Source: Acidimicrobiaceae bacterium
GTDB lineage: Bacteria > Actinomycetota > Acidimicrobiia > Acidimicrobiales > RAAP-2
Reading direction: 5' to 3'
Length of the DNA: 64,000 nucleotides
NCBI GenBank assembly: GCA_027306605.1
Contig: DAHUZK010000074.1
Coordinates: 1-64,000 of the forward strand
Part shown: positions 1-64,000 of the stretch, piece by piece
Position numbering within the stretch: position 1 is the first letter of the stretch
Layout: each line of letters opens with the position of its first letter
The notes under the pieces: model-generated
What the model was told of the DNA's origin: nothing
Database searches by the model: none
What the model saw: only the letters and a program-made list of their open reading frames with translations
Translations under genes and position numbers: made by a program

Positions 1-1002
1 GCGGCCTGCCGCGGCGAGGATCCGGTGCAGCCGCTCGTCGCGCAGGACGCGGCCGACGGCGGCAGCGAAGGGCACGGGTGCCTTGTCGTCGAGCACCAGG
101 CCGGCGCCACCCACGGTCTCGGGGACCGCGGTGACCCCGTAGGCGACGATGGGGACGCCGTGGCCCATGGCCTCGGCCAACGGGACGCAGAAGCCCTCGT
201 GGTCCGAGGCCATGACGAACACGTCGGCGGCTTGGAAGTACGCCTCGAGCTCGGCACCCGTCACCGAGCCCGGCAGCTCGACGGCCTCGCGCAGCCCCAG
301 TTCCTCGATGAAGCTGCGCAGCGCCGGCTCGTAGGTCTCCCCGAGTGGCGATCCCACGAGATGCAGCCGGGCCCGTGCGTCGTCGGTGCGCCGCAGCACG
401 TCGAGCATCTTCACCAGGTCGTGCGGTGCCTTGTGCGGCGAGATCTTCCCGACGTAGAGGAGGTCGGCACCGCCCTCGCGGGCCTTGCGCCGCGCCAGCC
501 TCTCGGCCAACGCGGCATCGGGCTCGTCGCTCTTGGCCTGCATGTCGATGAGCAACGGGACGACGGCCGTGCCGTGGTACCCGAGCGCCAGCAGTTCGGA
601 CTCGTTGAAGGCGGAGTCCGCCACGGCGAAGCGGCTCTGAGCGGCCAGGCGGGCCAGCTGCGTCCGGCCCAGCGCCACCTCGTAGGCCACCGCCGGCTCC
701 CAGTCGCGCAGCAGCGGCGCCGGCGTGATGTTGTGGTAGTTGACGAGCTTGCGCTCGGTGCGCGCGGCGAGGATGTCGTAGACGGGGCTGCCGATGGAAG
801 CCTGGTAGAGCAGCCAGCGCTCGCGTGAGGCGCGCCCGAGCTCGGTCACGGGGCGCCCCTCGGCGGCCACGTCGGGCGTGTGGCTCCCGTAGTAGATGTC
901 CGAGTCGATCCCCGCCGCCCGCAGCCCGTCGCGCAGGTTCACCGTGTGGACCCCGATGGCGTCCCGGCTGGCGAGCGACGGGATGACCTGGTCCACCCGC
1001 AC
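1..1002 (-). CDS. Glycosyltransferase family 4/1-like protein, 3' end truncated by window edge
   Basis: Minus-strand translation reads VRVDQVIPSLASRDAIGVHTVNLRDGL...LLYVGKISPHKAPHDLVKML...EGFCVPLAEAMGHGVPIVAYGVTAVPETVGGAGLVL, typical GT4 motifs; GTG start at 1002. Confidence 0.85.
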   Translation of the reverse strand, partial: MRVDQVIPSLASRDAIGVHTVNLRDGLRAAGIDSDIYYGSHTPDVAAEGRPVTELGRASRERWLLYQASIGSPVYDILAARTERKLVNYHNITPAPLLRDWEPAVAYEVALGRTQLARLAAQSRFAVADSAFNESELLALGYHGTAVVPLLIDMQAKSDEPDAALAERLARRKAREGGADLLYVGKISPHKAPHDLVKMLDVLRRTDDARARLHLVGSPLGETYEPALRSFIEELGLREAVELPGSVTGAELEAYFQAADVFVMASDHEGFCVPLAEAMGHGVPIVAYGVTAVPETVGGAGLVLDDKAPVPFAAAVGRVLRDERLHRILAAAGR

Positions 1003-1136
1003 GGCGCTGCAGTGTACAACCGGGGCCTCGCAGGCCCGGGTGCCGCCGACCATGCACGACGCACCGGGAAGGCGCCGATACCCTGGTGCACCGTGTCGGA
1101 AGCCCTCCCCGCGGCGCGCCCGCGCGCCGTTGCCGC

Positions 1137-3284
1137 ATGAGGTCCGCGTCGGCGCGCTCCGCGCGGTCCGTGCTCCTCACCCTGTTCCTGTCCGTCCTCA
1201 CCGGGGTGTCCACCGCCCTGGTCGCGCCGGCATCGGCGGGGGCGGCCGGCATCGGCGCACCGGACCGGGCGTCGGTGCCGTTGCTGCCGGCGTCGCGCTC
1301 GCACGCCCTGCCCGGCGACGGCACGAACGTGCGGATCGACATGAGCGAGAACGACGGGCTCGACGTCATCGTGGAGGCCCTGGGCGGCGTGTCGGCGCCC
1401 GGTGTGCCCGATTCGCCCGCCGTCCGCTTCCGCCAGACGGGCGGGACGTGGGCGGTCGACGTCGGCCAGACGTGCGCCGGGCCGTGGACCCAGGTGCTGG
1501 CCGACCAGACGACGCCGACGGCAACGCCGGTCAGTGGCGACCTGCTGCAGCTGTGCGTGGTCTCGTACAGCCCGATCGTGCACGGCACCCTGACGGCGGT
1601 CTACAACTCGAACGGTCAGGCCAGGACGGTGAACACCCTGCCGCTCGAGCAGTACGTGGCCGACACCGTGCCCGGAGAGTCGCCGTCGAGCTGGGCCGGC
1701 CTGGGCGGTCCCGGACCCCAGGGCATGGCCTGGGGGTTCCAGGAGCTCGAGGCCCAGGCCGTGGCCGTCCGCTCGTACGTTCTCGCCGACCTCGGCGGAT
1801 ACGGCGGCTACGCCGACACCTGCGACCTCGGCTGTCAGACCTATCGAGGTGTCGAGTACGAGACGCCGGCCAGCATCGCCGCCGCCGACGACACGGCCGG
1901 GCAGGTCATGATCATGCCCGACGGCGCCGTCGCCACCACCGAGTACTCGGCGTCGACCGGCGGGTACACCTCGAGCGCCGCCCAGCAGTCGCCCTTCACG
2001 CCCGTGCCCGACGACGGCGACGCCGTCTGCGTCCCGGGCGCCTGCAATCCGAACCATCAGTGGTCGACATCGGTCGGCTACGCGGCGATCGACAGCGCGT
2101 GGCCCCAGATCGGCACCTTCACCGGGTTCGGCGGGGCCACGGTCGATCCGGGCCATCCCTACGACGCCGGCTACGGGCGCGTGGACACCATCACCCTCGA
2201 CGGCACGCTCAACGGCTCGGCCAGCACGGTGACCGTCCCCGGCACCGAGTTCGCCATCGACCTCGGCCTCAAGTCGGACCTCTTCTCGGCCACCGGGACC
2301 AACGGCTCCACCGTCTCGATCATCGGCCAGGGCTGGGGCCACGGCATCGGCATGGGGCAGTGGGGCGCGCTGGGTTACGCCATCGGGCAGGACCGCGGCG
2401 AGGGCAACTGGACCTACCAGCAGATCCTCGGTCACTACTACGCACCGGCCACGCTGGGGAACCTGCCCGGGGGCGTGTACCTGCTCAACGGCCAGCCGAG
2501 CGGCGGTGTCGGCGGGTACTGGATCAACGCGGCCGACGGCGGCGTCTTCAGCTTCGGCAACGCGCAGTTCCACGGCAGCACCGGCGGCATGCGGCTCAAC
2601 GCGCCGGTGGTGGGAATGGCGTCGACACACGACGCCGGCGGCTATTGGGAGGTGGCCACCGACGGCGGGGTCTTCAGCTTCGGCGACGCCGCGTTCTACG
2701 GCAGCACGGGCGGCATGCGGCTCAACCGGCCCATGGTGGGTATGGCGGTGACGCCCGACGGCGGCGGCTACTGGCTCGTGGCGTCCGACGGTGGCATCTT
2801 CGCCTACGGCGACGCCGGGTTCTACGGCAGCACCGGCAGCATCCGGCTGAACAAGCCCGTCATCGGCATGGTGCCGACGCACGACGGCCGCGGCTACTGG
2901 CTCATCGCGTCCGACGGCGGTGTCTTCGCCTTCGGCGACGCCGGCTTCTTCGGGTCCCTCGGCGGCGCGCCTCCCGGCACGGCGCTGGTCGGCGTGGCTC
3001 CCACACCCGACGGCGGCGGCTACTGGGTCCTGGGCGCCGACGGCACCGTGTACGCCTTCGGTGACGCGCCCCAGGTCGGCGTGTCGGGGGTCTCGCCCCC
3101 GCTGAGCAGCATGCACAGCCCGATGACCGGCCTCATCCCCGACTTCAGCGGCGGCGGGTTCGTGGCCGTCAACGGCAGCGGGCAGGCCTTCGCCTACGGC
3201 GACGCGCCCTACTTCGGCGACGTCACGACCGCGGTGCCCGGGTACTCAGGCCACGTGGTCGGGATCGCCGCCACGCCGGCCTGA
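1137..3284 (+). CDS. Secreted SpoIID/LytB-domain protein with six C-terminal 42-aa GYWLVASDGG-type repeats
   Basis: Signal peptide MRSASARSARSVLLTLFLSVLTG; SpoIID motifs LPLEQYVADTVPGESPSSW and GWGHGIGMGQWGALGYA; about six repeats with 126-nt period from 2515 on. Confidence 0.85.
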   Translation: MRSASARSARSVLLTLFLSVLTGVSTALVAPASAGAAGIGAPDRASVPLLPASRSHALPGDGTNVRIDMSENDGLDVIVEALGGVSAPGVPDSPAVRFRQTGGTWAVDVGQTCAGPWTQVLADQTTPTATPVSGDLLQLCVVSYSPIVHGTLTAVYNSNGQARTVNTLPLEQYVADTVPGESPSSWAGLGGPGPQGMAWGFQELEAQAVAVRSYVLADLGGYGGYADTCDLGCQTYRGVEYETPASIAAADDTAGQVMIMPDGAVATTEYSASTGGYTSSAAQQSPFTPVPDDGDAVCVPGACNPNHQWSTSVGYAAIDSAWPQIGTFTGFGGATVDPGHPYDAGYGRVDTITLDGTLNGSASTVTVPGTEFAIDLGLKSDLFSATGTNGSTVSIIGQGWGHGIGMGQWGALGYAIGQDRGEGNWTYQQILGHYYAPATLGNLPGGVYLLNGQPSGGVGGYWINAADGGVFSFGNAQFHGSTGGMRLNAPVVGMASTHDAGGYWEVATDGGVFSFGDAAFYGSTGGMRLNRPMVGMAVTPDGGGYWLVASDGGIFAYGDAGFYGSTGSIRLNKPVIGMVPTHDGRGYWLIASDGGVFAFGDAGFFGSLGGAPPGTALVGVAPTPDGGGYWVLGADGTVYAFGDAPQVGVSGVSPPLSSMHSPMTGLIPDFSGGGFVAVNGSGQAFAYGDAPYFGDVTTAVPGYSGHVVGIAATPA

Positions 3285-4055
3285 GCCACGCCCGCCTGAA
3301 CCTCCCGGCGTGCCCGCCACCTGGGACAGGCGGGGGAACCGGCGCAGCCGGCCGAGCGGTCCGAGCCTTCCGGCGTCCACGCCGTGGTCGGCCGCGTTGA
3401 GCAGGCGCAGGTCGCCGCGGCTGTTGCCGTAGGCCCACAGCACCGGCTGCTCGCCGGCGGACCCCGACAGCAGGCCGGCGGAGCGCAGGTGCACGATCAA
3501 GCGGGCGTACTTCTCGGCGCCCCGGCAGTTCTTGCCTTCGTAACCACCGGTCAGCAGGCCACCGCCCCCGACGGCCAGGCGGGTGGCCACGACGCCGTCG
3601 ACGCCCAACTGGGCCCCGGCGGGACTGACGTAGCACTCGGGGGAGGCCGAGACGATCACGATGTAGTGGCCCTGGCGGCGGTGCCACTCGAGGCGCCGCC
3701 GCGTGTCGTCGCGCAGGTGGCGCGCCAGGTGGCGCCGGGCGAAGGTGACCGAGCGGCGGTCCACCTCCTCGACCGGCATCCCGCCGAGGAGGCGATGGAA
3801 GACCTTCTCCTTGACCTCGTCGGCCGCGGTGCCGCCGACGAGGGCGGCGCGCAGCAGCGCGGGGGAGAGGCGCACGACGGTGCCCACCACGGGCAGGAGG
3901 CCGCGCAAGCTGATCAGAAAGGGGAACGTGCTCCCGATGTCGGTCAGGGTGCCGTCGAAGTCGAAGGCCGCGACGGTCTGGCGCCCGCGCCCGGACCCTC
4001 CCGCCGCCGTGGTGTCAGCCGAGCGCAGCGCCACCGCGACCCGCACCCCCGGCAA
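3246..4055 (-). CDS. HAD-superfamily IB phosphatase
   Basis: AAFDFDGTLTDIGSTFPFL motif I; IVIVSASPECYVSP; AYGNSRGDLRLLNAADH. Confidence 0.8.
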   Translation of the reverse strand: MPGVRVAVALRSADTTAAGGSGRGRQTVAAFDFDGTLTDIGSTFPFLISLRGLLPVVGTVVRLSPALLRAALVGGTAADEVKEKVFHRLLGGMPVEEVDRRSVTFARRHLARHLRDDTRRRLEWHRRQGHYIVIVSASPECYVSPAGAQLGVDGVVATRLAVGGGGLLTGGYEGKNCRGAEKYARLIVHLRSAGLLSGSAGEQPVLWAYGNSRGDLRLLNAADHGVDAGRLGPLGRLRRFPRLSQVAGTPGGSGGRGSGRRGGDPDHVA

Positions 4056-4842
4056 ACCGCGCCGCGCCCTCCAGGGCCTCCCCGCTGCTCACCACGTCGC
4101 GCCCGCGCCGGGCCTCGTTCACCGCCGCCTCCTCCTCGGTCAGGCCCCACTGCTCGAGCGCGCTCATGCGGTCCGAGCGCAGGCAGGTCTGGGGCAGCGC
4201 CGCCAGCTGGTGGGCCAAGGCCAGGGACGCCGCCAGGGCCTGGCCCGGCGGGACAACGCGGCTGACCAGACCCATCTCGAGCGCCTCGGGTGCCCGCACG
4301 GCCCGCCCGGTCAAGATGAGGTCCATGGCCCGGCCGTGGCCGACGAGGCGCGGCAGGCGCACCGTGCCCAGGTCGCACAGCGGCACGCCGAAACGCCGGC
4401 AGAAGACGCCGAACACCGCGTCCTCGGCGGCCACCCGCAGGTCGCACCACAGGGCCAGCTCGATCCCGCCGGCCACGGCGTAGCCCTCGACGGCGGCGAT
4501 GACCGGCTTGGACAGCGTGAGCCGGGTCGGGCCCATGGGCCCGGGGCCGACGTCGGGGATGGGGCGGCGGTCGCCCGCGGCCACCGCCTTGAGGTCGGCG
4601 CCGGCGCAGAACGTGCCCTCGGCGCCCGTGAGCACGGCCACGGAGCGGGCGTCGTCGTGGTCGAAGGCGACGAAGGCCTCCCGGAGGCGGTCGGCGCACG
4701 GGCCGTCGACGGCGTTGCGCCGTTCGGGCCGGGTGATCGTGACGACGCTGACGGGACCGTCGTGCTCCACGGCGACCGGGTCGGTCCGGGAGGGCACGTC
4801 ACCGCCCGAATCGGCCGGTCGCCGTTCGGGCGCGCGAGGCAT
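4015..4842 (-). CDS. Enoyl-CoA hydratase/isomerase family protein
   Basis: VAVLTGAEGTFCAGADLKAVA, KPVIAAVEGYAVAGGIELALWCDLRVAAEDAVFG crotonase signature. Confidence 0.9.
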   Translation of the reverse strand: MPRAPERRPADSGGDVPSRTDPVAVEHDGPVSVVTITRPERRNAVDGPCADRLREAFVAFDHDDARSVAVLTGAEGTFCAGADLKAVAAGDRRPIPDVGPGPMGPTRLTLSKPVIAAVEGYAVAGGIELALWCDLRVAAEDAVFGVFCRRFGVPLCDLGTVRLPRLVGHGRAMDLILTGRAVRAPEALEMGLVSRVVPPGQALAASLALAHQLAALPQTCLRSDRMSALEQWGLTEEEAAVNEARRGRDVVSSGEALEGAARFAGGAGRGGAALG

Positions 4843-4962
4843 GGTGGCATTCTCGCATGGCGCGGCGGGCTGCCCGCACATCGAGCCTCCACCGCTTCCC
4901 AGGTCGGAGCGGGATTCGGCACGACCGCCGGGCGTCAGGGTCGGGGAGCCCGGGAAATATGA

Positions 4963-4982
4963 CCAATCGTGTCGACAATTGG
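4963..4982. promoter_or_regulatory. Candidate operator dyad CCAATnGT-N4-ACnATTGG upstream of peroxiredoxin
   Basis: CCAATCGTGTCGACAATTGG, 16 of 20 bases in symmetric agreement. Confidence 0.4.
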
Positions 4983-5043
4983 CGTCGCGCCCGGTAAGGT
5001 CTCCGGGCACCCACCGACGACCCGATCCGACTGAGGAGGAACC

Positions 5044-5679
5044 ATGGCCGTACGCCTCGGGGACACCGCTCCCGACTTCACCGCCGACACGACCGACGGC
5101 AAGATCAACTTCCACGAATGGCTCGGCGACAGCTGGGGCATCCTCTTCTCGCACCCCAAGGACTACACCCCGGTCTGCACGACCGAGCTGGGCGCGTTCT
5201 CCAAGGCCAAGCCCGAGTTCGACAAGCGCAACACCAAGCTCATCGGCCTCTCGGTCGATTCGGTCGAGTCCCACAAGGGCTGGGCGGGCGACATCAAGGA
5301 GACCCAGGGCTCGGCCCTCAGCTTCCCCCTCATCGGCGACGAGGACCGCAAGGTCGCGGACCTCTACGACATGATCCACCCCAACGCCGACAACACCTTG
5401 ACGGTGCGCTCGGTCTTCATCATCGGCCCCGACAAGAAGATCAAGCTGACCCTGACCTACCCCGCCTCGACCGGGCGCAACGTGGACGAGATCATCCGGG
5501 TCCTCGACTCGCTGCAGCTGACGGCCGACTACTCCGTCGCCACGCCGGTGAACTGGAAGGAGGGCGAGGACGTCATCATCGCTCCGGCCGTGAGCGACGA
5601 GGACGCCAAGGGCCGATTCCCCAAGGGCTGGAAGGCCCTCAAGCCGTACCTGCGGGTGACGCCCCAGCCCAACCGCTGA
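5044..5679 (+). CDS. 1-Cys (Prx6-type) peroxiredoxin
   Basis: GILFSHPKDYTPVCTTELGAFSK; LTYPASTGRNVDEIIRVLDSLQLT; CTP.NWK.G C-terminal Prx6 pattern. Confidence 0.93.
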   Translation: MAVRLGDTAPDFTADTTDGKINFHEWLGDSWGILFSHPKDYTPVCTTELGAFSKAKPEFDKRNTKLIGLSVDSVESHKGWAGDIKETQGSALSFPLIGDEDRKVADLYDMIHPNADNTLTVRSVFIIGPDKKIKLTLTYPASTGRNVDEIIRVLDSLQLTADYSVATPVNWKEGEDVIIAPAVSDEDAKGRFPKGWKALKPYLRVTPQPNR

Positions 5680-5725
5680 GGAGGCGCCTCCGCCTGCCGT
5701 CACAGCGCGGCGAGAGGATGGCGGC

Positions 5726-6319
5726 ATGCGCGAACCCGAAGTCTTCGAGCTGGCCGACCGGGCGATGGCCCGCGTCGTCGCCCGCATCGCCCCCGACCAG
5801 TGGGACATGGTCCTGCCGGCGTCGTTCGCCACCACGGCGCGGCCCGCGCCGCCCGTCCTGCGCGAGCTGATCAACTACCACGCCTACGACGACGCCTGGG
5901 TTCCCGACATGCTGGCGGGGCGCACCATGGCCGAGGTCGGGGAGAACAGGTACGACGGCGACCTGTTGGGTAACGACCCGGCGGGGAGCTTCGAGGCCAT
6001 CGTGCAGCGGGCCTGTGCGGCCGCGGCGGCCGTCACCGACCTCGACGCGGTGGCCCACCTCTCCTTCGGTGACTACACGGTGCGCGAGTACTTCTGGCAG
6101 ATCAACTCGTTCCGGGCTCTGCGCGCCCACGACATCGCACGGGCCATCGGCGCCGAGCCCGACCTACCCGAGGCGCTCGTGCAGGGCGTCTGGGACGAGG
6201 TCAGTCCCCACGCCGAGGAGTGGCGACAGATCGGCGTGTTCGGAGCGGCGGTCTCCGTGCCGCCCGACGCCCCACTGCTCGACCGCCTCCTGGGCCTGAC
6301 GGGTCGCGCGCCACGCTGA
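5726..6319 (+). CDS. DinB/mycothiol-dependent maleylpyruvate isomerase-like (TIGR03086-type) protein
   Basis: Overall pattern AD..MARVVARI.PDQWD..LP...LRELINYHAYDDAWVPDMLAG. Confidence 0.65.
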   Translation: MREPEVFELADRAMARVVARIAPDQWDMVLPASFATTARPAPPVLRELINYHAYDDAWVPDMLAGRTMAEVGENRYDGDLLGNDPAGSFEAIVQRACAAAAAVTDLDAVAHLSFGDYTVREYFWQINSFRALRAHDIARAIGAEPDLPEALVQGVWDEVSPHAEEWRQIGVFGAAVSVPPDAPLLDRLLGLTGRAPR

Positions 6320-6340
6320 GTGTGGCCCTCCGACCAGCTG

Positions 6341-6440
6341 GGTCAGGTCCGGTGGCGGGTCAGGCCCAGTGGCGGGTCAGGCCCAGTGGCAGGTCAGGCC
6401 CAGTGGCGGGTCAGGCCCGGTGGCGGGTCAGGTGGGAGGG
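6341..6440. repeat. 17-bp tandem repeat (GGTCAGGCCCAGTGGCG), five full copies plus a partial sixth
   Basis: GGTCAGG recurs at 6341, 6358, 6375, 6392, 6409, 6426. Confidence 0.95.
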
Positions 6441-8227
6441 ACCAGATCGTCGCGCAGCTCGCGCTTGAGCACCTTGCCCTGGGGGTTGCGCGGCAACGGC
6501 TCGCCGCGGAACCAGATATGGGTCGGCACCATGAAGCCGGCCAGGCGGGCCTTGACGTGCTGGCCCAGCTCCTCGGCGGTCACCTTCGCTCCGGGGCGCA
6601 GGACTACGGCCGCCCCGACCTCCTCGCCGAGAGTCGGATGAGGCACGCCGATGACGGCGCAGTCGGCGACCGCCGGGTGTTCGAACAACGCGGCCTCGAC
6701 CTGGACCGAGTACACGTTCTCGCCGCCTCGGATGATCATGTCCTTGGCGCGGTCGACGATGTAGATGAATCCCTCGTCGTCGAGTTGGGCCACATCGCCC
6801 GTGTGGAGCCAGCCCTTCGAGAAGGTCTTGGCGGTCTCCTCCGGGCGGTTCCAGTAGCCCCGCACCACGTTGGGTCCCTTGATCCACAGCTCGCCCCTCA
6901 CGTCGGGGCCGTGCGGGGCCGCGGGGTCGGGCTCGTCGCCGTCGTACCCCTCCTCCACGACGGCGACGTCGCAGACCGGCACCGGCGGACCGACGCTGTC
7001 GGGCTTGCGCACGTAGTCGCCGCCCGAATTCATGGACGTCACCGAGGAGGTCTCCGTCAGCCCGTAGCCGTTGGAGGGTTGGCCCACCGGCCAGGCCTCC
7101 CGAATACGGCGCACCAGGTCCGGCGGCGCCGGTGCACCACCGTAGGACACACCGCGGATGGAGGACGTGTCGTACTTGGCGAAGTTCGGGGAGTCGAGGA
7201 CCTGCATGACCATGGCGGGCACGCCCCCGAAGGTGCCGATCCGCTCCCGCTCGATCAGCTCGAGCGCACGCTCCGGGTCGAAGTGGTGCATCATCACGAT
7301 CTTCCCTCCGGCCGCGGTGTTGGTGACCATGACGGAGTGGCAGCCCGTGGCGTGGAACAGGGGCACCGAGAGCAAGAAGGCGGGCTGGTGCCGTTCGGTC
7401 TCGGCCTCCTCGGTCGGTACGACAGAGCTGCCGAAGCGCAGTCCGCCCCGGGTGTTGAGGAAGAACAGGCTCATCAGGTTCGTGACCATGTTGCGGTGGG
7501 TGCCGACGGCGCCCTTGGGGCGGCCGGTGGTGCCCGACGTGTAGAAGATGGTGGCGTCGTCCTCTGGGTCGATGGCGACGTCGGGTGGGGTGGCCGACTC
7601 CGAGACGTTGCCCAGCGCCAAGGGGAACGGCCACTCGGGCACCGGCGGGGCTCCTCCAGGCGGCGTGTAGACGGCGAGCGGCGCCCTGGGTGCGCTGCGA
7701 TGTTCGTCGGCCACCACGAGTGCGCCGAGCGACGCCAAGCCCCCGAGGAAGGGCCGGATGCGCTCGGCCCGCTCGGTGTCGACGAAGGCGACCTTCGAGC
7801 CGGAGTCCTCGAGTCCGTAGCGCAACTCCTCGCCGCTCCACCAGGCGTTGAGGGGCACGACGATGGCGCCGGCCAGGATGGCGCCCCAGAACGCCATGAC
7901 CCATTCGGGGATGTTGCGCATGACGATGGCGACACGGTCGCCCTTCACGACGCCGAACTCCTCGCGGAGGCGGTGCGCCAGCGTGCCGGCGATGCGGTAG
8001 TGCTCGGCGAAGCTCGTCCGCTCGTCCTCGTAGACGAGGAAGGCGGCGTCACCGTGGGCGAGCGACATGTCGATGACCGTCCGCAGGGACGGTGGGGCGT
8101 TCTTCCAGGTCCGGGTGAGCACGCCGCGGATGTCGCGCTCTTCCATCTCGAACATCTCGCCCGGCGCGGTCAGCGCGGCGTTGGCCTCTGCCAGCGTCAT
8201 CGTAGGGGTGTCCTTGCCTGCGCTCAC
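6428..8227 (-). CDS. Class I adenylate-forming acyl-CoA synthetase
   Basis: DDATIFYTSGTTGRPKGAVGTHRN; WLHTGDVAQLDDEGFIYIVDRAKDMIIRGGENVY. Confidence 0.93.
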   Translation of the reverse strand: MSAGKDTPTMTLAEANAALTAPGEMFEMEERDIRGVLTRTWKNAPPSLRTVIDMSLAHGDAAFLVYEDERTSFAEHYRIAGTLAHRLREEFGVVKGDRVAIVMRNIPEWVMAFWGAILAGAIVVPLNAWWSGEELRYGLEDSGSKVAFVDTERAERIRPFLGGLASLGALVVADEHRSAPRAPLAVYTPPGGAPPVPEWPFPLALGNVSESATPPDVAIDPEDDATIFYTSGTTGRPKGAVGTHRNMVTNLMSLFFLNTRGGLRFGSSVVPTEEAETERHQPAFLLSVPLFHATGCHSVMVTNTAAGGKIVMMHHFDPERALELIERERIGTFGGVPAMVMQVLDSPNFAKYDTSSIRGVSYGGAPAPPDLVRRIREAWPVGQPSNGYGLTETSSVTSMNSGGDYVRKPDSVGPPVPVCDVAVVEEGYDGDEPDPAAPHGPDVRGELWIKGPNVVRGYWNRPEETAKTFSKGWLHTGDVAQLDDEGFIYIVDRAKDMIIRGGENVYSVQVEAALFEHPAVADCAVIGVPHPTLGEEVGAAVVLRPGAKVTAEELGQHVKARLAGFMVPTHIWFRGEPLPRNPQGKVLKRELRDDLVPPT

Positions 8228-8838
8228 GGCGCCTCCTTCCGGGCGGTCTGGGGGTGCTGCTCGGTTTCGGCCGCGGCGTCTCCGGGAGCGGCCGGGCGCT
8301 CCAAGGGGGCGTCGAAGACGGCGGTGCGGTAGTAGGCCAGCTCGGCGACACTCTCGCGGATGTCCTGCAGAGCCCGGTGGCCGCCCTTCTTGACCGGTGC
8401 CGCCTTGATGACGTCGGGCCGCCAGCGCCGGCAGAGCTCCTTGATGGTCGACACGTCGACCGACCGGTAGTGGAGGAACTCCTCGATCTCGGGGAGTTGG
8501 GCCGCCAGGAAGCGACGGTCGGTGCCTATGGAGTTCCCGGCCAGGGGGACCGACCGCGCCTCGCTGATGTGCTTCTGGAGGAAGGCCAGGGTCTGGGCCC
8601 CGGCGTCGGCGAGGGCCAGCGTGGACGCCTCCATATCGGCGAGCAGGCCCGAGCGGGTGTGCATGGCACGGACGAATTCGTCCATGTCCTCGATCTGCGT
8701 GGCCGTAGCGTGGACGACGAGGTCCGGACCTTCCTCGAGGATGTTCAGGTTGTCGTCGGTGATGAGTGCAGCGATCTCCACGATCGCATGGCGGCCCGGG
8801 TCGAGCCCTGTCATCTCGAGATCGATCCAGGCCAGCAT
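8224..8838 (-). CDS. orn: Oligoribonuclease
   Basis: LAWIDLEMTGLDPGRHAIVEIAALITDDNLNILEEGPDLVVH; RRFLAAQLPEIEEFLHYRSVDVSTIKEL; HRALQDIRES. Confidence 0.95.
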   Translation of the reverse strand: MLAWIDLEMTGLDPGRHAIVEIAALITDDNLNILEEGPDLVVHATATQIEDMDEFVRAMHTRSGLLADMEASTLALADAGAQTLAFLQKHISEARSVPLAGNSIGTDRRFLAAQLPEIEEFLHYRSVDVSTIKELCRRWRPDVIKAAPVKKGGHRALQDIRESVAELAYYRTAVFDAPLERPAAPGDAAAETEQHPQTARKEAP

Positions 8839-8903
8839 GCGGGGCGATGCTACCGGCCGCCCTCCCCCCGGTCGCCTTGCACCCGGGGCGATATCCTCCG
8901 GCG

Positions 8904-9347
8904 GTGCTGCGTGTTCCCCTGCACCAGCTGGACCCCGACCTGGCTCTGCCCGGTTATGCGCGGGACGGCGACGCCGGTGCCGATCTCATCGCCCGCTGCG
9001 ACGTCGTCCTGGCCCATGGCGGGGGACGGGCCGTGGTCCCGACCGGCGTGGCGGTGGCCATCCCCACCGGGTACGCCGGCCTGGTGCTGCCTCGCAGCGG
9101 GCTGGCCGCCCGGCACGGCATCACCTGCCTGAACGCCCCGGGCCTGGTCGACTCGGGATACCGGGGGGAGATCCAGGTCGTGCTGGTCAACCACGATCCC
9201 GTCCACGACTACCACGTGAGCCGGGGGGACCGCATCGCCCAGCTGGTGCTGATCTGGGCCGAGCGGGCGACCTTCGAGGCCGCGACCGCGGCGGGACTGG
9301 GCGAGACGCAGCGAGGCCAGGGCGGCTTCGGGCACACCGGGACCTGA
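8904..9347 (+). CDS. dut: dUTP diphosphatase
   Basis: GYARDGDAGADL; LPRSGLAARHGITCLNAPGLVDSGYRGEI; RGDRIAQLV; QGGFGHTGT. Confidence 0.95.
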   Translation: MLRVPLHQLDPDLALPGYARDGDAGADLIARCDVVLAHGGGRAVVPTGVAVAIPTGYAGLVLPRSGLAARHGITCLNAPGLVDSGYRGEIQVVLVNHDPVHDYHVSRGDRIAQLVLIWAERATFEAATAAGLGETQRGQGGFGHTGT

Positions 9348-9363
9348 GGAGCCAAAGAGATCG

Positions 9364-10803
9364 ATGCAGCCACTCGTCGGCCTGGACGCCGCCTTCCTGT
9401 CGCTCGAGACGCCGACGACGCCCATGCACGTGGGCGTGGCGTTGCTGCTGGACCCGCCCGAAGGCACTCGGTCCCTCTTCTCGTCCTCGACCCGGTACGC
9501 GCAGATCCGCCGCATCATCGAGCAGCGGCTCCATCTCATCGCGCCCCTCCGCCAACGGGCGCTGCGGGTGCCTCTGGGTCTGCACCACCCGGTCTGGGTG
9601 GACGACCCGGACTTCGATCTCGACGACCATCTCACCCGGGCCAGCCTGCCGTCACCCGGCCGGCGGCCCGAGCTCGACGCCTACGTGGCCTCCATCATGA
9701 GCCGGCCGCTCGATCCGGACCGGCCCTTGTGGGAGATGCACGTGGTGGAGGGACTCGAGGACGACCGTATCGCCCTGGTCGCCAAGGTGCACCACGCCGT
9801 CCTCGACGGGGTGGGTGGCGCTTCGGTGCTGGCGGCCTTCCTCGACGTCACACCGCGCAGCCGCGTCGTCGGTCTGCCGCCCGAGTGGGATCCCGCACCG
9901 CTACCGTCGCAGGCGCAGCTGCTGCGCCACGCAGCCACGTCGCTGGCGCGCCAACCGGGTGAGACCCTCAGCACGCTCCAGGCGGGCGTCGAGACAGTGG
10001 CCGACCTCGGCCTGCACAACCGCGAGTTGAGCGGGAGGGGAGAGCGGCCGCCACCCGCGTTCTTCGCGGCACCGCGCACCTCGTTCAACGGCGCCGTATC
10101 GAACCGCAAGCGCTACGCGACGGTCTCGGTGCCACTCGAGGACGTCAAGCTGGTCAGGCGCGTGTTCGAGGCCACCGTCAACGACGTGATCCTCGCCATC
10201 GTCTCGGGCGGTCTGCGCCGCTTGCTCGAGGACCGTGGCGAGGAGGTCGAGCGCTCACTCGTCGCCATGGTGCCGGTCTCCACCCGCAGCGAGGAGCAGG
10301 CGGACGGATTGGGGAACCAGATCTCGGGGATGCTGGTCTCCCTGGCGAGCGACATCGACGATCCGGTCCAGCGGCTCGATGCGATCTCGGAGTCGGCTGG
10401 GGTGGCCAAGGAACAGGAGAAGCTCCATCGCGGGCGCCTGCTCGGTGACCTGGCCCAGATCGCCGTGCCCGCCGTGGTCTCACGCATGGCGCGCGCCGTG
10501 GCCGGTGCCCGGTTGTTCGACAAGGTGCGGCCACCATTCAACGTGACGGTGTCGAGCGTGCGCGTACCCGATGTGGCGCTCTTCTGCGCCGGCAGCCGCG
10601 TGGTTGCCATGTACCCGGTGGGTCCGATGGCCGAGGGCATCGGCGTGAACGTGACGTCGTTCTCGTATCTCGATCGCGTGCACTTCGGACTCCTGGCCTG
10701 CCGGCGGCTCATCCCAGAACTCGACGAGCTGGCGACGCACTTCGACGACGCGCTGGGCGAGCTGGTGGCGTGCGCACTCGACGCGGAGGGCGCCATCGCC
10801 TGA
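9364..10803 (+). CDS. Wax ester synthase/diacylglycerol acyltransferase (WS/DGAT)
   Basis: KVHHAVLDGVGGASVL (HHxxxDG); NDVILAIVSGGLRRLL; FNVTVSSVRVPDVALFCAGSRV. Confidence 0.92.
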   Translation: MQPLVGLDAAFLSLETPTTPMHVGVALLLDPPEGTRSLFSSSTRYAQIRRIIEQRLHLIAPLRQRALRVPLGLHHPVWVDDPDFDLDDHLTRASLPSPGRRPELDAYVASIMSRPLDPDRPLWEMHVVEGLEDDRIALVAKVHHAVLDGVGGASVLAAFLDVTPRSRVVGLPPEWDPAPLPSQAQLLRHAATSLARQPGETLSTLQAGVETVADLGLHNRELSGRGERPPPAFFAAPRTSFNGAVSNRKRYATVSVPLEDVKLVRRVFEATVNDVILAIVSGGLRRLLEDRGEEVERSLVAMVPVSTRSEEQADGLGNQISGMLVSLASDIDDPVQRLDAISESAGVAKEQEKLHRGRLLGDLAQIAVPAVVSRMARAVAGARLFDKVRPPFNVTVSSVRVPDVALFCAGSRVVAMYPVGPMAEGIGVNVTSFSYLDRVHFGLLACRRLIPELDELATHFDDALGELVACALDAEGAIA

Positions 10804-10810
10804 CCGAGAG

Positions 10811-10855
10811 GCGGGCGGCGGGGCCGAGTGGCGGAGCTCGGCCCTCACCGCCCGC
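10811..10855. terminator. GC-rich hairpin between convergent genes
   Basis: GCGGGCGGcGGGGCCGAG ... CTCGGCCCtcaCCGCCCGC inverted repeat. Confidence 0.6.
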
Positions 10856-10912
10856 GCTGCTTCGGGTGGCCGTTGGGATCGGCGGCGGCCGGCTAGCGAC
10901 CGAGATGTCCAA

Positions 10913-11278
10913 CTAGAAGACGCTGCTGGCGGTGGCGGCGCTGCTCGACGGGGCCCCAGCTCCCGATGGCGGCACGTGGGCTCCGGGCCCGGCGTTGGAG
11001 CCGCTCCCCATGTTCGGGCAGTTGTGCGTCCCTCCCGAGGGCGCGTTGGTGTTGCCGCTCGAGCCCGAGGACGGGGACGTCGTGGACGAGCCGGACGAGC
11101 CGTTCGGGCTGGAGCTGGAGCTGGCGTTCGAGCTCGAGGCCGCATTGCTCGAGGTGGCGGCTGTGCCGGACGCCGTGGCGTTGCTGGAGGTGGCCGCATC
11201 GGCGACGAGCGCGCCGCCGGCCACGAGGCCGGAGGTGAGCGCGCCGGCGGCGAGCACAGTGCGGAGGCGGATCTTCAT
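10913..11278 (-). CDS. Secreted Ser/Asn/Gly-rich low-complexity protein
   Basis: MKIRLRTVLAAGALTSGLVAGGALVADAA signal peptide then SSSNASSSSSPNGSSGSSTTS tract. Confidence 0.6.
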   Translation of the reverse strand: MKIRLRTVLAAGALTSGLVAGGALVADAATSSNATASGTAATSSNAASSSNASSSSSPNGSSGSSTTSPSSGSSGNTNAPSGGTHNCPNMGSGSNAGPGAHVPPSGAGAPSSSAATASSVF

Positions 11279-11462
11279 CAGGATTCCCTTTCGTCGTCTT
11301 GGTCGTCTGTCCCCGGTCCATTCGGACCAGCATGCGCAGGATGCGCCCCCGACCTTGAGGCCAGCGCAGAACGGCGTGAGGCAGTCGTCCGAGTTTCCTG
11401 ACGATCGCGTGACGTCTCTCAGGAACGACGGGACCCGGAGGGACAGGGTGCGCGTCCGTGGC

Positions 11463-12251
11463 TCAGCGCTTGCGGGCTCGCCAGCAGTAAGAGCGCATGG
11501 GTACATCGACCACCTCGCTGCCACTGAAGCGCGTCTCGGTCTCGAGGTACCGGGTCATGGTGTCGAGATGCCGGCGACGGGCGGCGTCGTCCATGGTGAT
11601 GACCGCACTGTAGGTGGTGGCGAGAGCAACGAGGTCCTCTTTGGACATGGGCCGGGTCCAGCGGAAGAGCTCAGTTTCCGGCTCGTCGAAGGGACTCGGG
11701 CCCGCGGCCTCGACATCGACGACATGCCGGTGCCGCCGGCGCGCGTCGAGGCTCACCCGTTGCTCGGGACGGAGCTCGGTCCCACCCGCCCACAACGTGC
11801 GCATCCAGTCGACGGTACGGTCCGGGCCGCTCCAGGCCAGGGCGAAGCGGCCGCCGGGTCGCAAGACCCGGGCCACCTCGGGGACGGCCCGCCGCTCGTC
11901 CACCCAGTGCCAGGCCGACTGGGCGACGACCAGATCGAAAGAGGAGTCCTCCGCGGGGAGTGCCTCAGCGGTGCCGGCCGTGATCGCGAGACGCGCCCCG
12001 CCGGCGTCAGCTCCGGCGAGGAGGGCGCGCATTCTCTCGTCGGGTTCCACTGCGGTCACGTGCGCCACGCGCTCGACCAGTAACCGGGTGAGGATCCCCG
12101 TTCCGGCCCCGAACTCGAGCGCGCGCGCGGCGTCGTCGGGAACCAGGAAGTCGACTGCCTCCGCGGAGGGGCGGGGGCGAAGCCGGTCGTACTCCGCGGC
12201 AACGGCGCCGAAGGATCGGCTCAGGACGGCGGTGGTCGCGTCTTGGCGCAC
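11463..12251 (-). CDS. Class I SAM-dependent methyltransferase
   Basis: ALEFGAGTGILTRLL; VTAVEPDERM; FDLVVAQSAWHWVDERRAVPEVARVLRPGGRFAL. Confidence 0.88.
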   Translation of the reverse strand: MRQDATTAVLSRSFGAVAAEYDRLRPRPSAEAVDFLVPDDAARALEFGAGTGILTRLLVERVAHVTAVEPDERMRALLAGADAGGARLAITAGTAEALPAEDSSFDLVVAQSAWHWVDERRAVPEVARVLRPGGRFALAWSGPDRTVDWMRTLWAGGTELRPEQRVSLDARRRHRHVVDVEAAGPSPFDEPETELFRWTRPMSKEDLVALATTYSAVITMDDAARRRHLDTMTRYLETETRFSGSEVVDVPMRSYCWRARKR

Positions 12252-12385
12252 CAGGGCAAATCTACCGACGAGGGGCCGCCGGGCGCGGCCGCCCGGCGTG
12301 GCCCTCGACTCGACGCCATCGCTGGCCAGCGAGCACGGTGGCCAGCGGTCCGCTGATCCTCGGCGCGCTAAAGTGGTGGTTCAAC

Positions 12386-12460
12386 GCGGAAGTGGCGCAG
12401 CGGTAGCGCATCACCTTGCCAAGGTGAGGGTCGCGGGTTCGAATCCCGTCTTCCGCTCCA
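12386..12460 (+). tRNA. tRNA-Gly (anticodon GCC), CCA encoded
   Basis: GCGGAAGTGGCGCAGCGGTAGCGCATCACCTTGCCAAGGTGAGGGTCGCGGGTTCGAATCCCGTCTTCCGCTCCA folds as a cloverleaf. Confidence 0.96.
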
Positions 12461-12463
12461 GGT

Positions 12464-12487
12464 CAGCGGCTCCTTTTGGGGCCGCTG
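12464..12487 (+). terminator. Hairpin just after tRNA-Gly
   Basis: CAGCGGCTCC-TTTT-GGGGCCGCTG, one G-U pair. Confidence 0.6.
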
Positions 12488-12572
12488 CGTCGCGTTTTGG
12501 GGGCTCCATGTCGCGTCCATCGCGCGGGCGCGCGCGATGGAGCGCCGATTTCGGGGCCGAAATGCGTGCTCG

Positions 12573-13395
12573 TCAGCGGTCGTCAGCGGGTCCGCCCGAG
12601 CGGCGAAAGGGGCGCACATCAGCCAGCCGGGCGAGCTCCGAGAGCGCCTCGGCGATGGCCCGATCGCGATCCGCCGTGGCGTGTTGGTACAGCAGCGTCG
12701 CCCTCGGGTTGGCGTGCCCCATGCGTGCCATGAGCTCCTTGGTCGACGCCCCGGTGGCCGCGGCCAAGGTGTTGCCGGTGTGGCGCAGGTCGTGGAAGTG
12801 GAGGTGCTCGACTCCCACCGCTGTGCGCGCCGTGCGCCAGTGGCGGGAGAACGTCTTGCGGTACAGCACGACCCCGCCCGGTCCGCTGAACAGCGGAGCG
12901 TCGGCTTTTGCTCCGACGTGGTCGCGCAAGTGACCCTCGAGCTCGGGCACCACGTGGGGAGGGATCGTCACCTTCCGTCTTCCGGCGGCGCTCTTCGGGG
13001 GACCGACGACGACGGTCCCGTCGGTGCGTTCGTAGGTCGAGCCCACCACCTCGACGGTGCCGTGGAGCACGTCGATCCGTCGGCGGGTGAGAGCGAGCAG
13101 CTCGCCCAGGCGCAAGCCGCACCAGGCCCCGAGGACCACCATGGCCCGATTAGGAAGGATGCATCGCTTCGACCAGTGCGTCGACCTCGGCGATGGTGGC
13201 GACCGGGCGCTCCGTAGATTCGCCGCTCGCCGCACCGCGCACGACACAAGGATTCCGCCACACGATCTCGTCCTCGACCGCCGTGGCGAAGATGGCATGG
13301 AGCACTCGGTAGATCCTGGCCGTGGTGGCCGGTGCCAACCGGGTCCCGAGCTCGGCGTTCCACGCGCGCGCCTCGGACGGCGTCACCTTGCCCAT
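12573..13395 (-). pseudogene. Tyrosine recombinase (phage-type integrase), frameshifted and N-terminally truncated
   Basis: Frame 1: MGKVTPSEARAWNAELGTRLAPATTARIYRVLHAIF...VDALVEAMHPS*; frame 2 continues RAMVVLGAWCGLRLGELLAL...HFHDLRHTGNTLAAATGASTKELMARMGHANPRATLLYQHA. Confidence 0.85.
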
Positions 13396-13638
13396 GGCTC
13401 GCCGCCTCTGATCGGACCACGTGAGCGTCGAGAACTCGATCGTGAATCCACGGCTTCGACCGACTCGGGAGCGAGGACGAGGCGGGGTCCGGCAGCGTCA
13501 CCGAACGGCTGGACCGTCTCGGGAAGGCGGTCTTCGACCAGTCTGCATGAGAGGTTTACAGGGGTGCCGGGGTGTCCCGTAACGCCGGCCCGAGGTGCCA
13601 CCGTTCGGCCCTGGGGGCACCCCCTGATCTCACTGAGT

Positions 13639-13668
13639 ATACAATGAAATTACTATCTCATACAATGA
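13639..13668 (+). promoter_or_regulatory. Candidate operator/promoter of the VapBC-like module: two ATACAATGA direct repeats 21 bp apart
   Basis: gtATACAATGAaattactatctcATACAATGAtc, AT-rich island directly upstream of the antitoxin start. Confidence 0.5.
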
Positions 13669-13683
13669 TCAGAGGGTGCCCAG

Positions 13684-13929
13684 ATGACGACCAACTACGT
13701 GATGAAGGTTTCCTCCAACGGTCAGGTATCGATCCCGGCCGAGGCGCGGGCACGGTGGAACGTCGAGAAGGTGGTCATGGTCGACCTCGGGGACCGTGTG
13801 GTCGTGCGGCCGCTGCCGGATAAGCCCGTTGGGGCTCTCAAGGGCAAATACCGCCGCCGCGGGGCGAACAGCGATCGCATGCGCCGCCAGTCGAGGATCG
13901 AGGAAGCTGCTCGCGAACGCCGTCGATGA
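13684..13929 (+). CDS. AbrB/MazE/VapB-type antitoxin
   Basis: VMKVSSNGQVSIPAEARARWNVEKVVMVDLGDRVVVRPLP swapped-hairpin AbrB motif. Confidence 0.8.
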   Translation: MTTNYVMKVSSNGQVSIPAEARARWNVEKVVMVDLGDRVVVRPLPDKPVGALKGKYRRRGANSDRMRRQSRIEEAARERRR

Positions 13930-14360
13930 TCGTTCTCGACTCCTTCGCCGTTCTCGCTCTGCTCCGCGATGAGCCTGCAGCCGCCCAGGTCCAGCGGCTC
14001 ATCGAGGACGATGAGGAGGCGGCGCTCACGGTTCTCGGTGTCGCCGAAGTCGTCGATTGTCTGGTGCGATTGATCGGAGCCGATGAAGACTCCGCCGTCC
14101 TCGACTTGGCGCAGCTCGGCCTGGCCTCGCCTTCCCCAGTCAAGGTTGGGTTGGCGCTACAGGCCGGACTTCTTCGAGCCCGGTACTACCACCGCAGAAC
14201 CCGAGCCGTGAGTCTCGCCGACTGTGTTGCAGCCGAAACGGCACGGCCATCCGGCGATCGGCTCGCTACTGCCGACCCACATCTGCTCGATATGTGCCAC
14301 GAGGAAGGCATCTCGTTCATTGCGTTACCGGATAGCACCGGATGCACGTGGTCGTCCTGA
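13926..14360 (+). CDS. PIN-domain ribonuclease toxin (VapC-like)
   Basis: MIVLDSFAVLALLRDEPAAAQV; SLADCVAAETA; LATADPHLLD; ATGA overlap with antitoxin. Confidence 0.85.
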   Translation: MIVLDSFAVLALLRDEPAAAQVQRLIEDDEEAALTVLGVAEVVDCLVRLIGADEDSAVLDLAQLGLASPSPVKVGLALQAGLLRARYYHRRTRAVSLADCVAAETARPSGDRLATADPHLLDMCHEEGISFIALPDSTGCTWSS

Positions 14361-14396
14361 ACACCGGGTAGAGGGCCAGCCCTTACCCTCTATGAC

Positions 14397-15335
14397 GTGG
14401 GTTCAGCGTCTCGGTCTGACGGCGAGCTGATGACGGCAGTTCAGGCCCTCGGTGACAAGGGCTTGGCAGTTGAGGGTGTCCACGTATGCGCACACAACCG
14501 GCCGCCAATCGAATACCACTGGGTAGCCGACGTGCGCCGCGACATCTTCTCGGCCTCAAAGACGTTCACCGCCGTGGCCATCGGTATCGCTGAGGGTGAG
14601 GGGCTACTTCATGTTGACGATGCGATCCTGTCTCACCTTGGTCACCTGACGTCTGCCCCGGCGAACGGTGTTGAGGCGATCACCATCCGGCACCTGCTCA
14701 CCATGACCTCCGGGATCGCCTACCGCTGGGAAGATCCGGACGCTGACCAGCCGGGGGATGCCGCAGTCGACATCCTGACGACACCGCTCGGTGCGGCGCC
14801 CGGGTCCGCCTTTGCCTATCGGGGCGCGAATACGTACCTGCTCAGCCGCATCATCCACACTTGCTCAGGCGAGGACTTGCGAGACTTCCTGTCTCCCCGC
14901 TTGTTCGCGCCGCTGGCCATCGGAAACCCGCAGTGGCTGCGATGCCCACTCGGGTACTCACTCGGTGCGGTTGGACTGCATTTGCGCACGGCCGAGGTCG
15001 CCAGACTCGGCCGCACCTTGCTCGATGGCGGCCGTTTCCTCGACAAGCAGTTGCTTCCGGCCAGCTTCGTGACGAGCATGACAGTCGACTGCGTGGCCAC
15101 CAACGGGCACGTCGCCACCGGCGCGACCGCACCCCACAAGGAGAATGCGCTCTACGGCCGCGGCGTCTGGTTGTGCCAACGGGACGACGCGTGGCGAATG
15201 GACGGCCTTTACGGGCAGTTCAGCGTGATCCTGCCCCGACATCGGGCGTGCGTGACCACGACTGCTCACTACAGAGGTCCCACCACTGACATTCTGGACG
15301 CCATCTGGTCGGATATCGTGCCAGCGCTGGACTGA
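14397..15335 (+). CDS. Serine hydrolase, class C beta-lactamase-like
   Basis: FSASKTFTAVAIG (SxxK), ITIRHLLTMTSGI, YRGANTYLLSRII. Confidence 0.8.
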   Translation: MGSASRSDGELMTAVQALGDKGLAVEGVHVCAHNRPPIEYHWVADVRRDIFSASKTFTAVAIGIAEGEGLLHVDDAILSHLGHLTSAPANGVEAITIRHLLTMTSGIAYRWEDPDADQPGDAAVDILTTPLGAAPGSAFAYRGANTYLLSRIIHTCSGEDLRDFLSPRLFAPLAIGNPQWLRCPLGYSLGAVGLHLRTAEVARLGRTLLDGGRFLDKQLLPASFVTSMTVDCVATNGHVATGATAPHKENALYGRGVWLCQRDDAWRMDGLYGQFSVILPRHRACVTTTAHYRGPTTDILDAIWSDIVPALD

Positions 15336-15489
15336 GCGGCAGGGTGTCTTCGACCACGGAGCACACCGTCCCAGAACGCCTAATACGGGGTATGGGAGCT
15401 ACCGCCGCAGGTCGTACTCCGCATAGCGCCCATCACGGACGGATGGTCAGCTCATTCCCGGCCCGTCACGGGCTCGTACGTCGCAACGA

Positions 15490-15583
15490 TCACACCTCGT
15501 CGATTAGATCGGCCACCATCAGCGACTGGAAGCTGACCACTGCCCATGATTGCCAGAACACCAGTGGTCTGCTCCTTGAGAGG
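15490..15583 (-). pseudogene. C-terminal remnant of dihydrofolate-reductase-like (RibD_C) gene
   Basis: LKEQTTGVLAIMGSGQL in one frame, then QSLMVADLIDEV* in the next; matches the LKEQPG..L.V.GSG.LVQSLM..DLIDE family pattern. Confidence 0.75.
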
Positions 15584-15586
15584 CAC

Positions 15587-17239
15587 TCAAAGAGAGTCAC
15601 CGGCGCCGGCCATGCCCACGATGGGCTTGTTGAGGCGCAGGGCCCCGGTCGAGCCATAGAAGTGGGCGTCACCGTAGGAGAAGATCCCTCCGTCGGAGGC
15701 CACCAGCCGATAGCCCTGTCCCGTCATGCTCGAGGTCATCCCCACCACCGGGGCGTTGAGCGCCTTGCCCCCCATCGAGCCGTAGAAGCGGGCGTCGCCG
15801 AAGCTGAAGACCCCGCCGTCGGAGGCAACCAGCCAGTAACCCTGCCCGTCAGAAGTGGTGGCCATGCCCACGACGGGTCGGTTGAGCGTCAGGGCGCCGG
15901 TCGAGCCGTAGAAGCCGGCGTCGCCGAAGCTGAAGACCCCTCCGTCGGAGGCCACCAGCCAGTAGCCGTGCCCGTCGGGGGTGGCGGCCATGCCCACGAT
16001 CGGGGCATTGAGCACCGTCCCGCTCATCGAGCCGTAGAAGCCGGCATCGCCGAAGGCATAGACCGCACCATCAGCACCGACCTCCCAGTAGCCCTTGGCG
16101 TCAGGAGTAGCGGCGATGGCGACGATGCCACCGCCTCCGTGGCTCGCGGCATCCCCGTAGTTGGGGGCGTTGCCGAAGCCGTAGACGTTCCCGTCGCGCC
16201 CGGCCAGCCAATAGCCGCACGCGCTCGAGGCGATGCCCACGATGTCGTTGACGCTGACATGCTCGCCGGGCAGTGACCCGTGGTAGGACGCGCCCCCGAA
16301 GGCGAAGGCCCCGCCGTCTGAGGCCACCATCTGGTAGCCGCTGTGGGCACAGCCTGGCCCGGGCTGCTGGGGAGCCGCTTGGGTGGTCACGACAGGTGAA
16401 GCCCCAAGCGGCGCCACCGACCCAGCTCCTTGGCTCTGCGAGACGGCGAACGTGTCGCTGCTGGCGCTCGAGGGAGCTGTCGCGTCGGCGTAGGTGATGG
16501 TGCAGATCGCGTTCGCCGCCAGCGTGACGGCGCTCACCGCGACGGTGCGCCCGCTGACCCCAGCCCCCCCACATGTCGAGGTCACAGTGCCCGGCTGGCC
16601 CGTCGTCGTGGTCGGATTGGTCCATCCACCCGGGATGCTCAGGTCGAGCTGCCCGCTGCTCATGCCGAGGGCATCAGCGGTGTAGGCGAAGACCAGTGTG
16701 TTGGTGCTCGAGGCTGTCACGGTCGAGGGGCTGACGGCCATGGTGCCCGCACCGGACTCAGCATTTACGGACACGCTCGGGGACGTGCTCAGGGCCTGAG
16801 CGGTGTCAGACGAGGTCTGGCCCTGATAGGCAGCGAAGGTGTCAGTCCCGGCCGCCGCCGGTGCGGTTGCGTCGGCGTAGGTGATGGTGCAGGTCGCGTT
16901 CGCCGCCAACGTCACACCGGAGAGTTCTATGAGATTGCCGTTGGTAGAGATGCTCGTCCCACACGTGCGGGACACGTGACCCTGAGTCGCCGTGGTAGAC
17001 GGTGTGGTCCACCCAACAGGGACGTTGAGGACGAGCGGACCTGCACTCATCCCTGCCGAGGTGGCCGTGTAGGTGAAGACCAGCGTGTTGGCATTTGAGC
17101 CCTCGACCACCGAGGTCGGGGAGACGGTCATGGTGCCCAGCCCTGCAGTTGCGGCTGCCGCAAGAGGCGCGCCCGCCACAAGGGCCATACCGACGAGCGC
17201 GAGCCCGCCCACGGCAGCCCCGGCGTACCGCAGCCATTT
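15587..17239 (-). CDS. Secreted protein: two ~110-aa SPTxVxxxNTLVFxYTA modules plus six GYWLVASDGG 42-aa repeats
   Basis: Signal peptide MKWLRYAGAAVGGLALVGMALVAGAPLAAAA; duplicated module LAANATCTITYADATAP / LAANAICTITYADATAP; C-terminal repeats; stop codon lies in the flanking 14-bp repeat. Confidence 0.8.
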   Translation of the reverse strand, partial: KWLRYAGAAVGGLALVGMALVAGAPLAAAATAGLGTMTVSPTSVVEGSNANTLVFTYTATSAGMSAGPLVLNVPVGWTTPSTTATQGHVSRTCGTSISTNGNLIELSGVTLAANATCTITYADATAPAAAGTDTFAAYQGQTSSDTAQALSTSPSVSVNAESGAGTMAVSPSTVTASSTNTLVFAYTADALGMSSGQLDLSIPGGWTNPTTTTGQPGTVTSTCGGAGVSGRTVAVSAVTLAANAICTITYADATAPSSASSDTFAVSQSQGAGSVAPLGASPVVTTQAAPQQPGPGCAHSGYQMVASDGGAFAFGGASYHGSLPGEHVSVNDIVGIASSACGYWLAGRDGNVYGFGNAPNYGDAASHGGGGIVAIAATPDAKGYWEVGADGAVYAFGDAGFYGSMSGTVLNAPIVGMAATPDGHGYWLVASDGGVFSFGDAGFYGSTGALTLNRPVVGMATTSDGQGYWLVASDGGVFSFGDARFYGSMGGKALNAPVVGMTSSMTGQGYRLVASDGGIFSYGDAHFYGSTGALRLNKPIVGMAGAGDSL

Positions 17240-17452
17240 CATACCCGCCCTAGAACGCAGCATGTGTGTACTCCCGTCTCCGACCTAACTCTGAGCCCCG
17301 AAGGATCCGGACCGCACGTCCGGCATGGCGCACCGTGCCGAGATGCCCGGGCGCATCTTGGAGGTCGGCTCGTCGTACTGCTTGCTTTACGGCAATTCGG
17401 TGTCACAACCCCGGTTCCTGGGGAACCGTCGGCTGCACCAGACGCACATGGA

Positions 17453-17510
17453 GGCACTCAAAGAAACCCGCTCAAAGAGAGGCACTCAAAGAGAGGCACT
17501 CAAAGAGAGG
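17453..17510. repeat. 14-bp tandem repeat GGCACTCAAAGAGA, four copies (two diverged); single extra copy at 15582-15595
   Basis: Units start at 17453, 17467, 17481, 17495. Confidence 0.95.
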
Positions 17511-17704
17511 GACTGCGGACGTTTCTGCGAGATCGCCGTGCAGCAACACGTCGAGTTGGGCCATCGAAGAGGCTCTGTCAGTGACCTGGAGGCGACGTAC
17601 TTGGGTGTGTCGTTGAGTGCAGAAGTGAACGGACTGTCGGGCTGCGAATTCCAGTGCGACAACAGCTGCTCGTACGTCCACCTCGTTCGCTCGGACACGA
17701 CCAT
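17511..17704 (-). pseudogene. Central remnant of the same dihydrofolate-reductase-like gene, frameshifted
   Basis: WTYEQLLSHWNSQPDSPFTSALNDTPKYVASRSLTEPLRWPNST then LLHGDLAETSAV in another frame; matches TYE.FA.YWP...ALN..PKYVVSRTLT.PL.W.NSTLL.GD. Confidence 0.8.
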
Positions 17705-17707
17705 TTG

Positions 17708-19120
17708 TCAGGGATTGGGCGGGTAGCTCACCGCGTTGCCAGCAGTTGTGATGCCGGCGTTGAGGTCGACCATCCAGTAACCGAAGCCACTGGGGGTGCT
17801 GGCAATGCCATCGGCGATGTCGCCACCCAGGTCGTGAACGTCGGGATGATTCCCTGGGGCATCGCCGAAGTTGTACACGGTTCCGTGCTGGGTGGCCAGC
17901 CAATAGCCATGGCCATCCGAGGTGGCGGCTATGCCAGTTATGGGCGAATCGAGATTCGTACCTCCCGTCGAGCCGTAGAACACGGCATCGCCGAAGCTGA
18001 AGATCCCGCCGTCGGAGGCCACCAGCCAGTAACCATTGCCGTCTGGCATGGCTGCCATCCCCACGATGGGTTTGTTCAGGTCGACGCCGGCCAAGGATCC
18101 AAAGCTCCGTGCGGCCCCGAACGGGTAGACGTTCCCGTCTGCCCCCACCAGCCAATACCCGTTGGCAACCGGATCACTGGCGATGCCGACGACGGGGCCG
18201 CTCGGGTTTGACACCGATCCTCCGGTGCCGACCGCGTCACCAAAAGCAGAGACGTGGCCGAGGTCATCGACCAGCCAGTAGCCGCCCCCATCGTGTGTGG
18301 CGGCGATACCCACGACCGGTTCGGCCAGGACTTCCGTCGAGAGGTCCCCGAAGTAGCCAGCGTCACCGAAGGTCAGCACCTCGCCGCCGTCGCCAGCCAC
18401 CCAGTATCCGTGGCCACTGGGGGAGGGGGCGATCGCCGTCGCGAACGGTGGAACATCAGGAGCGATGGCCATTCCCACGATGGGACTGTTGAGCGGGGTT
18501 CCCCCCGCTGAGCCCGCGAAGCCGGCGTCGCCGTAGCTGAAGATGCCGCCGTCGGAGGCCACGAGCCAGTAACCACCACCATCGTTGCTCGCCCCCATAC
18601 CCACGATGGGCTTGTTCAGATGGATGCTGCCGGTCGATCCGAAGAAGCCGGCGTCGCCGTAGCTGAAGATCCCACCGTCGGAGGCCACGAGCCAGTAGCC
18701 GCCACCGTCGGGTGTGGCCGCCATGCCGACGATGGGTTCGTTCAGATGGATGCTGCCGGTCGATCCGAAGAAGCCGGCGTCGCCGTAGCTGAAGATCCCA
18801 CCGTCGGAGGCCACGAGCCAGTAGCCGCCACCGTCGGGTGAGGCAGCCATACCGACGATCGGTTTGTTCAACGGAGTCCCGCCAGCGGATCCATAGAAGC
18901 CGGCATCGCTTCCGTAGGTGAAGACCCCACCGTCGGCTGCCACGAGTGTGTAGCTGTCCGGCCCGTTGTAGACATGAGCGCGAACGTGGCCAGTCGTCCG
19001 TAGCTCGGTATGAGAGATGGAAGAACCGACTGCAGCTGCGGCCATGGCGGGCGCCGAGGTCACGAGGATCGCCGCCGCAACGCTCGCTAGTACGGTCCGG
19101 CTTCCGAGACGGGTGCGCAT
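17708..19120 (-). CDS. Secreted protein made almost entirely of about ten [10 protein letters not shown]-type 42-aa repeats
   Basis: Signal peptide [30 protein letters not shown]; repeated [42 protein letters not shown]. Confidence 0.85.
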   Translation of the reverse strand: [470 protein letters not shown]

Positions 19121-19516
19121 GTGTGATCCCCCAAAGTCCTGGGTCCGAAGAGGCCGGCTCCGCAGCGTAGCCCGAGCCCTCCAAGAACGACATCCGCTCC
19201 CGACGAATCCCCACTTGTGTGCGGCTCGATTTCCGTCGTTCACCCCACCGCCCCGGCCCGGTGGGCACCGGGTCACGTATGCGCCAGGAGAACGCTGTCA
19301 GTCGTACTGGCTCCGTGGCACTTCGGGAGAGGCCATCAGCGTACGGTGCGTGAATCGGTCCTACCCGTTGGCCGAGCCCCCATCGGGCGCACGGATCTCA
19401 ACGGTGATCATGAGCCTTCATGGCGCCCCAACGAGTCCAGGTGTCACCTGACCATCGCGAACTGAGCTCTTCGAACCACGCTCGATGCGAATCGCGTATG
19501 CGCGTGCGTGGCTATG

Positions 19517-20653
19517 TCAGGGCAGCGCCTCAATCGGCGGAATCGTCATCGCCCGCTGCCGAGCGCCTCGGAGGGTCTCATCATCGACGTTGCCGTCAGG
19601 GGAACCCGCCACCAGGGGGGATCGGGTGAGGACGACCACACCTACGATGAGTACCGCGAGCGCCAGGATCTCGAGACCGATCCACAGCACGCCGCCACGC
19701 AAAATGTCGCCAAAGAGAGTGATGCCGAGCAGGATGCTGATGAGCGGATTGGTGGTGACCAGGGTTGTACGGGACGCCGTGATCGGACCGGCGTGGAGCG
19801 CGCTCTGAAGCAAAAAGACAGTCCCTATGCCGACGATCGCAAGCATGTAGGGCTCGAAATGGCTGAAGACGGCGCTCCAGCCGTGGCCCAGGTAGGTCGT
19901 GATCGACTTGGTCAGGGCCGAAGTGTAGGAGGCGGCCATCGCCGTGGCCGCGCCGAGCGCGGCGGCCCGCCACCACCGCGGACCCCGGAGCGCGCCGATG
20001 ATGGCAATGGCGATCGCTGCGGCCAAGATGCTTGTCGCAACCACCCACTGGTCGGTGGAAGGGAGTAGTTGTCCGCCGTGCGGGCGGGCGGCCAAGAAGA
20101 ACCCACTCAGTCCGAGCACGACCGTCACCGCTCCGACCCACTCCCGCACCCCGAGGCGGTAGCGGAACCAGGTGGCCAGGATCAGGAGAAGGAAGAGCAG
20201 CTCCGTCGTGAGCACGGGCTGTACCGTGCTCAACTGTCCGTGTTTGAGCGCCATCGCTACGAAGCCGAACTGCACCAGGCTGAGCACGAATCCGATGAGC
20301 CAGATCTTCTGGCGGACGGCATGGCCCATGAGGCTCGCCTTGAGGGCGGATGATGCAGGAGCCGTCTCCACACCCATGCGCTGGAGTACAGACGTCAGGG
20401 CGTTGGTGAAGGCGGCCAGAGCGGCGAACGAGACTGCGAACACGGCTGCGCTTTCTGAACGGGAGAGATGGCACGGTATCGCGAATTTTCGAATCGGTCT
20501 TGGCCAGGTTCTCATCCGCCTGGCATCCCTACGGTCCACGCCAATCGAAAGGCACGAGGTGGAAGTCGGGCGATGCTGGCCCACCTCGATCGGATTACCG
20601 GGTGACGCTGGGTCGGCTCGAGGGGCCGATGACGTCGATCGTAGGGACGCCAC
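19517..20653 (-). CDS. DMT-superfamily (EamA-like) transporter; start uncertain
   Basis: Ten hydrophobic segments, e.g. QKIWLIGFVLSLVQFGFVAMALKHGQLSTVQPVLTTELLFLLLI, TTLVTTNPLISILLGITLFGD. Confidence 0.7.
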   Translation of the reverse strand: MASLRSTSSAPRADPASPGNPIEVGQHRPTSTSCLSIGVDRRDARRMRTWPRPIRKFAIPCHLSRSESAAVFAVSFAALAAFTNALTSVLQRMGVETAPASSALKASLMGHAVRQKIWLIGFVLSLVQFGFVAMALKHGQLSTVQPVLTTELLFLLLILATWFRYRLGVREWVGAVTVVLGLSGFFLAARPHGGQLLPSTDQWVVATSILAAAIAIAIIGALRGPRWWRAAALGAATAMAASYTSALTKSITTYLGHGWSAVFSHFEPYMLAIVGIGTVFLLQSALHAGPITASRTTLVTTNPLISILLGITLFGDILRGGVLWIGLEILALAVLIVGVVVLTRSPLVAGSPDGNVDDETLRGARQRAMTIPPIEALP

Positions 20654-20689
20654 GCGCCCGTCGCGTCCATGTGAGATCCCGTCGGGCCT

Positions 20690-21025
20690 TCACGACGCTG
20701 TGCCGGACTCCTCGCCGGGTTCGGGTTGGTCGTGCCACTGACGGCCGACCTTGGTCGCCCATTCCCGGACGATCGAAAGTCGCCACAGTCGAGGCTGCGC
20801 CGGCAGGCTCAAGGCGCGCTCCTGAAAGAGCGCGAACGTTTCCTCTGCAGTGGCGATGCGGGCGTGATCCTCGAAGAACTCGCGCAAGGCCTGGCCGGTC
20901 AATTCGTCTACCACCAGCACCTTCCCAACGGGATCCGGGAAACCTCGGCTGCGGGTCAGCTGGTCGGCACGTTGCTTGGACACGTTCAGTCCCGAGGCGA
21001 TTTCTGCGACTCCCACCAAGCGCAT
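20690..21025 (-). CDS. Small HTH (AlpA/excisionase-like) DNA-binding protein
   Basis: MRLVGVAEIASGLNVSKQRADQLTRSRGFPDPVGKVLVVDE. Confidence 0.65.
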   Translation of the reverse strand: MRLVGVAEIASGLNVSKQRADQLTRSRGFPDPVGKVLVVDELTGQALREFFEDHARIATAEETFALFQERALSLPAQPRLWRLSIVREWATKVGRQWHDQPEPGEESGTAS

Positions 21026-21201
21026 CCTGCAAGGGTAGGTGGAGACCCATGTCGTCGGCCCTCGAGTCGAGCTCTCCGAGGGCTACCTGATGAGTGAAAC
21101 CCTTGGTCGCGGGCCTTGTGCGCTCCCTTGATCTGCTACCCCTATTTGTGAAAACCTGAGCGAAGTCCATTGCTGGTGAATCCTTCAAGGAGGCCCATGT
21201 C

Positions 21202-21543
21202 ATGAGTACATGGAACCTTGTGCATGCGCTCGAGACCGGCCCGGCGCGGTGGGCGACCCTCGCCACATTCAACCCCGTCTCTCGAATGCGCAGGGGATCG
21301 GGCCGGAAGATCGCCTTCAGCCGTTCCGCCCCCGCCACGTTGGATCAGGTCCGAAGCACGAGCGACGTGAACCCGGAGCATCTTCTGGCGCTGGCAGCAC
21401 GCTGGCGAGGGAGTGCTGCGTCCGCTAAGCGGCAAGGTGAGGAATTCGACGCCACCGGTGCGATCGGAACAGGCGCGTACTGGCTTGGACGCGCAGATGC
21501 TCTCCGCGACGCTGCCCGGGAGCTGACGAAGCTGACGAGTTGA
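21202..21543 (+). CDS. Hypothetical protein
   Basis: 113-aa ORF with plausible codon usage; no recognised domain. Confidence 0.4.
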   Translation: MSTWNLVHALETGPARWATLATFNPVSRMRRGSGRKIAFSRSAPATLDQVRSTSDVNPEHLLALAARWRGSAASAKRQGEEFDATGAIGTGAYWLGRADALRDAARELTKLTS

Positions 21544-21614
21544 CAGACCGACGCTGGCATGGCCTCGAAGGCCGTGCCAGGGGCCGACAGCGCTCGTCGG
21601 CCGTCCTTCGAATC

Positions 21615-23300
21615 TCAGTCCCTCGTCTCGAGGTGCACCAGCTGCTTCCAGATGGTGTCGACCCGACCGGGAAGAGCGGCGTCGACGCCGTCGCTCGCCG
21701 AGGGCGCGAGCTCTCGGCGCACGAGATGCGCTGCGAGATCCGTTTCGCCCGCCGAGGCCAGGAGCACCGCCTCGTAGACGAGGCCGAGGTGGTCGACGAT
21801 CCCGCGGAAGTGCCACTGTCCGAACTCCAGGTCCTCCACGGCCCGTTGAGCGGCAGCCTGCAAGGCGGCTGCGATGCCGGCGATTTCCGAGCCGAGCTGG
21901 CCCGCTTCCGACGCAAGCAGCTCGAGCCGCTCGCCGACGACGTTCAGGAGAGGCAATCGACGGCAATCGTTGAGCACCTGAGCCACGAGCACGTTGTGGG
22001 CGCCCTCCCAGGACTCGTAGACGATGGCATCCCGATAGAGGCGGGGGAGCACGGAGAAGTCCTCGATCGCTCCGTTGCCCCCGAGGACCTCGATCGCAGA
22101 GCGGACGACTTCAGTTGCCTGGAGGCTGACGAGATACTTCACGACGTTCACGCAGAAGCGGTGGAGCAGGACGTCGGATCCGTTCGCTTGTCCTCCGTCG
22201 ATGAGATCCTCGAGCCGAGTGAGCTCGAAGCACAGCTGGAGCGCGGCTGTCTGGCTCGTCGTCATGTCGACGAGGCGTTGTCGGACCGCCGGAAAGTTCT
22301 CGATCGGCTGGCCGAAAGCGACGCGGTGGCGGGCGTAGGCGCTGGCTTCGAGGACGGCGCGGCGCATCATGCCGGCCGCGCCGAGAGACGTCATCCATCG
22401 GCTGGTATTGAGGACAATGCCGACGGCAGTCTTGAAACCGTCGGCCACGGGTCCGACAGGCCAGGCGAGAGCTTCGTCGAAATCGATCTCGCCGGAGGCC
22501 ATCCCTCGCGTGCCCAATTTGTCCTTGAGGCGACGGAGAGAGAAGCCGTTGGGCTCACCGTCGACAAGCCGCGGCACGACAAAGCTGCCGAGCCCCCGCG
22601 TCCCGGTCTGGCCACCAGGGACGCGGGCTGTCATGAAGAACTGGTCGGCGTCGGCTACCGAGCAGAACCACTTCTCGCCGGTCACTCGCCACGTACGGCC
22701 ATCGCCAGTCGGCACCGCTTCGCACACGTTCGCTCCGACGTCACTTCCCCCCTGGACCTCGGTGAGGAATTGCGATCCCCGTTGGGCGGTGTCGTAGTCG
22801 CGGTCGACAAGTGCCGGCAGGAAGCGGTCGCGCACGTCGTCGTCGGCGACGCGCCGAAGGGCCCGAGCGAGACCGATAGAGCAGGTCGCCGGGCAAGCGT
22901 GGCCGGCCTCGCCCTCGAGCGAAAGAAGGTAGAGGAGGACCGCCTGCTCGTAAGCGCGACCTGGCTCACGCGAGAGCGCCACCAGGCCCGACTGCCAGAC
23001 CACCCGTCCTGCTAGGTGGTAACTGGGGTCGAACGAGATATCCTCGGTGCGGCGACCTCGCCCGTCCCAGCGGGCGAGTTCGGGCAGATGGGATCGTTGC
23101 TCGTATCGAGTGGCGGCCGGACCGACGACGGTGACCATCTCCTGAGCGAATGCACTGGCTGACGCGCGCAGAGTCTCGAGCCGACGGTTCTCGAGATGGC
23201 GGTCCAGGATCGCTTGCAGGTTGGTGTCGTCCGAGAAGGGGTCGGATGGGAAGGCTCGGCGCCAGGAGTCGAGCGCGGCACGCGCCGTGGCATAGGTCAC
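21615..23300 (-). CDS. Acyl-CoA dehydrogenase family protein (AidB-like)
   Basis: GSQFLTEVQGGSDVGANVCEA, WRVTGEKWFCSVADADQFFMTAR, VLGGNGAIEDFSVLPRLYRDAIVYESWEGAHNVL. Confidence 0.9.
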   Translation of the reverse strand: MTYATARAALDSWRRAFPSDPFSDDTNLQAILDRHLENRRLETLRASASAFAQEMVTVVGPAATRYEQRSHLPELARWDGRGRRTEDISFDPSYHLAGRVVWQSGLVALSREPGRAYEQAVLLYLLSLEGEAGHACPATCSIGLARALRRVADDDVRDRFLPALVDRDYDTAQRGSQFLTEVQGGSDVGANVCEAVPTGDGRTWRVTGEKWFCSVADADQFFMTARVPGGQTGTRGLGSFVVPRLVDGEPNGFSLRRLKDKLGTRGMASGEIDFDEALAWPVGPVADGFKTAVGIVLNTSRWMTSLGAAGMMRRAVLEASAYARHRVAFGQPIENFPAVRQRLVDMTTSQTAALQLCFELTRLEDLIDGGQANGSDVLLHRFCVNVVKYLVSLQATEVVRSAIEVLGGNGAIEDFSVLPRLYRDAIVYESWEGAHNVLVAQVLNDCRRLPLLNVVGERLELLASEAGQLGSEIAGIAAALQAAAQRAVEDLEFGQWHFRGIVDHLGLVYEAVLLASAGETDLAAHLVRRELAPSASDGVDAALPGRVDTIWKQLVHLETRD

Positions 23301-23518
23301 GGGACGAGTCTCGCGCTGATCAGCATTGGGGAAGAAAGCGAGCGGAACTCCAGCACGCGGCAGGCTGCCCGCCGACGCGGAAGGTGGCCGGAACGTGCTT
23401 GCCGTCTCCGACCGACATCATGCCTGGAGGTCCTGATCCCGGCTTCAGTGAGAAGTGCCCGGGACGAGGGCCCGGTCGTCGCGACGCAAGACCATGTGTT
23501 GCGTCGAGGAGCGTCGCC

Positions 23519-24409
23519 CTAGACGCGTCGGAACCTGGCCTCGACGGTCGAATGGAGGGCGAAGATGATGAATCCGAGGCCCACTGCGCTCAGGAGCAGG
23601 GCTCCGGCGAGAGTATTGGCCACTCCTTGGAGTGCGGAATCCAGAGCTTTTGCACGGGACGGATCGTGGGAGACGGCAGACGCGAAGAATGACGATGCAA
23701 CCATCAAGACTGCGACACCACGGGCTGTGTTGCCCAGAATGCCGCTCCATCGAGCAATGTTGCGGACCAATGGTCTCATTCGCGCCGTTTGCAATGAATC
23801 TCCATAGTCGTGCACAGCTCCCCAGACGATGAGGGAGGATCCACCGGCCAGTGTCGCGGTGGCGATCAGGCCGAGCCAGGCCGGTCCGAAGGGCAGCCGC
23901 AGGACAGTCGCGGCGAGCGACGAGGGATGCTGCTCGGGGCCCTGGTTCGGACGTGAACCCGTGAGGATCCTCACGACGCTCACACTGAGCGCGACGTACA
24001 GCGTTCCTACCGTCAGCCAGCCGGCCCGAGTCCAACCCGACACCTTCTGCCCTTGCGGCCGGCGCGAGATGGTTTCGACGAAACGCCACGTCGCATAGGC
24101 GAGCAGCCCGAGCGCCAGCAGGCTGAGGACCTCTGGGCCACCTGGTTGGCGACCGAGTTCGGCAAACGCGCCCTGACTGTCGGCCTGCGAGGATGCATGT
24201 CCCTTCACGGCGATTTCGACGATCAGGGCACCGAGCACCAGGTACACCACGGCCCGCGAAATCAGACCCATCCTGGCGAGCCATCGGAAAGCTCCATGGG
24301 AACGGACGCGTTGTGCGCCCTGCCCCACCCTGGCGGTGCCAGATTCGTCTCTGCTGGCTCCGCCATCAACTGGGACGAACCGCCGGAGTCGGCCGCTGGG
24401 CGTGCTCAT
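23519..24409 (-). CDS. DUF1206-type multi-pass membrane protein
   Basis: Repeated hydrophobic modules: ARMGLISRAVVYLVLGALIVEIA..., AGWLTVGTLYVALSVSVV..., ARWSGILGNTARGVAVLMVASSFF. Confidence 0.65.
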   Translation of the reverse strand: MSTPSGRLRRFVPVDGGASRDESGTARVGQGAQRVRSHGAFRWLARMGLISRAVVYLVLGALIVEIAVKGHASSQADSQGAFAELGRQPGGPEVLSLLALGLLAYATWRFVETISRRPQGQKVSGWTRAGWLTVGTLYVALSVSVVRILTGSRPNQGPEQHPSSLAATVLRLPFGPAWLGLIATATLAGGSSLIVWGAVHDYGDSLQTARMRPLVRNIARWSGILGNTARGVAVLMVASSFFASAVSHDPSRAKALDSALQGVANTLAGALLLSAVGLGFIIFALHSTVEARFRRV

Positions 24410-24576
24410 CTGTTCCTCATACCCAGGAAACCGGCGGAGACAGAGAGACGGCGATCTCGAGGGCCCCCGAGACGGGCGGCACACCGGTTTTGCCGGTGCA
24501 AACGAGGAATCCGGTACGTCGCGGAGATGGGCGATGCACGTCACGTGCTCTGCGGATTTCTGGGTAAGGGTCAGAG

Positions 24577-25254
24577 ATGCGTCTCGTTTTGGTGCGTCAC
24601 GGCGACGCCCATGCCGGATTCGGTGGGCTTATCAGCGGTCCGCGTGGCTGCAGGGGTCTCACGGATCTGGGCCGACGCCAGGCGGAGGCCCTTGGGTCGT
24701 ATTTGAAGATCAGCGGACGGATCCACGCCGACGTCCTGCTCACCAGCATGCTGCCGCGGGCTATCGAGACGGCGGAGATCATCGCTCAGTCGCTCGGCCT
24801 GTGCTCTATCCGTCAGGAGTGTGATCTGTGCGAGATCCACACCGGCGAGGCCGATGGCCTGGAGTGGGCCGAATACGCCACGCGCTACGGAACCTTCGAC
24901 ATGGAAGCAGAACCAGAGCGCGTCTTCGCGCCAGGAGGCGAAAGCTGGCTGTCGTTCCACGAGAGAGTGATCAAGATGTGTGATCGGCTTGCGTCTGACT
25001 ACCCGGGGCGAACGGTGATGGCCGTGTGTCATGCGGGTGTCATCATGGCGTCGATACGTGGGCTCTTTGGCATCCCTCATCCCGGGACTGGGACCCGCCT
25101 GCAGCCGATCAATACGGGGCTGACCGAATGGGAGCACGAGGCGAGCCGCGACCGATGGACGCTCCGGTCCTTCAACGAACAGACGCATCTGCTCGGTGTC
25201 GCACACCACGAGTCCGACTCGGAAGCGGTGCAGACGATCAGAGAGGAGAGATGA
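24577..25254 (+). CDS. Histidine phosphatase family protein
   Basis: MRLVLVRHGDA (RHG), LTDLGRRQAEALGSYL, MAVCHAGVI. Confidence 0.88.
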   Translation: MRLVLVRHGDAHAGFGGLISGPRGCRGLTDLGRRQAEALGSYLKISGRIHADVLLTSMLPRAIETAEIIAQSLGLCSIRQECDLCEIHTGEADGLEWAEYATRYGTFDMEAEPERVFAPGGESWLSFHERVIKMCDRLASDYPGRTVMAVCHAGVIMASIRGLFGIPHPGTGTRLQPINTGLTEWEHEASRDRWTLRSFNEQTHLLGVAHHESDSEAVQTIREER

Positions 25255-25264
25255 GGGCACGAGC

Positions 25265-25741
25265 ATGGACGACGAATCCGACTTCACGATCGAGAGTGCC
25301 CGGAAGGCCGCAGTTCGGAACGAACTCGGCGACTGGGTGGCTCGGTTCCTCGCCAGCCCCGGTAGCGACAACGCGGTCTTGGCCGACCAGCTGTCCGAGG
25401 GGCTGCACTGGTGGGCTGGTCCTGTCCGGCTGCAGATCGACGAGCTGCATCGTCTCGCCGGGCCGCCGGGCGACCCGGTGCTGTGCCCGGTTGAGGAGGA
25501 GTACTGGGACAGCCGTGTGGACTCGATGGACGAGCGTGTCGAGAAGGGTTGGGTTCCGCCTCCGGTCATCGTCTCCCACCGCGAGGGCCGGTTCCAACTC
25601 GAGGACGGGAATCATCGAGTTGAGAGCGTTCGCCAAGCCGGCAGGCGTGACACCTGGGCTGTCGTGGGCTTCGCTCAACGCCGGGAGCGGGACCGCTTCG
25701 TGGCCGAGCGCGATGATCTCGCTCCGGGTCCTTCGTCCTGA
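25265..25741 (+). CDS. ParB-like/Sulfiredoxin-fold protein
   Basis: PPPVIVSHREGRFQLEDGNHRVESVRQAG. Confidence 0.6.
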   Translation: MDDESDFTIESARKAAVRNELGDWVARFLASPGSDNAVLADQLSEGLHWWAGPVRLQIDELHRLAGPPGDPVLCPVEEEYWDSRVDSMDERVEKGWVPPPVIVSHREGRFQLEDGNHRVESVRQAGRRDTWAVVGFAQRRERDRFVAERDDLAPGPSS

Positions 25742-25789
25742 GCGGTCAGAGTTGCTCGATAGTCCGGTGGATCGGGTAGGGATGCACAT

Positions 25790-26887
25790 GTGGCGGCACC
25801 CCCGAGTGGACCTGGATCCGACGAAGGCGTCGAGCCGGCCGAGGCAGCCGCCGCTCGGGGCATCGCCGATGCCGGAGCAGAGCAGGACCTGGAGCCGCCC
25901 GCCGATCTCGTCCTCGGCGACCTTCCCGTTCCCAGGCGACGGGTGTCGATGGTGGTGCTCACCGCGATCGTCGTGTTGTTGTCGTCCGGTGCAGCCCTGG
26001 GCGTCGCATCCATCGCCGGGTTCAGCCGGGTCCTGCACAGGCTGAGCCAGTTCGACCCGTTGTGGATCGCCGCGCTGGTCGGCGGCATCACATGCGCGTT
26101 CATCGGCTACAGAGCCGCGTTCGACCGAGTGGTGTGGGGTGGCGAGCCCCGAGACCTCGACGTGCGCCAGCGCTTGGGAGTCGTCGCCGCGGGCTTTGGC
26201 GCGTTCGTTCACCGTGGGGGCACGGCCATCGACCGGTACGTCATGCGTTTCTCCGGTCATGCCCGGCGCGAGGTCGACGTCCGGATTTCGGCATTGCAGT
26301 CGCTCGAGATGACCCCGATTGCCGTCGGCGCCTGTACCGCCGCGTTCGTGACACTCATCATCGGCGGGCCGAATCGACCCCCCTTCGGGTATGCCCTGCC
26401 CTGGGCCATCGGTCCCTTGGTCGGAGCTCCATTGGCGCTGTGGCTCGTCCACCGCTACCGCCGGCGTTTCGGGCAGGTGGGTGGGAAGTGGTACTGGCCG
26501 GGTGTCTTCCTCGAGGGCCTCTGGCGGCTGGAGACGGGTCTGCTCCACGACCGGCGGCGCAGGGCGGCCCTCCTCGGAATGACGATGTTCACAGCGGCGG
26601 AACTCTTCACAGTCTGGGCGGCGATGGCTGCGTTCGGCTATCACATGTCGGGATCCGGCCTGGTGCTCGGTTACGGCGTCGGGTATGTGGTGTCGCGGCG
26701 GTCGGCGCCCCTAGGAGGGGCGGGGGTGATCGACGTGCTCCTGATGCTTGCCTTGATGCAGGCGGGGGCGCCGATCGCCGCTGCCGTGGTCGGAACTTTC
26801 ACCTACCGGTTCTTCAGCTTGTGGTGTTGGGTCCCTGTTTCGATCGCCGCCCTGTCGTCGGTTCGCCGCCTCACCTCGGTCGCCTGA
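25790..26887 (+). CDS. Lysylphosphatidylglycerol synthetase/YbhN-like membrane protein
   Basis: Multi-pass protein; GAFVHRGGTAIDRYVMRF, APLGGAGVIDVLLMLALMQAGAPIAAAVVGTFTYRFFSLW. Confidence 0.65.
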   Translation: MAAPPSGPGSDEGVEPAEAAAARGIADAGAEQDLEPPADLVLGDLPVPRRRVSMVVLTAIVVLLSSGAALGVASIAGFSRVLHRLSQFDPLWIAALVGGITCAFIGYRAAFDRVVWGGEPRDLDVRQRLGVVAAGFGAFVHRGGTAIDRYVMRFSGHARREVDVRISALQSLEMTPIAVGACTAAFVTLIIGGPNRPPFGYALPWAIGPLVGAPLALWLVHRYRRRFGQVGGKWYWPGVFLEGLWRLETGLLHDRRRRAALLGMTMFTAAELFTVWAAMAAFGYHMSGSGLVLGYGVGYVVSRRSAPLGGAGVIDVLLMLALMQAGAPIAAAVVGTFTYRFFSLWCWVPVSIAALSSVRRLTSVA

Positions 26888-27904
26888 GCAGGCCGTGGAG
26901 GCAGATGGAGCCGTGCTGCTGTCGGGGCCATTGCGAAGAGGGTCGGTATTGGCATCTGGCTTGAAGTCGACGTGGACCACGTACTCGGGTCGCCTGACCT
27001 CGAAGCGGGCCAGGCGACCAAACATCTTTCGGTCACCCTCGGTGAGGGGAGGCTGCGTGATCGACCTAGGCCAGAGCCGATATTTGAGGACCACGTTGAC
27101 CTCGACCGCGAGCAGGGTAACCTGCGCCGCCAGGAACATCCACGACAAGATGACGATCACGGCAGCGAGGACTCCGTAGGTCTCGGTTGCACCTCGAAGC
27201 TCTCTGGCCACGTACCAGCCACCGGCTGCCTGGAGGACCTCCCAGAAGGCGGTGGCGAGGACCGCGCCCAGCCAGACGTCGCGCCAACCGAGTGGCTCTG
27301 CGGTCAGGACCGTGAACGCGATCGTGAACACTGCGAGCGATATGAGAACCGAACCCAGGTAGGATACGGGCCTGCTCGTCCCCTCAGCGTAGGCCGTGGC
27401 GAACGTGCTCAGCGAGGCGGAGGCGATTGTGGCGATACCGAGCGCGATCAGCACCGCGGCCGATCGGAGCTTGCGGAAGACGAAGCTCGGCCAATTCACG
27501 TAGGGAATGTTCCAGACCGTGTTCATCGCCGATTCCGCGGCGTTGGTCACGCCGAGGGTACCCCAGACGGTCCCCACCACCCCGACGACCAATGCCGGCC
27601 CGCTTCCGTGGAGCAGGTGCCCATTCGGTTTGAGTTGCGCGCCGATGAGCGGGAACTGGCTCAGGGCCGAATGCATGACTTGACGTTTGAAGGCCGGATT
27701 CGACGAGAGCACGAACCCGAGGATCGTTGTCAGCAAGAGCATGAGCGGAAAGACCGAGAACAGACCCCGGTAGGCGATACGGGTCGCGAAGGCACCTGCC
27801 TGGTCGTTGCCGAATTTCTGCACCACAGCCCACGGAACCGCCAGCACGGCATGCTTCTGCTGAAAGCGGTCGAACCTCCGGATCAGTCTCTCCGCTTTGT
27901 TCAT
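26711..27904 (-). CDS. YihY/virulence factor BrkB family membrane protein
   Basis: AFATRIAYRGLFSVFPLMLLLTTILGFVL; YGVLAAVIVILSWMFLAAQVTLLAVEVN. Confidence 0.88.
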   Translation of the reverse strand: MNKAERLIRRFDRFQQKHAVLAVPWAVVQKFGNDQAGAFATRIAYRGLFSVFPLMLLLTTILGFVLSSNPAFKRQVMHSALSQFPLIGAQLKPNGHLLHGSGPALVVGVVGTVWGTLGVTNAAESAMNTVWNIPYVNWPSFVFRKLRSAAVLIALGIATIASASLSTFATAYAEGTSRPVSYLGSVLISLAVFTIAFTVLTAEPLGWRDVWLGAVLATAFWEVLQAAGGWYVARELRGATETYGVLAAVIVILSWMFLAAQVTLLAVEVNVVLKYRLWPRSITQPPLTEGDRKMFGRLARFEVRRPEYVVHVDFKPDANTDPLRNGPDSSTAPSASTACSGDRGEAANRRQGGDRNRDPTPQAEEPVGESSDHGSGDRRPRLHQGKHQEHVDHPRPS

Positions 27905-27988
27905 GGCCCTGACATACCCCGGCTGCCCACCCCTCCCCCCGGCGCACGGAAGCGGGCCGGCACTCGCTCGTGCGTGCTCCCGGTGCGA

Positions 27989-28603
27989 TCAGCGGGGATC
28001 GAGGCCGCCGGCGGTGGTCGCCACCTCTGTGCTCGGCGCGTACCAGCGGCATCCGTCGCGGTTGCACGCAATGGCCGTGATGATCCTGATGGACGTCGGC
28101 GGTGCCTCGGCATCGATCGCCGCATATGTCAGGAGGGCAGTGCCGACGCATCCCCGTTCAGGGCAGTTCGCCACGCCGTGCTCCGTCTCCTGGCCGGAGG
28201 AACCGTCGGTCGCCTCCATCCGTCCGGAGCTCCCTGCGGAGCCGTCTGGTGAGCTGTCGGCATGCGCCAGAACCGTTCTGAACGCTGGCGTAGCGGACCG
28301 GTCGATCTCGCCTCGAAGTGCCTGGCAGGCTTGCCACCCGTCTCGCTCCTCGAGCTCTGCCACAAACCCAACGAGGCTGTCGTTCAACGGGTTCTCTTGG
28401 AGCGCCACTGCAACACCATCCTGTGGCTCGGGACAGCGACCCGGCACTCTGTTTGACCGTGGTCGATATCGGCGAACAGGGCGACCCTCGGCGGCGGGGG
28501 ACCGGAGGGGGATGAGGGTCGCCTGCGGGATCATCGTGACTGACGTCCCGTTATGGCGTCTACCCCAGCCGCGGTCGAGAAAAACCTGTGTGCACCCCGA
28601 CAT
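27989..28603 (-). CDS. Hypothetical protein with Cys pairs
   Basis: HGVANCPERGCVGTALLTYAAIDAEAPPTSIRIITAIACNRDGCRWYAP; only the C-terminal half looks convincing. Confidence 0.35.
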   Translation of the reverse strand: MSGCTQVFLDRGWGRRHNGTSVTMIPQATLIPLRSPAAEGRPVRRYRPRSNRVPGRCPEPQDGVAVALQENPLNDSLVGFVAELEERDGWQACQALRGEIDRSATPAFRTVLAHADSSPDGSAGSSGRMEATDGSSGQETEHGVANCPERGCVGTALLTYAAIDAEAPPTSIRIITAIACNRDGCRWYAPSTEVATTAGGLDPR

Positions 28604-28662
28604 CCATGGCGGTATCCCGGGCTATGACCGCATGGCGATCCGACGAGTCCTGGGCTCCCTGA

Positions 28663-29733
28663 TCACGGATGGGGGCGAGCCCCCGCCAGAAGCGCAAAGA
28701 TCTGGACCATCGCCGCCGTGTTGTTGAGCGGTGATCCCTTTCCGCCGAACAGTCCGTGGGGACGACGCTCTCTGGTCCACATGGTGTCGGCGTAATCGGT
28801 CATCAGAGTCCGGTAGCGGGGATCTGGTCTGTGTTCGTCGAGCATGAGGAGGTTGCGGAAGAAGACGGCGTTGAAGGCGGGATCTTGTTCCATGAGCTCG
28901 AGCCCGCCGTCGGTGGCGAGAGAGGCGTCCGCAGTCTCGACGGCCTGTTCGAGGAGTTGGGTGTCACCGCTGGATCGGGCGATGAGGACGCCGGATCCGA
29001 CCATCGTCCCCTGGTTGTAGGACCAGAAGGTCGGCGTGAGCACGCCATCCGGGGTGATCCGGTCTGCGTACAGGCCACCCGGGGTCAATAGGGCCCGACG
29101 TGTCCAGCCGTAGATCCGAGAGGCCCATTCGAGGAAGTCCTCGTCGCGCGTCTTCTCGTAGAGTCTGACCGCCAGTGCGGCGGCGGGACCGTTGGCGCAG
29201 GTGTTGCGGGAGCCGGTGGTGACGGGCTCCTTCCAGCGGATTCCTCCAGGTATGGCCCAGGCAGGATCGGTCGACCAACCCGACACCACGAAGCCGAAGA
29301 TGCGCTGGGCCAGCCGAAGCAGCGAAGGATCCCCCGTCATCTCGTGATGTCGCACGAGGGCAAGCCCCAGCCACGCATTGTCGTCGTAGTAGCGGTCGCC
29401 CCCGTCCCCCAGCGGCGGTGTCACGACCGATTCGAAGCCGAGGTCGGACTCCCCTTCATCCACGTCTGCCTCTGTGCCGTAGTGGCGAAGTCCCTTGGGC
29501 ATCTCGGCGAGCAGCCGGAGCGCCTCGTGCTGACCGGGCAGAGATCCCAGCGTGCACAAGGCGGACCAGGTATCGGCGAAGGGCCAGAGGTACTCGTAGC
29601 GGCGATCGGAGCGCCACCAGCGCCGGGCGCCGAACAGGTGGCTCTTGCGGGCGAACATGGAGGGAGCACGGAGGGCAGCGACGGTGGCCACGGCCCGCTC
29701 CAAGTCGCTGCCCCGCAGACCGGAGGATCTCAT
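28663..29733 (-). CDS. Glycoside hydrolase family 76-like protein
   Basis: RYYDDNAWLGLALVRHHEMTGDPSLLRLAQRIF, TGSRNTCANGPAAALAVRLYEKT, FWSYNQGTMVGSGVLI. Confidence 0.88.
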   Translation of the reverse strand: MRSSGLRGSDLERAVATVAALRAPSMFARKSHLFGARRWWRSDRRYEYLWPFADTWSALCTLGSLPGQHEALRLLAEMPKGLRHYGTEADVDEGESDLGFESVVTPPLGDGGDRYYDDNAWLGLALVRHHEMTGDPSLLRLAQRIFGFVVSGWSTDPAWAIPGGIRWKEPVTTGSRNTCANGPAAALAVRLYEKTRDEDFLEWASRIYGWTRRALLTPGGLYADRITPDGVLTPTFWSYNQGTMVGSGVLIARSSGDTQLLEQAVETADASLATDGGLELMEQDPAFNAVFFRNLLMLDEHRPDPRYRTLMTDYADTMWTRERRPHGLFGGKGSPLNNTAAMVQIFALLAGARPHP

Positions 29734-29753
29734 GGCCGAGACAACATACGCCG

Positions 29754-31514
29754 CTATTCGATGTAGCCGGCACCCACCTCGGCGGCCGCGATCTCGCCGA
29801 CTTCGAGCATCCCGATACCGGCCTCCTCGGCGAGCGAGTGCTCGGCGTGGATGTACTTCTTTCCCCGCGACCAGGACACGATGGCGGCCAGCACGGTGAT
29901 GCCGGCGGCGAAGTCGAACGCGAGCTGAAGACCGTGCTGGAACGAAGACGAGATGAGCTTCGGAAAGAAACTTCGCCCGGTGAGGTACTGCGCATGTGCG
30001 GGTCCGAGCGATGCGAGGACGTGGTGAGGGATCTCGGTTTGGATCGGATTGAATCCCAAGAACGCGGCGAACAAGGTTCCGATGGGTGGCAGGTTCGCGA
30101 GCTTGTGCGCCTGGTCGACCGGAACTCCTTGTGCCACGAGCCCCTGGGCCAGATGCCCCGGAAGGGTCGAGACGAGACCGAGCGTGATGATCGAGAAGAA
30201 GACCCCGATCGAGAGCACCTGGGCAGAGTTCATGAACGTGGCGTTCATACCTGCTCCTGCACCTCGTTGATTGGGGGGAAGGCTGTTCATCACCGCGGTC
30301 TGGTTGGGCGTCATGAACATGCCCGCGAAGATGGAGAAGAATAAGAGGATCGCCGCAAACTGTACGTACTGAAAGTCCATGGGGAGCGTTTCGAGAAGGA
30401 GATAACAGAGTGCCGAGCCGGCCAGGCCGGTCGTGGCAATGCCACGTGCCCCCAGTCGATCGGCCAGGATTCCCGAGATCGGTCCGGAGATCATGAACCC
30501 GACGGTCAGCGGGATCATGGCGATGCCGGCCCAGAGCGGGGTACGGGAGAAGTCGTAGCCGTGCTGCGGCAACCAGATCCCCTGGAGCCAGATGATCAGC
30601 ATGAACTGGAGTCCGCCCCGGCCCATGGCTGCGAAGAAGGATGAGATGACGCCGGCGGCATAGGGCCGCACCCGGAAGAGGTGCAGCTGGAACATTGGGT
30701 TGTCCACCCGGAGCTCGATCACCACGAACGCCACCAGGACGGCAAGGCCTCCGAACACCATCGTCAGCACGAACGGGCTCGTCCAACCCATCGAATGGCC
30801 ACCGTAGGGAAGCAACCCGTAGACGATGCCCACCAGGACCGCGATGAGGCCGATGGCGAACGTGGCGTTGCCCCACCAGTCGATGCTCGAGGCTTGGCGT
30901 ACGCCATTGTCTTCCAGCTTGAGATAGGCCCACAGCGTCCCGACGACGCCGAAGGGAACGGACACCAGGAACACCAGGTGCCATTCGATGGGGGCGAGTA
31001 CGCCGCCGAGGATCAGCCCGAGGAAGGAGCCCGTGACCAGGGCGATGCCGTTGATGCCCATCGCCTTGCCCCTCTCGTGCTCAGGGAAGGCATCGGTGAG
31101 GATGGCGCTCGAGTTCGCGAAGAGCATGGCACCGCCGACACCTTGGCCGAGCCGCATCACGATGATCCATAGGGCTGCGTCCGCCCCCGTCATCCACGTC
31201 ACCGACAGCAGGATCGAAAAGACCGTGAAGATGGCGAAGCCGAGGTTGTACATCCTGACCCGGCCGTACATGTCGCCCACCCGACCCAGGCTGACGACGA
31301 GCACCGCAGTCACGAGCAGGAACCCCATGAAGATCCACAAGAAGTAGGACGTGTTGCCGGGCGCGAGGGGCTGCAGTTCGATGCCGCGGAAGATGTCGGG
31401 CAGCGCGATCAGCAGGATCGACTGGTTGATCGTGACCATCAGGATCCCGACGGTCGTGTTGATCAGGACGATCCACTTGTATCGGTCCTGGTGGACGGAT
31501 CTTTCGGACTGCAT
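29754..31514 (-). CDS. MFS transporter, DHA2 (EmrB/QacA) type
   Basis: VTINQSILLIALPDIFRGI; VSLGRVGDMYGRVRMYNLGFAIFT; RLGQGVGGAMLFANSSAILTDAFPEHERGKAMGINGIA. Confidence 0.9.
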   Translation of the reverse strand: MQSERSVHQDRYKWIVLINTTVGILMVTINQSILLIALPDIFRGIELQPLAPGNTSYFLWIFMGFLLVTAVLVVSLGRVGDMYGRVRMYNLGFAIFTVFSILLSVTWMTGADAALWIIVMRLGQGVGGAMLFANSSAILTDAFPEHERGKAMGINGIALVTGSFLGLILGGVLAPIEWHLVFLVSVPFGVVGTLWAYLKLEDNGVRQASSIDWWGNATFAIGLIAVLVGIVYGLLPYGGHSMGWTSPFVLTMVFGGLAVLVAFVVIELRVDNPMFQLHLFRVRPYAAGVISSFFAAMGRGGLQFMLIIWLQGIWLPQHGYDFSRTPLWAGIAMIPLTVGFMISGPISGILADRLGARGIATTGLAGSALCYLLLETLPMDFQYVQFAAILLFFSIFAGMFMTPNQTAVMNSLPPNQRGAGAGMNATFMNSAQVLSIGVFFSIITLGLVSTLPGHLAQGLVAQGVPVDQAHKLANLPPIGTLFAAFLGFNPIQTEIPHHVLASLGPAHAQYLTGRSFFPKLISSSFQHGLQLAFDFAAGITVLAAIVSWSRGKKYIHAEHSLAEEAGIGMLEVGEIAAAEVGAGYIE

Positions 31515-31589
31515 GGAGGTGACGGGGGACAGGTCGAGTTCACTCCTTCGGCGCGGCAGGCCATCAGCGGATTTCCATGATTATCCTAT

Positions 31590-31602
31590 ATAGTTCGACT
31601 AT
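31590..31602. promoter_or_regulatory. Candidate MarR operator palindrome ATAGT-TCG-ACTAT
   Basis: Perfect 5-bp arms, overlaps the MarR start codon. Confidence 0.4.
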
Positions 31603-32155
31603 GCAAATCGCACCGGACAAGCGTCGGCCGGACAAGGGTCGAGCGGAACAGCATCGAGCGGAACAGCGAGGGCTCGCCGAGGACCTCGGATCGGTTCTGG
31701 CCCGGCTCTACGGGTTCCTGCGCCGCTCCATCCTGCCCGAGCAGATGAGCCTGACCCAGGCCCTGGCCCTGGGCACGCTGCGCGACCTCGGCCCGCAGCG
31801 CGTGACGGACCTCGCCGGGATCGAGGGGGTCCGACAGCCCACCTGCACTGCCCTCGTCAATGCCATGGAGGCGCAGGGCTGGGTGGTGCGCACGGTGGAC
31901 GAATCCGACCGCAGGGCCGTCGTCGTGGAGCTGACGTCCGACGGTCTGGCCGTCCTCGAGGCCATGACCGAGACGCGGGCAGCCGTCTTGGAGCGCTATC
32001 TCCAGGTGCTCTCCGAGGGCGAGCGAGAAGGACTCGCAGCCGCCATTCCGAGCCTGAAGAAACTGATCGAGCTCGGCGCCGAAGGTGAAGGTCTCGAGAC
32101 ATGGATGCGCGCGACGACTGCCGGCCACGCCCGCCCGGTTCGGACCCAGGACTGA
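31601..32155 (+). CDS. MarR-family transcriptional regulator
   Basis: VTDLAGIEGVRQPTCTALVNAMEAQGWVVRTVDESDRRAVVVELTSDGLAVLEAM. Confidence 0.88.
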   Translation: MQIAPDKRRPDKGRAEQHRAEQRGLAEDLGSVLARLYGFLRRSILPEQMSLTQALALGTLRDLGPQRVTDLAGIEGVRQPTCTALVNAMEAQGWVVRTVDESDRRAVVVELTSDGLAVLEAMTETRAAVLERYLQVLSEGEREGLAAAIPSLKKLIELGAEGEGLETWMRATTAGHARPVRTQD

Positions 32156-32190
32156 CTCGGACCCAGGACTAACTCGGACCCAGGACTAAA
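32140..32190. repeat. 17-bp tandem repeat TCGGACCCAGGACTRAC x3 spanning the MarR stop codon
   Basis: Units at 32140, 32157, 32174. Confidence 0.95.
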
Positions 32191-32220
32191 CCCGAGCGCC
32201 GGTTCATCCGTAGTTAGACA

Positions 32221-32258
32221 CAGCGACCCCGGCCCGATGGAGCGGACCGGGGTCGCTG
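32221..32258 (+). terminator. Strong hairpin CAGCGACCCCGG-N14-CCGGGGTCGCTG
   Basis: Perfect 12-bp stem. Confidence 0.7.
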
Positions 32259-32521
32259 CCCTGGTGTGGACACCGCAGGCGTCGACGGGCCTGGCGGAAC
32301 CCTCGGCCTGCGGATGAGCAAATTCTGTCAGAGCCCACGCGGACCGACAAGGGCAATTCCGTGCCTGAACCGAAGAAAAATCGTCGTGCCGTGCCCGCGA
32401 TCACACCGGGTACGGGGCAGCCCGAAGGAGGTCATGAGCGACGGTTCGAAGCGGACGATGCTCCTGACCCTGTCCATCGAGATCTCGATCGCAAGAAGAC
32501 CCATGGCATGAGCCGTTCCGG

Positions 32522-33060
32522 TCACCCCGTCGATGACGTAGAGACCCAATGCCGGCTGGCGGTTGGCCCCGGTGGGGAGCACGCGGTAGCGGCGTCCCTC
32601 GCGAAAGGCAACCTTCGAGAAGAACTCGGCGGATTCTCAGCCTGTCGCTCGACTGAGAGATCACGTGAGAGCGTCAGACGTGCTCGCTTGAGCATGCTGT
32701 GGACGGATTGCTCGGTGGTGTCCAGCATCCTCGCCACTTCGCGAGCGCTGTAGTCGAGCACGTCAGAGAGAATGACCGCGACACGCTGTCTGGGGGGCAG
32801 GAGTTGGAGCGCTGTCGTGAAGGCCAACGAGATCGTCGAGCAGAACGTCGGGATACGGCTCGAGCCACAGGACCTCGCCAAGTCGGGTCGGGGAAGGCAC
32901 GTCGAGATCTGGAGGTAGGGGAATCGTGGCCACGCCAGGCGCTGAGCAAGGTCTCTTGGACAGCATCGTCGGCGTCGGCGAAAGATCCGAGAAATCCGGC
33001 AGACCTTCGGGCATAGAGTCCGTGCTCCTCGCGTTTGTCCTCGAGCCTGTCCTCGCCCGG
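32522..33060 (-). pseudogene. Degraded ECF sigma factor (SigG/TIGR02960-like)
   Basis: FADADDAVQETLLSAWRG (region 2), GEVLWLEPYPDVLLDDLV (linker) and LQLLPPRQRVAVILSDVLDYSAREVARMLDTTEQSVHSMLKRAR (region 4) lie in three different frames. Confidence 0.8.
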
Positions 33061-33212
33061 TCTCTCCGGGTGGCGTGCAGATATCGACACCGCCGAGAAC
33101 CCGAATTGGGCGCCGTCAGAGCGCCGAATTCGAGAGGCCACCGGTGCCTGCATCTCTGTCGCTCGATACGAGTGGCATCCGCCTTTCACAGCTCAGCATC
33201 CAAAGGAGAGCA

Positions 33213-33421
33213 AGTTGCCTCAGTTCCTGATGACGTACCGTGGCCCGAAGGGCTACGAGCGCACCCCCGAATCCACCGCCGAGTGGCGGGCATGGTTCGA
33301 TGCCATGGCGGAGCGCCTCGTCGAATTGGGCCAGCCGGTGGGTGGCGCAGTGCGGGTTGGCAACTGTGCCCGAGAGAGCACCGAGCTCGGGATGCTCGTC
33401 CCCGTACCTTCGGCTGATTGA
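33213..33421 (+). pseudogene. Truncated YCII-like protein
   Basis: LPQFLMTYRGPKGYERTPESTAEWRAWFDAMAERLVELGQPVGGAVRVGNCARESTELG then early stop. Confidence 0.6.
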
Positions 33422-33435
33422 CGGCGTGAACTGGG

Positions 33436-34998
33436 TCAGCTCGTTCCGGGATCCTGTCGATTGGGGAGGACAGCCAGAACGACCACTCCGGCGATGCCGA
33501 CGATCACCGATGCGATGACCAGTGCCAGATCCATTCCCGTCACGAAGCCCTGCTTGGCTGACCCCGCCAGGACGTCGCCGAGTCGCCCGGGGACGTGCTG
33601 CGCGACGGCCAAGGCGCCACCGAGCGAGCCCAGGATCAGGTCCGCCACCGGGGGCGGCACCGAATGGCGACCGAGAAGGGGGCGCATGACGTCCTGGTAG
33701 CGGACGGTCAGTGCCGTGCCGAGCACCGCCACCCCCAATGCGCCGCCCATCTGCATGGAGGTGTCGCTCGTGGCGGACCCGACTCCGGCCTCCTCCTTGG
33801 GGAGCGAGCCCATGACGGATTCGGTCGACGGCGCCATGGCGAGGGCGAATCCCACGCCGAGCAAGACGAACCATGGGAGCAGATCGCCGTAGCGGTCGTG
33901 CACCGTCGTTCCCGAGAGCAGGCCGAGCGCGATCGCCACCAGGAACAATCCACCCGTGACGACGACCTTGGTACCCCACCGACGAGCGGCAACGATCGAG
34001 AGCGGCGCCACCACGAGGAGCACCGCCGCCAGCGGACCGATCGCCAGTCCGGTCTGCAGCGGGCTGTAGCCGAGGCAGAACTGCAGATATTGGGTCATCA
34101 GGAAGAACATCCCGAGCAGGGCGAAGAGCAGGAGCGCCAGCGACGCGATGGCGACGCTGTACCGCCGATTGCCGAAGAACCTCAGTGGAAGCATCGGATG
34201 GTCGCTGTGTCGTTCCCAGAGGACGAAAGCAGCGACGATGACCACGGAGCCGAAGAGGGCACCGAGCACGGCCGGGGAGGTCCAGGAGCGGCCCGGCGCC
34301 TCGATGATGGCCCAGAGCAGCAGACCGAATCCGAAGATCGAGAGCACCGCACCGACAGGGTCTGCACGTTCGAGCGCGGGATTCTTCGAATTCGGAACCA
34401 AGAGGGCGGTGGCCAGCAACCCGAGCGCGGCGATGGGGACGTTGATCAAGAAGACGGATCCCCACCAGTAGTGCACCAGCAAGAAGCCACCGAGGATGGG
34501 GCCGATGGCGACGCCGATGCCGGCCGTGCCCGACCAGAAGCCGATGGCCCGGGCACGATCACGGTCCCCGACGAAGACGTTGGTCAGTATCGACAGCGTG
34601 CACGGCATGAGAGCGGCCGCACCGACACCCATGACGGCTCGCGCCACCGTCAGCTGATCGGTCGAGCCGGAGAAGGCCGCGAACGCAGAGCCGGCTCCGA
34701 AGATCACCAGCCCGCTCATGAACACCCACTTGCGCCCGATGCGGTCTCCGAGGGAGCCGAGGCTGAAGAGGAGTCCGGCGAAGACCACGGCGTAGGCGTC
34801 GATGACCCACTGCAGCTGTGTCGTCGTCGCGTGGAGGCTCCGCACGATCGACGGCAGCGCCACGTTGAGGATGGTGTTGTCGAGGCTTATGAGCAGGAGC
34901 GTCACGCACAGGACGGCAAGCGTCGCCCACCGCCACCCGCCGCCGCTTCGGTTGGCCACCGACAATGCAGAGGGTCTCGATCGAGTCGTCGAACTCAC
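33436..34998 (-). CDS. MFS transporter, DHA2 family
   Basis: LLISLDNTILNVALPSIVRSLHATTTQLQWVIDAYAVVFAGLLFSLGSLGDRIGRKWVF. Confidence 0.92.
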   Translation of the reverse strand: MSSTTRSRPSALSVANRSGGGWRWATLAVLCVTLLLISLDNTILNVALPSIVRSLHATTTQLQWVIDAYAVVFAGLLFSLGSLGDRIGRKWVFMSGLVIFGAGSAFAAFSGSTDQLTVARAVMGVGAAALMPCTLSILTNVFVGDRDRARAIGFWSGTAGIGVAIGPILGGFLLVHYWWGSVFLINVPIAALGLLATALLVPNSKNPALERADPVGAVLSIFGFGLLLWAIIEAPGRSWTSPAVLGALFGSVVIVAAFVLWERHSDHPMLPLRFFGNRRYSVAIASLALLLFALLGMFFLMTQYLQFCLGYSPLQTGLAIGPLAAVLLVVAPLSIVAARRWGTKVVVTGGLFLVAIALGLLSGTTVHDRYGDLLPWFVLLGVGFALAMAPSTESVMGSLPKEEAGVGSATSDTSMQMGGALGVAVLGTALTVRYQDVMRPLLGRHSVPPPVADLILGSLGGALAVAQHVPGRLGDVLAGSAKQGFVTGMDLALVIASVIVGIAGVVVLAVLPNRQDPGTS

Positions 34999-35050
34999 GA
35001 ACGCTGCTCTGGTCCGGAGGCGGTTCGCCGTCGGCCAGGGGAGATGCCGT

Positions 35051-35548
35051 CTACGGCTGCGCCGCGTCGGCGCCCGTCTTCTGTGGGAGATCTCGCTCGA
35101 GGGCTGCGGCGAGACGGTCGAGGGTTCCTGCCATCGTCTGGCGGTTGCGGGCAGCGCGGTCGTCGATCCCGGACAGCTGCTTGCTGTACTCGAGAGCAGA
35201 TTCCGGTCGCAGGTCCTCGCTCCACTCGGTGATCCGGCAACCGCGCCGGATCGGTTCGATTCGGTAGCCCCAGGTGGAGAAGTGATAACCGTGCATGGAG
35301 CATTCGAAGGCGAAGCTGCGACCGGGCTCGGCTTCGATGATCCTGCCCTGTGTCGTCCATTCGTGGTCGTCGTGGCGATTGTGGCCGTCGAAGGTGGCGC
35401 CGAGCTCTGGCCCGTCGAATCCTTCGTGCCATTCGCACGCGTAACACTCCTCGGACCATTCCCCCATACGAGTCACATCGGAGATGACGGCATAGGCCTC
35501 TTCGGGGGAGGCGGCGATGTCGCGGGATATCCTGAGCTCGTCGGTCAT
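35051..35548 (-). CDS. SRPBCC-family protein
   Basis: MTDELRISRDIAASPEEAYAVISDVTRMGEWSEECYACEW. Confidence 0.8.
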   Translation of the reverse strand: MTDELRISRDIAASPEEAYAVISDVTRMGEWSEECYACEWHEGFDGPELGATFDGHNRHDDHEWTTQGRIIEAEPGRSFAFECSMHGYHFSTWGYRIEPIRRGCRITEWSEDLRPESALEYSKQLSGIDDRAARNRQTMAGTLDRLAAALERDLPQKTGADAAQP

Positions 35549-35660
35549 GACCGGCAGTTGAGCAGGTCGGCCGTCAAAAGTCCAGGTTCCAGTGCGTCGC
35601 GCTCCGAGGCACGCCGCGCTCGCTTGCGGGACCATCACCGGAAGACTTCGATAGACGAGC

Positions 35661-36452
35661 ATGGAATTCTCCACGATCGAGGTGACGCACAGCGGGACGC
35701 GCGGCGCGATCACCCTCAACCGACCGGACAAGCTGAACCCGCTCGGTACCGTCATGCTGACGGAGCTGGTGAGGGCCGCCCGGCTCCTGGACGCACAGGC
35801 CGACGTCAAGGTCGTCGTCGTGAGCGGACGCGGTCGATCCTTCTCCGCGGGCGCCGACCTGGCGACCTTCTCGGGCGACGGCGGCCCGGCGACGTCCGCC
35901 GGCGCGGCGCGGGAGGCGGCCGATGCCGGACGCCTGATGGCGGAGGCCATCGAAGGACTGCGAGCCGTGACGGTGGTGCGACTCCAGGGCCACTGCGTCG
36001 GCGGGGCACTCGTCTTGGCCGCAGCGTGCGACTTGCGCGTCGCGTCCACGGATGCCCGTTTCTCGATCCCCGAAGTCGATCTCGGGATCCCCCTCGCCTG
36101 GGGCGGGATCCCCCGCTTGCTCCGCGAATTCGGACCGGCCGTGACCAAGGAGCTGGTGATGACGTGCAGGCCGTTCGGGGCTCACGAGGCACAGGCCGCT
36201 GGTTTTCTCAATCGGGTCGTCCCGGCAGGCGAGCTGGACGAGAGCGTGGAGACCCTCGTGCGCGAGCTCGAAGGCAAGTCACCGCTCACGCTGGCTGCGA
36301 CGAAGCGACACGTCAATGCGGTCACGGAGGGCATGGTCGGTACGTCTCGAGCTTGGAACGATGCCGACTCGCTCGTCACGGCCCTGCGCGATCCGGAATC
36401 TCGCGACGTGGCAAGGGCCTATCTGGCCCGATTCAGGGGAAACGACGCCTGA
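35661..36452 (+). CDS. Enoyl-CoA hydratase/isomerase family protein
   Basis: VVVSGRGRSFSAGADLATFSG; VVRLQGHCVGGALVLAAACDLRVASTDARFSIPEVDLGI. Confidence 0.9.
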   Translation: MEFSTIEVTHSGTRGAITLNRPDKLNPLGTVMLTELVRAARLLDAQADVKVVVVSGRGRSFSAGADLATFSGDGGPATSAGAAREAADAGRLMAEAIEGLRAVTVVRLQGHCVGGALVLAAACDLRVASTDARFSIPEVDLGIPLAWGGIPRLLREFGPAVTKELVMTCRPFGAHEAQAAGFLNRVVPAGELDESVETLVRELEGKSPLTLAATKRHVNAVTEGMVGTSRAWNDADSLVTALRDPESRDVARAYLARFRGNDA

Positions 36453-36555
36453 TCGGCGTTCTGAGCCGCCGCCTGGGCCGGGCGACGGCTGCAGGGGCGT
36501 TGCGTGAACGGGTGCGTCCTGGTTCGGTCGGCGTCCGCCTGTCACGGATCGCTTG

Positions 36556-36605
36556 ACAGGTAGCCGTATGGCTGCGTATTGTTATGCAGCCATACGGCTA
36601 CCTGT
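36556..36605. promoter_or_regulatory. Perfect 20-bp inverted repeat with 10-bp centre, containing a promoter-like TTGACA-N18-TATTGT
   Basis: ACAGGTAGCCGTATGGCTGC-GTATTGTTAT-GCAGCCATACGGCTACCTGT. Confidence 0.85.
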
Positions 36606-36617
36606 TGAGGAGGACAC

Positions 36618-37055
36618 ATGCCCGACATCAGACACCGCGTGGAGATCGCCGCGCTCCCCGAAGAGGTCTACGAGGCCGTGGCCACGAAGGAGGGGCTGTC
36701 CGCCTGGTGGACCCGCGGCGGCGTCCAGGGCGACTCGGCGGAGGGGGCGAAGCTCGAGTTCTCGTTCGGCCGACCCGAACCGGCCGCCGTGATGGAGGTC
36801 ACGCGCTTGAGGCCACCCGAGCGGGTCTCGTGGAGATGCGTGGCAGGCGAGCCGGAGTGGGTCGGCACCGATCTCACCTTCGAGGTGACCCCTGGGGGAG
36901 CCGGCACGGCCGTGCTGTTCAGCCACACGGATTGGCGGAGCCCGAGCGAGTTCATGGCGCACTGCAGCGCGAGGTGGGCCTACTTCCTCCTGAGTCTGAA
37001 GAGCCACGTCGAGACCGGCCGGGGTACTCCGTTCCCTGAGGATCTGAAGTTCTGA
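36618..37055 (+). CDS. SRPBCC/AHSA1-like protein
   Basis: RVEIAALPEEVYEAVATKEGLSAWWTRGGVQGD. Confidence 0.85.
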   Translation: MPDIRHRVEIAALPEEVYEAVATKEGLSAWWTRGGVQGDSAEGAKLEFSFGRPEPAAVMEVTRLRPPERVSWRCVAGEPEWVGTDLTFEVTPGGAGTAVLFSHTDWRSPSEFMAHCSARWAYFLLSLKSHVETGRGTPFPEDLKF

Positions 37056-37063
37056 CACCGTCG

Positions 37064-37873
37064 GTGGCGCCCTCCGGGGTGGACGTGTTCAAAGCTCTGG
37101 CCGACCCGAGCCGGCGCGTTCTGCTCGATCGCCTGAACGAGCGAAACGGTCAGAACCTGCGGCAGCTCTCCGAAGGTCTGAGCATGGCGAGGCAGTCCGT
37201 CAGCAAACACCTGGCCATCCTGGAGGCCGCCAACTTGGTGACGATCGTCCGAGTAGGCCGTCAAAAGCTCCATTACCTGAACGCCGTACCGATCAACGAG
37301 ATCGCCGAGCGCTGGATCAACCGCTACGACCGAGAACGAGTCCGAGCACTGTCGGACCTGAAACGAGCACTGGAGACACCGTCGATGGATGGCCCGCGAT
37401 TCGTCTACACCACCTACATCCGCACCACGCCCGAGCGCTTGTGGCAGGCCTTGACCGAACCGACGTTCACCGATCGCTGGTGGAAGATCACGTTCGAGAC
37501 CGACTGGAACGTGGGGTCGGCCATGACCTGGGACAACAACGGAATCGTGATCGCCGACCCCGAGCAGATCGTCCTCGAGTCCGACCCGTACCGGCGATTG
37601 GCCTACACCTGGCACACCTTCACGCCCGAGCTCAACGAGCGTCATCACTTCGGAGACGAGACGTTTGGCCGGCTCTCGACCGAGCGACGTTCTCGAGTCG
37701 CCTTCGACCTCGAGGCTGTGGGTGACATGGTCAAGCTGACCGTCGTGCACGACGACTTCGAGCCCGGGAGCATAGCGGCGACGATGGTGCAGAACGGCTG
37801 GCCCATCTTCTTGTCCAGTCTCAAGACGTTCCTCGAGACCGGTGAACCACTCCGAGCTCCTGGCTCAGCGTGA
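37064..37873 (+). CDS. ArsR-type HTH regulator fused to SRPBCC/AHSA1 domain
   Basis: VDVFKALADPSRRVLLDRLNERNGQNLRQLSEGLSMARQSVSKHLAILEAANLV then YIRTTPERLWQALTEPTFTDRWW. Confidence 0.9.
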   Translation: MAPSGVDVFKALADPSRRVLLDRLNERNGQNLRQLSEGLSMARQSVSKHLAILEAANLVTIVRVGRQKLHYLNAVPINEIAERWINRYDRERVRALSDLKRALETPSMDGPRFVYTTYIRTTPERLWQALTEPTFTDRWWKITFETDWNVGSAMTWDNNGIVIADPEQIVLESDPYRRLAYTWHTFTPELNERHHFGDETFGRLSTERRSRVAFDLEAVGDMVKLTVVHDDFEPGSIAATMVQNGWPIFLSSLKTFLETGEPLRAPGSA

Positions 37874-37918
37874 CGATCTGCCCGTTGATGGAATCGGTCT
37901 CCGGCGGAGAGAGTGCCC

Positions 37919-39106
37919 TCAGCCGCGCGTTGCGGCGCAGACGCCCAACGTGAATATCTCTCGGAGCTGTGAGAACAGGACTGGACTCGTCTTCGGGGTG
38001 ATCTGACTGTTGACGGTGATGCTGACCGAGTTCCGCCCGTTGGCCGACGCCGCGATGAACTGGGTGTACCCCAACGTGTTGCCGGTGTGCCCGTAGACCG
38101 TCCCGCAGACGGTGCGATAGCGGAAGATCGCCAGCCCGGCCGCATTCGCCCCGGGACCCGGTGGTTCGGAGGAGCCATTCACGAAGTGGAACTGCTTGGC
38201 CCGGGTTGCGGCGTTGGTGGTGGCTCCCGTGGCGTAGCCCCGCACGAAGCGGTTGGCGTCGGCTGGCGTGGAGACCACTCCGCCCGAGGCCCAGGCCCAC
38301 CCGGCTGCGAGCTCCTGGCTCACGTCCTCTGGGCCCCCCGGGGCCGACGTCACGTAGCCGTGCAGGTAGGGCTCGGGCATGAGGGCGGAGGAGGGGAGGC
38401 TGGTCTCCGAGAGCCCGAGGGGTTGAGCCACGCTGCGCGAGAGGACGGTGCTGTAGCTCTCGTGGGATGCCGCCTCGATCATCAGGGCGATGACCACGTT
38501 GTCCGAATTGGAGTAGCGGTACTCGGTGCCTGGCTTGAATTCGAGGGGCTTGGCCGCGTTGAAGCACGGGGGCGTGGTGACGTAGCTCAAGAGCTGCCGG
38601 GGTGGCGGCGGGGTCTGGGGCGAAGCGGCGACGGCAGCGTGAAAGGAGGGGCAGGCGGAGAAGTCGGGGATGCCGCTCGTGTGGTTCAGCAGCTCGCTCA
38701 GGGTGACGACGTGCCAGGCCTCCGGCAGGCTGGGAAGCCACTTGCCGATGGAGTCGTCCAGCGCGAGGGTGTGCCTGGCGACGAGGGAGAGGGCCGCGGC
38801 GCCGCTGAATGCCTTGGCCACGCTGGCCACACGGATGTGATCGCCGGCGACCGGCTGTTGCTTGGAGGCCCCGACGACGGCGGTACCGGCGGTGATCGAT
38901 ATCGGGGTGTCGCCGTGCTGCACGACGGCGATCGCGCCGGGCGGTCCGTGGGGGCTCGAGACCAACCGCTCGAGTGCCGTCCGGAGCGCTGAGCTCGTGT
39001 TCGACCCGCGGGCGCCGGCAACTCCCGAGACGACCAGCGAGCACAGGGCGGCCACGGCGGCCGCACAGCTCAAGACGGCGAGTCTCCGCCGTTTCAGGAC
39101 GTCCAT
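37919..39106 (-). CDS. Secreted serine hydrolase (beta-lactamase/DD-peptidase-like)
   Basis: Signal peptide; RVASVAKAFSGAAALSL (SxxK), LSELLNHTSGIPDF, RYSNSDNVVIALMIE. Confidence 0.88.
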   Translation of the reverse strand: MDVLKRRRLAVLSCAAAVAALCSLVVSGVAGARGSNTSSALRTALERLVSSPHGPPGAIAVVQHGDTPISITAGTAVVGASKQQPVAGDHIRVASVAKAFSGAAALSLVARHTLALDDSIGKWLPSLPEAWHVVTLSELLNHTSGIPDFSACPSFHAAVAASPQTPPPPRQLLSYVTTPPCFNAAKPLEFKPGTEYRYSNSDNVVIALMIEAASHESYSTVLSRSVAQPLGLSETSLPSSALMPEPYLHGYVTSAPGGPEDVSQELAAGWAWASGGVVSTPADANRFVRGYATGATTNAATRAKQFHFVNGSSEPPGPGANAAGLAIFRYRTVCGTVYGHTGNTLGYTQFIAASANGRNSVSITVNSQITPKTSPVLFSQLREIFTLGVCAATRG

Positions 39107-39203
39107 GAGCCCCCGAAGTGTTCTGCCCGCAATCGGGGCTGGTGCACGAAGTGGTTGCTCACCATAGACGCGGTCGTGGCCCCGTGGCGGCCGCGTCGGC
39201 TTT

Positions 39204-40838
39204 CTACCCCTCGCTCTCTCCGGGCCCGTCGCTGTGGCCCGACCTGCCGGAACCGGAGACGGGGCGGTTGGGCAGCCAGAGCAGCGCCACGACGGCGCCG
39301 GCGACGGCGACGCCCGCGGCTATCAGTGCCGCCAGATCCATCCCGGAGACGAAGGCGCTCCGGGCCGCCGTCTCGAGGGCACGCTCTTGGTGCGGCGGCA
39401 GATGGCGCGCCACGGCCAGCGCTCCGCCCAACGAACCGAGGACGAGCCGTTCGATGCCGGCGGGTACCTGGGTTCCGGCGTGCGCGAGCACGGGGAGCAG
39501 GTGCCCCTGGTAGCGGAAATTCAACGCTGTGCCGAGGACGCCGACGCCCAGTGCCCCTCCGATCTGCATGGAGGTGTCGTTCGTGGCCGAGCCGACCCCG
39601 GCCTCCTCGGTGGGCAGTGTGCTCATCACCGAGGCCGTGCACGGCGACAGGGTCAGGGCGATCCCGACGCCGAGGAGGAGGAAGGAGGGGAGGGCGTCAC
39701 CGTAGGTGGACGCCACCCCGGTGGTGGCGAACCAGCCGAGTCCGGCAGCCACCAATCCGAGGCCAGCGACGACGACGACCTTGGTCCCGATCCGGCGAGC
39801 CGCCAGGACGGCCGCGGGGGCGACGAGCAGCACGGCGGCGGCGATCGGCGCCACGCGCAGACCGGCCGCGAGCGGCGTGAGGCCCAGCGAGAACTGCAGG
39901 TACTGGGTGAGGAGGAAGAACATGCCCATCATGGCGAACATGGCCAGGCAGACGACGCCGACGGCCACGCTGTACCTGCGGCGCCGGAAGAAGTGCATCG
40001 GGAGCATGGGATGATCGGTGTGCTGTTCCCACGACACGAAGGCCACGGCGCCGGCCACGCCGATCACCAAGGGTGCGAGCACGGTCGGTGACGACCAGCC
40101 ACTTTGCGGTGCCTCCACGACGGACCACACCACCGTGGCCAGGGACACCATCGACAAGAGCGCGCCCACGGGGTCCGGCCGGCGGGCGTCGGGCGTCCGT
40201 GAATTCGGCACCAGCCATGCCGCGGCGACGAGACCGGCCACGACGATGGGGACGTTGACGAGGAAGACCGAGCCCCACCAGTAGCGTGCCAGGAGCAGCC
40301 CGCCGAGAATCGGACCGAGAGCGACGCCGAGTCCGGCGGTGCCGGACCAGACGCCGATCGCCCGTGCCCGTTCGTTCTGGCCGGGGAACACGTTGGTCAG
40401 GATGGAGAGGGTGCCGGGCATGAGCGCGGCCGCGCCGATACCCATCACGCCGCGAGCGGCTATCAAGAGGGAAGGGCTGCCGGACCAGGCAGCGAACGCG
40501 GAGCCGGCTCCGAAGACGAAGAGGCCGGCCATGAACACCCACTTGCGCCCGAGCCGGTCGCCGAGCGCGCCCATCGTCAGTAGGAGCCCGGCGAACGTGA
40601 GGGCATAGACGTCGACCGCCCACTGCAGCTGCGCAGATGTGGCACCCAGGCTGCGAACGATGGAGGGGAGCGCGACGTTCAAGATCGTGTTGTCGAGGCT
40701 GATCACGAGTAGCGTGACGCACAGGACCGCCAGGACGGCGGGACGGTGCACCCTGGCCCTGCGGCCACCGGGACCGCCGTCCTCGCGTCCCTGTTCCCGG
40801 GCACGCGTGGTCGTGCTGGCCGTCGCTGTATTCGTCAC
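39204..40838 (-). CDS. MFS transporter, DHA2 family, paralogue of 33436-34998
   Basis: VLCVTLLVISLDNTILNVALPSIVRSLGATSAQLQWAVDVYALTFAGLLLTMGALGDRLGRKWVFMAGLFVFGAGSAFAA. Confidence 0.92.
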   Translation of the reverse strand: MTNTATASTTTRAREQGREDGGPGGRRARVHRPAVLAVLCVTLLVISLDNTILNVALPSIVRSLGATSAQLQWAVDVYALTFAGLLLTMGALGDRLGRKWVFMAGLFVFGAGSAFAAWSGSPSLLIAARGVMGIGAAALMPGTLSILTNVFPGQNERARAIGVWSGTAGLGVALGPILGGLLLARYWWGSVFLVNVPIVVAGLVAAAWLVPNSRTPDARRPDPVGALLSMVSLATVVWSVVEAPQSGWSSPTVLAPLVIGVAGAVAFVSWEQHTDHPMLPMHFFRRRRYSVAVGVVCLAMFAMMGMFFLLTQYLQFSLGLTPLAAGLRVAPIAAAVLLVAPAAVLAARRIGTKVVVVAGLGLVAAGLGWFATTGVASTYGDALPSFLLLGVGIALTLSPCTASVMSTLPTEEAGVGSATNDTSMQIGGALGVGVLGTALNFRYQGHLLPVLAHAGTQVPAGIERLVLGSLGGALAVARHLPPHQERALETAARSAFVSGMDLAALIAAGVAVAGAVVALLWLPNRPVSGSGRSGHSDGPGESEG

Positions 40839-41031
40839 GTCTTGGCCCTCCCGTGCATGTGGGCCGCCCGAAGCGAATCGGGGTCTTGCGGTGTCCGGCG
40901 GCCCGAGCTCACGCAGTCGATACCCCGCCGACCGGCACTCCAAGGCCGAGCCCCAAGGGAGGATCCAAGGGAGGAAGGGACGCGAAGCTGCTGCTCTCGA
41001 CGCCGTACCGTCACGAAGCACGCAATTTCGT

Positions 41032-41383
41032 CATGGAAAGACAACGAGATTCTGAGGTTTCCCTTATCTTGCTTGGCAAGAGTCATGGAGTGCTTCCATT
41101 GGTCTTTGAGTCATGTAACGCAACGTGGATCTTCGACACCGATGCCATGCGGTTTCGCCGCGTGCTGAAGGGCATCGAGGTGGAGGGGCACGCGGTGGTC
41201 ACCGAATGGCGTCCCTTCTACGGTTTGGAGTTCGACGAGACCTCCGAGACGTTCCGGGTCCTGCTCAACGCGGAGGGGACGAAGCTCATACAGTCCTGGC
41301 GCCATACGCACGACTGCACGCAGTGCGGAGGTCATGTGACGGCCGAGCTGTCCCTCGAGGAGCTCCAGGCCGCCATCGTCTGA
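41032..41383 (+). CDS. Hypothetical protein with CxxC
   Basis: MERQRDSEVSLILLGKSHGVLPLVFESCNATWIFDTD...HDCTQCGGHVTAELSLEELQAAIV. Confidence 0.5.
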
Positions 41384-41451
41384 CTCCACTCGAGCCGAGA
41401 AGTCCGAACGGCCACGCCGAACCGAGGGGCCGGCGCAGCGGGAGCAGGTGT

Positions 41452-42159
41452 CTAGAGTTGCTCGCGAACCCCCGGCTGGGTCTCCAACGTGGTCGCACGG
41501 GGAGGACCGGGGACGAGCGCCTTCTTGCCGGAGCCGTGACGCCCGAGCGGGAGGACCGTTCTGTGGCGAGCCGATTCCAGGTCGACGGCGAGCGCCGTGT
41601 AGAGCGCCAGGCAGGCCAGCGCCAGGCCCTCCCAGCCGGCGCTGTGCTCCCAGGCCCCGCCGCCGAAGCGCTCGTACAGGCCGGTGAGCGTGAAGCGCAC
41701 CGTCGTCGCCACCATGACCAGGGCGGGCACGATCTTGCCGAGCGCGGTGGTCGTCGCAGCGGGAACCAGGCTGGCCGCCGCGGCGAACAGGAAGATGGAG
41801 ACAGTGTCGCTGCGGGTCCCCGGGGCACCGGTCAACAACAGGAGCCCCAAGGTGAGCCAGGCCGCAGTCTGCACACCGATGCCGGCGCCGCTCGGGGCGT
41901 CGCGCGCGAGGAAGCAGAAGATCGTCGCCAACCCCTGCAGGGGGACGGCGAAGGCGATCAGGACGAGGGCGACCTGATGTTGCTCGGTGGCCGGTATCCA
42001 TCCGAGGTCCAGACAGGCCAGTGTCGCCGTGGCGACGGCCAGGCCCACGAAGGCCAGTGGCAGTGGCGTGCCCACCGGTCGCAGCACGATCCGCTGCGGG
42101 TCGGGCACCTGCGGGTCCCGTACGGACCGGGCGCGGGGGTCGACGAGCTCTGTTGTCAC
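41452..42159 (-). CDS. Six-TM GPR1/FUN34/YaaH (acetate uptake)-like membrane protein
   Basis: RPVGTPLPLAFVGLAVATATLACLDLGWIP...GLQ...WEGLALACLALYTALAVDLE. Confidence 0.6.
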   Translation of the reverse strand: MTTELVDPRARSVRDPQVPDPQRIVLRPVGTPLPLAFVGLAVATATLACLDLGWIPATEQHQVALVLIAFAVPLQGLATIFCFLARDAPSGAGIGVQTAAWLTLGLLLLTGAPGTRSDTVSIFLFAAAASLVPAATTTALGKIVPALVMVATTVRFTLTGLYERFGGGAWEHSAGWEGLALACLALYTALAVDLESARHRTVLPLGRHGSGKKALVPGPPRATTLETQPGVREQL

Positions 42160-42299
42160 GCCTCGCTTCCTGCAATACCGATGTGTCGCCGGGTCACGGT
42201 TCGTCTCCACCTCCCGAGGTCCTTCTGCTTGTACCCGTTGATGGAAATGAGATGCATGGAGCCGATCAGCCGTCTTCGACCGGGCTGCAGCCTTCTTGC

Positions 42300-42542
42300 T
42301 CAGAGTTCGTCGGCGTAGGCGAGCGGATGATCTCCGCCGATGTCGACGAAGCGATCGTTGGCGGCCTGGACCAGGACGTCGTAGTCGAGCTCCGCGATGC
42401 CTTTGTTCCCCGTCAGGAAATCCCGCACGTCGGCGACTTCGAGGTTGCCGCCGAGCCCGAGGGAGTCGAGCCACAGTTGCTCGACGGTGAGACCGAGCAC
42501 GGTCAGCGCAGCTGCGAGCGGTCCGGGATCAGTGACCGGCAC
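42300..42542 (-). CDS. Small hypothetical protein abutting the ANTAR gene
   Basis: 80-aa ORF directly following the GAF-ANTAR stop. Confidence 0.45.
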   Translation of the reverse strand: MPVTDPGPLAAALTVLGLTVEQLWLDSLGLGGNLEVADVRDFLTGNKGIAELDYDVLVQAANDRFVDIGGDHPLAYADEL

Positions 42543-43265
42543 CTACGTCTCCGTCGGATCCGGCGCAGCCGAGGCGACGACGTCGGCGGCGATGTCGTGG
42601 AGCTTGCGGTTCGTCCGCTGCGAGGCCCGGCGAAGGACGTCGAATGCGGTCGGAGCATCGATCCCCTGTCGGGTCATGAGGACCCCCTGCGCCTGGCCGA
42701 TGACGGTTCGGGTCTCGAGTGCATGGCGGAGCTGAGCGTTGTGGAACTTCGCATCGGCCAACTCGTGGGCGTTCGCGACGACGACTGCGGTCTGCGCGGC
42801 CAGGACGCGGGCGGCCTCGATGCTGAAGCGGGCCGCGGCGGCTTCGTCGGCCCAGAAGAGATTGAGAGCCCCGCCCGTCTCTCCTCGTACCCGCAGTGGA
42901 GAGGACCAGACACGGAGTATGCCGATGCCGGACGCCAGGGAGCTGAACTCGGGCCAACGATCGCTCGGCAGCTCGGAACCGACCTCCCTGGCCGTGGTGA
43001 ATGCCTCCACGCAGGGGCCGCGGCCCGATCGGTACTGCAGGTCGTCGAGTGCCCGCAGGGGGGCAGAGCTCGCCACGGGCGGGCGGAACCCGCTCTCCTG
43101 GGCCGGGAGGGTCAGGCTCGCCCCGTCGACGCCCGGCAGCGTGCCGGCCACGATGTCGACCACGGCCTCCAAGGCACTCTCCAAGGTTTGTTGGGCGAAA
43201 AGGAGTCCGGCAAGGCCGAGGGAGAGCTCGTCTTCCTCGGCCTCGTCGGGTACGGCGCCTGGCAT
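42543..43265 (-). CDS. GAF and ANTAR domain regulator
   Basis: LDDLQYRSGRGPCVEAFTTAREVGSELPSDRWPEF; LRHALETRTVIGQAQGVLMTRQGIDAPTAFDVLRRASQRTNRKLHDIAADVV. Confidence 0.92.
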   Translation of the reverse strand: MPGAVPDEAEEDELSLGLAGLLFAQQTLESALEAVVDIVAGTLPGVDGASLTLPAQESGFRPPVASSAPLRALDDLQYRSGRGPCVEAFTTAREVGSELPSDRWPEFSSLASGIGILRVWSSPLRVRGETGGALNLFWADEAAAARFSIEAARVLAAQTAVVVANAHELADAKFHNAQLRHALETRTVIGQAQGVLMTRQGIDAPTAFDVLRRASQRTNRKLHDIAADVVASAAPDPTET

Positions 43266-44162
43266 GGCGGCCCTCGCGTTCGGATTGGCATCTCGAGCAG
43301 TTCCAGGCTGACTGCTCAACCCACACGCGGATGAAGCCATAACCCTATCTTTCAGGGCCCGGGCCCAACGTCCGGGACGCCGCTGCCGGCTGTGACGTCG
43401 ACGACAGCTCCCGCAAGTGCTGGCAACTCGTTTGCCGGTGCCGGCCGCTGGGCACAGCGTGACGTGACGACGTGATCGAGTCCAAGGTTCAAGACCCGGG
43501 CCGGGCTCAGCGCAATGCTCGAGAGGTCGACGACGATGTCGGCAGCCGGCTCGTACTGTGGCAAGCACGGACACCGTGCCGTCACGACGCTGGCGTCGTC
43601 GGCTCGCGGATTCAGGGGCGACATGCGAGGTCGCGCTCGTCCCGGCCAGGTGAGGCGACCGCGTCCCTCCTTCCTGCTCCGCCGGCTCACCCGTGCCACC
43701 CACATCCCCTGGCCCCGGATCGCCCGCACGATGCCGGAGAATTCGTGGGTCCGGGTGACGTGCGGCTCGCGGTGTGGTCGTGGGTGTGGGGACGATGACG
43801 GCTGAGCCATCTCGTCAGGATCCCCCGGTCGAGGAGGCGGACCGCTCGGACGCTTCTCTCTGCGCCACGGCAGAGCGGATCGCCTCGAGAGCGGGTGGGC
43901 TCACGTGGCCCTCGCCCCGCCCGTCCGCAGGACACACACACGCGCGCACCGATCGGCCCGCTTGGAGCGCGAGGTCGCCCACGTCCTTGGCCAGCTCCAG
44001 CGCTTCGTGTTCGAAGAGGCTCAGAAGGCGAGGGGCGGTGCGAAGGCCGGATGGGTGGGAACCGGAGGATGGCCCGGATCCGAGATGGGATGGCAGTCGA
44101 TTCTCGGACATGGTGGACATCACGAGCCTTGCCCAGGCAGGCGATCCGACAAACGGCCGGGA

Positions 44163-44846
44163 TCACCACCCGGGGCTCTCGGTGACTTCGCACACGTCGC
44201 AGAAGGCGAACCCCTCGCGCTCGACCAGCTCTCCCGTCGCCACCGCAATGGGACGGGAGAATCCCGGTCCGTCCCACACGAACGTGTGGAACTCACCTCT
44301 CTCCCCGCACGGATCGACTTCGGGAGGGAGATCGGCGAGGAGCTGGGCGTCGAAGCTGCGTCCGGCGAACGCGGCGGGGAGCTTGGCCAGGTCGATGCAC
44401 GTCAGCACGGCGCGGATGCCGCCCGCCACCATGTCGGAAGCAAGTTCGTGCGTCGGCCGTTCCCAGAGCGGGAAGTGGGCGCGCACGGGGAGGCCGGCGA
44501 GAGAGCGCTCTCGGTATGCCCGTACGTCGGCCAGGAACAGGTCGCCGAACACGATGGCTTCGACACCCTCGCCCACGGCCGATGCAATGGCATCGGCCAT
44601 CCTCTCCTCGTAGACCTCGTTCGGACACGGCGAGGGAATGTCGACGGTGTGGAGCGGGAGGCCGAGGCGTTCGGCCTGCGCCGCGAGAAGCGTCCGCCGC
44701 ACCGCGTGCATGGCGATCCGGTCAGTCTCTGCGTTGATCGTCGACAGCAGGCCCACGACCTCCAGGTCCGGATCGGCCCGCGCCGCGGCGAGTGCCGCTG
44801 CACTGTCCTTGCCGCTGCTCCAGCTCATCCAGGCGCGTTCCACCAT
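44163..44846 (-). CDS. Adenine-nucleotide alpha-hydrolase (diphthamide-synthase-like ATP-PPase)
   Basis: WMSWSSGKDSAAALAAARADPDLEVVGLLSTINAETDRIAMHAVR; EAIVFGDLFLADVRAYRE. Confidence 0.85.
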   Translation of the reverse strand: MVERAWMSWSSGKDSAAALAAARADPDLEVVGLLSTINAETDRIAMHAVRRTLLAAQAERLGLPLHTVDIPSPCPNEVYEERMADAIASAVGEGVEAIVFGDLFLADVRAYRERSLAGLPVRAHFPLWERPTHELASDMVAGGIRAVLTCIDLAKLPAAFAGRSFDAQLLADLPPEVDPCGERGEFHTFVWDGPGFSRPIAVATGELVEREGFAFCDVCEVTESPGW

Positions 44847-44865
44847 GTCGGGTCCGAGCCGGCGC

Positions 44866-46347
44866 CTAGGAGGAGCCGAGGTACAAGAAGCCGTATCCCT
44901 CGTCACGCGCGTCGACGCCCGCCTCGGTCAGCGCCACGTCCCAGTCGCCCTGGACCGTCGGGTCGGACTCTTCCATGCCGTGGTCGGCGACCAGGAAGAA
45001 CGCGCAGTCGTCCCAGACCCCGGCGCTTTCGACCGCCCCGAGGATCCGGCCCAGCCGGGCATCGCTGTCGTGGACCGCACTCGCCGCCATGTCCGAGTAC
45101 GGGCCACCTTCGTGGAAGGCGGAATCGGTCAGGGTGAAGTTGACCCACGTGAACACCGGAGGATGCCCGTCGGCTTCGGCCCAGATGCTCTGGAACTGCT
45201 CGACCGCGGTGTGATCGGCACGCGAGGCCCAGCGGTAGTCCTTGCTCGGGCGGACGAACCGCTCCGTCGCGTCCGGCAGGTCGTCGACGGGCGGGGGTGC
45301 CGGCCGCCGGCCGTCGCGGACGAGCCCGAAGGTCGAGTAGTCCGCTCCCGCGTCGCAGGGCTCGTTGATCGACGCCGTCATCCCACGACGGCGACGTCTG
45401 GCCGCATGGTGCATCGTCTGGACACCCGGGTGGAGCCACTGCATCGACGTCGCCCACGTCGCAGGTGAGTTGGTCACGACCTGCGCGCCGGTGTGCCGGT
45501 CGACCCAGGCATTGTGGAGGATTCCGTGGTGCCCCGGATGGCTGCCCGTCAGGATCGTGGTGTGGTTGGCCAGAGTGACCGTCGGCAGCGACGCCAACGC
45601 TCCGTAGCGACAGGCCGTCCCCTCGTCGATCAGACGGGCCACGTTGGGCGCCTCACCGCGCGCGGCGAGGTCGTAGAGGACGTTCGCGTTGGTCCCGTCC
45701 CACAGCACGCCGACCAGGTACCGGGCCCGGCCCGGCGACTCCACGAGGCGGTCGACCACGTGCCCGTCCTGACGGGGGAGCGGGGAAGGGCCGTCCGTGG
45801 CCCCACCGAGCAGCTGGAGGGCCGTGGGTGCGACGTCGACGAGACGGCAACCGATGTCGGCCATCTTGAGCCTGGGCACGCCCGCGCCGGAGAGGATGAA
45901 CGGCGCCCGGGCCTGGACGACGTCGAGGGACCCGTGCTCTCCGAGATGCCCGCCCTGGTCCGCCCAGTTGTGGGCTGCACTGTGGACCACACAGAGGTCC
46001 GGGGCGGAGGGGTGATCGAAGAGCTGGGCGAACTGCTCGAACGCGCTCGGGTAACTGTTCTCGCTTCGGCGGGGGTGCGGTGTCTTGCGCTCGGCCGCGA
46101 GGCCGGCGAACTGCGTCTGGTCCTGCACGGCGAGCGGGTTGCGCCCTGTCACCGATTCGATCTCGTAGCGGTGGGCGACACGGGTGTCGCGGCGGAACCG
46201 CACTGCACCTTCGGCCGAGGCCACTTCGTAGGAGTCCTCGGCCGCTCTCCAACCCACCATGTCGACGATCGGCTCGAGCTCGCGGCCCAGCAGCACCTCG
46301 AGAGCCTGCTCGCGCTGTCGATGTGTGGCCGGCACGAGGGTGGTCAT
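44866..46347 (-). CDS. Alkaline phosphatase/nucleotide pyrophosphatase family protein
   Basis: YLVGVLWDGTNANVLYDLAARGEAPNVARLIDEGTACRYGALASLPTVTLANHTTILTGSHPGHHGI; FFLVADHGMEESD. Confidence 0.88.
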   Translation of the reverse strand: MTTLVPATHRQREQALEVLLGRELEPIVDMVGWRAAEDSYEVASAEGAVRFRRDTRVAHRYEIESVTGRNPLAVQDQTQFAGLAAERKTPHPRRSENSYPSAFEQFAQLFDHPSAPDLCVVHSAAHNWADQGGHLGEHGSLDVVQARAPFILSGAGVPRLKMADIGCRLVDVAPTALQLLGGATDGPSPLPRQDGHVVDRLVESPGRARYLVGVLWDGTNANVLYDLAARGEAPNVARLIDEGTACRYGALASLPTVTLANHTTILTGSHPGHHGILHNAWVDRHTGAQVVTNSPATWATSMQWLHPGVQTMHHAARRRRRGMTASINEPCDAGADYSTFGLVRDGRRPAPPPVDDLPDATERFVRPSKDYRWASRADHTAVEQFQSIWAEADGHPPVFTWVNFTLTDSAFHEGGPYSDMAASAVHDSDARLGRILGAVESAGVWDDCAFFLVADHGMEESDPTVQGDWDVALTEAGVDARDEGYGFLYLGSS

Positions 46348-46365
46348 GCGTGCGATGGTAGAGCC

Positions 46366-46740
46366 TCAGTCCTCGAGTCGCCGCGCCTCCGGCTCGTCGG
46401 TGGAGGCTGCCCCACCGGCGGAACGCGAGCGATCCGCGGCAAGGCCGCGTCGGAGCTGCACCATGCGGGCGATCCCGACCACGACCACGACCGCCGCTCC
46501 CGCCAGGGCGGCGGCGAGGAGTGCGACGCTCACCGGGACCCGACCGGAGAGCGAGAAGAACTCGATGCGCGCCGATTGCGTGTTCTGCACCAGGAAGTCC
46601 ACGAGCGCGATGCCGAGCACGAGCCCCACGACGATTGTCATCCACGTCCAGCTCACCCTGGTCGGCCGGCGCGCGGCGCGCCTCGTTCTCTGCTGGCCCG
46701 CCCTCTCCGGGCGGCCCCCGTCGGGCTCGGACGCTCCCAT
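46366..46740 (-). CDS. LapA-family membrane protein
   Basis: MTIVVGLVLGIALVDFLVQNTQSARIEFFSLSGRVPVSVALLAAALAGAAV. Confidence 0.8.
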   Translation of the reverse strand: MGASEPDGGRPERAGQQRTRRAARRPTRVSWTWMTIVVGLVLGIALVDFLVQNTQSARIEFFSLSGRVPVSVALLAAALAGAAVVVVVGIARMVQLRRGLAADRSRSAGGAASTDEPEARRLED

Positions 46741-46852
46741 CGTGCTCACGGCCAGCGGAATACCCCTTTCGAGGCTCAGGCACACGGGCAGGGGCGGAGC
46801 GTGTTCGGCCTGCGTGAGCCTCGGGAGCGGTACCGGGCCGCTCCCGGTGGCT

Positions 46853-47059
46853 TCAGCGGCGGCGAGGTCCGAGTCCGACGGCGCGGACGAAGTGATTGAT
46901 CTGCCGGTTTCCCTCCCGGTAGATGACGCGTCGGGCCTCGCGCTCGGCGGTCGAGCTCGCGGCGCCGGACAATCCGCCACGCCGGTACCCGTGCTCGACC
47001 GCCTCGACGTTCCCGAGGTCGCGCGCCAGTCGGTACAGCTGCGAGCGCGTGGTGCTCAC
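46853..47059 (-). CDS. Small conserved hypothetical protein
   Basis: VSTTRSQLYRLARDLGNVEAVEHG...EREARRVIYREGNRQINHFVRAVGL. Confidence 0.6.
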   Translation of the reverse strand: MSTTRSQLYRLARDLGNVEAVEHGYRRGGLSGAASSTAEREARRVIYREGNRQINHFVRAVGLGPRRR

Positions 47060-47376
47060 GGAGCGGCCTGCTCCTTGGCCCTCCGGTCCGCCAGCACGAT
47101 CCGCTCCACGATGGCGCGGACCTGCTCGGCGTCCCGTGTCGACTCGAGGAGCGTCAGGTCGTCCGCCGGGACGGCGGCACACCCCATGCCCCGGTCGTCG
47201 AACGTGCTGCGGCGCCAGGCCATCCAGTCTTCGCCGTCGGGATCGCTCCCCTCCGCCTCGACCGCGTTGACCAATGCCACGAGCTCGATCTCGCCTTCTC
47301 TGGTCACGTCGTATTCGATGAAGAGCAAGGGGGCTCGCTTTGGCGGGTGCCGGGATCCCGTGCTGGGATCCCGCAT
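47056..47376 (-). CDS. Hypothetical protein
   Basis: RAPLLFIEYDVTREGEIELVALVNAVEAEGSDPDGEDWMAWRR; overlaps next gene by 4 nt. Confidence 0.5.
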   Translation of the reverse strand: MRDPSTGSRHPPKRAPLLFIEYDVTREGEIELVALVNAVEAEGSDPDGEDWMAWRRSTFDDRGMGCAAVPADDLTLLESTRDAEQVRAIVERIVLADRRAKEQAAP

Positions 47377-47560
47377 TTCATACCAGAGGCGGACGACCTG
47401 GGCCCACGACGTCCCGTCCGTCGACCCGGCCCGGGTCCGACTGCATCCCCGGGGTCCGTCGCAGCCGGCGCAGCGGACCCGGCGACTCGCGGGGGAGTTG
47501 CGCCCGACCGTCCGCTCGCCGAAGATGACCGCCGTACTGGCGCTGGGAGCGAGGTAGGCC

Positions 47561-48202
47561 GTGGAAGAGTTTCTCAAGTCAGCCGGCTATGGCGCGGTGT
47601 TCCTCCTGAGCTTCGTGTCGATCATGGGCGTTCCGGTGGGGGCGGAGGCGGCGCTGATCTACGGCGGCGTCCTGGCCAGCGGGCAGGTGCCGGGGGAGGG
47701 TCAACCGCTCAGCCTGGCCGTCGTCATCGTGGTCGGCACCCTGGCCGAGGTCCTCGGCTCCGCCGCCGGCTACGGCATCGGCCGCTACGGCGGGCGTCCG
47801 CTGGTGGACCGGGTCGGCAAGTACGTCCTGTTGACCCACAAGGACCTCGACCGCGCCGAGGCCTGGTTCGCCCGCCGCGGCGAGCCCTTCGTCCTCTTCG
47901 GGCGCTTCATCCCCTTGATCCGCTCCTTCGTCTCGTTCGCGGCCGGGCTGGGCGAGATGACCATCGGCAAATTCACGGTGTTCACCGTCATCGGCAGTGC
48001 CGTGTGGTGTACCGCTCTGTGCTCGCTCGGATACAGCCTCGGCGCCAGCTACAACCACGTGCTCAAGGCGTTCAGCTACGCCGGCTACGTGCTGGGGGCC
48101 CTGGCGGTCCTGACCGTGGCCGCCCTCTTCCTGCACCGCCTGCGCGAGTACCGCAGCCAGCGCCGGATCGAGGTCGAGGGCACCGACACCGGGAGCCTCT
48201 GA
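47561..48202 (+). CDS. DedA-family membrane protein
   Basis: AGYGIGRYGGRPLVDRVGKYVLLTHKDLDRAEAWFARRGEPFVLFGRFIPLIRSFVSFAAGLGEM. Confidence 0.93.
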   Translation: MEEFLKSAGYGAVFLLSFVSIMGVPVGAEAALIYGGVLASGQVPGEGQPLSLAVVIVVGTLAEVLGSAAGYGIGRYGGRPLVDRVGKYVLLTHKDLDRAEAWFARRGEPFVLFGRFIPLIRSFVSFAAGLGEMTIGKFTVFTVIGSAVWCTALCSLGYSLGASYNHVLKAFSYAGYVLGALAVLTVAALFLHRLREYRSQRRIEVEGTDTGSL

Positions 48203-48345
48203 GCGCCGGCGGATCAACGCCGCCGCTACGGACGCTCAACGGACGGACTATCTGGCGCCCGGGCCGCCCCGCGCCCGCGGCCCGGGTTCAACCGGGGCTT
48301 CTCTTCGACCGATGCTTGATCCGGGGAGCGGCGCGCCACGGACGC

Positions 48346-51222
48346 GTGCGGCTCGATGTGACCGAGCTGATCGAAAGAGGCGAGGTGGTCGAGGGGGGAG
48401 ACGCCGAGGTCGCGAGACCGGTCCCGGACGGGACCGCTGAGCCTTCGCCGCGCGCCGAGCCGGCAGGGCACGGCCGCCTCGCGTTCGCGCACAGGGGCCT
48501 GCTCTCCACCACGGGCTGGCTGGTGGTCGCGCTGTGGGTGCTGGCGGGAGCGGGGGTGCTGGCTGTCGCCGGGCAACGGCTTTGGGCCGGCGGCTGGCCC
48601 AGCGCGGCGGCGACGATGTTCGCCGTCGTCTTCGGCGGCCTCATGGCGGCCAGTTGGATCTGGCCCATCAGGTTGTTCGTCCACGACCAGTCCGGCGTGT
48701 TCGACATCGACGAGGGCCTCTTCGTCCTGCTGATCCTCCTGGTCCCGCCGGACCTGACCGTCTTCGTGCTGGCCCTCGCCACCGTCGTGGCCCAGGTCGT
48801 GCGGCGCCGGGCCGTGCTCCGGATCGTCTTCAACACGGGACGGGTCGTGACGTCGGCCGGTGCTGCCGCGCTCGTGTTCGTGCTGCTCGGCGGGGCCCAG
48901 GACCCCACCGGCTACTTGAAAGTGGGCGCCGCGCTGGCCGGCGGAGCCGCCTACTTCCTCGTCAACACGGCTGCGATCGTCACCATCTTGATGGCGATGG
49001 GTTCGACCTGGCGCGAGGCGCTGTTCGGTGGCATCCGCATCAGGCTGCTCGTGGTGGTGGGCACCATCGACATGGCGATACCGACGGCACTGCTCCTCTC
49101 CTACGAGCCCGCCTTCCTGCCCCTGGCCATCCTGCCCCTGATCGTGCTGCGCTATGTCGGCGAGGGCCACTTCTACGCCCGTGACGACCGCGTCCGTCTT
49201 CGCGGCCTCTTCGGGGCCACCCTGGACGTGAACCGGTCCATCGGCGAGGAGGAGACGCGGGCCGCCGTGCTGGCCTCGGCCGGTTCCCTCCTGCGCTCAC
49301 CCGACGTGTCCCTCGGACCCGACCGGCCGGTCCGGGAGGACCCGTCCCTGACGGCTCCGGTCGAGGTCGGCGACCGGCATCTCTGGCTCACGGTGTCGGG
49401 CCGGCGACGCAGCCAGCCCTACGACGACGGCGACCGAGCCCTGCTCGACGCCCTGGCTTCCGTGGGTGGCATCGCGCTCTCCAACGCCGACCTCTACGCC
49501 GAGGTGGAACGACAGAAGGACCATCTCGCCGTGATCACGCGCAGCCTGGGCGAAGGCGTCTGCGCCGTGACGATGTCCGGTGACATCATCTTGATGAACC
49601 CCGCCGGCGCCGACATGCTGGGGTGGACCGACGTCGGCGTCGACGGAGATCCCCGGTCCGTGCGGAGGGCGCCGCGTTTCCTGCTCGACCCGGCGCGGCG
49701 TGCCATGTCCCAGGGACAGAACGTGATCAGCGACGACGCCCGCTTCGAGCGGGCCGACGGCACCTACTTCCCGGTCACCATGACCGCCTCGCCGATCGTC
49801 GGCCGCGACCAGCCCTCTGCCGCCGTGATCGTCTTCCGGGACACCTCCGAACGCAAGGCCTTCGAGGAGCAGCTGGCACGCCATGCCTTCCAGGACCCGT
49901 TGACCGGGCTGGCCAACCGCCGCCTGCTCCTGGACCACCTCGACCACGCGCTGCTCCAGGCCCAGCGCAGCGGCAGCCGGGTCGCCGTGCTCTTCGGCGA
50001 CATCGACCGCTTCAAGGTGGTCAACGACAACCTGGGCCACCAGGTCGGCGACGAGCTGCTCCGGGTGATCGCCGAGCGCCTGCGCCGGGCCGTGCGTCCC
50101 GGGGACACGCTGTCGCGGCTGGGCGGTGACGAGTTCGTGGCCATCCTCGAGGGCGTCCAGTCACCCGAGGACGCCGGACAGGTGGCCGAGCGCATCCTCG
50201 ACGTCCTGCGCGAGCCGATCGTCCTGGCGGACGGGCACGAGGTCGTGGCGACCATGAGCATGGGCATGGCGCTGAGCGAGGAAGGCATGTCGCGGGACGA
50301 CCTGCTGCACGACGCCGACGTCGCCATGTACCGGGCCAAGCAACGCGGGCGCGGTGGCCAGGTCACCCTGTTCGACGTCGATCGCATGGAGGCGCGATCG
50401 CTCGGCCGGCTCGACCTCGACACCGCGCTGCACCACGCGGTGGAGCGCGACGAGCTCCAGGTGTACTTCCAGCCCCTCGTCTCGCTGGGAGACGAGCGCA
50501 TCGTGTCCGCCGAGGCGCTGGTGCGCTGGGACCACCCCGAACACGGGATCCTGTCGCCGATGCACTTCATGGACCTGGCCGAGGACAACGGGACCATCCT
50601 TGCCATCGGGACCTTCGTCCTCGAGCAGGCCTGCCGGAGGGCCGCTTTCTGGTCGGAGGAGCTGGGAACGCCCGTCGAGGTGGCGGTCAACCTGTCGGCC
50701 CGCCAGTTCCAACAGCCCGACCTCGAGGCCCGGATCGCCGGCCTCTTGGAGACGACGGGCATCGAGCCGTCACAGCTGTGCCTCGAGATCACCGAGAGCC
50801 TGGCCATGGACGACGTGGACCTCACGGCGACGATCCTGACCACGCTGCACAACCTCGGCGTCCGCCTGGCCATCGACGATTTCGGCACCGGGCACTCGTC
50901 GCTGGGCTACCTCGCCCGGTTCCCGATCGACGTGATCAAGATCGACCAGAGTTTCGCCCAGGGCATCGACCAGGATCCGGTGAAGTCGGCCATCGTCTCG
51001 GCCGTCGTGGCGTTGTCCCGGGCCATCGGCTCGACGACCGTCGTCGAAGGGGTGCAGACGCGGGCCGAGCTCGAGCAGATCGAGAGCCTCGGCTGCGACA
51101 TCGCGCAGGGCTTCTACTTCTCGCGGCCGCTGCCGGACGGCGCGTTCGAGGATCTGCTGCGCTCCGGATTGAAGGGGGCGCCCGTTGCCGAGCTGCTGCC
51201 GCGCCGCGTGCTCGCCGGCTGA
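48346..51222 (+). CDS. Membrane-anchored PAS-GGDEF-EAL c-di-GMP enzyme; start approximate
   Basis: Multi-TM N-terminus; LFGDIDRFKVVNDNLGHQVGDELLRV...LSRLGGDEFVAIL; EALVRWDHPEHGILSP; DDFGTGHSSLGYLARFPIDVIKIDQSF. Confidence 0.93.
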   Translation: MRLDVTELIERGEVVEGGDAEVARPVPDGTAEPSPRAEPAGHGRLAFAHRGLLSTTGWLVVALWVLAGAGVLAVAGQRLWAGGWPSAAATMFAVVFGGLMAASWIWPIRLFVHDQSGVFDIDEGLFVLLILLVPPDLTVFVLALATVVAQVVRRRAVLRIVFNTGRVVTSAGAAALVFVLLGGAQDPTGYLKVGAALAGGAAYFLVNTAAIVTILMAMGSTWREALFGGIRIRLLVVVGTIDMAIPTALLLSYEPAFLPLAILPLIVLRYVGEGHFYARDDRVRLRGLFGATLDVNRSIGEEETRAAVLASAGSLLRSPDVSLGPDRPVREDPSLTAPVEVGDRHLWLTVSGRRRSQPYDDGDRALLDALASVGGIALSNADLYAEVERQKDHLAVITRSLGEGVCAVTMSGDIILMNPAGADMLGWTDVGVDGDPRSVRRAPRFLLDPARRAMSQGQNVISDDARFERADGTYFPVTMTASPIVGRDQPSAAVIVFRDTSERKAFEEQLARHAFQDPLTGLANRRLLLDHLDHALLQAQRSGSRVAVLFGDIDRFKVVNDNLGHQVGDELLRVIAERLRRAVRPGDTLSRLGGDEFVAILEGVQSPEDAGQVAERILDVLREPIVLADGHEVVATMSMGMALSEEGMSRDDLLHDADVAMYRAKQRGRGGQVTLFDVDRMEARSLGRLDLDTALHHAVERDELQVYFQPLVSLGDERIVSAEALVRWDHPEHGILSPMHFMDLAEDNGTILAIGTFVLEQACRRAAFWSEELGTPVEVAVNLSARQFQQPDLEARIAGLLETTGIEPSQLCLEITESLAMDDVDLTATILTTLHNLGVRLAIDDFGTGHSSLGYLARFPIDVIKIDQSFAQGIDQDPVKSAIVSAVVALSRAIGSTTVVEGVQTRAELEQIESLGCDIAQGFYFSRPLPDGAFEDLLRSGLKGAPVAELLPRRVLAG

Positions 51223-51227
51223 CACGC

Positions 51228-51340
51228 GACGAGCACAGCAACCGGGACGAGCACAGCAACCGGGACGAGCACTGCAACCGGGACGAGCACTGCAACCGGA
51301 TTGCCACCGCCGCCCGACGCCGCCCGACAACGCCCGACAA
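51228..51340. repeat. 18-bp tandem repeat (GACGAGCACWGCAACCGG) x4 at 51228-51299, then 10-bp repeat (CGCCCGACAA-like) x3 at 51311-51340
   Basis: Units at 51228, 51246, 51264, 51282; 10-mers at 51311, 51321, 51331. Confidence 0.95.
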
Positions 51341-51438
51341 CGCCTGGTCACGAAGCTTGCGGGGCTATGACAGCGCCGTGAAATTGAGCTGAATTGCCTA
51401 TGGATAGGTAGAAAGTCATTGAAGCCGTTCCCGAGTGG

Positions 51439-53409
51439 GTGTACCTTCCGGCAGGGGAAGGAGTCCCGGAGTTGTCCGGAGGAGGGGCGTTCTTGGCGGT
51501 CTTTTGGCGTCGCAGAGGTCACGGCTCGGCTCGCCGCGCCGGCAAGGACCGGTCACGCCTGCGGGCGCGGCTCGAGACTCTCGTCTCCGTCGCCCCGGAC
51601 GCCGATCGCTACGCCGAGCTCGAACGACAGAAGGACGAGCTCGAGCGCCAGAAGGACGAGCTCTCGGTCATCACGAGCAGCCTGGGCGAGGGGGTGTGCG
51701 CCGTCAGCGAGCGGGGCGAGATCACCTTCATGAACCCTTCCGGGGCCGACATGCTCGGCTGGGACTCGCTGAGCGGCGAGAGCGGCGCGCTCGCCGTGCA
51801 CGCAGCCCACGCAGCCCACGCAGCGCCCGCAGCCCACGCAGCCCACGCAGCCCACGCAGCGCCTGCCTTCCTCATGGAGCCGGCCAAGCGGGCCATGGCG
51901 CTGCGGCGCAGCGTCACCATCCACGACACCCGCTTCACTCGTGTCGACGGGTCGCACTTCCCGACCACCTTGACGGCGTCGCCCGTCACGGGCGGCGGCG
52001 TTCCCTCGGGTGCGGTGATCGTCTTCCGTGACATCTCGGAGCGCAAGGCCTTCGAGGAGCAGCTGGCCCGGCATGCCTTCCAGGACCCGCTCACCGGCTT
52101 GGCCAACCGCCGGCTGTTGCTCGACCATCTCGACCACGCACTGTCGCAGGCGGAGCGCACGGGCAATCACGTCGCGGTCCTCTTCTGCGACATCGATCGC
52201 TTCAAGGCGGTCAACGACGAGCTGGGGCACCAGGTCGGCGACGAGTTGCTGCGCGTGATCGCCGAGCGCCTGCGCGGCGCCATCCGTGCCGGCGATACCG
52301 CGTCGCGCTTCGGGGGGGACGAATTCGTGATCCTTCTCGAGGGCGTCACCTCGGCCGAGGACGCCGACCGTGTCGCAGAGGAGGTGTTGGCGGTCCTACA
52401 GGATCCCATCACCCTGAGCACCGGACGCGAGGTGGTCGCCACGCTCAGCGTCGGCGTCGCTGTGAGCGAGCGCGGGCAGTCGCGCCAAGACCTGCTGCAC
52501 GACGCCGACCAGGCCATGTACCGCGCCAAGGAACAGGGCCGTGGTGCCCTGGCCTCCCGATCGGGCACCGACTCGGCCGTGGTGGCGGCGCGCTCGCTCA
52601 ACCGGCCCAACAGGGACACTGCGTTCCAACACGTTGTCGACCGGGGCGAGATGGAGATCCACTACCAGCCGCTCGTGTCGCTCTCGGACCGCCGCATCGT
52701 CGGAGCCGAGGCACTGGTGCGCTGGAACGATCCCGATCACGGGATCCTGCTCCCGGGCCAGTTCATCCGTCTGGCCGAGCGCAACGGGTCGATCGTCGGG
52801 CTCGAGCAGATGGTGCTCGAGCAGGCGTGCCGCCAGGCCAAGACGTGGCAGCGTGAGTTCGGAGCCACGCTCGGGATCTGTGTGAACCTGTCCGCCCTGC
52901 ACGTCCAGCAGCGGAACGTGACCGACCACGTCGCCGGCGTGCTCGAGTCGACGGGGCTGGCGCCGTCGCAACTGTGCCTCGAGCTCTCCGAGACCGTGGC
53001 CCTGCACGACGTCGTCGTCACCTCGAGCGTCCTGCGGGAGCTGCACGCCCTGGGCGTCCGCTTGGCGATCGACGACTTCGGGACCGGTCATTCGTCGTTC
53101 GGGTATCTGGCCCGCCTGCCCTTCGACGTGGTGAAGATCGACCAGAGCTTCGTGCACGGGGTGCACGACGATCCGGTCAAGTCGGCCATCGTCTCCGCCG
53201 TCATCGCACTGGCCCGGACGATGGGCGCCTGCACCGTGGGCGAGGGCGTGGAGTCGCAGACCCAGCTCGAGGAGCTGACCGGCCTCGGCTGCGACGTGGC
53301 ACAGGGGTTCTACTTCGCCCGGCCTCTCCCGACGGCCGCCTTCGGCAAGATGCTCACGGCCAGCGCGGAGGTCGATCTCCGGCTGCTCGGGTCGACCAAG
53401 ACCGCGTAG
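51439..53409 (+). CDS. Second PAS-GGDEF-EAL protein without the membrane domain
   Basis: AVLFCDIDRFKAVNDELGHQVGDELLRV...SRFGGDEFVILL; EALVRWNDPDHGILLP; DDFGTGHSSFGYLARLPFDVVKIDQSF. Confidence 0.93.
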   Translation: MYLPAGEGVPELSGGGAFLAVFWRRRGHGSARRAGKDRSRLRARLETLVSVAPDADRYAELERQKDELERQKDELSVITSSLGEGVCAVSERGEITFMNPSGADMLGWDSLSGESGALAVHAAHAAHAAPAAHAAHAAHAAPAFLMEPAKRAMALRRSVTIHDTRFTRVDGSHFPTTLTASPVTGGGVPSGAVIVFRDISERKAFEEQLARHAFQDPLTGLANRRLLLDHLDHALSQAERTGNHVAVLFCDIDRFKAVNDELGHQVGDELLRVIAERLRGAIRAGDTASRFGGDEFVILLEGVTSAEDADRVAEEVLAVLQDPITLSTGREVVATLSVGVAVSERGQSRQDLLHDADQAMYRAKEQGRGALASRSGTDSAVVAARSLNRPNRDTAFQHVVDRGEMEIHYQPLVSLSDRRIVGAEALVRWNDPDHGILLPGQFIRLAERNGSIVGLEQMVLEQACRQAKTWQREFGATLGICVNLSALHVQQRNVTDHVAGVLESTGLAPSQLCLELSETVALHDVVVTSSVLRELHALGVRLAIDDFGTGHSSFGYLARLPFDVVKIDQSFVHGVHDDPVKSAIVSAVIALARTMGACTVGEGVESQTQLEELTGLGCDVAQGFYFARPLPTAAFGKMLTASAEVDLRLLGSTKTA

Positions 53410-53458
53410 GCAGGTCGGAGTCCGCCCCCGTCGCCGGCGCCGGCGGTCGTGTGGGCGC

Positions 53459-55462
53459 TCACCCCGTGGCTGCGGCGTCGCGGCGCACGTTGGCGCCGCG
53501 CAGGGCGGCGGTGAGCAACGGCAGCACCTCGTGCCAGTCGCCGACGATCCCGACGTCGCAGTGCGAGAACACCGGAGCCTGCCGGTCCGCGTTGACGGCC
53601 AGCACCGTGCCGGCGCCGCGCACGCCCGCCATGTGGTTGAACTTGCCGCTGAGCCCGAGCGCGACGTAGAGGCGGGGGGAGATGGAGCGACCGGTGATGC
53701 CGACCTGGCGCGCGCGTGGTGCCCAACCCCTGTCGGTCACCTTGCGGGTCGCCGCCAGCTCCGCGCCGAGAACCGCGGCCAGCGGGCTCACGAGCTCGTA
53801 CTCGTCGGGCGTCACGCCGGTGCCGACCCCGATCACCGCGGCGGCCCTGGCGAGTGTCTCCACGTCGTCGTTGCGCTGCTCGGCCAGGACGCGCACGCGG
53901 CCCCGCCGGCCGAGGACGCGGACCTCGGAGGCTCCGGGCCGGGCCGACCCGGGCAGCGGCACCGGTGCCGGGTCCGGGAGCACGCCGGGACGGATCGTGG
54001 CCATCTGCGTGCCGCTGCGGCAGGTGACGTCGGCCACCAGCGCCCCGGCGAAGGCGGGCTTGGCCGCGACGAGCACGCCTTCGCGCTGGGAGAGCGCGAT
54101 GGCGTCGCCGACCAGCCCGGAGCCCGTGGCCGCCGCGGCCCGTCCCGCCACCTCGCGCCCGAAGGCCGTGCTGGGGGCGAGGAAGGCCCAGGGCCGGCGC
54201 TGGCGGAGGTACGCCACCACGGCGTCGCCGACGTCCTCGGGCACCGCCGGCCCCTCCGTTGCCGGAACGAGGGAGACGACGAGATCGGCGCCCAGGCCGA
54301 ACAGGACGTCGGGCTCGGGCTCGGGCGCGGGCTCCGGCCCGGCGCCCGAGGGTGTGGCCGGTGCCGTGGCCGGTGCCGTGGCCGGCGTCGTGGCCGGCGC
54401 CAGCACGTGCACGACCGCATCGAGCTCCCGGGCCAGCCGGCGCGCCGCGCCGACGATCTCACCGACCACGTGCGGGCGGCCCGGCTCGGCCAGGACCGCG
54501 ACGATCGGTGCGTCGGCCGCAGGACGCTCTGACTGCCCGGCCGTGTGTGGCCCGTCCGCCGGGATCGGTCCCGGCGGCACGGTGGGCGGCGGCACCGATG
54601 CCGACAGCGCGCCGCGCTGGGCCAGGACGTCCACGGCGTCTTGCACCTGCGCGTCGATCGGCCCGTCGAGGACCACGAGTGCCCGCTCGTGCTCCATGGC
54701 CCGGGTGGCACCCACCACGGTCGGACTTCCGGCCTCGCCCCACGGTCCGGCGCCGAGATCGGCGGCTCCGATCCGGCGCAGCCGTCCCGGGTCGACCGCG
54801 GCCCGGCCCTCGGGGTCGACCTTGCACGGGTCGCACAGGCGCTCGGCCACCGTCACGACGGCGGGCAGGGCGATCTCCACCTCCTGGGTCCCGTCGTCGT
54901 GCTCGAGCTCGAGCCGGAGCGACGCGCCGGCGTCCTCGAGCCGCCGGACGCCGCTGGCGAAGGCGAGGTCCAGCAGCTCGGCCAGCTCCGGGCCCACCTG
55001 GCCCGTCTCGCCGTCGACTGAGTTGCGGCCGAGCAGGACGAGGTCGAAGGGGCCCGCCGCGGCGAGGGCCGCTGCCAGGGCTCGGGCCGTGGCGAGCGTG
55101 TCCGAGCCCGCGAAGCGCTCGTCACAGAGGTGGATCCCCTCGTCGGCCCCCCACGCCACCGCTTCGCGCAGGACATCCTCGGCGCTCGGGGGGCCGAGGG
55201 TGAGCACGGTGCACGAGCCGCCGGTCTGGCGCGCCAGGGCCACCCCCTGCGCCACGGCGCGGCGGCAGTAGGGGTTCATCTCGAAAGGGACGTCGCGGCG
55301 GACCAGGCGCCCCTCCGCGAGGCGGAGCGACTCGGTCAGCGGCACCTGCTTGGCCAGCGACGCCAGGCGCAGCGGCCCACCGGCGGCGCGGGCGCCGGCG
55401 TGGCCGCGGACGTGGTCGCGGGCGTGACGGGGCGGCGCGGGGGAGGGTTCGATGCCGTGCAC
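53459..55462 (-). CDS. Electron transfer flavoprotein with beta- and alpha-like halves in one polypeptide
   Basis: EtfB half: KQVPLTESLRL...FEMNPYCRRAVAQGVALA...LGRNSVDGETGQVGPELAELL; EtfA half: SPRLYVALGLSGKFNHMAGVRGAGTVLAVNADRQAPVFSHCDVGIVGDWHEVLP. Confidence 0.88.
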   Translation of the reverse strand: MHGIEPSPAPPRHARDHVRGHAGARAAGGPLRLASLAKQVPLTESLRLAEGRLVRRDVPFEMNPYCRRAVAQGVALARQTGGSCTVLTLGPPSAEDVLREAVAWGADEGIHLCDERFAGSDTLATARALAAALAAAGPFDLVLLGRNSVDGETGQVGPELAELLDLAFASGVRRLEDAGASLRLELEHDDGTQEVEIALPAVVTVAERLCDPCKVDPEGRAAVDPGRLRRIGAADLGAGPWGEAGSPTVVGATRAMEHERALVVLDGPIDAQVQDAVDVLAQRGALSASVPPPTVPPGPIPADGPHTAGQSERPAADAPIVAVLAEPGRPHVVGEIVGAARRLARELDAVVHVLAPATTPATAPATAPATPSGAGPEPAPEPEPDVLFGLGADLVVSLVPATEGPAVPEDVGDAVVAYLRQRRPWAFLAPSTAFGREVAGRAAAATGSGLVGDAIALSQREGVLVAAKPAFAGALVADVTCRSGTQMATIRPGVLPDPAPVPLPGSARPGASEVRVLGRRGRVRVLAEQRNDDVETLARAAAVIGVGTGVTPDEYELVSPLAAVLGAELAATRKVTDRGWAPRARQVGITGRSISPRLYVALGLSGKFNHMAGVRGAGTVLAVNADRQAPVFSHCDVGIVGDWHEVLPLLTAALRGANVRRDAAATG

Positions 55463-55474
55463 GCTAGTGGCCGC

Positions 55475-57109
55475 TCAGCGCGCGACGGCATCCCCCTCGG
55501 GGCTGCGCGGGTCCGAGGCACCGATCAGCCGGCGGCCGTCGCGAACCGGTTCGGCCACGACGACCTGCGCGCACCCGACGGCCACGGGGTCGAAGGGTCG
55601 GATCACCCGCACGCGGTGACCGGCGCCGGTGAGGCCGTCGTGCCAGCGGCGGGGGGCGTCTGCTTCCATCACGACGGTCAGGTCGTCGCCCCACCAGAGG
55701 CGGAACGGTCCGGCCCTCGGGGCATCGAGCGTCAGGCGCGGCGCGGCGAGCGCCGCCGCCGGGTCCTGACCGCTCCCGAGCATGCGGGCGAGGAGCTGGC
55801 TGAGGATCTGGGGCTGGGCGTCGCCACCCATGGCGCCGACGAGATGGGTGAGGGTGCCGGCCGTCGTCGTCACCACCATGGGGGAGAGCGTGTGCGGTGG
55901 CCGCCGGCCTGGCGCCACCTCGGCGGGGTGCCCGGGCTCGAGCGAGAAGCCGATGCCGCGGTTGTGCAGGAAGACGCCGGTCGACGCCTCGATCAGGTGG
56001 GAGCCGAAGTCCAGGGCGTTCGACTGCGTGAGCGAGACCCCCAGCCCGTCGGCGTCCATGGCGCACAGGTGCGTGGTGTCGCCGTCCCCGAGCCGGGGCG
56101 CCGCGGGCGCACGGGTGCCGGTGCCGGGTGCGACGTCGGGCGGAGCGGCGCGGCGTGCCTCGATGCGCCCGGCCGCCGCCTCGAGGCGGGCACGGTCGAG
56201 CAGGACGTCGCCCGCGGCGCCGTCGTGGAGCACGGCGGGGCGGTCGTGACCGGTGGCCCGCCACGACTCGACCAGGAGGTGGGCCCACGCCGGATCGTCG
56301 GGATCGGTGCCGAGCCCGGCCGCCTCGGCCACGAACGCGCCGGCCAGGGTCAGGTAGCCCTGCGACGGCGGTGGCACCGTCCAGAGCTCATGCCCCCAGG
56401 CCCGCAGGTGCACGGGTGCGCACCACGTGGCGGCACTCGTCGTGAAGTCGTCGGTGTGGAAGTGGCCGCCGCCGAGCGCCTGCAGGCCGTGGCCGAACTC
56501 GCCCTGGTAGAAGCCGGCGCGGCCGTCGCGCCCGATGGCGCGCAGGGTGCGTGCGATGCCCGGGAGGCGGACCGGCTGGCCCACGGCGAGCGGGCCGTCG
56601 GGGCACAGCTCGCCGGCTCCGGGACGGGCATGGACCAGGTTGCTGGCCAGCGCCAGCATGATGGAGGCCGGGAACCCCTCATCGGCCAGCTCGATCGCCG
56701 GCGCCAGCACGTCGGCCAGCGGCAACCGCCCGTGGCGCTCGTGGAGGGCCAGCCAGCCGTCGACGGCGCCGGGCATCGGCACGCTGCGGATGTCGCGGCG
56801 CAGCGGCATGACGCTGAAGCCGTCGGCGCGCAGGCGCCCCGCGTCGGAACCGGTGCCGGCTCGCCCGACGCCGAGCAGCGCCTCGGGCGCCGCGCCCGGT
56901 CCCGACACCATGGCCAGCATGTCGCCGCCCAGCCCGCTCAGGTGCGGGCCCACCACGGCCATGGCCGCGCCCGCCGCCACCGCGGCGTCGGCGGCGGATC
57001 CGCCGCGCGCCAGCATGCGCACGCCGGCCGACGCCGCCAGTTGGTCCGCCGCGCACACCATGCCGCGCAGGCCCGACCGCGAGCCGAGGGGAGCGAGGGG
57101 CAGGGACAT
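55475..57109 (-). CDS. Gamma-glutamyltransferase family protein
   Basis: GGSAADAAVAAGAAMAVVGPHLSGLGGDMLAM; DTTHLCAMDADGLGVSLTQSNALDFGSHLIEASTGVFLHNRGIGFS. Confidence 0.92.
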   Translation of the reverse strand: MSLPLAPLGSRSGLRGMVCAADQLAASAGVRMLARGGSAADAAVAAGAAMAVVGPHLSGLGGDMLAMVSGPGAAPEALLGVGRAGTGSDAGRLRADGFSVMPLRRDIRSVPMPGAVDGWLALHERHGRLPLADVLAPAIELADEGFPASIMLALASNLVHARPGAGELCPDGPLAVGQPVRLPGIARTLRAIGRDGRAGFYQGEFGHGLQALGGGHFHTDDFTTSAATWCAPVHLRAWGHELWTVPPPSQGYLTLAGAFVAEAAGLGTDPDDPAWAHLLVESWRATGHDRPAVLHDGAAGDVLLDRARLEAAAGRIEARRAAPPDVAPGTGTRAPAAPRLGDGDTTHLCAMDADGLGVSLTQSNALDFGSHLIEASTGVFLHNRGIGFSLEPGHPAEVAPGRRPPHTLSPMVVTTTAGTLTHLVGAMGGDAQPQILSQLLARMLGSGQDPAAALAAPRLTLDAPRAGPFRLWWGDDLTVVMEADAPRRWHDGLTGAGHRVRVIRPFDPVAVGCAQVVVAEPVRDGRRLIGASDPRSPEGDAVAR

Positions 57110-57110
57110 C

Positions 57111-57152
57111 TCAGAGCACGACGCTCAGAGCACGGCGCTCAGAGCACGACCA
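57111..57152. repeat. 14-bp tandem repeat TCAGAGCACGRCGC x3 spanning the ADH stop codon
   Basis: TCAGAGCACG at 57111, 57125, 57139. Confidence 0.95.
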
Positions 57153-58224
57153 CCGAGCGCAGCACCTCGCCGCGCTGCATGCGCGCGAAGGCCTCCTCGA
57201 CCTGGTCGATGCCGACGGTCTCGCTGACGAAGCGGTCCAGGTCCAGGCGCCCGGCGAGATAGAGGTCCACCAGCATCGGGAAGTCGCGCGAGGGCAGGCA
57301 GTCGCCGTACCAGCTCGGCTTGAGCCTCCCGCCGCGCCCGAAGAACTCGATCATGGGCAGGTCGATGCGCATGTCGGGCGTCGGCACGCCGACCTGGACC
57401 AGCGTGCCGGCCAGGTCGCGGGCGAAGAAGGCCTGCTCCATCACCGCCGGGCTCCCCACGGCCTCGATGCACACGTCGGCGCCGTTGCCGCCGGTGAGGG
57501 ACCGGATCGCCTGCACCGGGTCGGTGCTGCTGGCGTCGACGGTGTGCGTGGCGCCGAACGCACTGGCTTGGGCGAGCTTTCCGGGGTCGAGATCCACTCC
57601 GATGATGGTCGCCGCCCCGGCGAGCTTGGCCCCGGCGACGGCGGCGCACCCCACGCCACCGCACCCGAAGACGGCGACCGAGTCGCCGAGTCCGACCTCG
57701 CCGGTGAACATGGCGGCGCCCAGCCCGGCCATCACGCCGCAGCCGAGCAGGCCCACCGCCTCGGGACGCGCCGCCGGGTTGACCTTGGTGCACTGGCCGG
57801 CGGCCACGAGGGTCTTGTCGGCGAAGGCGCCGATGCCGAGGGCGGGGGAGAGCTCGGTGCCGTCGGTCAGGGTCATCTTCTGCGTCGCGTTGTGCGTCGA
57901 GAAGCAGTACCAGGGACGGCCACGCCGGCAGGCGCGACACTCGCCGCACACGGCGCGCCAATTGAGCACGACGAAGTCACCCGGGGCCAGGTCGGTCACG
58001 CCGGGGCCGACGGACTCGACGACACCGGCTGCCTCGTGCCCGAGGAGGAAGGGGAAGTCGTCGTTGATGCCGCCTTCGCGGTAGTGCAGATCGGTGTGGC
58101 AGACGCCGCACGCCTTGATCCCGACGACGGCCTCGCCGGGTCCGGGGTCGGGGACCACGATGGTCTCGACGGTGACCGGCGCCCCCTTCTCCCTCGCGAC
58201 GACGCCGCGCCCGTGCTGTCCCAT
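57139..58224 (-). CDS. Zn-dependent alcohol dehydrogenase, S-(hydroxymethyl)mycothiol dehydrogenase-like
   Basis: [81 protein letters not shown]. Confidence 0.88.
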
Positions 58225-58245
58225 GGTGCTCCTCCCCGTCGGCGG

Positions 58246-58297
58246 GACGACGTGATGTCGGCGAGACGACGTGATGTCGGCGAGACCACATGATGCC
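58246..58297. repeat. 19-bp tandem repeat GACGACGTGATGTCGGCGA, two copies plus a diverged partial third
   Basis: Units at 58246, 58265, 58284. Confidence 0.9.
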
Positions 58298-58358
58298 CGA
58301 TGGTGGGTTCGGGCCGCCTCCCCGGCCCGGCGGCGGGCCGCATCTAGGGTGACCGCCG

Positions 58359-59231
58359 GTGGAGAGCGGGTACCTCGACCTGCCGCGTGGGTGGCGGCGC
58401 CTGCGCGGGCACGGCTTCGGCCCCTTCGTCACGCACGAGGTCTTCCGCCGGCCCGACGGCACAAGGCTCACCTGGGAGTCGCGTTGGCACCGCAAGCACC
58501 CCCGCTGGGTGTCCCTCGAGTCGACTTGGTGGGCGCCGCGGGCCTTGGCCTGGTGGATCGGCGTGCTGTTCGCGCTGGGCTCCGTCTGCTTCGCCCTGGG
58601 CGCCCTGCCGCCCTACGCCACGGCCGTGGGCACCGACGCCGACGACCTGACGTACTTCGTCGGCTCGATCTTCTTCACGACCGCCTCGTTCCTCCAGTAC
58701 GCCGAGGTGGTCACGACGCCGACCGCGCTCGGTGGCGACCGCCGGCGCGGCCCGGGCTCGCTGCTCCGCCTGCAGCCGGCGCGGATCGACTGGTGGGCCA
58801 CCGGCATCCAGTTCCTCGGCACCCTCTGGTTCAACCGGACCACCCTCGCTGCCTACCTGGTGGCGCGGGGCGCTTCGTCGGCGCACCACCCGGTGTGGCG
58901 CCCCGACGCCCTCGGCTCCGTCTGCTTCCTCGTCTCGAGCTGGCTGGCGTGGGCCGAGGAGTGCCACGGGCCCTTCGCCTGGCGTCCCGCGTTGGTCTCG
59001 TGGTGGATCACCGCGCTGAACCTCGCCGGTTCGGTGGCCTTCGGCGTGTCCGCCGTGGCGTCCTACGTGAAGCCCAACGGCCAGCTGGTCAGTCTGGCCG
59101 CCACCAACCTCGGCACGTTCGTCGGCGCCGTCTGCTTCCTCGCCGGCGCCGTCCTCTTGCTGCCCGAGCGAACCCGCGAGGGGCCGCCGGACGCGGCGGA
59201 CGTCGCCGAGACGGTGACGGGACTTTCCTGA
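58359..59231 (+). CDS. YrhK-like membrane protein
   Basis: [16 protein letters not shown]...[19 protein letters not shown]; second half [16 protein letters not shown] / [19 protein letters not shown]. Confidence 0.65.
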
Positions 59232-59265
59232 CGGGTCGGGCCGCGGCCGCGGCCGCTCGATCCGC

Positions 59266-59490
59266 TCAGGCGCGCGGCGCCCGGCGGCGGCCGCGCAGCG
59301 CGCTCAGCACGAGGAACGCCGCCGCCAGGAGGGGAAGCGCGATCACCCCGACCAGCGTGCTCGAGTCGACCAGGAACGCCACGGCCACGATGACGCCGGT
59401 CGCCACGGCCAGCTCCGGTGTGTCGCCGACCAGGAAGTCCCACCAGAAGTGGCCGAAGGCGCGCAGGGCGCGGCCGAGTGCGTCCGTCAC
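59266..59490 (-). CDS. Small membrane protein downstream of COG4280-like gene
   Basis: VTDALGRALRAFGHFWWDFLVGDTPELAVATGVIVAVAFLVDSS; 4-nt overlap with upstream gene. Confidence 0.65.
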   Translation of the reverse strand: MTDALGRALRAFGHFWWDFLVGDTPELAVATGVIVAVAFLVDSSTLVGVIALPLLAAAFLVLSALRGRRRAPRA

Positions 59491-60293
59491 GGCCGCGCTC
59501 CCTCGGGCTCCGTCGTCGTCGTCGTCGGCACGGCGTTGGCCGCCTCCGTGAGCGGTGCGGGGAACCGTGTCCGCAGCAACGTCGTGGACCCGGCGAAGAC
59601 CAGGGCGAAGAAGCCGACGAGCACGGGAAGGGCGAGGTCGGACCCGGGCCAGTTGACCCCGGCACCCTCGCCCACCCAGAAGACGCCGAAGCTCGTGAGC
59701 ATCACGCCGACGACGGTCTTGATGGTGTTCTCGGGTACCTCGCTGAGCTGGCGCGTCACGACGAGACCGACCACCGCGACGAGGACGAGCGCGGCCGCGG
59801 CCGCCAGCGCAGCCAGGCCCAGGCGGTGCTGGGCCGCGCCGAGGCTGATCACGATGAGGACGACCTCGGTCCCTTCGAGGAAGACGCCCTTGAAGGCCAC
59901 GGCGAAGCCCACGCTGTCGCGGCCCTTCGGGCGCCGCCCGCCCTCCGCGTCGAGCTCGGCCACGGTCTCGGCGTAGATCTCGTCCTCGTCGTGCATCGCC
60001 TTGTGGCCGCTGGCGCGCAGGATCGCCTTGCGCAGCCACGAGAGCCCGAGGACGAGCAGGAGCGCCCCGACGACCACCCGCAGGGCGTCGAGAGGGATGT
60101 ACCGGACGAGCGGGACGCCGACGGCGACCACCAGAACGCCGAGGACGAGGGCGGCGACCGCGGCGCCCTCGAGTGCCGAGCGCCAGCCGCGGCTCACCCC
60201 CGAGGCCACCACGATGGTCAGGGCCTCGACCATCTCGACGAGGCTGGCGGCGAAGACGGCCAGGACGAGGACGAGCGTGGACGAGGTGTGCAT
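59487..60293 (-). CDS. COG4280-like predicted membrane protein
   Basis: MHTSSTLVLVLAVFAASLVEMVEALTIVVASGVSRGWRSALEG; VAFKGVFLEGTEVVLIVISLGAA. Confidence 0.75.
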   Translation of the reverse strand: MHTSSTLVLVLAVFAASLVEMVEALTIVVASGVSRGWRSALEGAAVAALVLGVLVVAVGVPLVRYIPLDALRVVVGALLLVLGLSWLRKAILRASGHKAMHDEDEIYAETVAELDAEGGRRPKGRDSVGFAVAFKGVFLEGTEVVLIVISLGAAQHRLGLAALAAAAALVLVAVVGLVVTRQLSEVPENTIKTVVGVMLTSFGVFWVGEGAGVNWPGSDLALPVLVGFFALVFAGSTTLLRTRFPAPLTEAANAVPTTTTTEPEGARP

Positions 60294-60444
60294 GGCGAAC
60301 GCCCCGAAATTAGTGCGGCAACCGTTGCAGCGGGCCCGTCGGCCCGCCCTGGTGGCCCGGCAGTAGTGTGCGGGGCAGTGTCCGGGGTGCGCGACGTGGC
60401 CCCGACCAGGGCACTGACCAGGGACTCTGGAGGGAGCGGCCGCC

Positions 60445-61851
60445 ATGGACGAGGGCACGACCGGCCTGCACGACCGGAACTACGTGGTGGTGTCGGCCGA
60501 CACCCATGCGTCGCCGGACAGCCTCGAGCACTTCCTCTCCTATGTGGACCCGGCGCACCGCGAGACCGTCGCCGCGTTCGGCGACCTCTCCTCGCTCGCC
60601 ATCTCCATGTTCGGTGGCTTCGACCCGGGCGAGATCGACGAGTCCGACCCGGTCCGGGCCACCGCGGCCCGTCGGCTGGCGGGGATGGGCGTCGACATCG
60701 ATGCCGCTCAGGAGTGGTTGGCGCGCTACGGCGCCGACTGGGTCGTGCCGGGGGACGGCGACGGACGCCGGCTGGCTGTGCTCGAGGAGCAGGGGGTCCA
60801 CGCCGAGGTCACCCTGCCCGGACCGATCCTGGCGGGCGGAATCTCTCCTGCCATGTATCTCGGGGCCCACACGGACAAGGGGCTCGAGGTCGTGTGGCCG
60901 GCGCTGCACGGTTACCTGCGCTGGCTCACGGAGTTCTGTGCCGCTGCGCCGGGCCGGCGTGCCGGCTGCATGCCGATCGACTTCCACGACATGAACCGTG
61001 CCGTGGAGGAGGTGGCGTGGGCCCGGTCCAACGGCATCTTCGGCGGCGTCATGCTCCCGGCCATGTCGGTCACATCACGTCTTCCCGGTTACGCCGACGA
61101 GTACTACGACCCGTTCTGGAGCGCGTGCGAGGACCACGAGATGGTGGTCACGCTGCACACGGGCGCGTCGGGCAGTGCCACCGACACGAAGTTCCTCTAC
61201 GACGAACGCCACGGTGGCATGCTCGGGCTCTACGAGGTCTTCGTGTTCACCCGCCGTCCCCTCTGGTTCATGATCTTCGGCGGCGTGTTCGACCGGCACC
61301 CCGACCTGCGCGTCGTGGTCACCGAGAACGGTGTGCAATGGCTCCCGTCGCTCATCCGGGACATGGAGTCGTTCTTCGACACGCACGGGGGCGCGCCGGT
61401 CCGCAGCTACCTCGAGATGCGCCCCCGCGAGTACTTCGAGAAGCACGTGTGGCTCGGGGGCTCGCTCATGAAGCGCTACGAGGCCGAGATGCGGGACGAG
61501 ATCGGCATCGAGCGGCTCATGTGGGGCGCGGACTATCCCCACGTGGAGGGAGCGGCACCGGTGCACCGCCAGATCCTGCGCCACGTCTTCGGTGGCCTGC
61601 CCCAGGACGACGTGCGCCGGATGCTGGGCACCAACGCCGTCGAGCTCTGGGGCTTCGACGCCGACCGTCTGCAGGCGGTCGCCGACCGTGTGGGGCCCAC
61701 CGTGGCCGATCTGGCCGAGCCCGCCGCATTGGACGAGATCCCCGAGACCTTCAGTTGGAGCCTGGCACGTCCCGTCCCGCTCGCTGCGCACTCCGCCGCG
61801 GCTGCGCACTCCGCCGCGGCTGCGCCGGCGACGTCGCTGATGGACGGCTGA
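60445..61851 (+). CDS. Amidohydrolase-family (metal-dependent hydrolase) protein
   Basis: YVVVSADTHASP; PAMSVTSRLPGYADEYYDPFWSACEDHEMVVTLHTGASG; RLMWGADYPHVEGAAP. Confidence 0.9.
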   Translation: MDEGTTGLHDRNYVVVSADTHASPDSLEHFLSYVDPAHRETVAAFGDLSSLAISMFGGFDPGEIDESDPVRATAARRLAGMGVDIDAAQEWLARYGADWVVPGDGDGRRLAVLEEQGVHAEVTLPGPILAGGISPAMYLGAHTDKGLEVVWPALHGYLRWLTEFCAAAPGRRAGCMPIDFHDMNRAVEEVAWARSNGIFGGVMLPAMSVTSRLPGYADEYYDPFWSACEDHEMVVTLHTGASGSATDTKFLYDERHGGMLGLYEVFVFTRRPLWFMIFGGVFDRHPDLRVVVTENGVQWLPSLIRDMESFFDTHGGAPVRSYLEMRPREYFEKHVWLGGSLMKRYEAEMRDEIGIERLMWGADYPHVEGAAPVHRQILRHVFGGLPQDDVRRMLGTNAVELWGFDADRLQAVADRVGPTVADLAEPAALDEIPETFSWSLARPVPLAAHSAAAAHSAAAAPATSLMDG

Positions 61852-62015
61852 CCGGTCCGGCCACCTCGGAGGGACGCGGTGGCCCCCTGGAGAACGGTCG
61901 TGTCAGGACGGAAGATGTCGGAAGAAATTCTTGGGATTCCCGGCAGACATGTCGGACCGGCGTTCGGACGGACGATCCGCTCGAAGCCGTCACAACTCGG
62001 TGATTCCATGTCACC

Positions 62016-63200
62016 GTGGCATCGCACGACAAGACGGAGCTCCAAGACTTCACCGATTCGCTCGAGGCTCTGATCGCTGCGGGTGCCGAACACCATGGTG
62101 ACGGGGAGTCGATCACGGCGCTCCATCGGGCACTGGCCCGTCTCGACGCCTTCGTGACCGAGGCAACGGCGGCGTTCGAGGCGAGCGAGGAATGGGCGGC
62201 CGACGGGGCAAAGACGGCTGCCGCCTGGGTCGCCACCCGCTGCCGCGTGCCCCGCGCCACGGCACGCCGGAACGTCCGGCTCGGCCGGGCGCTGCGCCAG
62301 CTCCCCAGCTGTGCCGAGGCATGGCGCGAGGGCCGCATCGGGAGGGACCAGGCGAGAGCGATCGCCGGGGCCCGCCGGCACCGGACCGCCTCGTCCATGG
62401 CCCGCGACGAGAGCATGCTCGTCTCCTATGCGGCGGAGATGGGCTTCGAGGACTTCTACCGGGCACTGTCGTACTGGAAGCAGCTGGCGGATCCCGAAGG
62501 CAGCGACGATGCCGAGGAAGCCCGACGTGTAGCGAGAGACGCCTTCCTCGAACCGAGCATCAGCGGCATGTGGCTGGGTCAGATGACCCTCGACCCGATC
62601 TCGGGGTCGATCGTGAGCGCAGAGTTGAAGCGGCTCGAGCAGGAGTTCTTCGAGGCGGATTGTGCAGAGGCCGCGGAGCGCCTGGGGCGACGCCCTCGGA
62701 CGGACGAGTTGGCCCGTACCTCGGCGCAGCGGCGCGCCGACGCGCTCGTCGAGATGGCGACGAGGAGTCGCGCCGCGGCGCCTGATGGAGTGCGTCCGGC
62801 CCCGCTCTTCAGTGTGCTTGTCGGCTACGAGACGGTCCACGGCCGGATCTGCGAGCTCGAGAACGGAACTGTGCTGGCTCCCTCGGCCCTCGACCCCTGG
62901 ATGGATTCCGCGTATTTCGAGCGTGCCATCTTCCGCCTCGGCAATCGGGTGGACGTCAGCGTCAGGGCACGCCTCTTCACGGGTGGCACCCGAAGGGCGA
63001 TCGAGTTGCGTGACCGCATGTGCACGCACCCCTACTGTTACGAACCGGCCGAAGACTGTCAGGGCGATCACATCGATCCTTATGCCGCCGGCGGTCTGAC
63101 GACGCAGGAGAACGGTCGGTTGTTGTGCGGGTTCCACAACCGGCTTCGAAATCAGAGCGAGCGCAAGCGCCCGCCTCCCGCTGGCTCCTCCGCGGCCTGA
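62016..63200 (+). CDS. DUF222/HNH endonuclease (13E12-like)
   Basis: CTHPYCYEPAEDCQGDHIDPYAAGGLTTQENGRLLCGFHNRLRN preceded by DUF222-like region. Confidence 0.88.
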   Translation: MASHDKTELQDFTDSLEALIAAGAEHHGDGESITALHRALARLDAFVTEATAAFEASEEWAADGAKTAAAWVATRCRVPRATARRNVRLGRALRQLPSCAEAWREGRIGRDQARAIAGARRHRTASSMARDESMLVSYAAEMGFEDFYRALSYWKQLADPEGSDDAEEARRVARDAFLEPSISGMWLGQMTLDPISGSIVSAELKRLEQEFFEADCAEAAERLGRRPRTDELARTSAQRRADALVEMATRSRAAAPDGVRPAPLFSVLVGYETVHGRICELENGTVLAPSALDPWMDSAYFERAIFRLGNRVDVSVRARLFTGGTRRAIELRDRMCTHPYCYEPAEDCQGDHIDPYAAGGLTTQENGRLLCGFHNRLRNQSERKRPPPAGSSAA

Positions 63201-63258
63201 CGCGGTCCGGCGCACCAGGGTTGCCCGCCAGGGCTCGATGCGCAGCCAGGACGATCAG

Positions 63259-63330
63259 GCAAGGTCGGCGCGAGGTCAGGGCAAGGATGTCGGCGCAAGG
63301 ATGTCGGCGCAAGGTCGGCGCGAGGTCAGG
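63259..63330. repeat. Composite direct repeat A(22)-B(14)-B(14)-A(22)
   Basis: A = GCAAGGTCGGCGCGAGGTCAGG at 63259 and 63309; B = GCAAGGATGTCGGC at 63281 and 63295. Confidence 0.95.
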
Positions 63331-63348
63331 GCTGCGCGGCCCGGTGCG

Positions 63349-64000
63349 TCAGGCGGCGGACTTCTCCAGGATGTGCACGCCGCAGGCGGAACCCAATCCG
63401 ATGACATGGGTCATCCCGACCTTGGCTCCTTCGATCTGGCGATCGCCGGCCTCACCGCGCAGGTGTGTGGCTACCTCCCAGACGTTGGCGATGCCAGTCG
63501 CTGCGATGGGGTGGCCCTTCGACTCGAGCCCGCCGGAGACGTTGACGGGGGTCTTGCCGTCGCGCCAGGTGGCACCCGAATTGAAGAAGTCGGCCGCACC
63601 GCCTTCCTCGCACAGCATCAGGTTGTCGTAGTGCACCAGCTCGGCCGTGGCGAAGCAGTCGTGCAGCTCGACGAGGTTGAGGTCGGCCGGTGACACGCCC
63701 GCCTGCTCGTAGGCCTGCGTGGCGGCCCGCCGGGTCAGGGTGTTCACGTTGGGAAGGATCTGGCAGGCTTCCTCGTAGGGGTCGGTGGTCAGCACCGATG
63801 CCGAGATCTTGACGGCGCGCTTCTGCTGCTCGAGCGAGAGCGTCTTGAGCTTCGAACCCGAGACGACCACGGCCGCCGCGGCTCCGTCGCAGTTGGCCGA
63901 ACACATGGGCCGGGTGTTGGGATAGGCGATCATGACGTCGTTCATGATCTGCTCGAGGCTCATCTTCTTGGTGTAGGCCGCCAGCGGGTTCAGCGTGGAG
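63349..64000 (-). CDS. Thiolase-family (SCP2/lipid-transfer type) protein, N-terminus beyond window
   Basis: RPMCSANCDGAAAAVVVSG; DLNLVELHDCFATAELVHYDNLMLCEEG; GGLESKGHPIAATGIANVWEV; VGMTHVIGLGSACGVHIL. Confidence 0.9.
   Translation of the reverse strand, partial: STLNPLAAYTKKMSLEQIMNDVMIAYPNTRPMCSANCDGAAAAVVVSGSKLKTLSLEQQKRAVKISASVLTTDPYEEACQILPNVNTLTRRAATQAYEQAGVSPADLNLVELHDCFATAELVHYDNLMLCEEGGAADFFNSGATWRDGKTPVNVSGGLESKGHPIAATGIANVWEVATHLRGEAGDRQIEGAKVGMTHVIGLGSACGVHILEKSAA

Follow-up and report, generated by a model that had tools for sequence, protein, structure and literature searches.

The locus lies in a 64,000-nucleotide stretch of the genome of an Acidimicrobiaceae bacterium (hereafter the window), and its genes are read in the sense of the minus strand. 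An ORF for a 558-aa protein with six 41-42-aa repeats (15587..17263) occupies most of a 1,921-bp insert (15584..17504, minus strand), whose limits, array included, were set by the identity of its two ends and by alignment to a homologue. On either side stand the parts of a remnant RibD_C/DHFR-like gene, both on the minus strand: the 5′ part at 17511..17684, carrying one frameshift, and the 3′ part at 15447..15577, likewise with one frameshift and missing roughly 105 bp internally. The truncated remnant is abutted by a paralogue from the same repeat-protein family (17708..19276, minus strand; 522 aa as the longest ORF, with the true start probably near 19120). A 14-bp tandem array marks the upstream end of the insert (17449..17510, minus strand, from TRF and from reading the sequence), and a single copy of the repeat marks its downstream end (15578..15596, minus strand).

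The array units, read on the minus strand from 17510 down to 17449, are CCTCTCTTTGAGTG, CCTCTCTTTGAGTG, CCTCTCTTTGAGCG, GGTTTCTTTGAGTG and CCTCCA. Two are exact (17497-17510 and 17483-17496), the third (17469-17482) has one change and the fourth (17455-17468) is degenerate, so that the four tandem units of the preliminary description are present as an array but not as identical copies. TRF places the array at 17451-17514 (period 14, 4.6 copies, score 93), and with head-to-tail units in the range of about 10-100 bp it has the form of a minisatellite or VNTR. At the right end the minus strand reads CTCTCTTTGAGTGCCTCTC, and the single copy reported there is an exact 19-bp match that contains the TGA at 15587-15589. 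These 19 bp are the longest exact identity between the two ends (15578-15596 against 17491-17509); a direct repeat of this length about 1.9 kb apart turned up only once among 40,000 pairs of sites drawn at random from the same genome, and of 489 genes tested, the 488 others have no direct repeat above 16 bp at their flanks. A genome-wide search had been set beforehand as the test that could overturn the description, by finding the repeat scattered. In the 3.36-Mb assembly, searched with up to two mismatches, the 14-mer has three exact copies, all at the locus, and the sole site outside it within one mismatch is C2:20677; the sequence is thus private to the locus, and the earlier view that nothing similar lies elsewhere holds for the whole assembly.

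Each repeat unit consists of the hexamer CCTCTC and eight further bases, TTTGAGTG, and a comparison with the same genus separates the two. The stretch 17533-17684, just outside the array, matched one place in a same-genus genome at 81% DNA identity, an intact RibD_C (dihydrofolate-reductase-like) gene (homologue G004 L041/L060; Pfam E=1.4e-17). The protein of this homologue aligns to window 17683-17549 with 89% amino-acid identity (RWTYEQLLSHWNSQ...) and to two further pieces, LKEQTTGVLAIMGSGQL and SLMVADLIDE, at 15580-15496 beyond the insert; the last 34 bp of the gene are recognisable near 15463-15496. When the flanks are rejoined at CCTCTC, they form one continuous alignment to the homologue that stays in frame at the joint (GCAGTC-CCTCTC-AAGGAG against GTTGGCACCCTCAAGGCT); under a single insertion, an empty allele would read ...GCAGTCCCTCTCAAGGAG..., without TTTGAGTG. 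Because the homologue aligns on both sides and the frame is kept on rejoining, the insert is real and CCTCTC is a duplicated or shared target; the 1.9-kb stretch is an insertion splitting the RibD_C gene. The insertion and the presence of the repeat at both of its ends, as first proposed, are therefore borne out, and the GAGAGG (CCTCTC) hexamer that had been picked out in the unit corresponds in this alignment to the duplicated target. Its left copy (17505..17510, minus strand) is joined to the 5′ part of the remnant and its right copy (15578..15583, minus strand) to the 3′ part. The 6-bp candidate target duplication is measured at one insertion only, and microhomology, as a shared 6-mer, could account for it. 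The other eight bases, TTTGAGTG, are absent from the RibD_C target gene and foreign to it. An imperfect inverted repeat bridges the right joint (minus strand 15560-15605), with one arm in the insert and the other in the RibD_C remnant; as a hairpin it is weak (z -2.2, 5/200 shuffles).

The RibD_C remnant is a pseudogene: it has two frameshifts in total and the deletion of about 105 bp, and it lacks a 5′ part (homology begins at residue 97 of the 231-aa L041 ORF). The missing 5′ part was found neither upstream of the 522-aa paralogue nor elsewhere in the window. A remnant without its 5′ part implies that the locus was rearranged more than once; a second insertion, in which the 522-aa paralogue would also have entered this RibD_C gene, was considered and set aside, the missing part not being found in the window.

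The 558-aa protein begins with a probable signal peptide, judged by eye, followed by two related N-terminal repeats with a weak match to BslA, below the curated cut-off, and then by the six 41-42-aa repeats; it is probably secreted. The GC content of the gene is 0.68, against 0.59 for the RibD_C remnant. Its repeat-domain family has 98 matching stretches in this genome, and among family ORFs 15 of the 47 with a stop, the 558-aa gene included, end within 15 residues of LNxPIVGM, two of the 15 being unconvincing by eye. Since at least 12 other members stop where it does in the repeat domain, the gene is probably complete, its end at ...LNKPIVGMAGAGDSL being normal for the family, and a truncated gene was rejected as the leading view. 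The TGA stop (15587-15589, in the minus-strand ORF) does lie inside the repeat, as described earlier; that the repeat supplies it is doubtful on the same count of family members. None of the four congeners searched has the gene, and a donor search in 397 genomes of the order returned N-terminal homologues only 39-48% identical.

The surroundings form a low-GC region. From 12461 to about 38000 the GC content is 0.655, against 0.71-0.72 in the flanks, and coding is sparse; the stretch adjoins a tRNA-Gly(gcc) (12386..12460, plus strand), the probable integration site, beside which lies a tyrosine recombinase (12573..13298, minus strand). The low GC, the adjoining tRNA-Gly and the recombinase together make 12386-38000 probably a decayed genomic island; in the window, we found no second copy of the tRNA end and no att repeat. 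The insertion may predate the arrival of the island in this genome. The island also holds a MazE-like antitoxin and PIN-domain gene pair (13684-14360).

Terminal repeats of a mobile element were one of three origins suggested for the array. A non-autonomous element or cassette with 14-bp direct terminal repeats, mobilised in trans, would account for a clean insertion with a 6-bp target duplication, in a genome where the gene family has dozens of members and at a place 2-3 kb from a tyrosine recombinase beside a tRNA. The locus resembles an IS- or MITE-type insertion in that foreign DNA interrupts a gene and is flanked by a candidate 6-bp direct duplication, but both ends of the insert read TTTGAGTG in the same orientation, as direct rather than inverted repeats, and we found no terminal inverted repeats at the ends, no transposase domain in the insert and no att-like structure. 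There is one copy only, with ends unique in the genome, whereas IS elements and MITEs are marked by several copies at unrelated sites or by a transposase. An integron-type cassette fits no better: the insertion is inside a gene, the recombinase is outside the insert, and this recombinase reaches 21 of the 265 bits of the integron-integrase cut-off, far below it, and is generic. Searches of plasmid and viral-contig collections gave no matches. Across 30 family members and 459 other genes tested as possible mobile cassettes, flanking direct repeats occur at the inserted gene alone, those longer than 12 bp being absent at the 29 other family members. One insertion without relatives does not make an element, and we regard this origin as improbable. 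The joint also resembles microhomology-mediated (illegitimate) integration in lying at a 6-bp sequence without enzyme-specific ends, and from this joint microhomology and target duplication are indistinguishable.

The array has to be read against its genomic background. We counted 90 private-unit intergenic minisatellites in 862 kb of this genome, or 0.68 per intergenic kb. The count comes from two separate samples (G000) whose densities agree, 53 arrays over 77 kb of noncoding DNA and 37 over 55 kb (0.68/kb each). Per kb, the congeners G001, G002, G003 and G004 have 0.12, 0.11, 0.06 and 0.03 arrays, and G062, a genome of the same order with higher GC, has 0.11, so that this genome, with about 100 arrays per Mb, carries them at 6 to 20 times the density of its congeners, the noncoding fractions differing somewhat among the genomes compared. 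A first-order Markov model of intergenic DNA predicts no arrays. Periods centre on 13-21 bp and copy numbers on 2-5, and the array at 17451-17510 is typical. The window holds other short tandem arrays of unrelated units (6340-6432, 32140-32189, 57110-57150, 58238-58295 and 3270-3299), all but the one at 58238-58295 overlapping stops of called genes; for the first three, the genes concerned end at 6428, 32155 and 57139. Among the arrays counted in this genome, 22 overlaps fall on stop codons (10.9 ± 3.2 expected; as many in 1 of 500 random placements) and 4 on start codons (12.3 ± 3.3 expected; as few in 2 of 500), figures that are approximate because the genes come from a simple codon-usage caller.

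Array units recur near other arrays no more than in random intervals. The unit of the 32140-32189 array, TCGGACCCAGGACT, has one more copy 13 kb away at 19134-19148, immediately upstream of the 522-aa paralogue, and is almost absent from the rest of the genome; the second copy is not clearly beyond chance. Absence of NucS or SbcD as the cause of a repeat burst was rejected, both being below cut-off in all five genus members and so without power to discriminate. A high array density in external actinobacteria was likewise discarded, as it was produced by one dispersed 27-28-bp family in Microlunatus kandeliicorticis (L029), where eleven arrays of the unit (CCGGTGGTCACGCGGACGCGTGC...), with as many as 30 copies, stand apart from one another in a 15-kb stretch (4795-19785). 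Among known systems, the MIRU-VNTR loci of mycobacteria are similar in that short tandem units lie in intergenic DNA and the genome is of high GC. Isolates differ in the copy number of mycobacterial VNTRs, which may lie between adjacent genes (PMC2734929). Most units here measure 10-28 bp, each being private to one site, whereas MIRUs are 40-100 bp and dispersed (PMC2734929). We found no literature on stop-codon-centred arrays of this kind, though VNTR work exists.

This background bears on the remaining explanations. Stacked insertion scars, in which repeated insertion and excision at CCTCTC left footprints of the target duplication plus 8 bp, would yield just such units, every one of them equal to that sum. 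Yet throughout the genome there are arrays whose units are unrelated but whose period range and copy numbers are the same; the repeat sequence has left no other excision footprint there, and nothing else speaks for this suggestion, which we consider very improbable. It is somewhat easier, though still unlikely, that the array came first, as a 14-bp minisatellite in a dying RibD_C gene, and that a fragment carrying the repeat-protein gene was later inserted between two of its units, the gene taking its stop codon from the array. Arrays of this sort are frequent in the genome, several of them include a stop codon, and recombination would naturally target units lying on either side. This order of events nevertheless requires the gene to have been cut by chance where its family normally ends, and TTTGAGTG is absent from the target gene and is not significantly templated by the sequence that flanks it (an 8-bp match, equalled by 12.5% of shuffles).

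The best explanation, with a probability of roughly 0.62, is a single insertion into the RibD_C gene followed by slippage of the junction repeat. Of the three origins first suggested, slippage after one insertion is thus the one we retain, and its product would be typical of the array background of the genome. The whole of a repeat-protein gene, together with about 190 bp upstream of it, would have been inserted once into the RibD_C/DHFR-like gene at CCTCTC, leaving CCTCTC on both sides beside the 8-bp TTTGAGTG at both ends, which together form the 14-bp repeat. The left copy would then have expanded to four units by replication slippage while the disrupted RibD_C gene decayed. Two routes to the joint are conceivable, and the order of events, like the route, is one we infer. 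The first is a staggered cut with fill-in, followed by slippage. In the second, of which we are less sure, the insert would have been a circle carrying an array downstream of its stop codon and recombining at the shared 6-mer. The circle would place same-phase units on both sides in one step, with no later slippage at the locus, and would also explain why the unit overlaps the stop of the gene, as arrays in this genome tend to do. The joint is equally consistent with either route. Most simply, a junction repeat made by the insertion was multiplied by the process behind the other arrays of the genome; the repeat itself is probably without function, and the array is an ordinary scar of an insertion, in a genome where short tandem repeats are unusually abundant.

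The locus offers a clear case of an insertion with a multiplied junction repeat, and a relative allows its empty site to be recognised. Of more importance than the array itself is the background of arrays, as the density differs by an order of magnitude between closely related genomes, and this contrast opens the cause of the tandem duplications (a repair defect, a polymerase or a nuclease) to comparison within the genus. We tentatively suggest, as a possibility less likely than not, that the species underwent a genome-wide burst of short tandem duplications, which favour stop codons and are able to seed or mark gene insertions. If so, a distinct mutational process specific to this lineage would have produced the locus among others.
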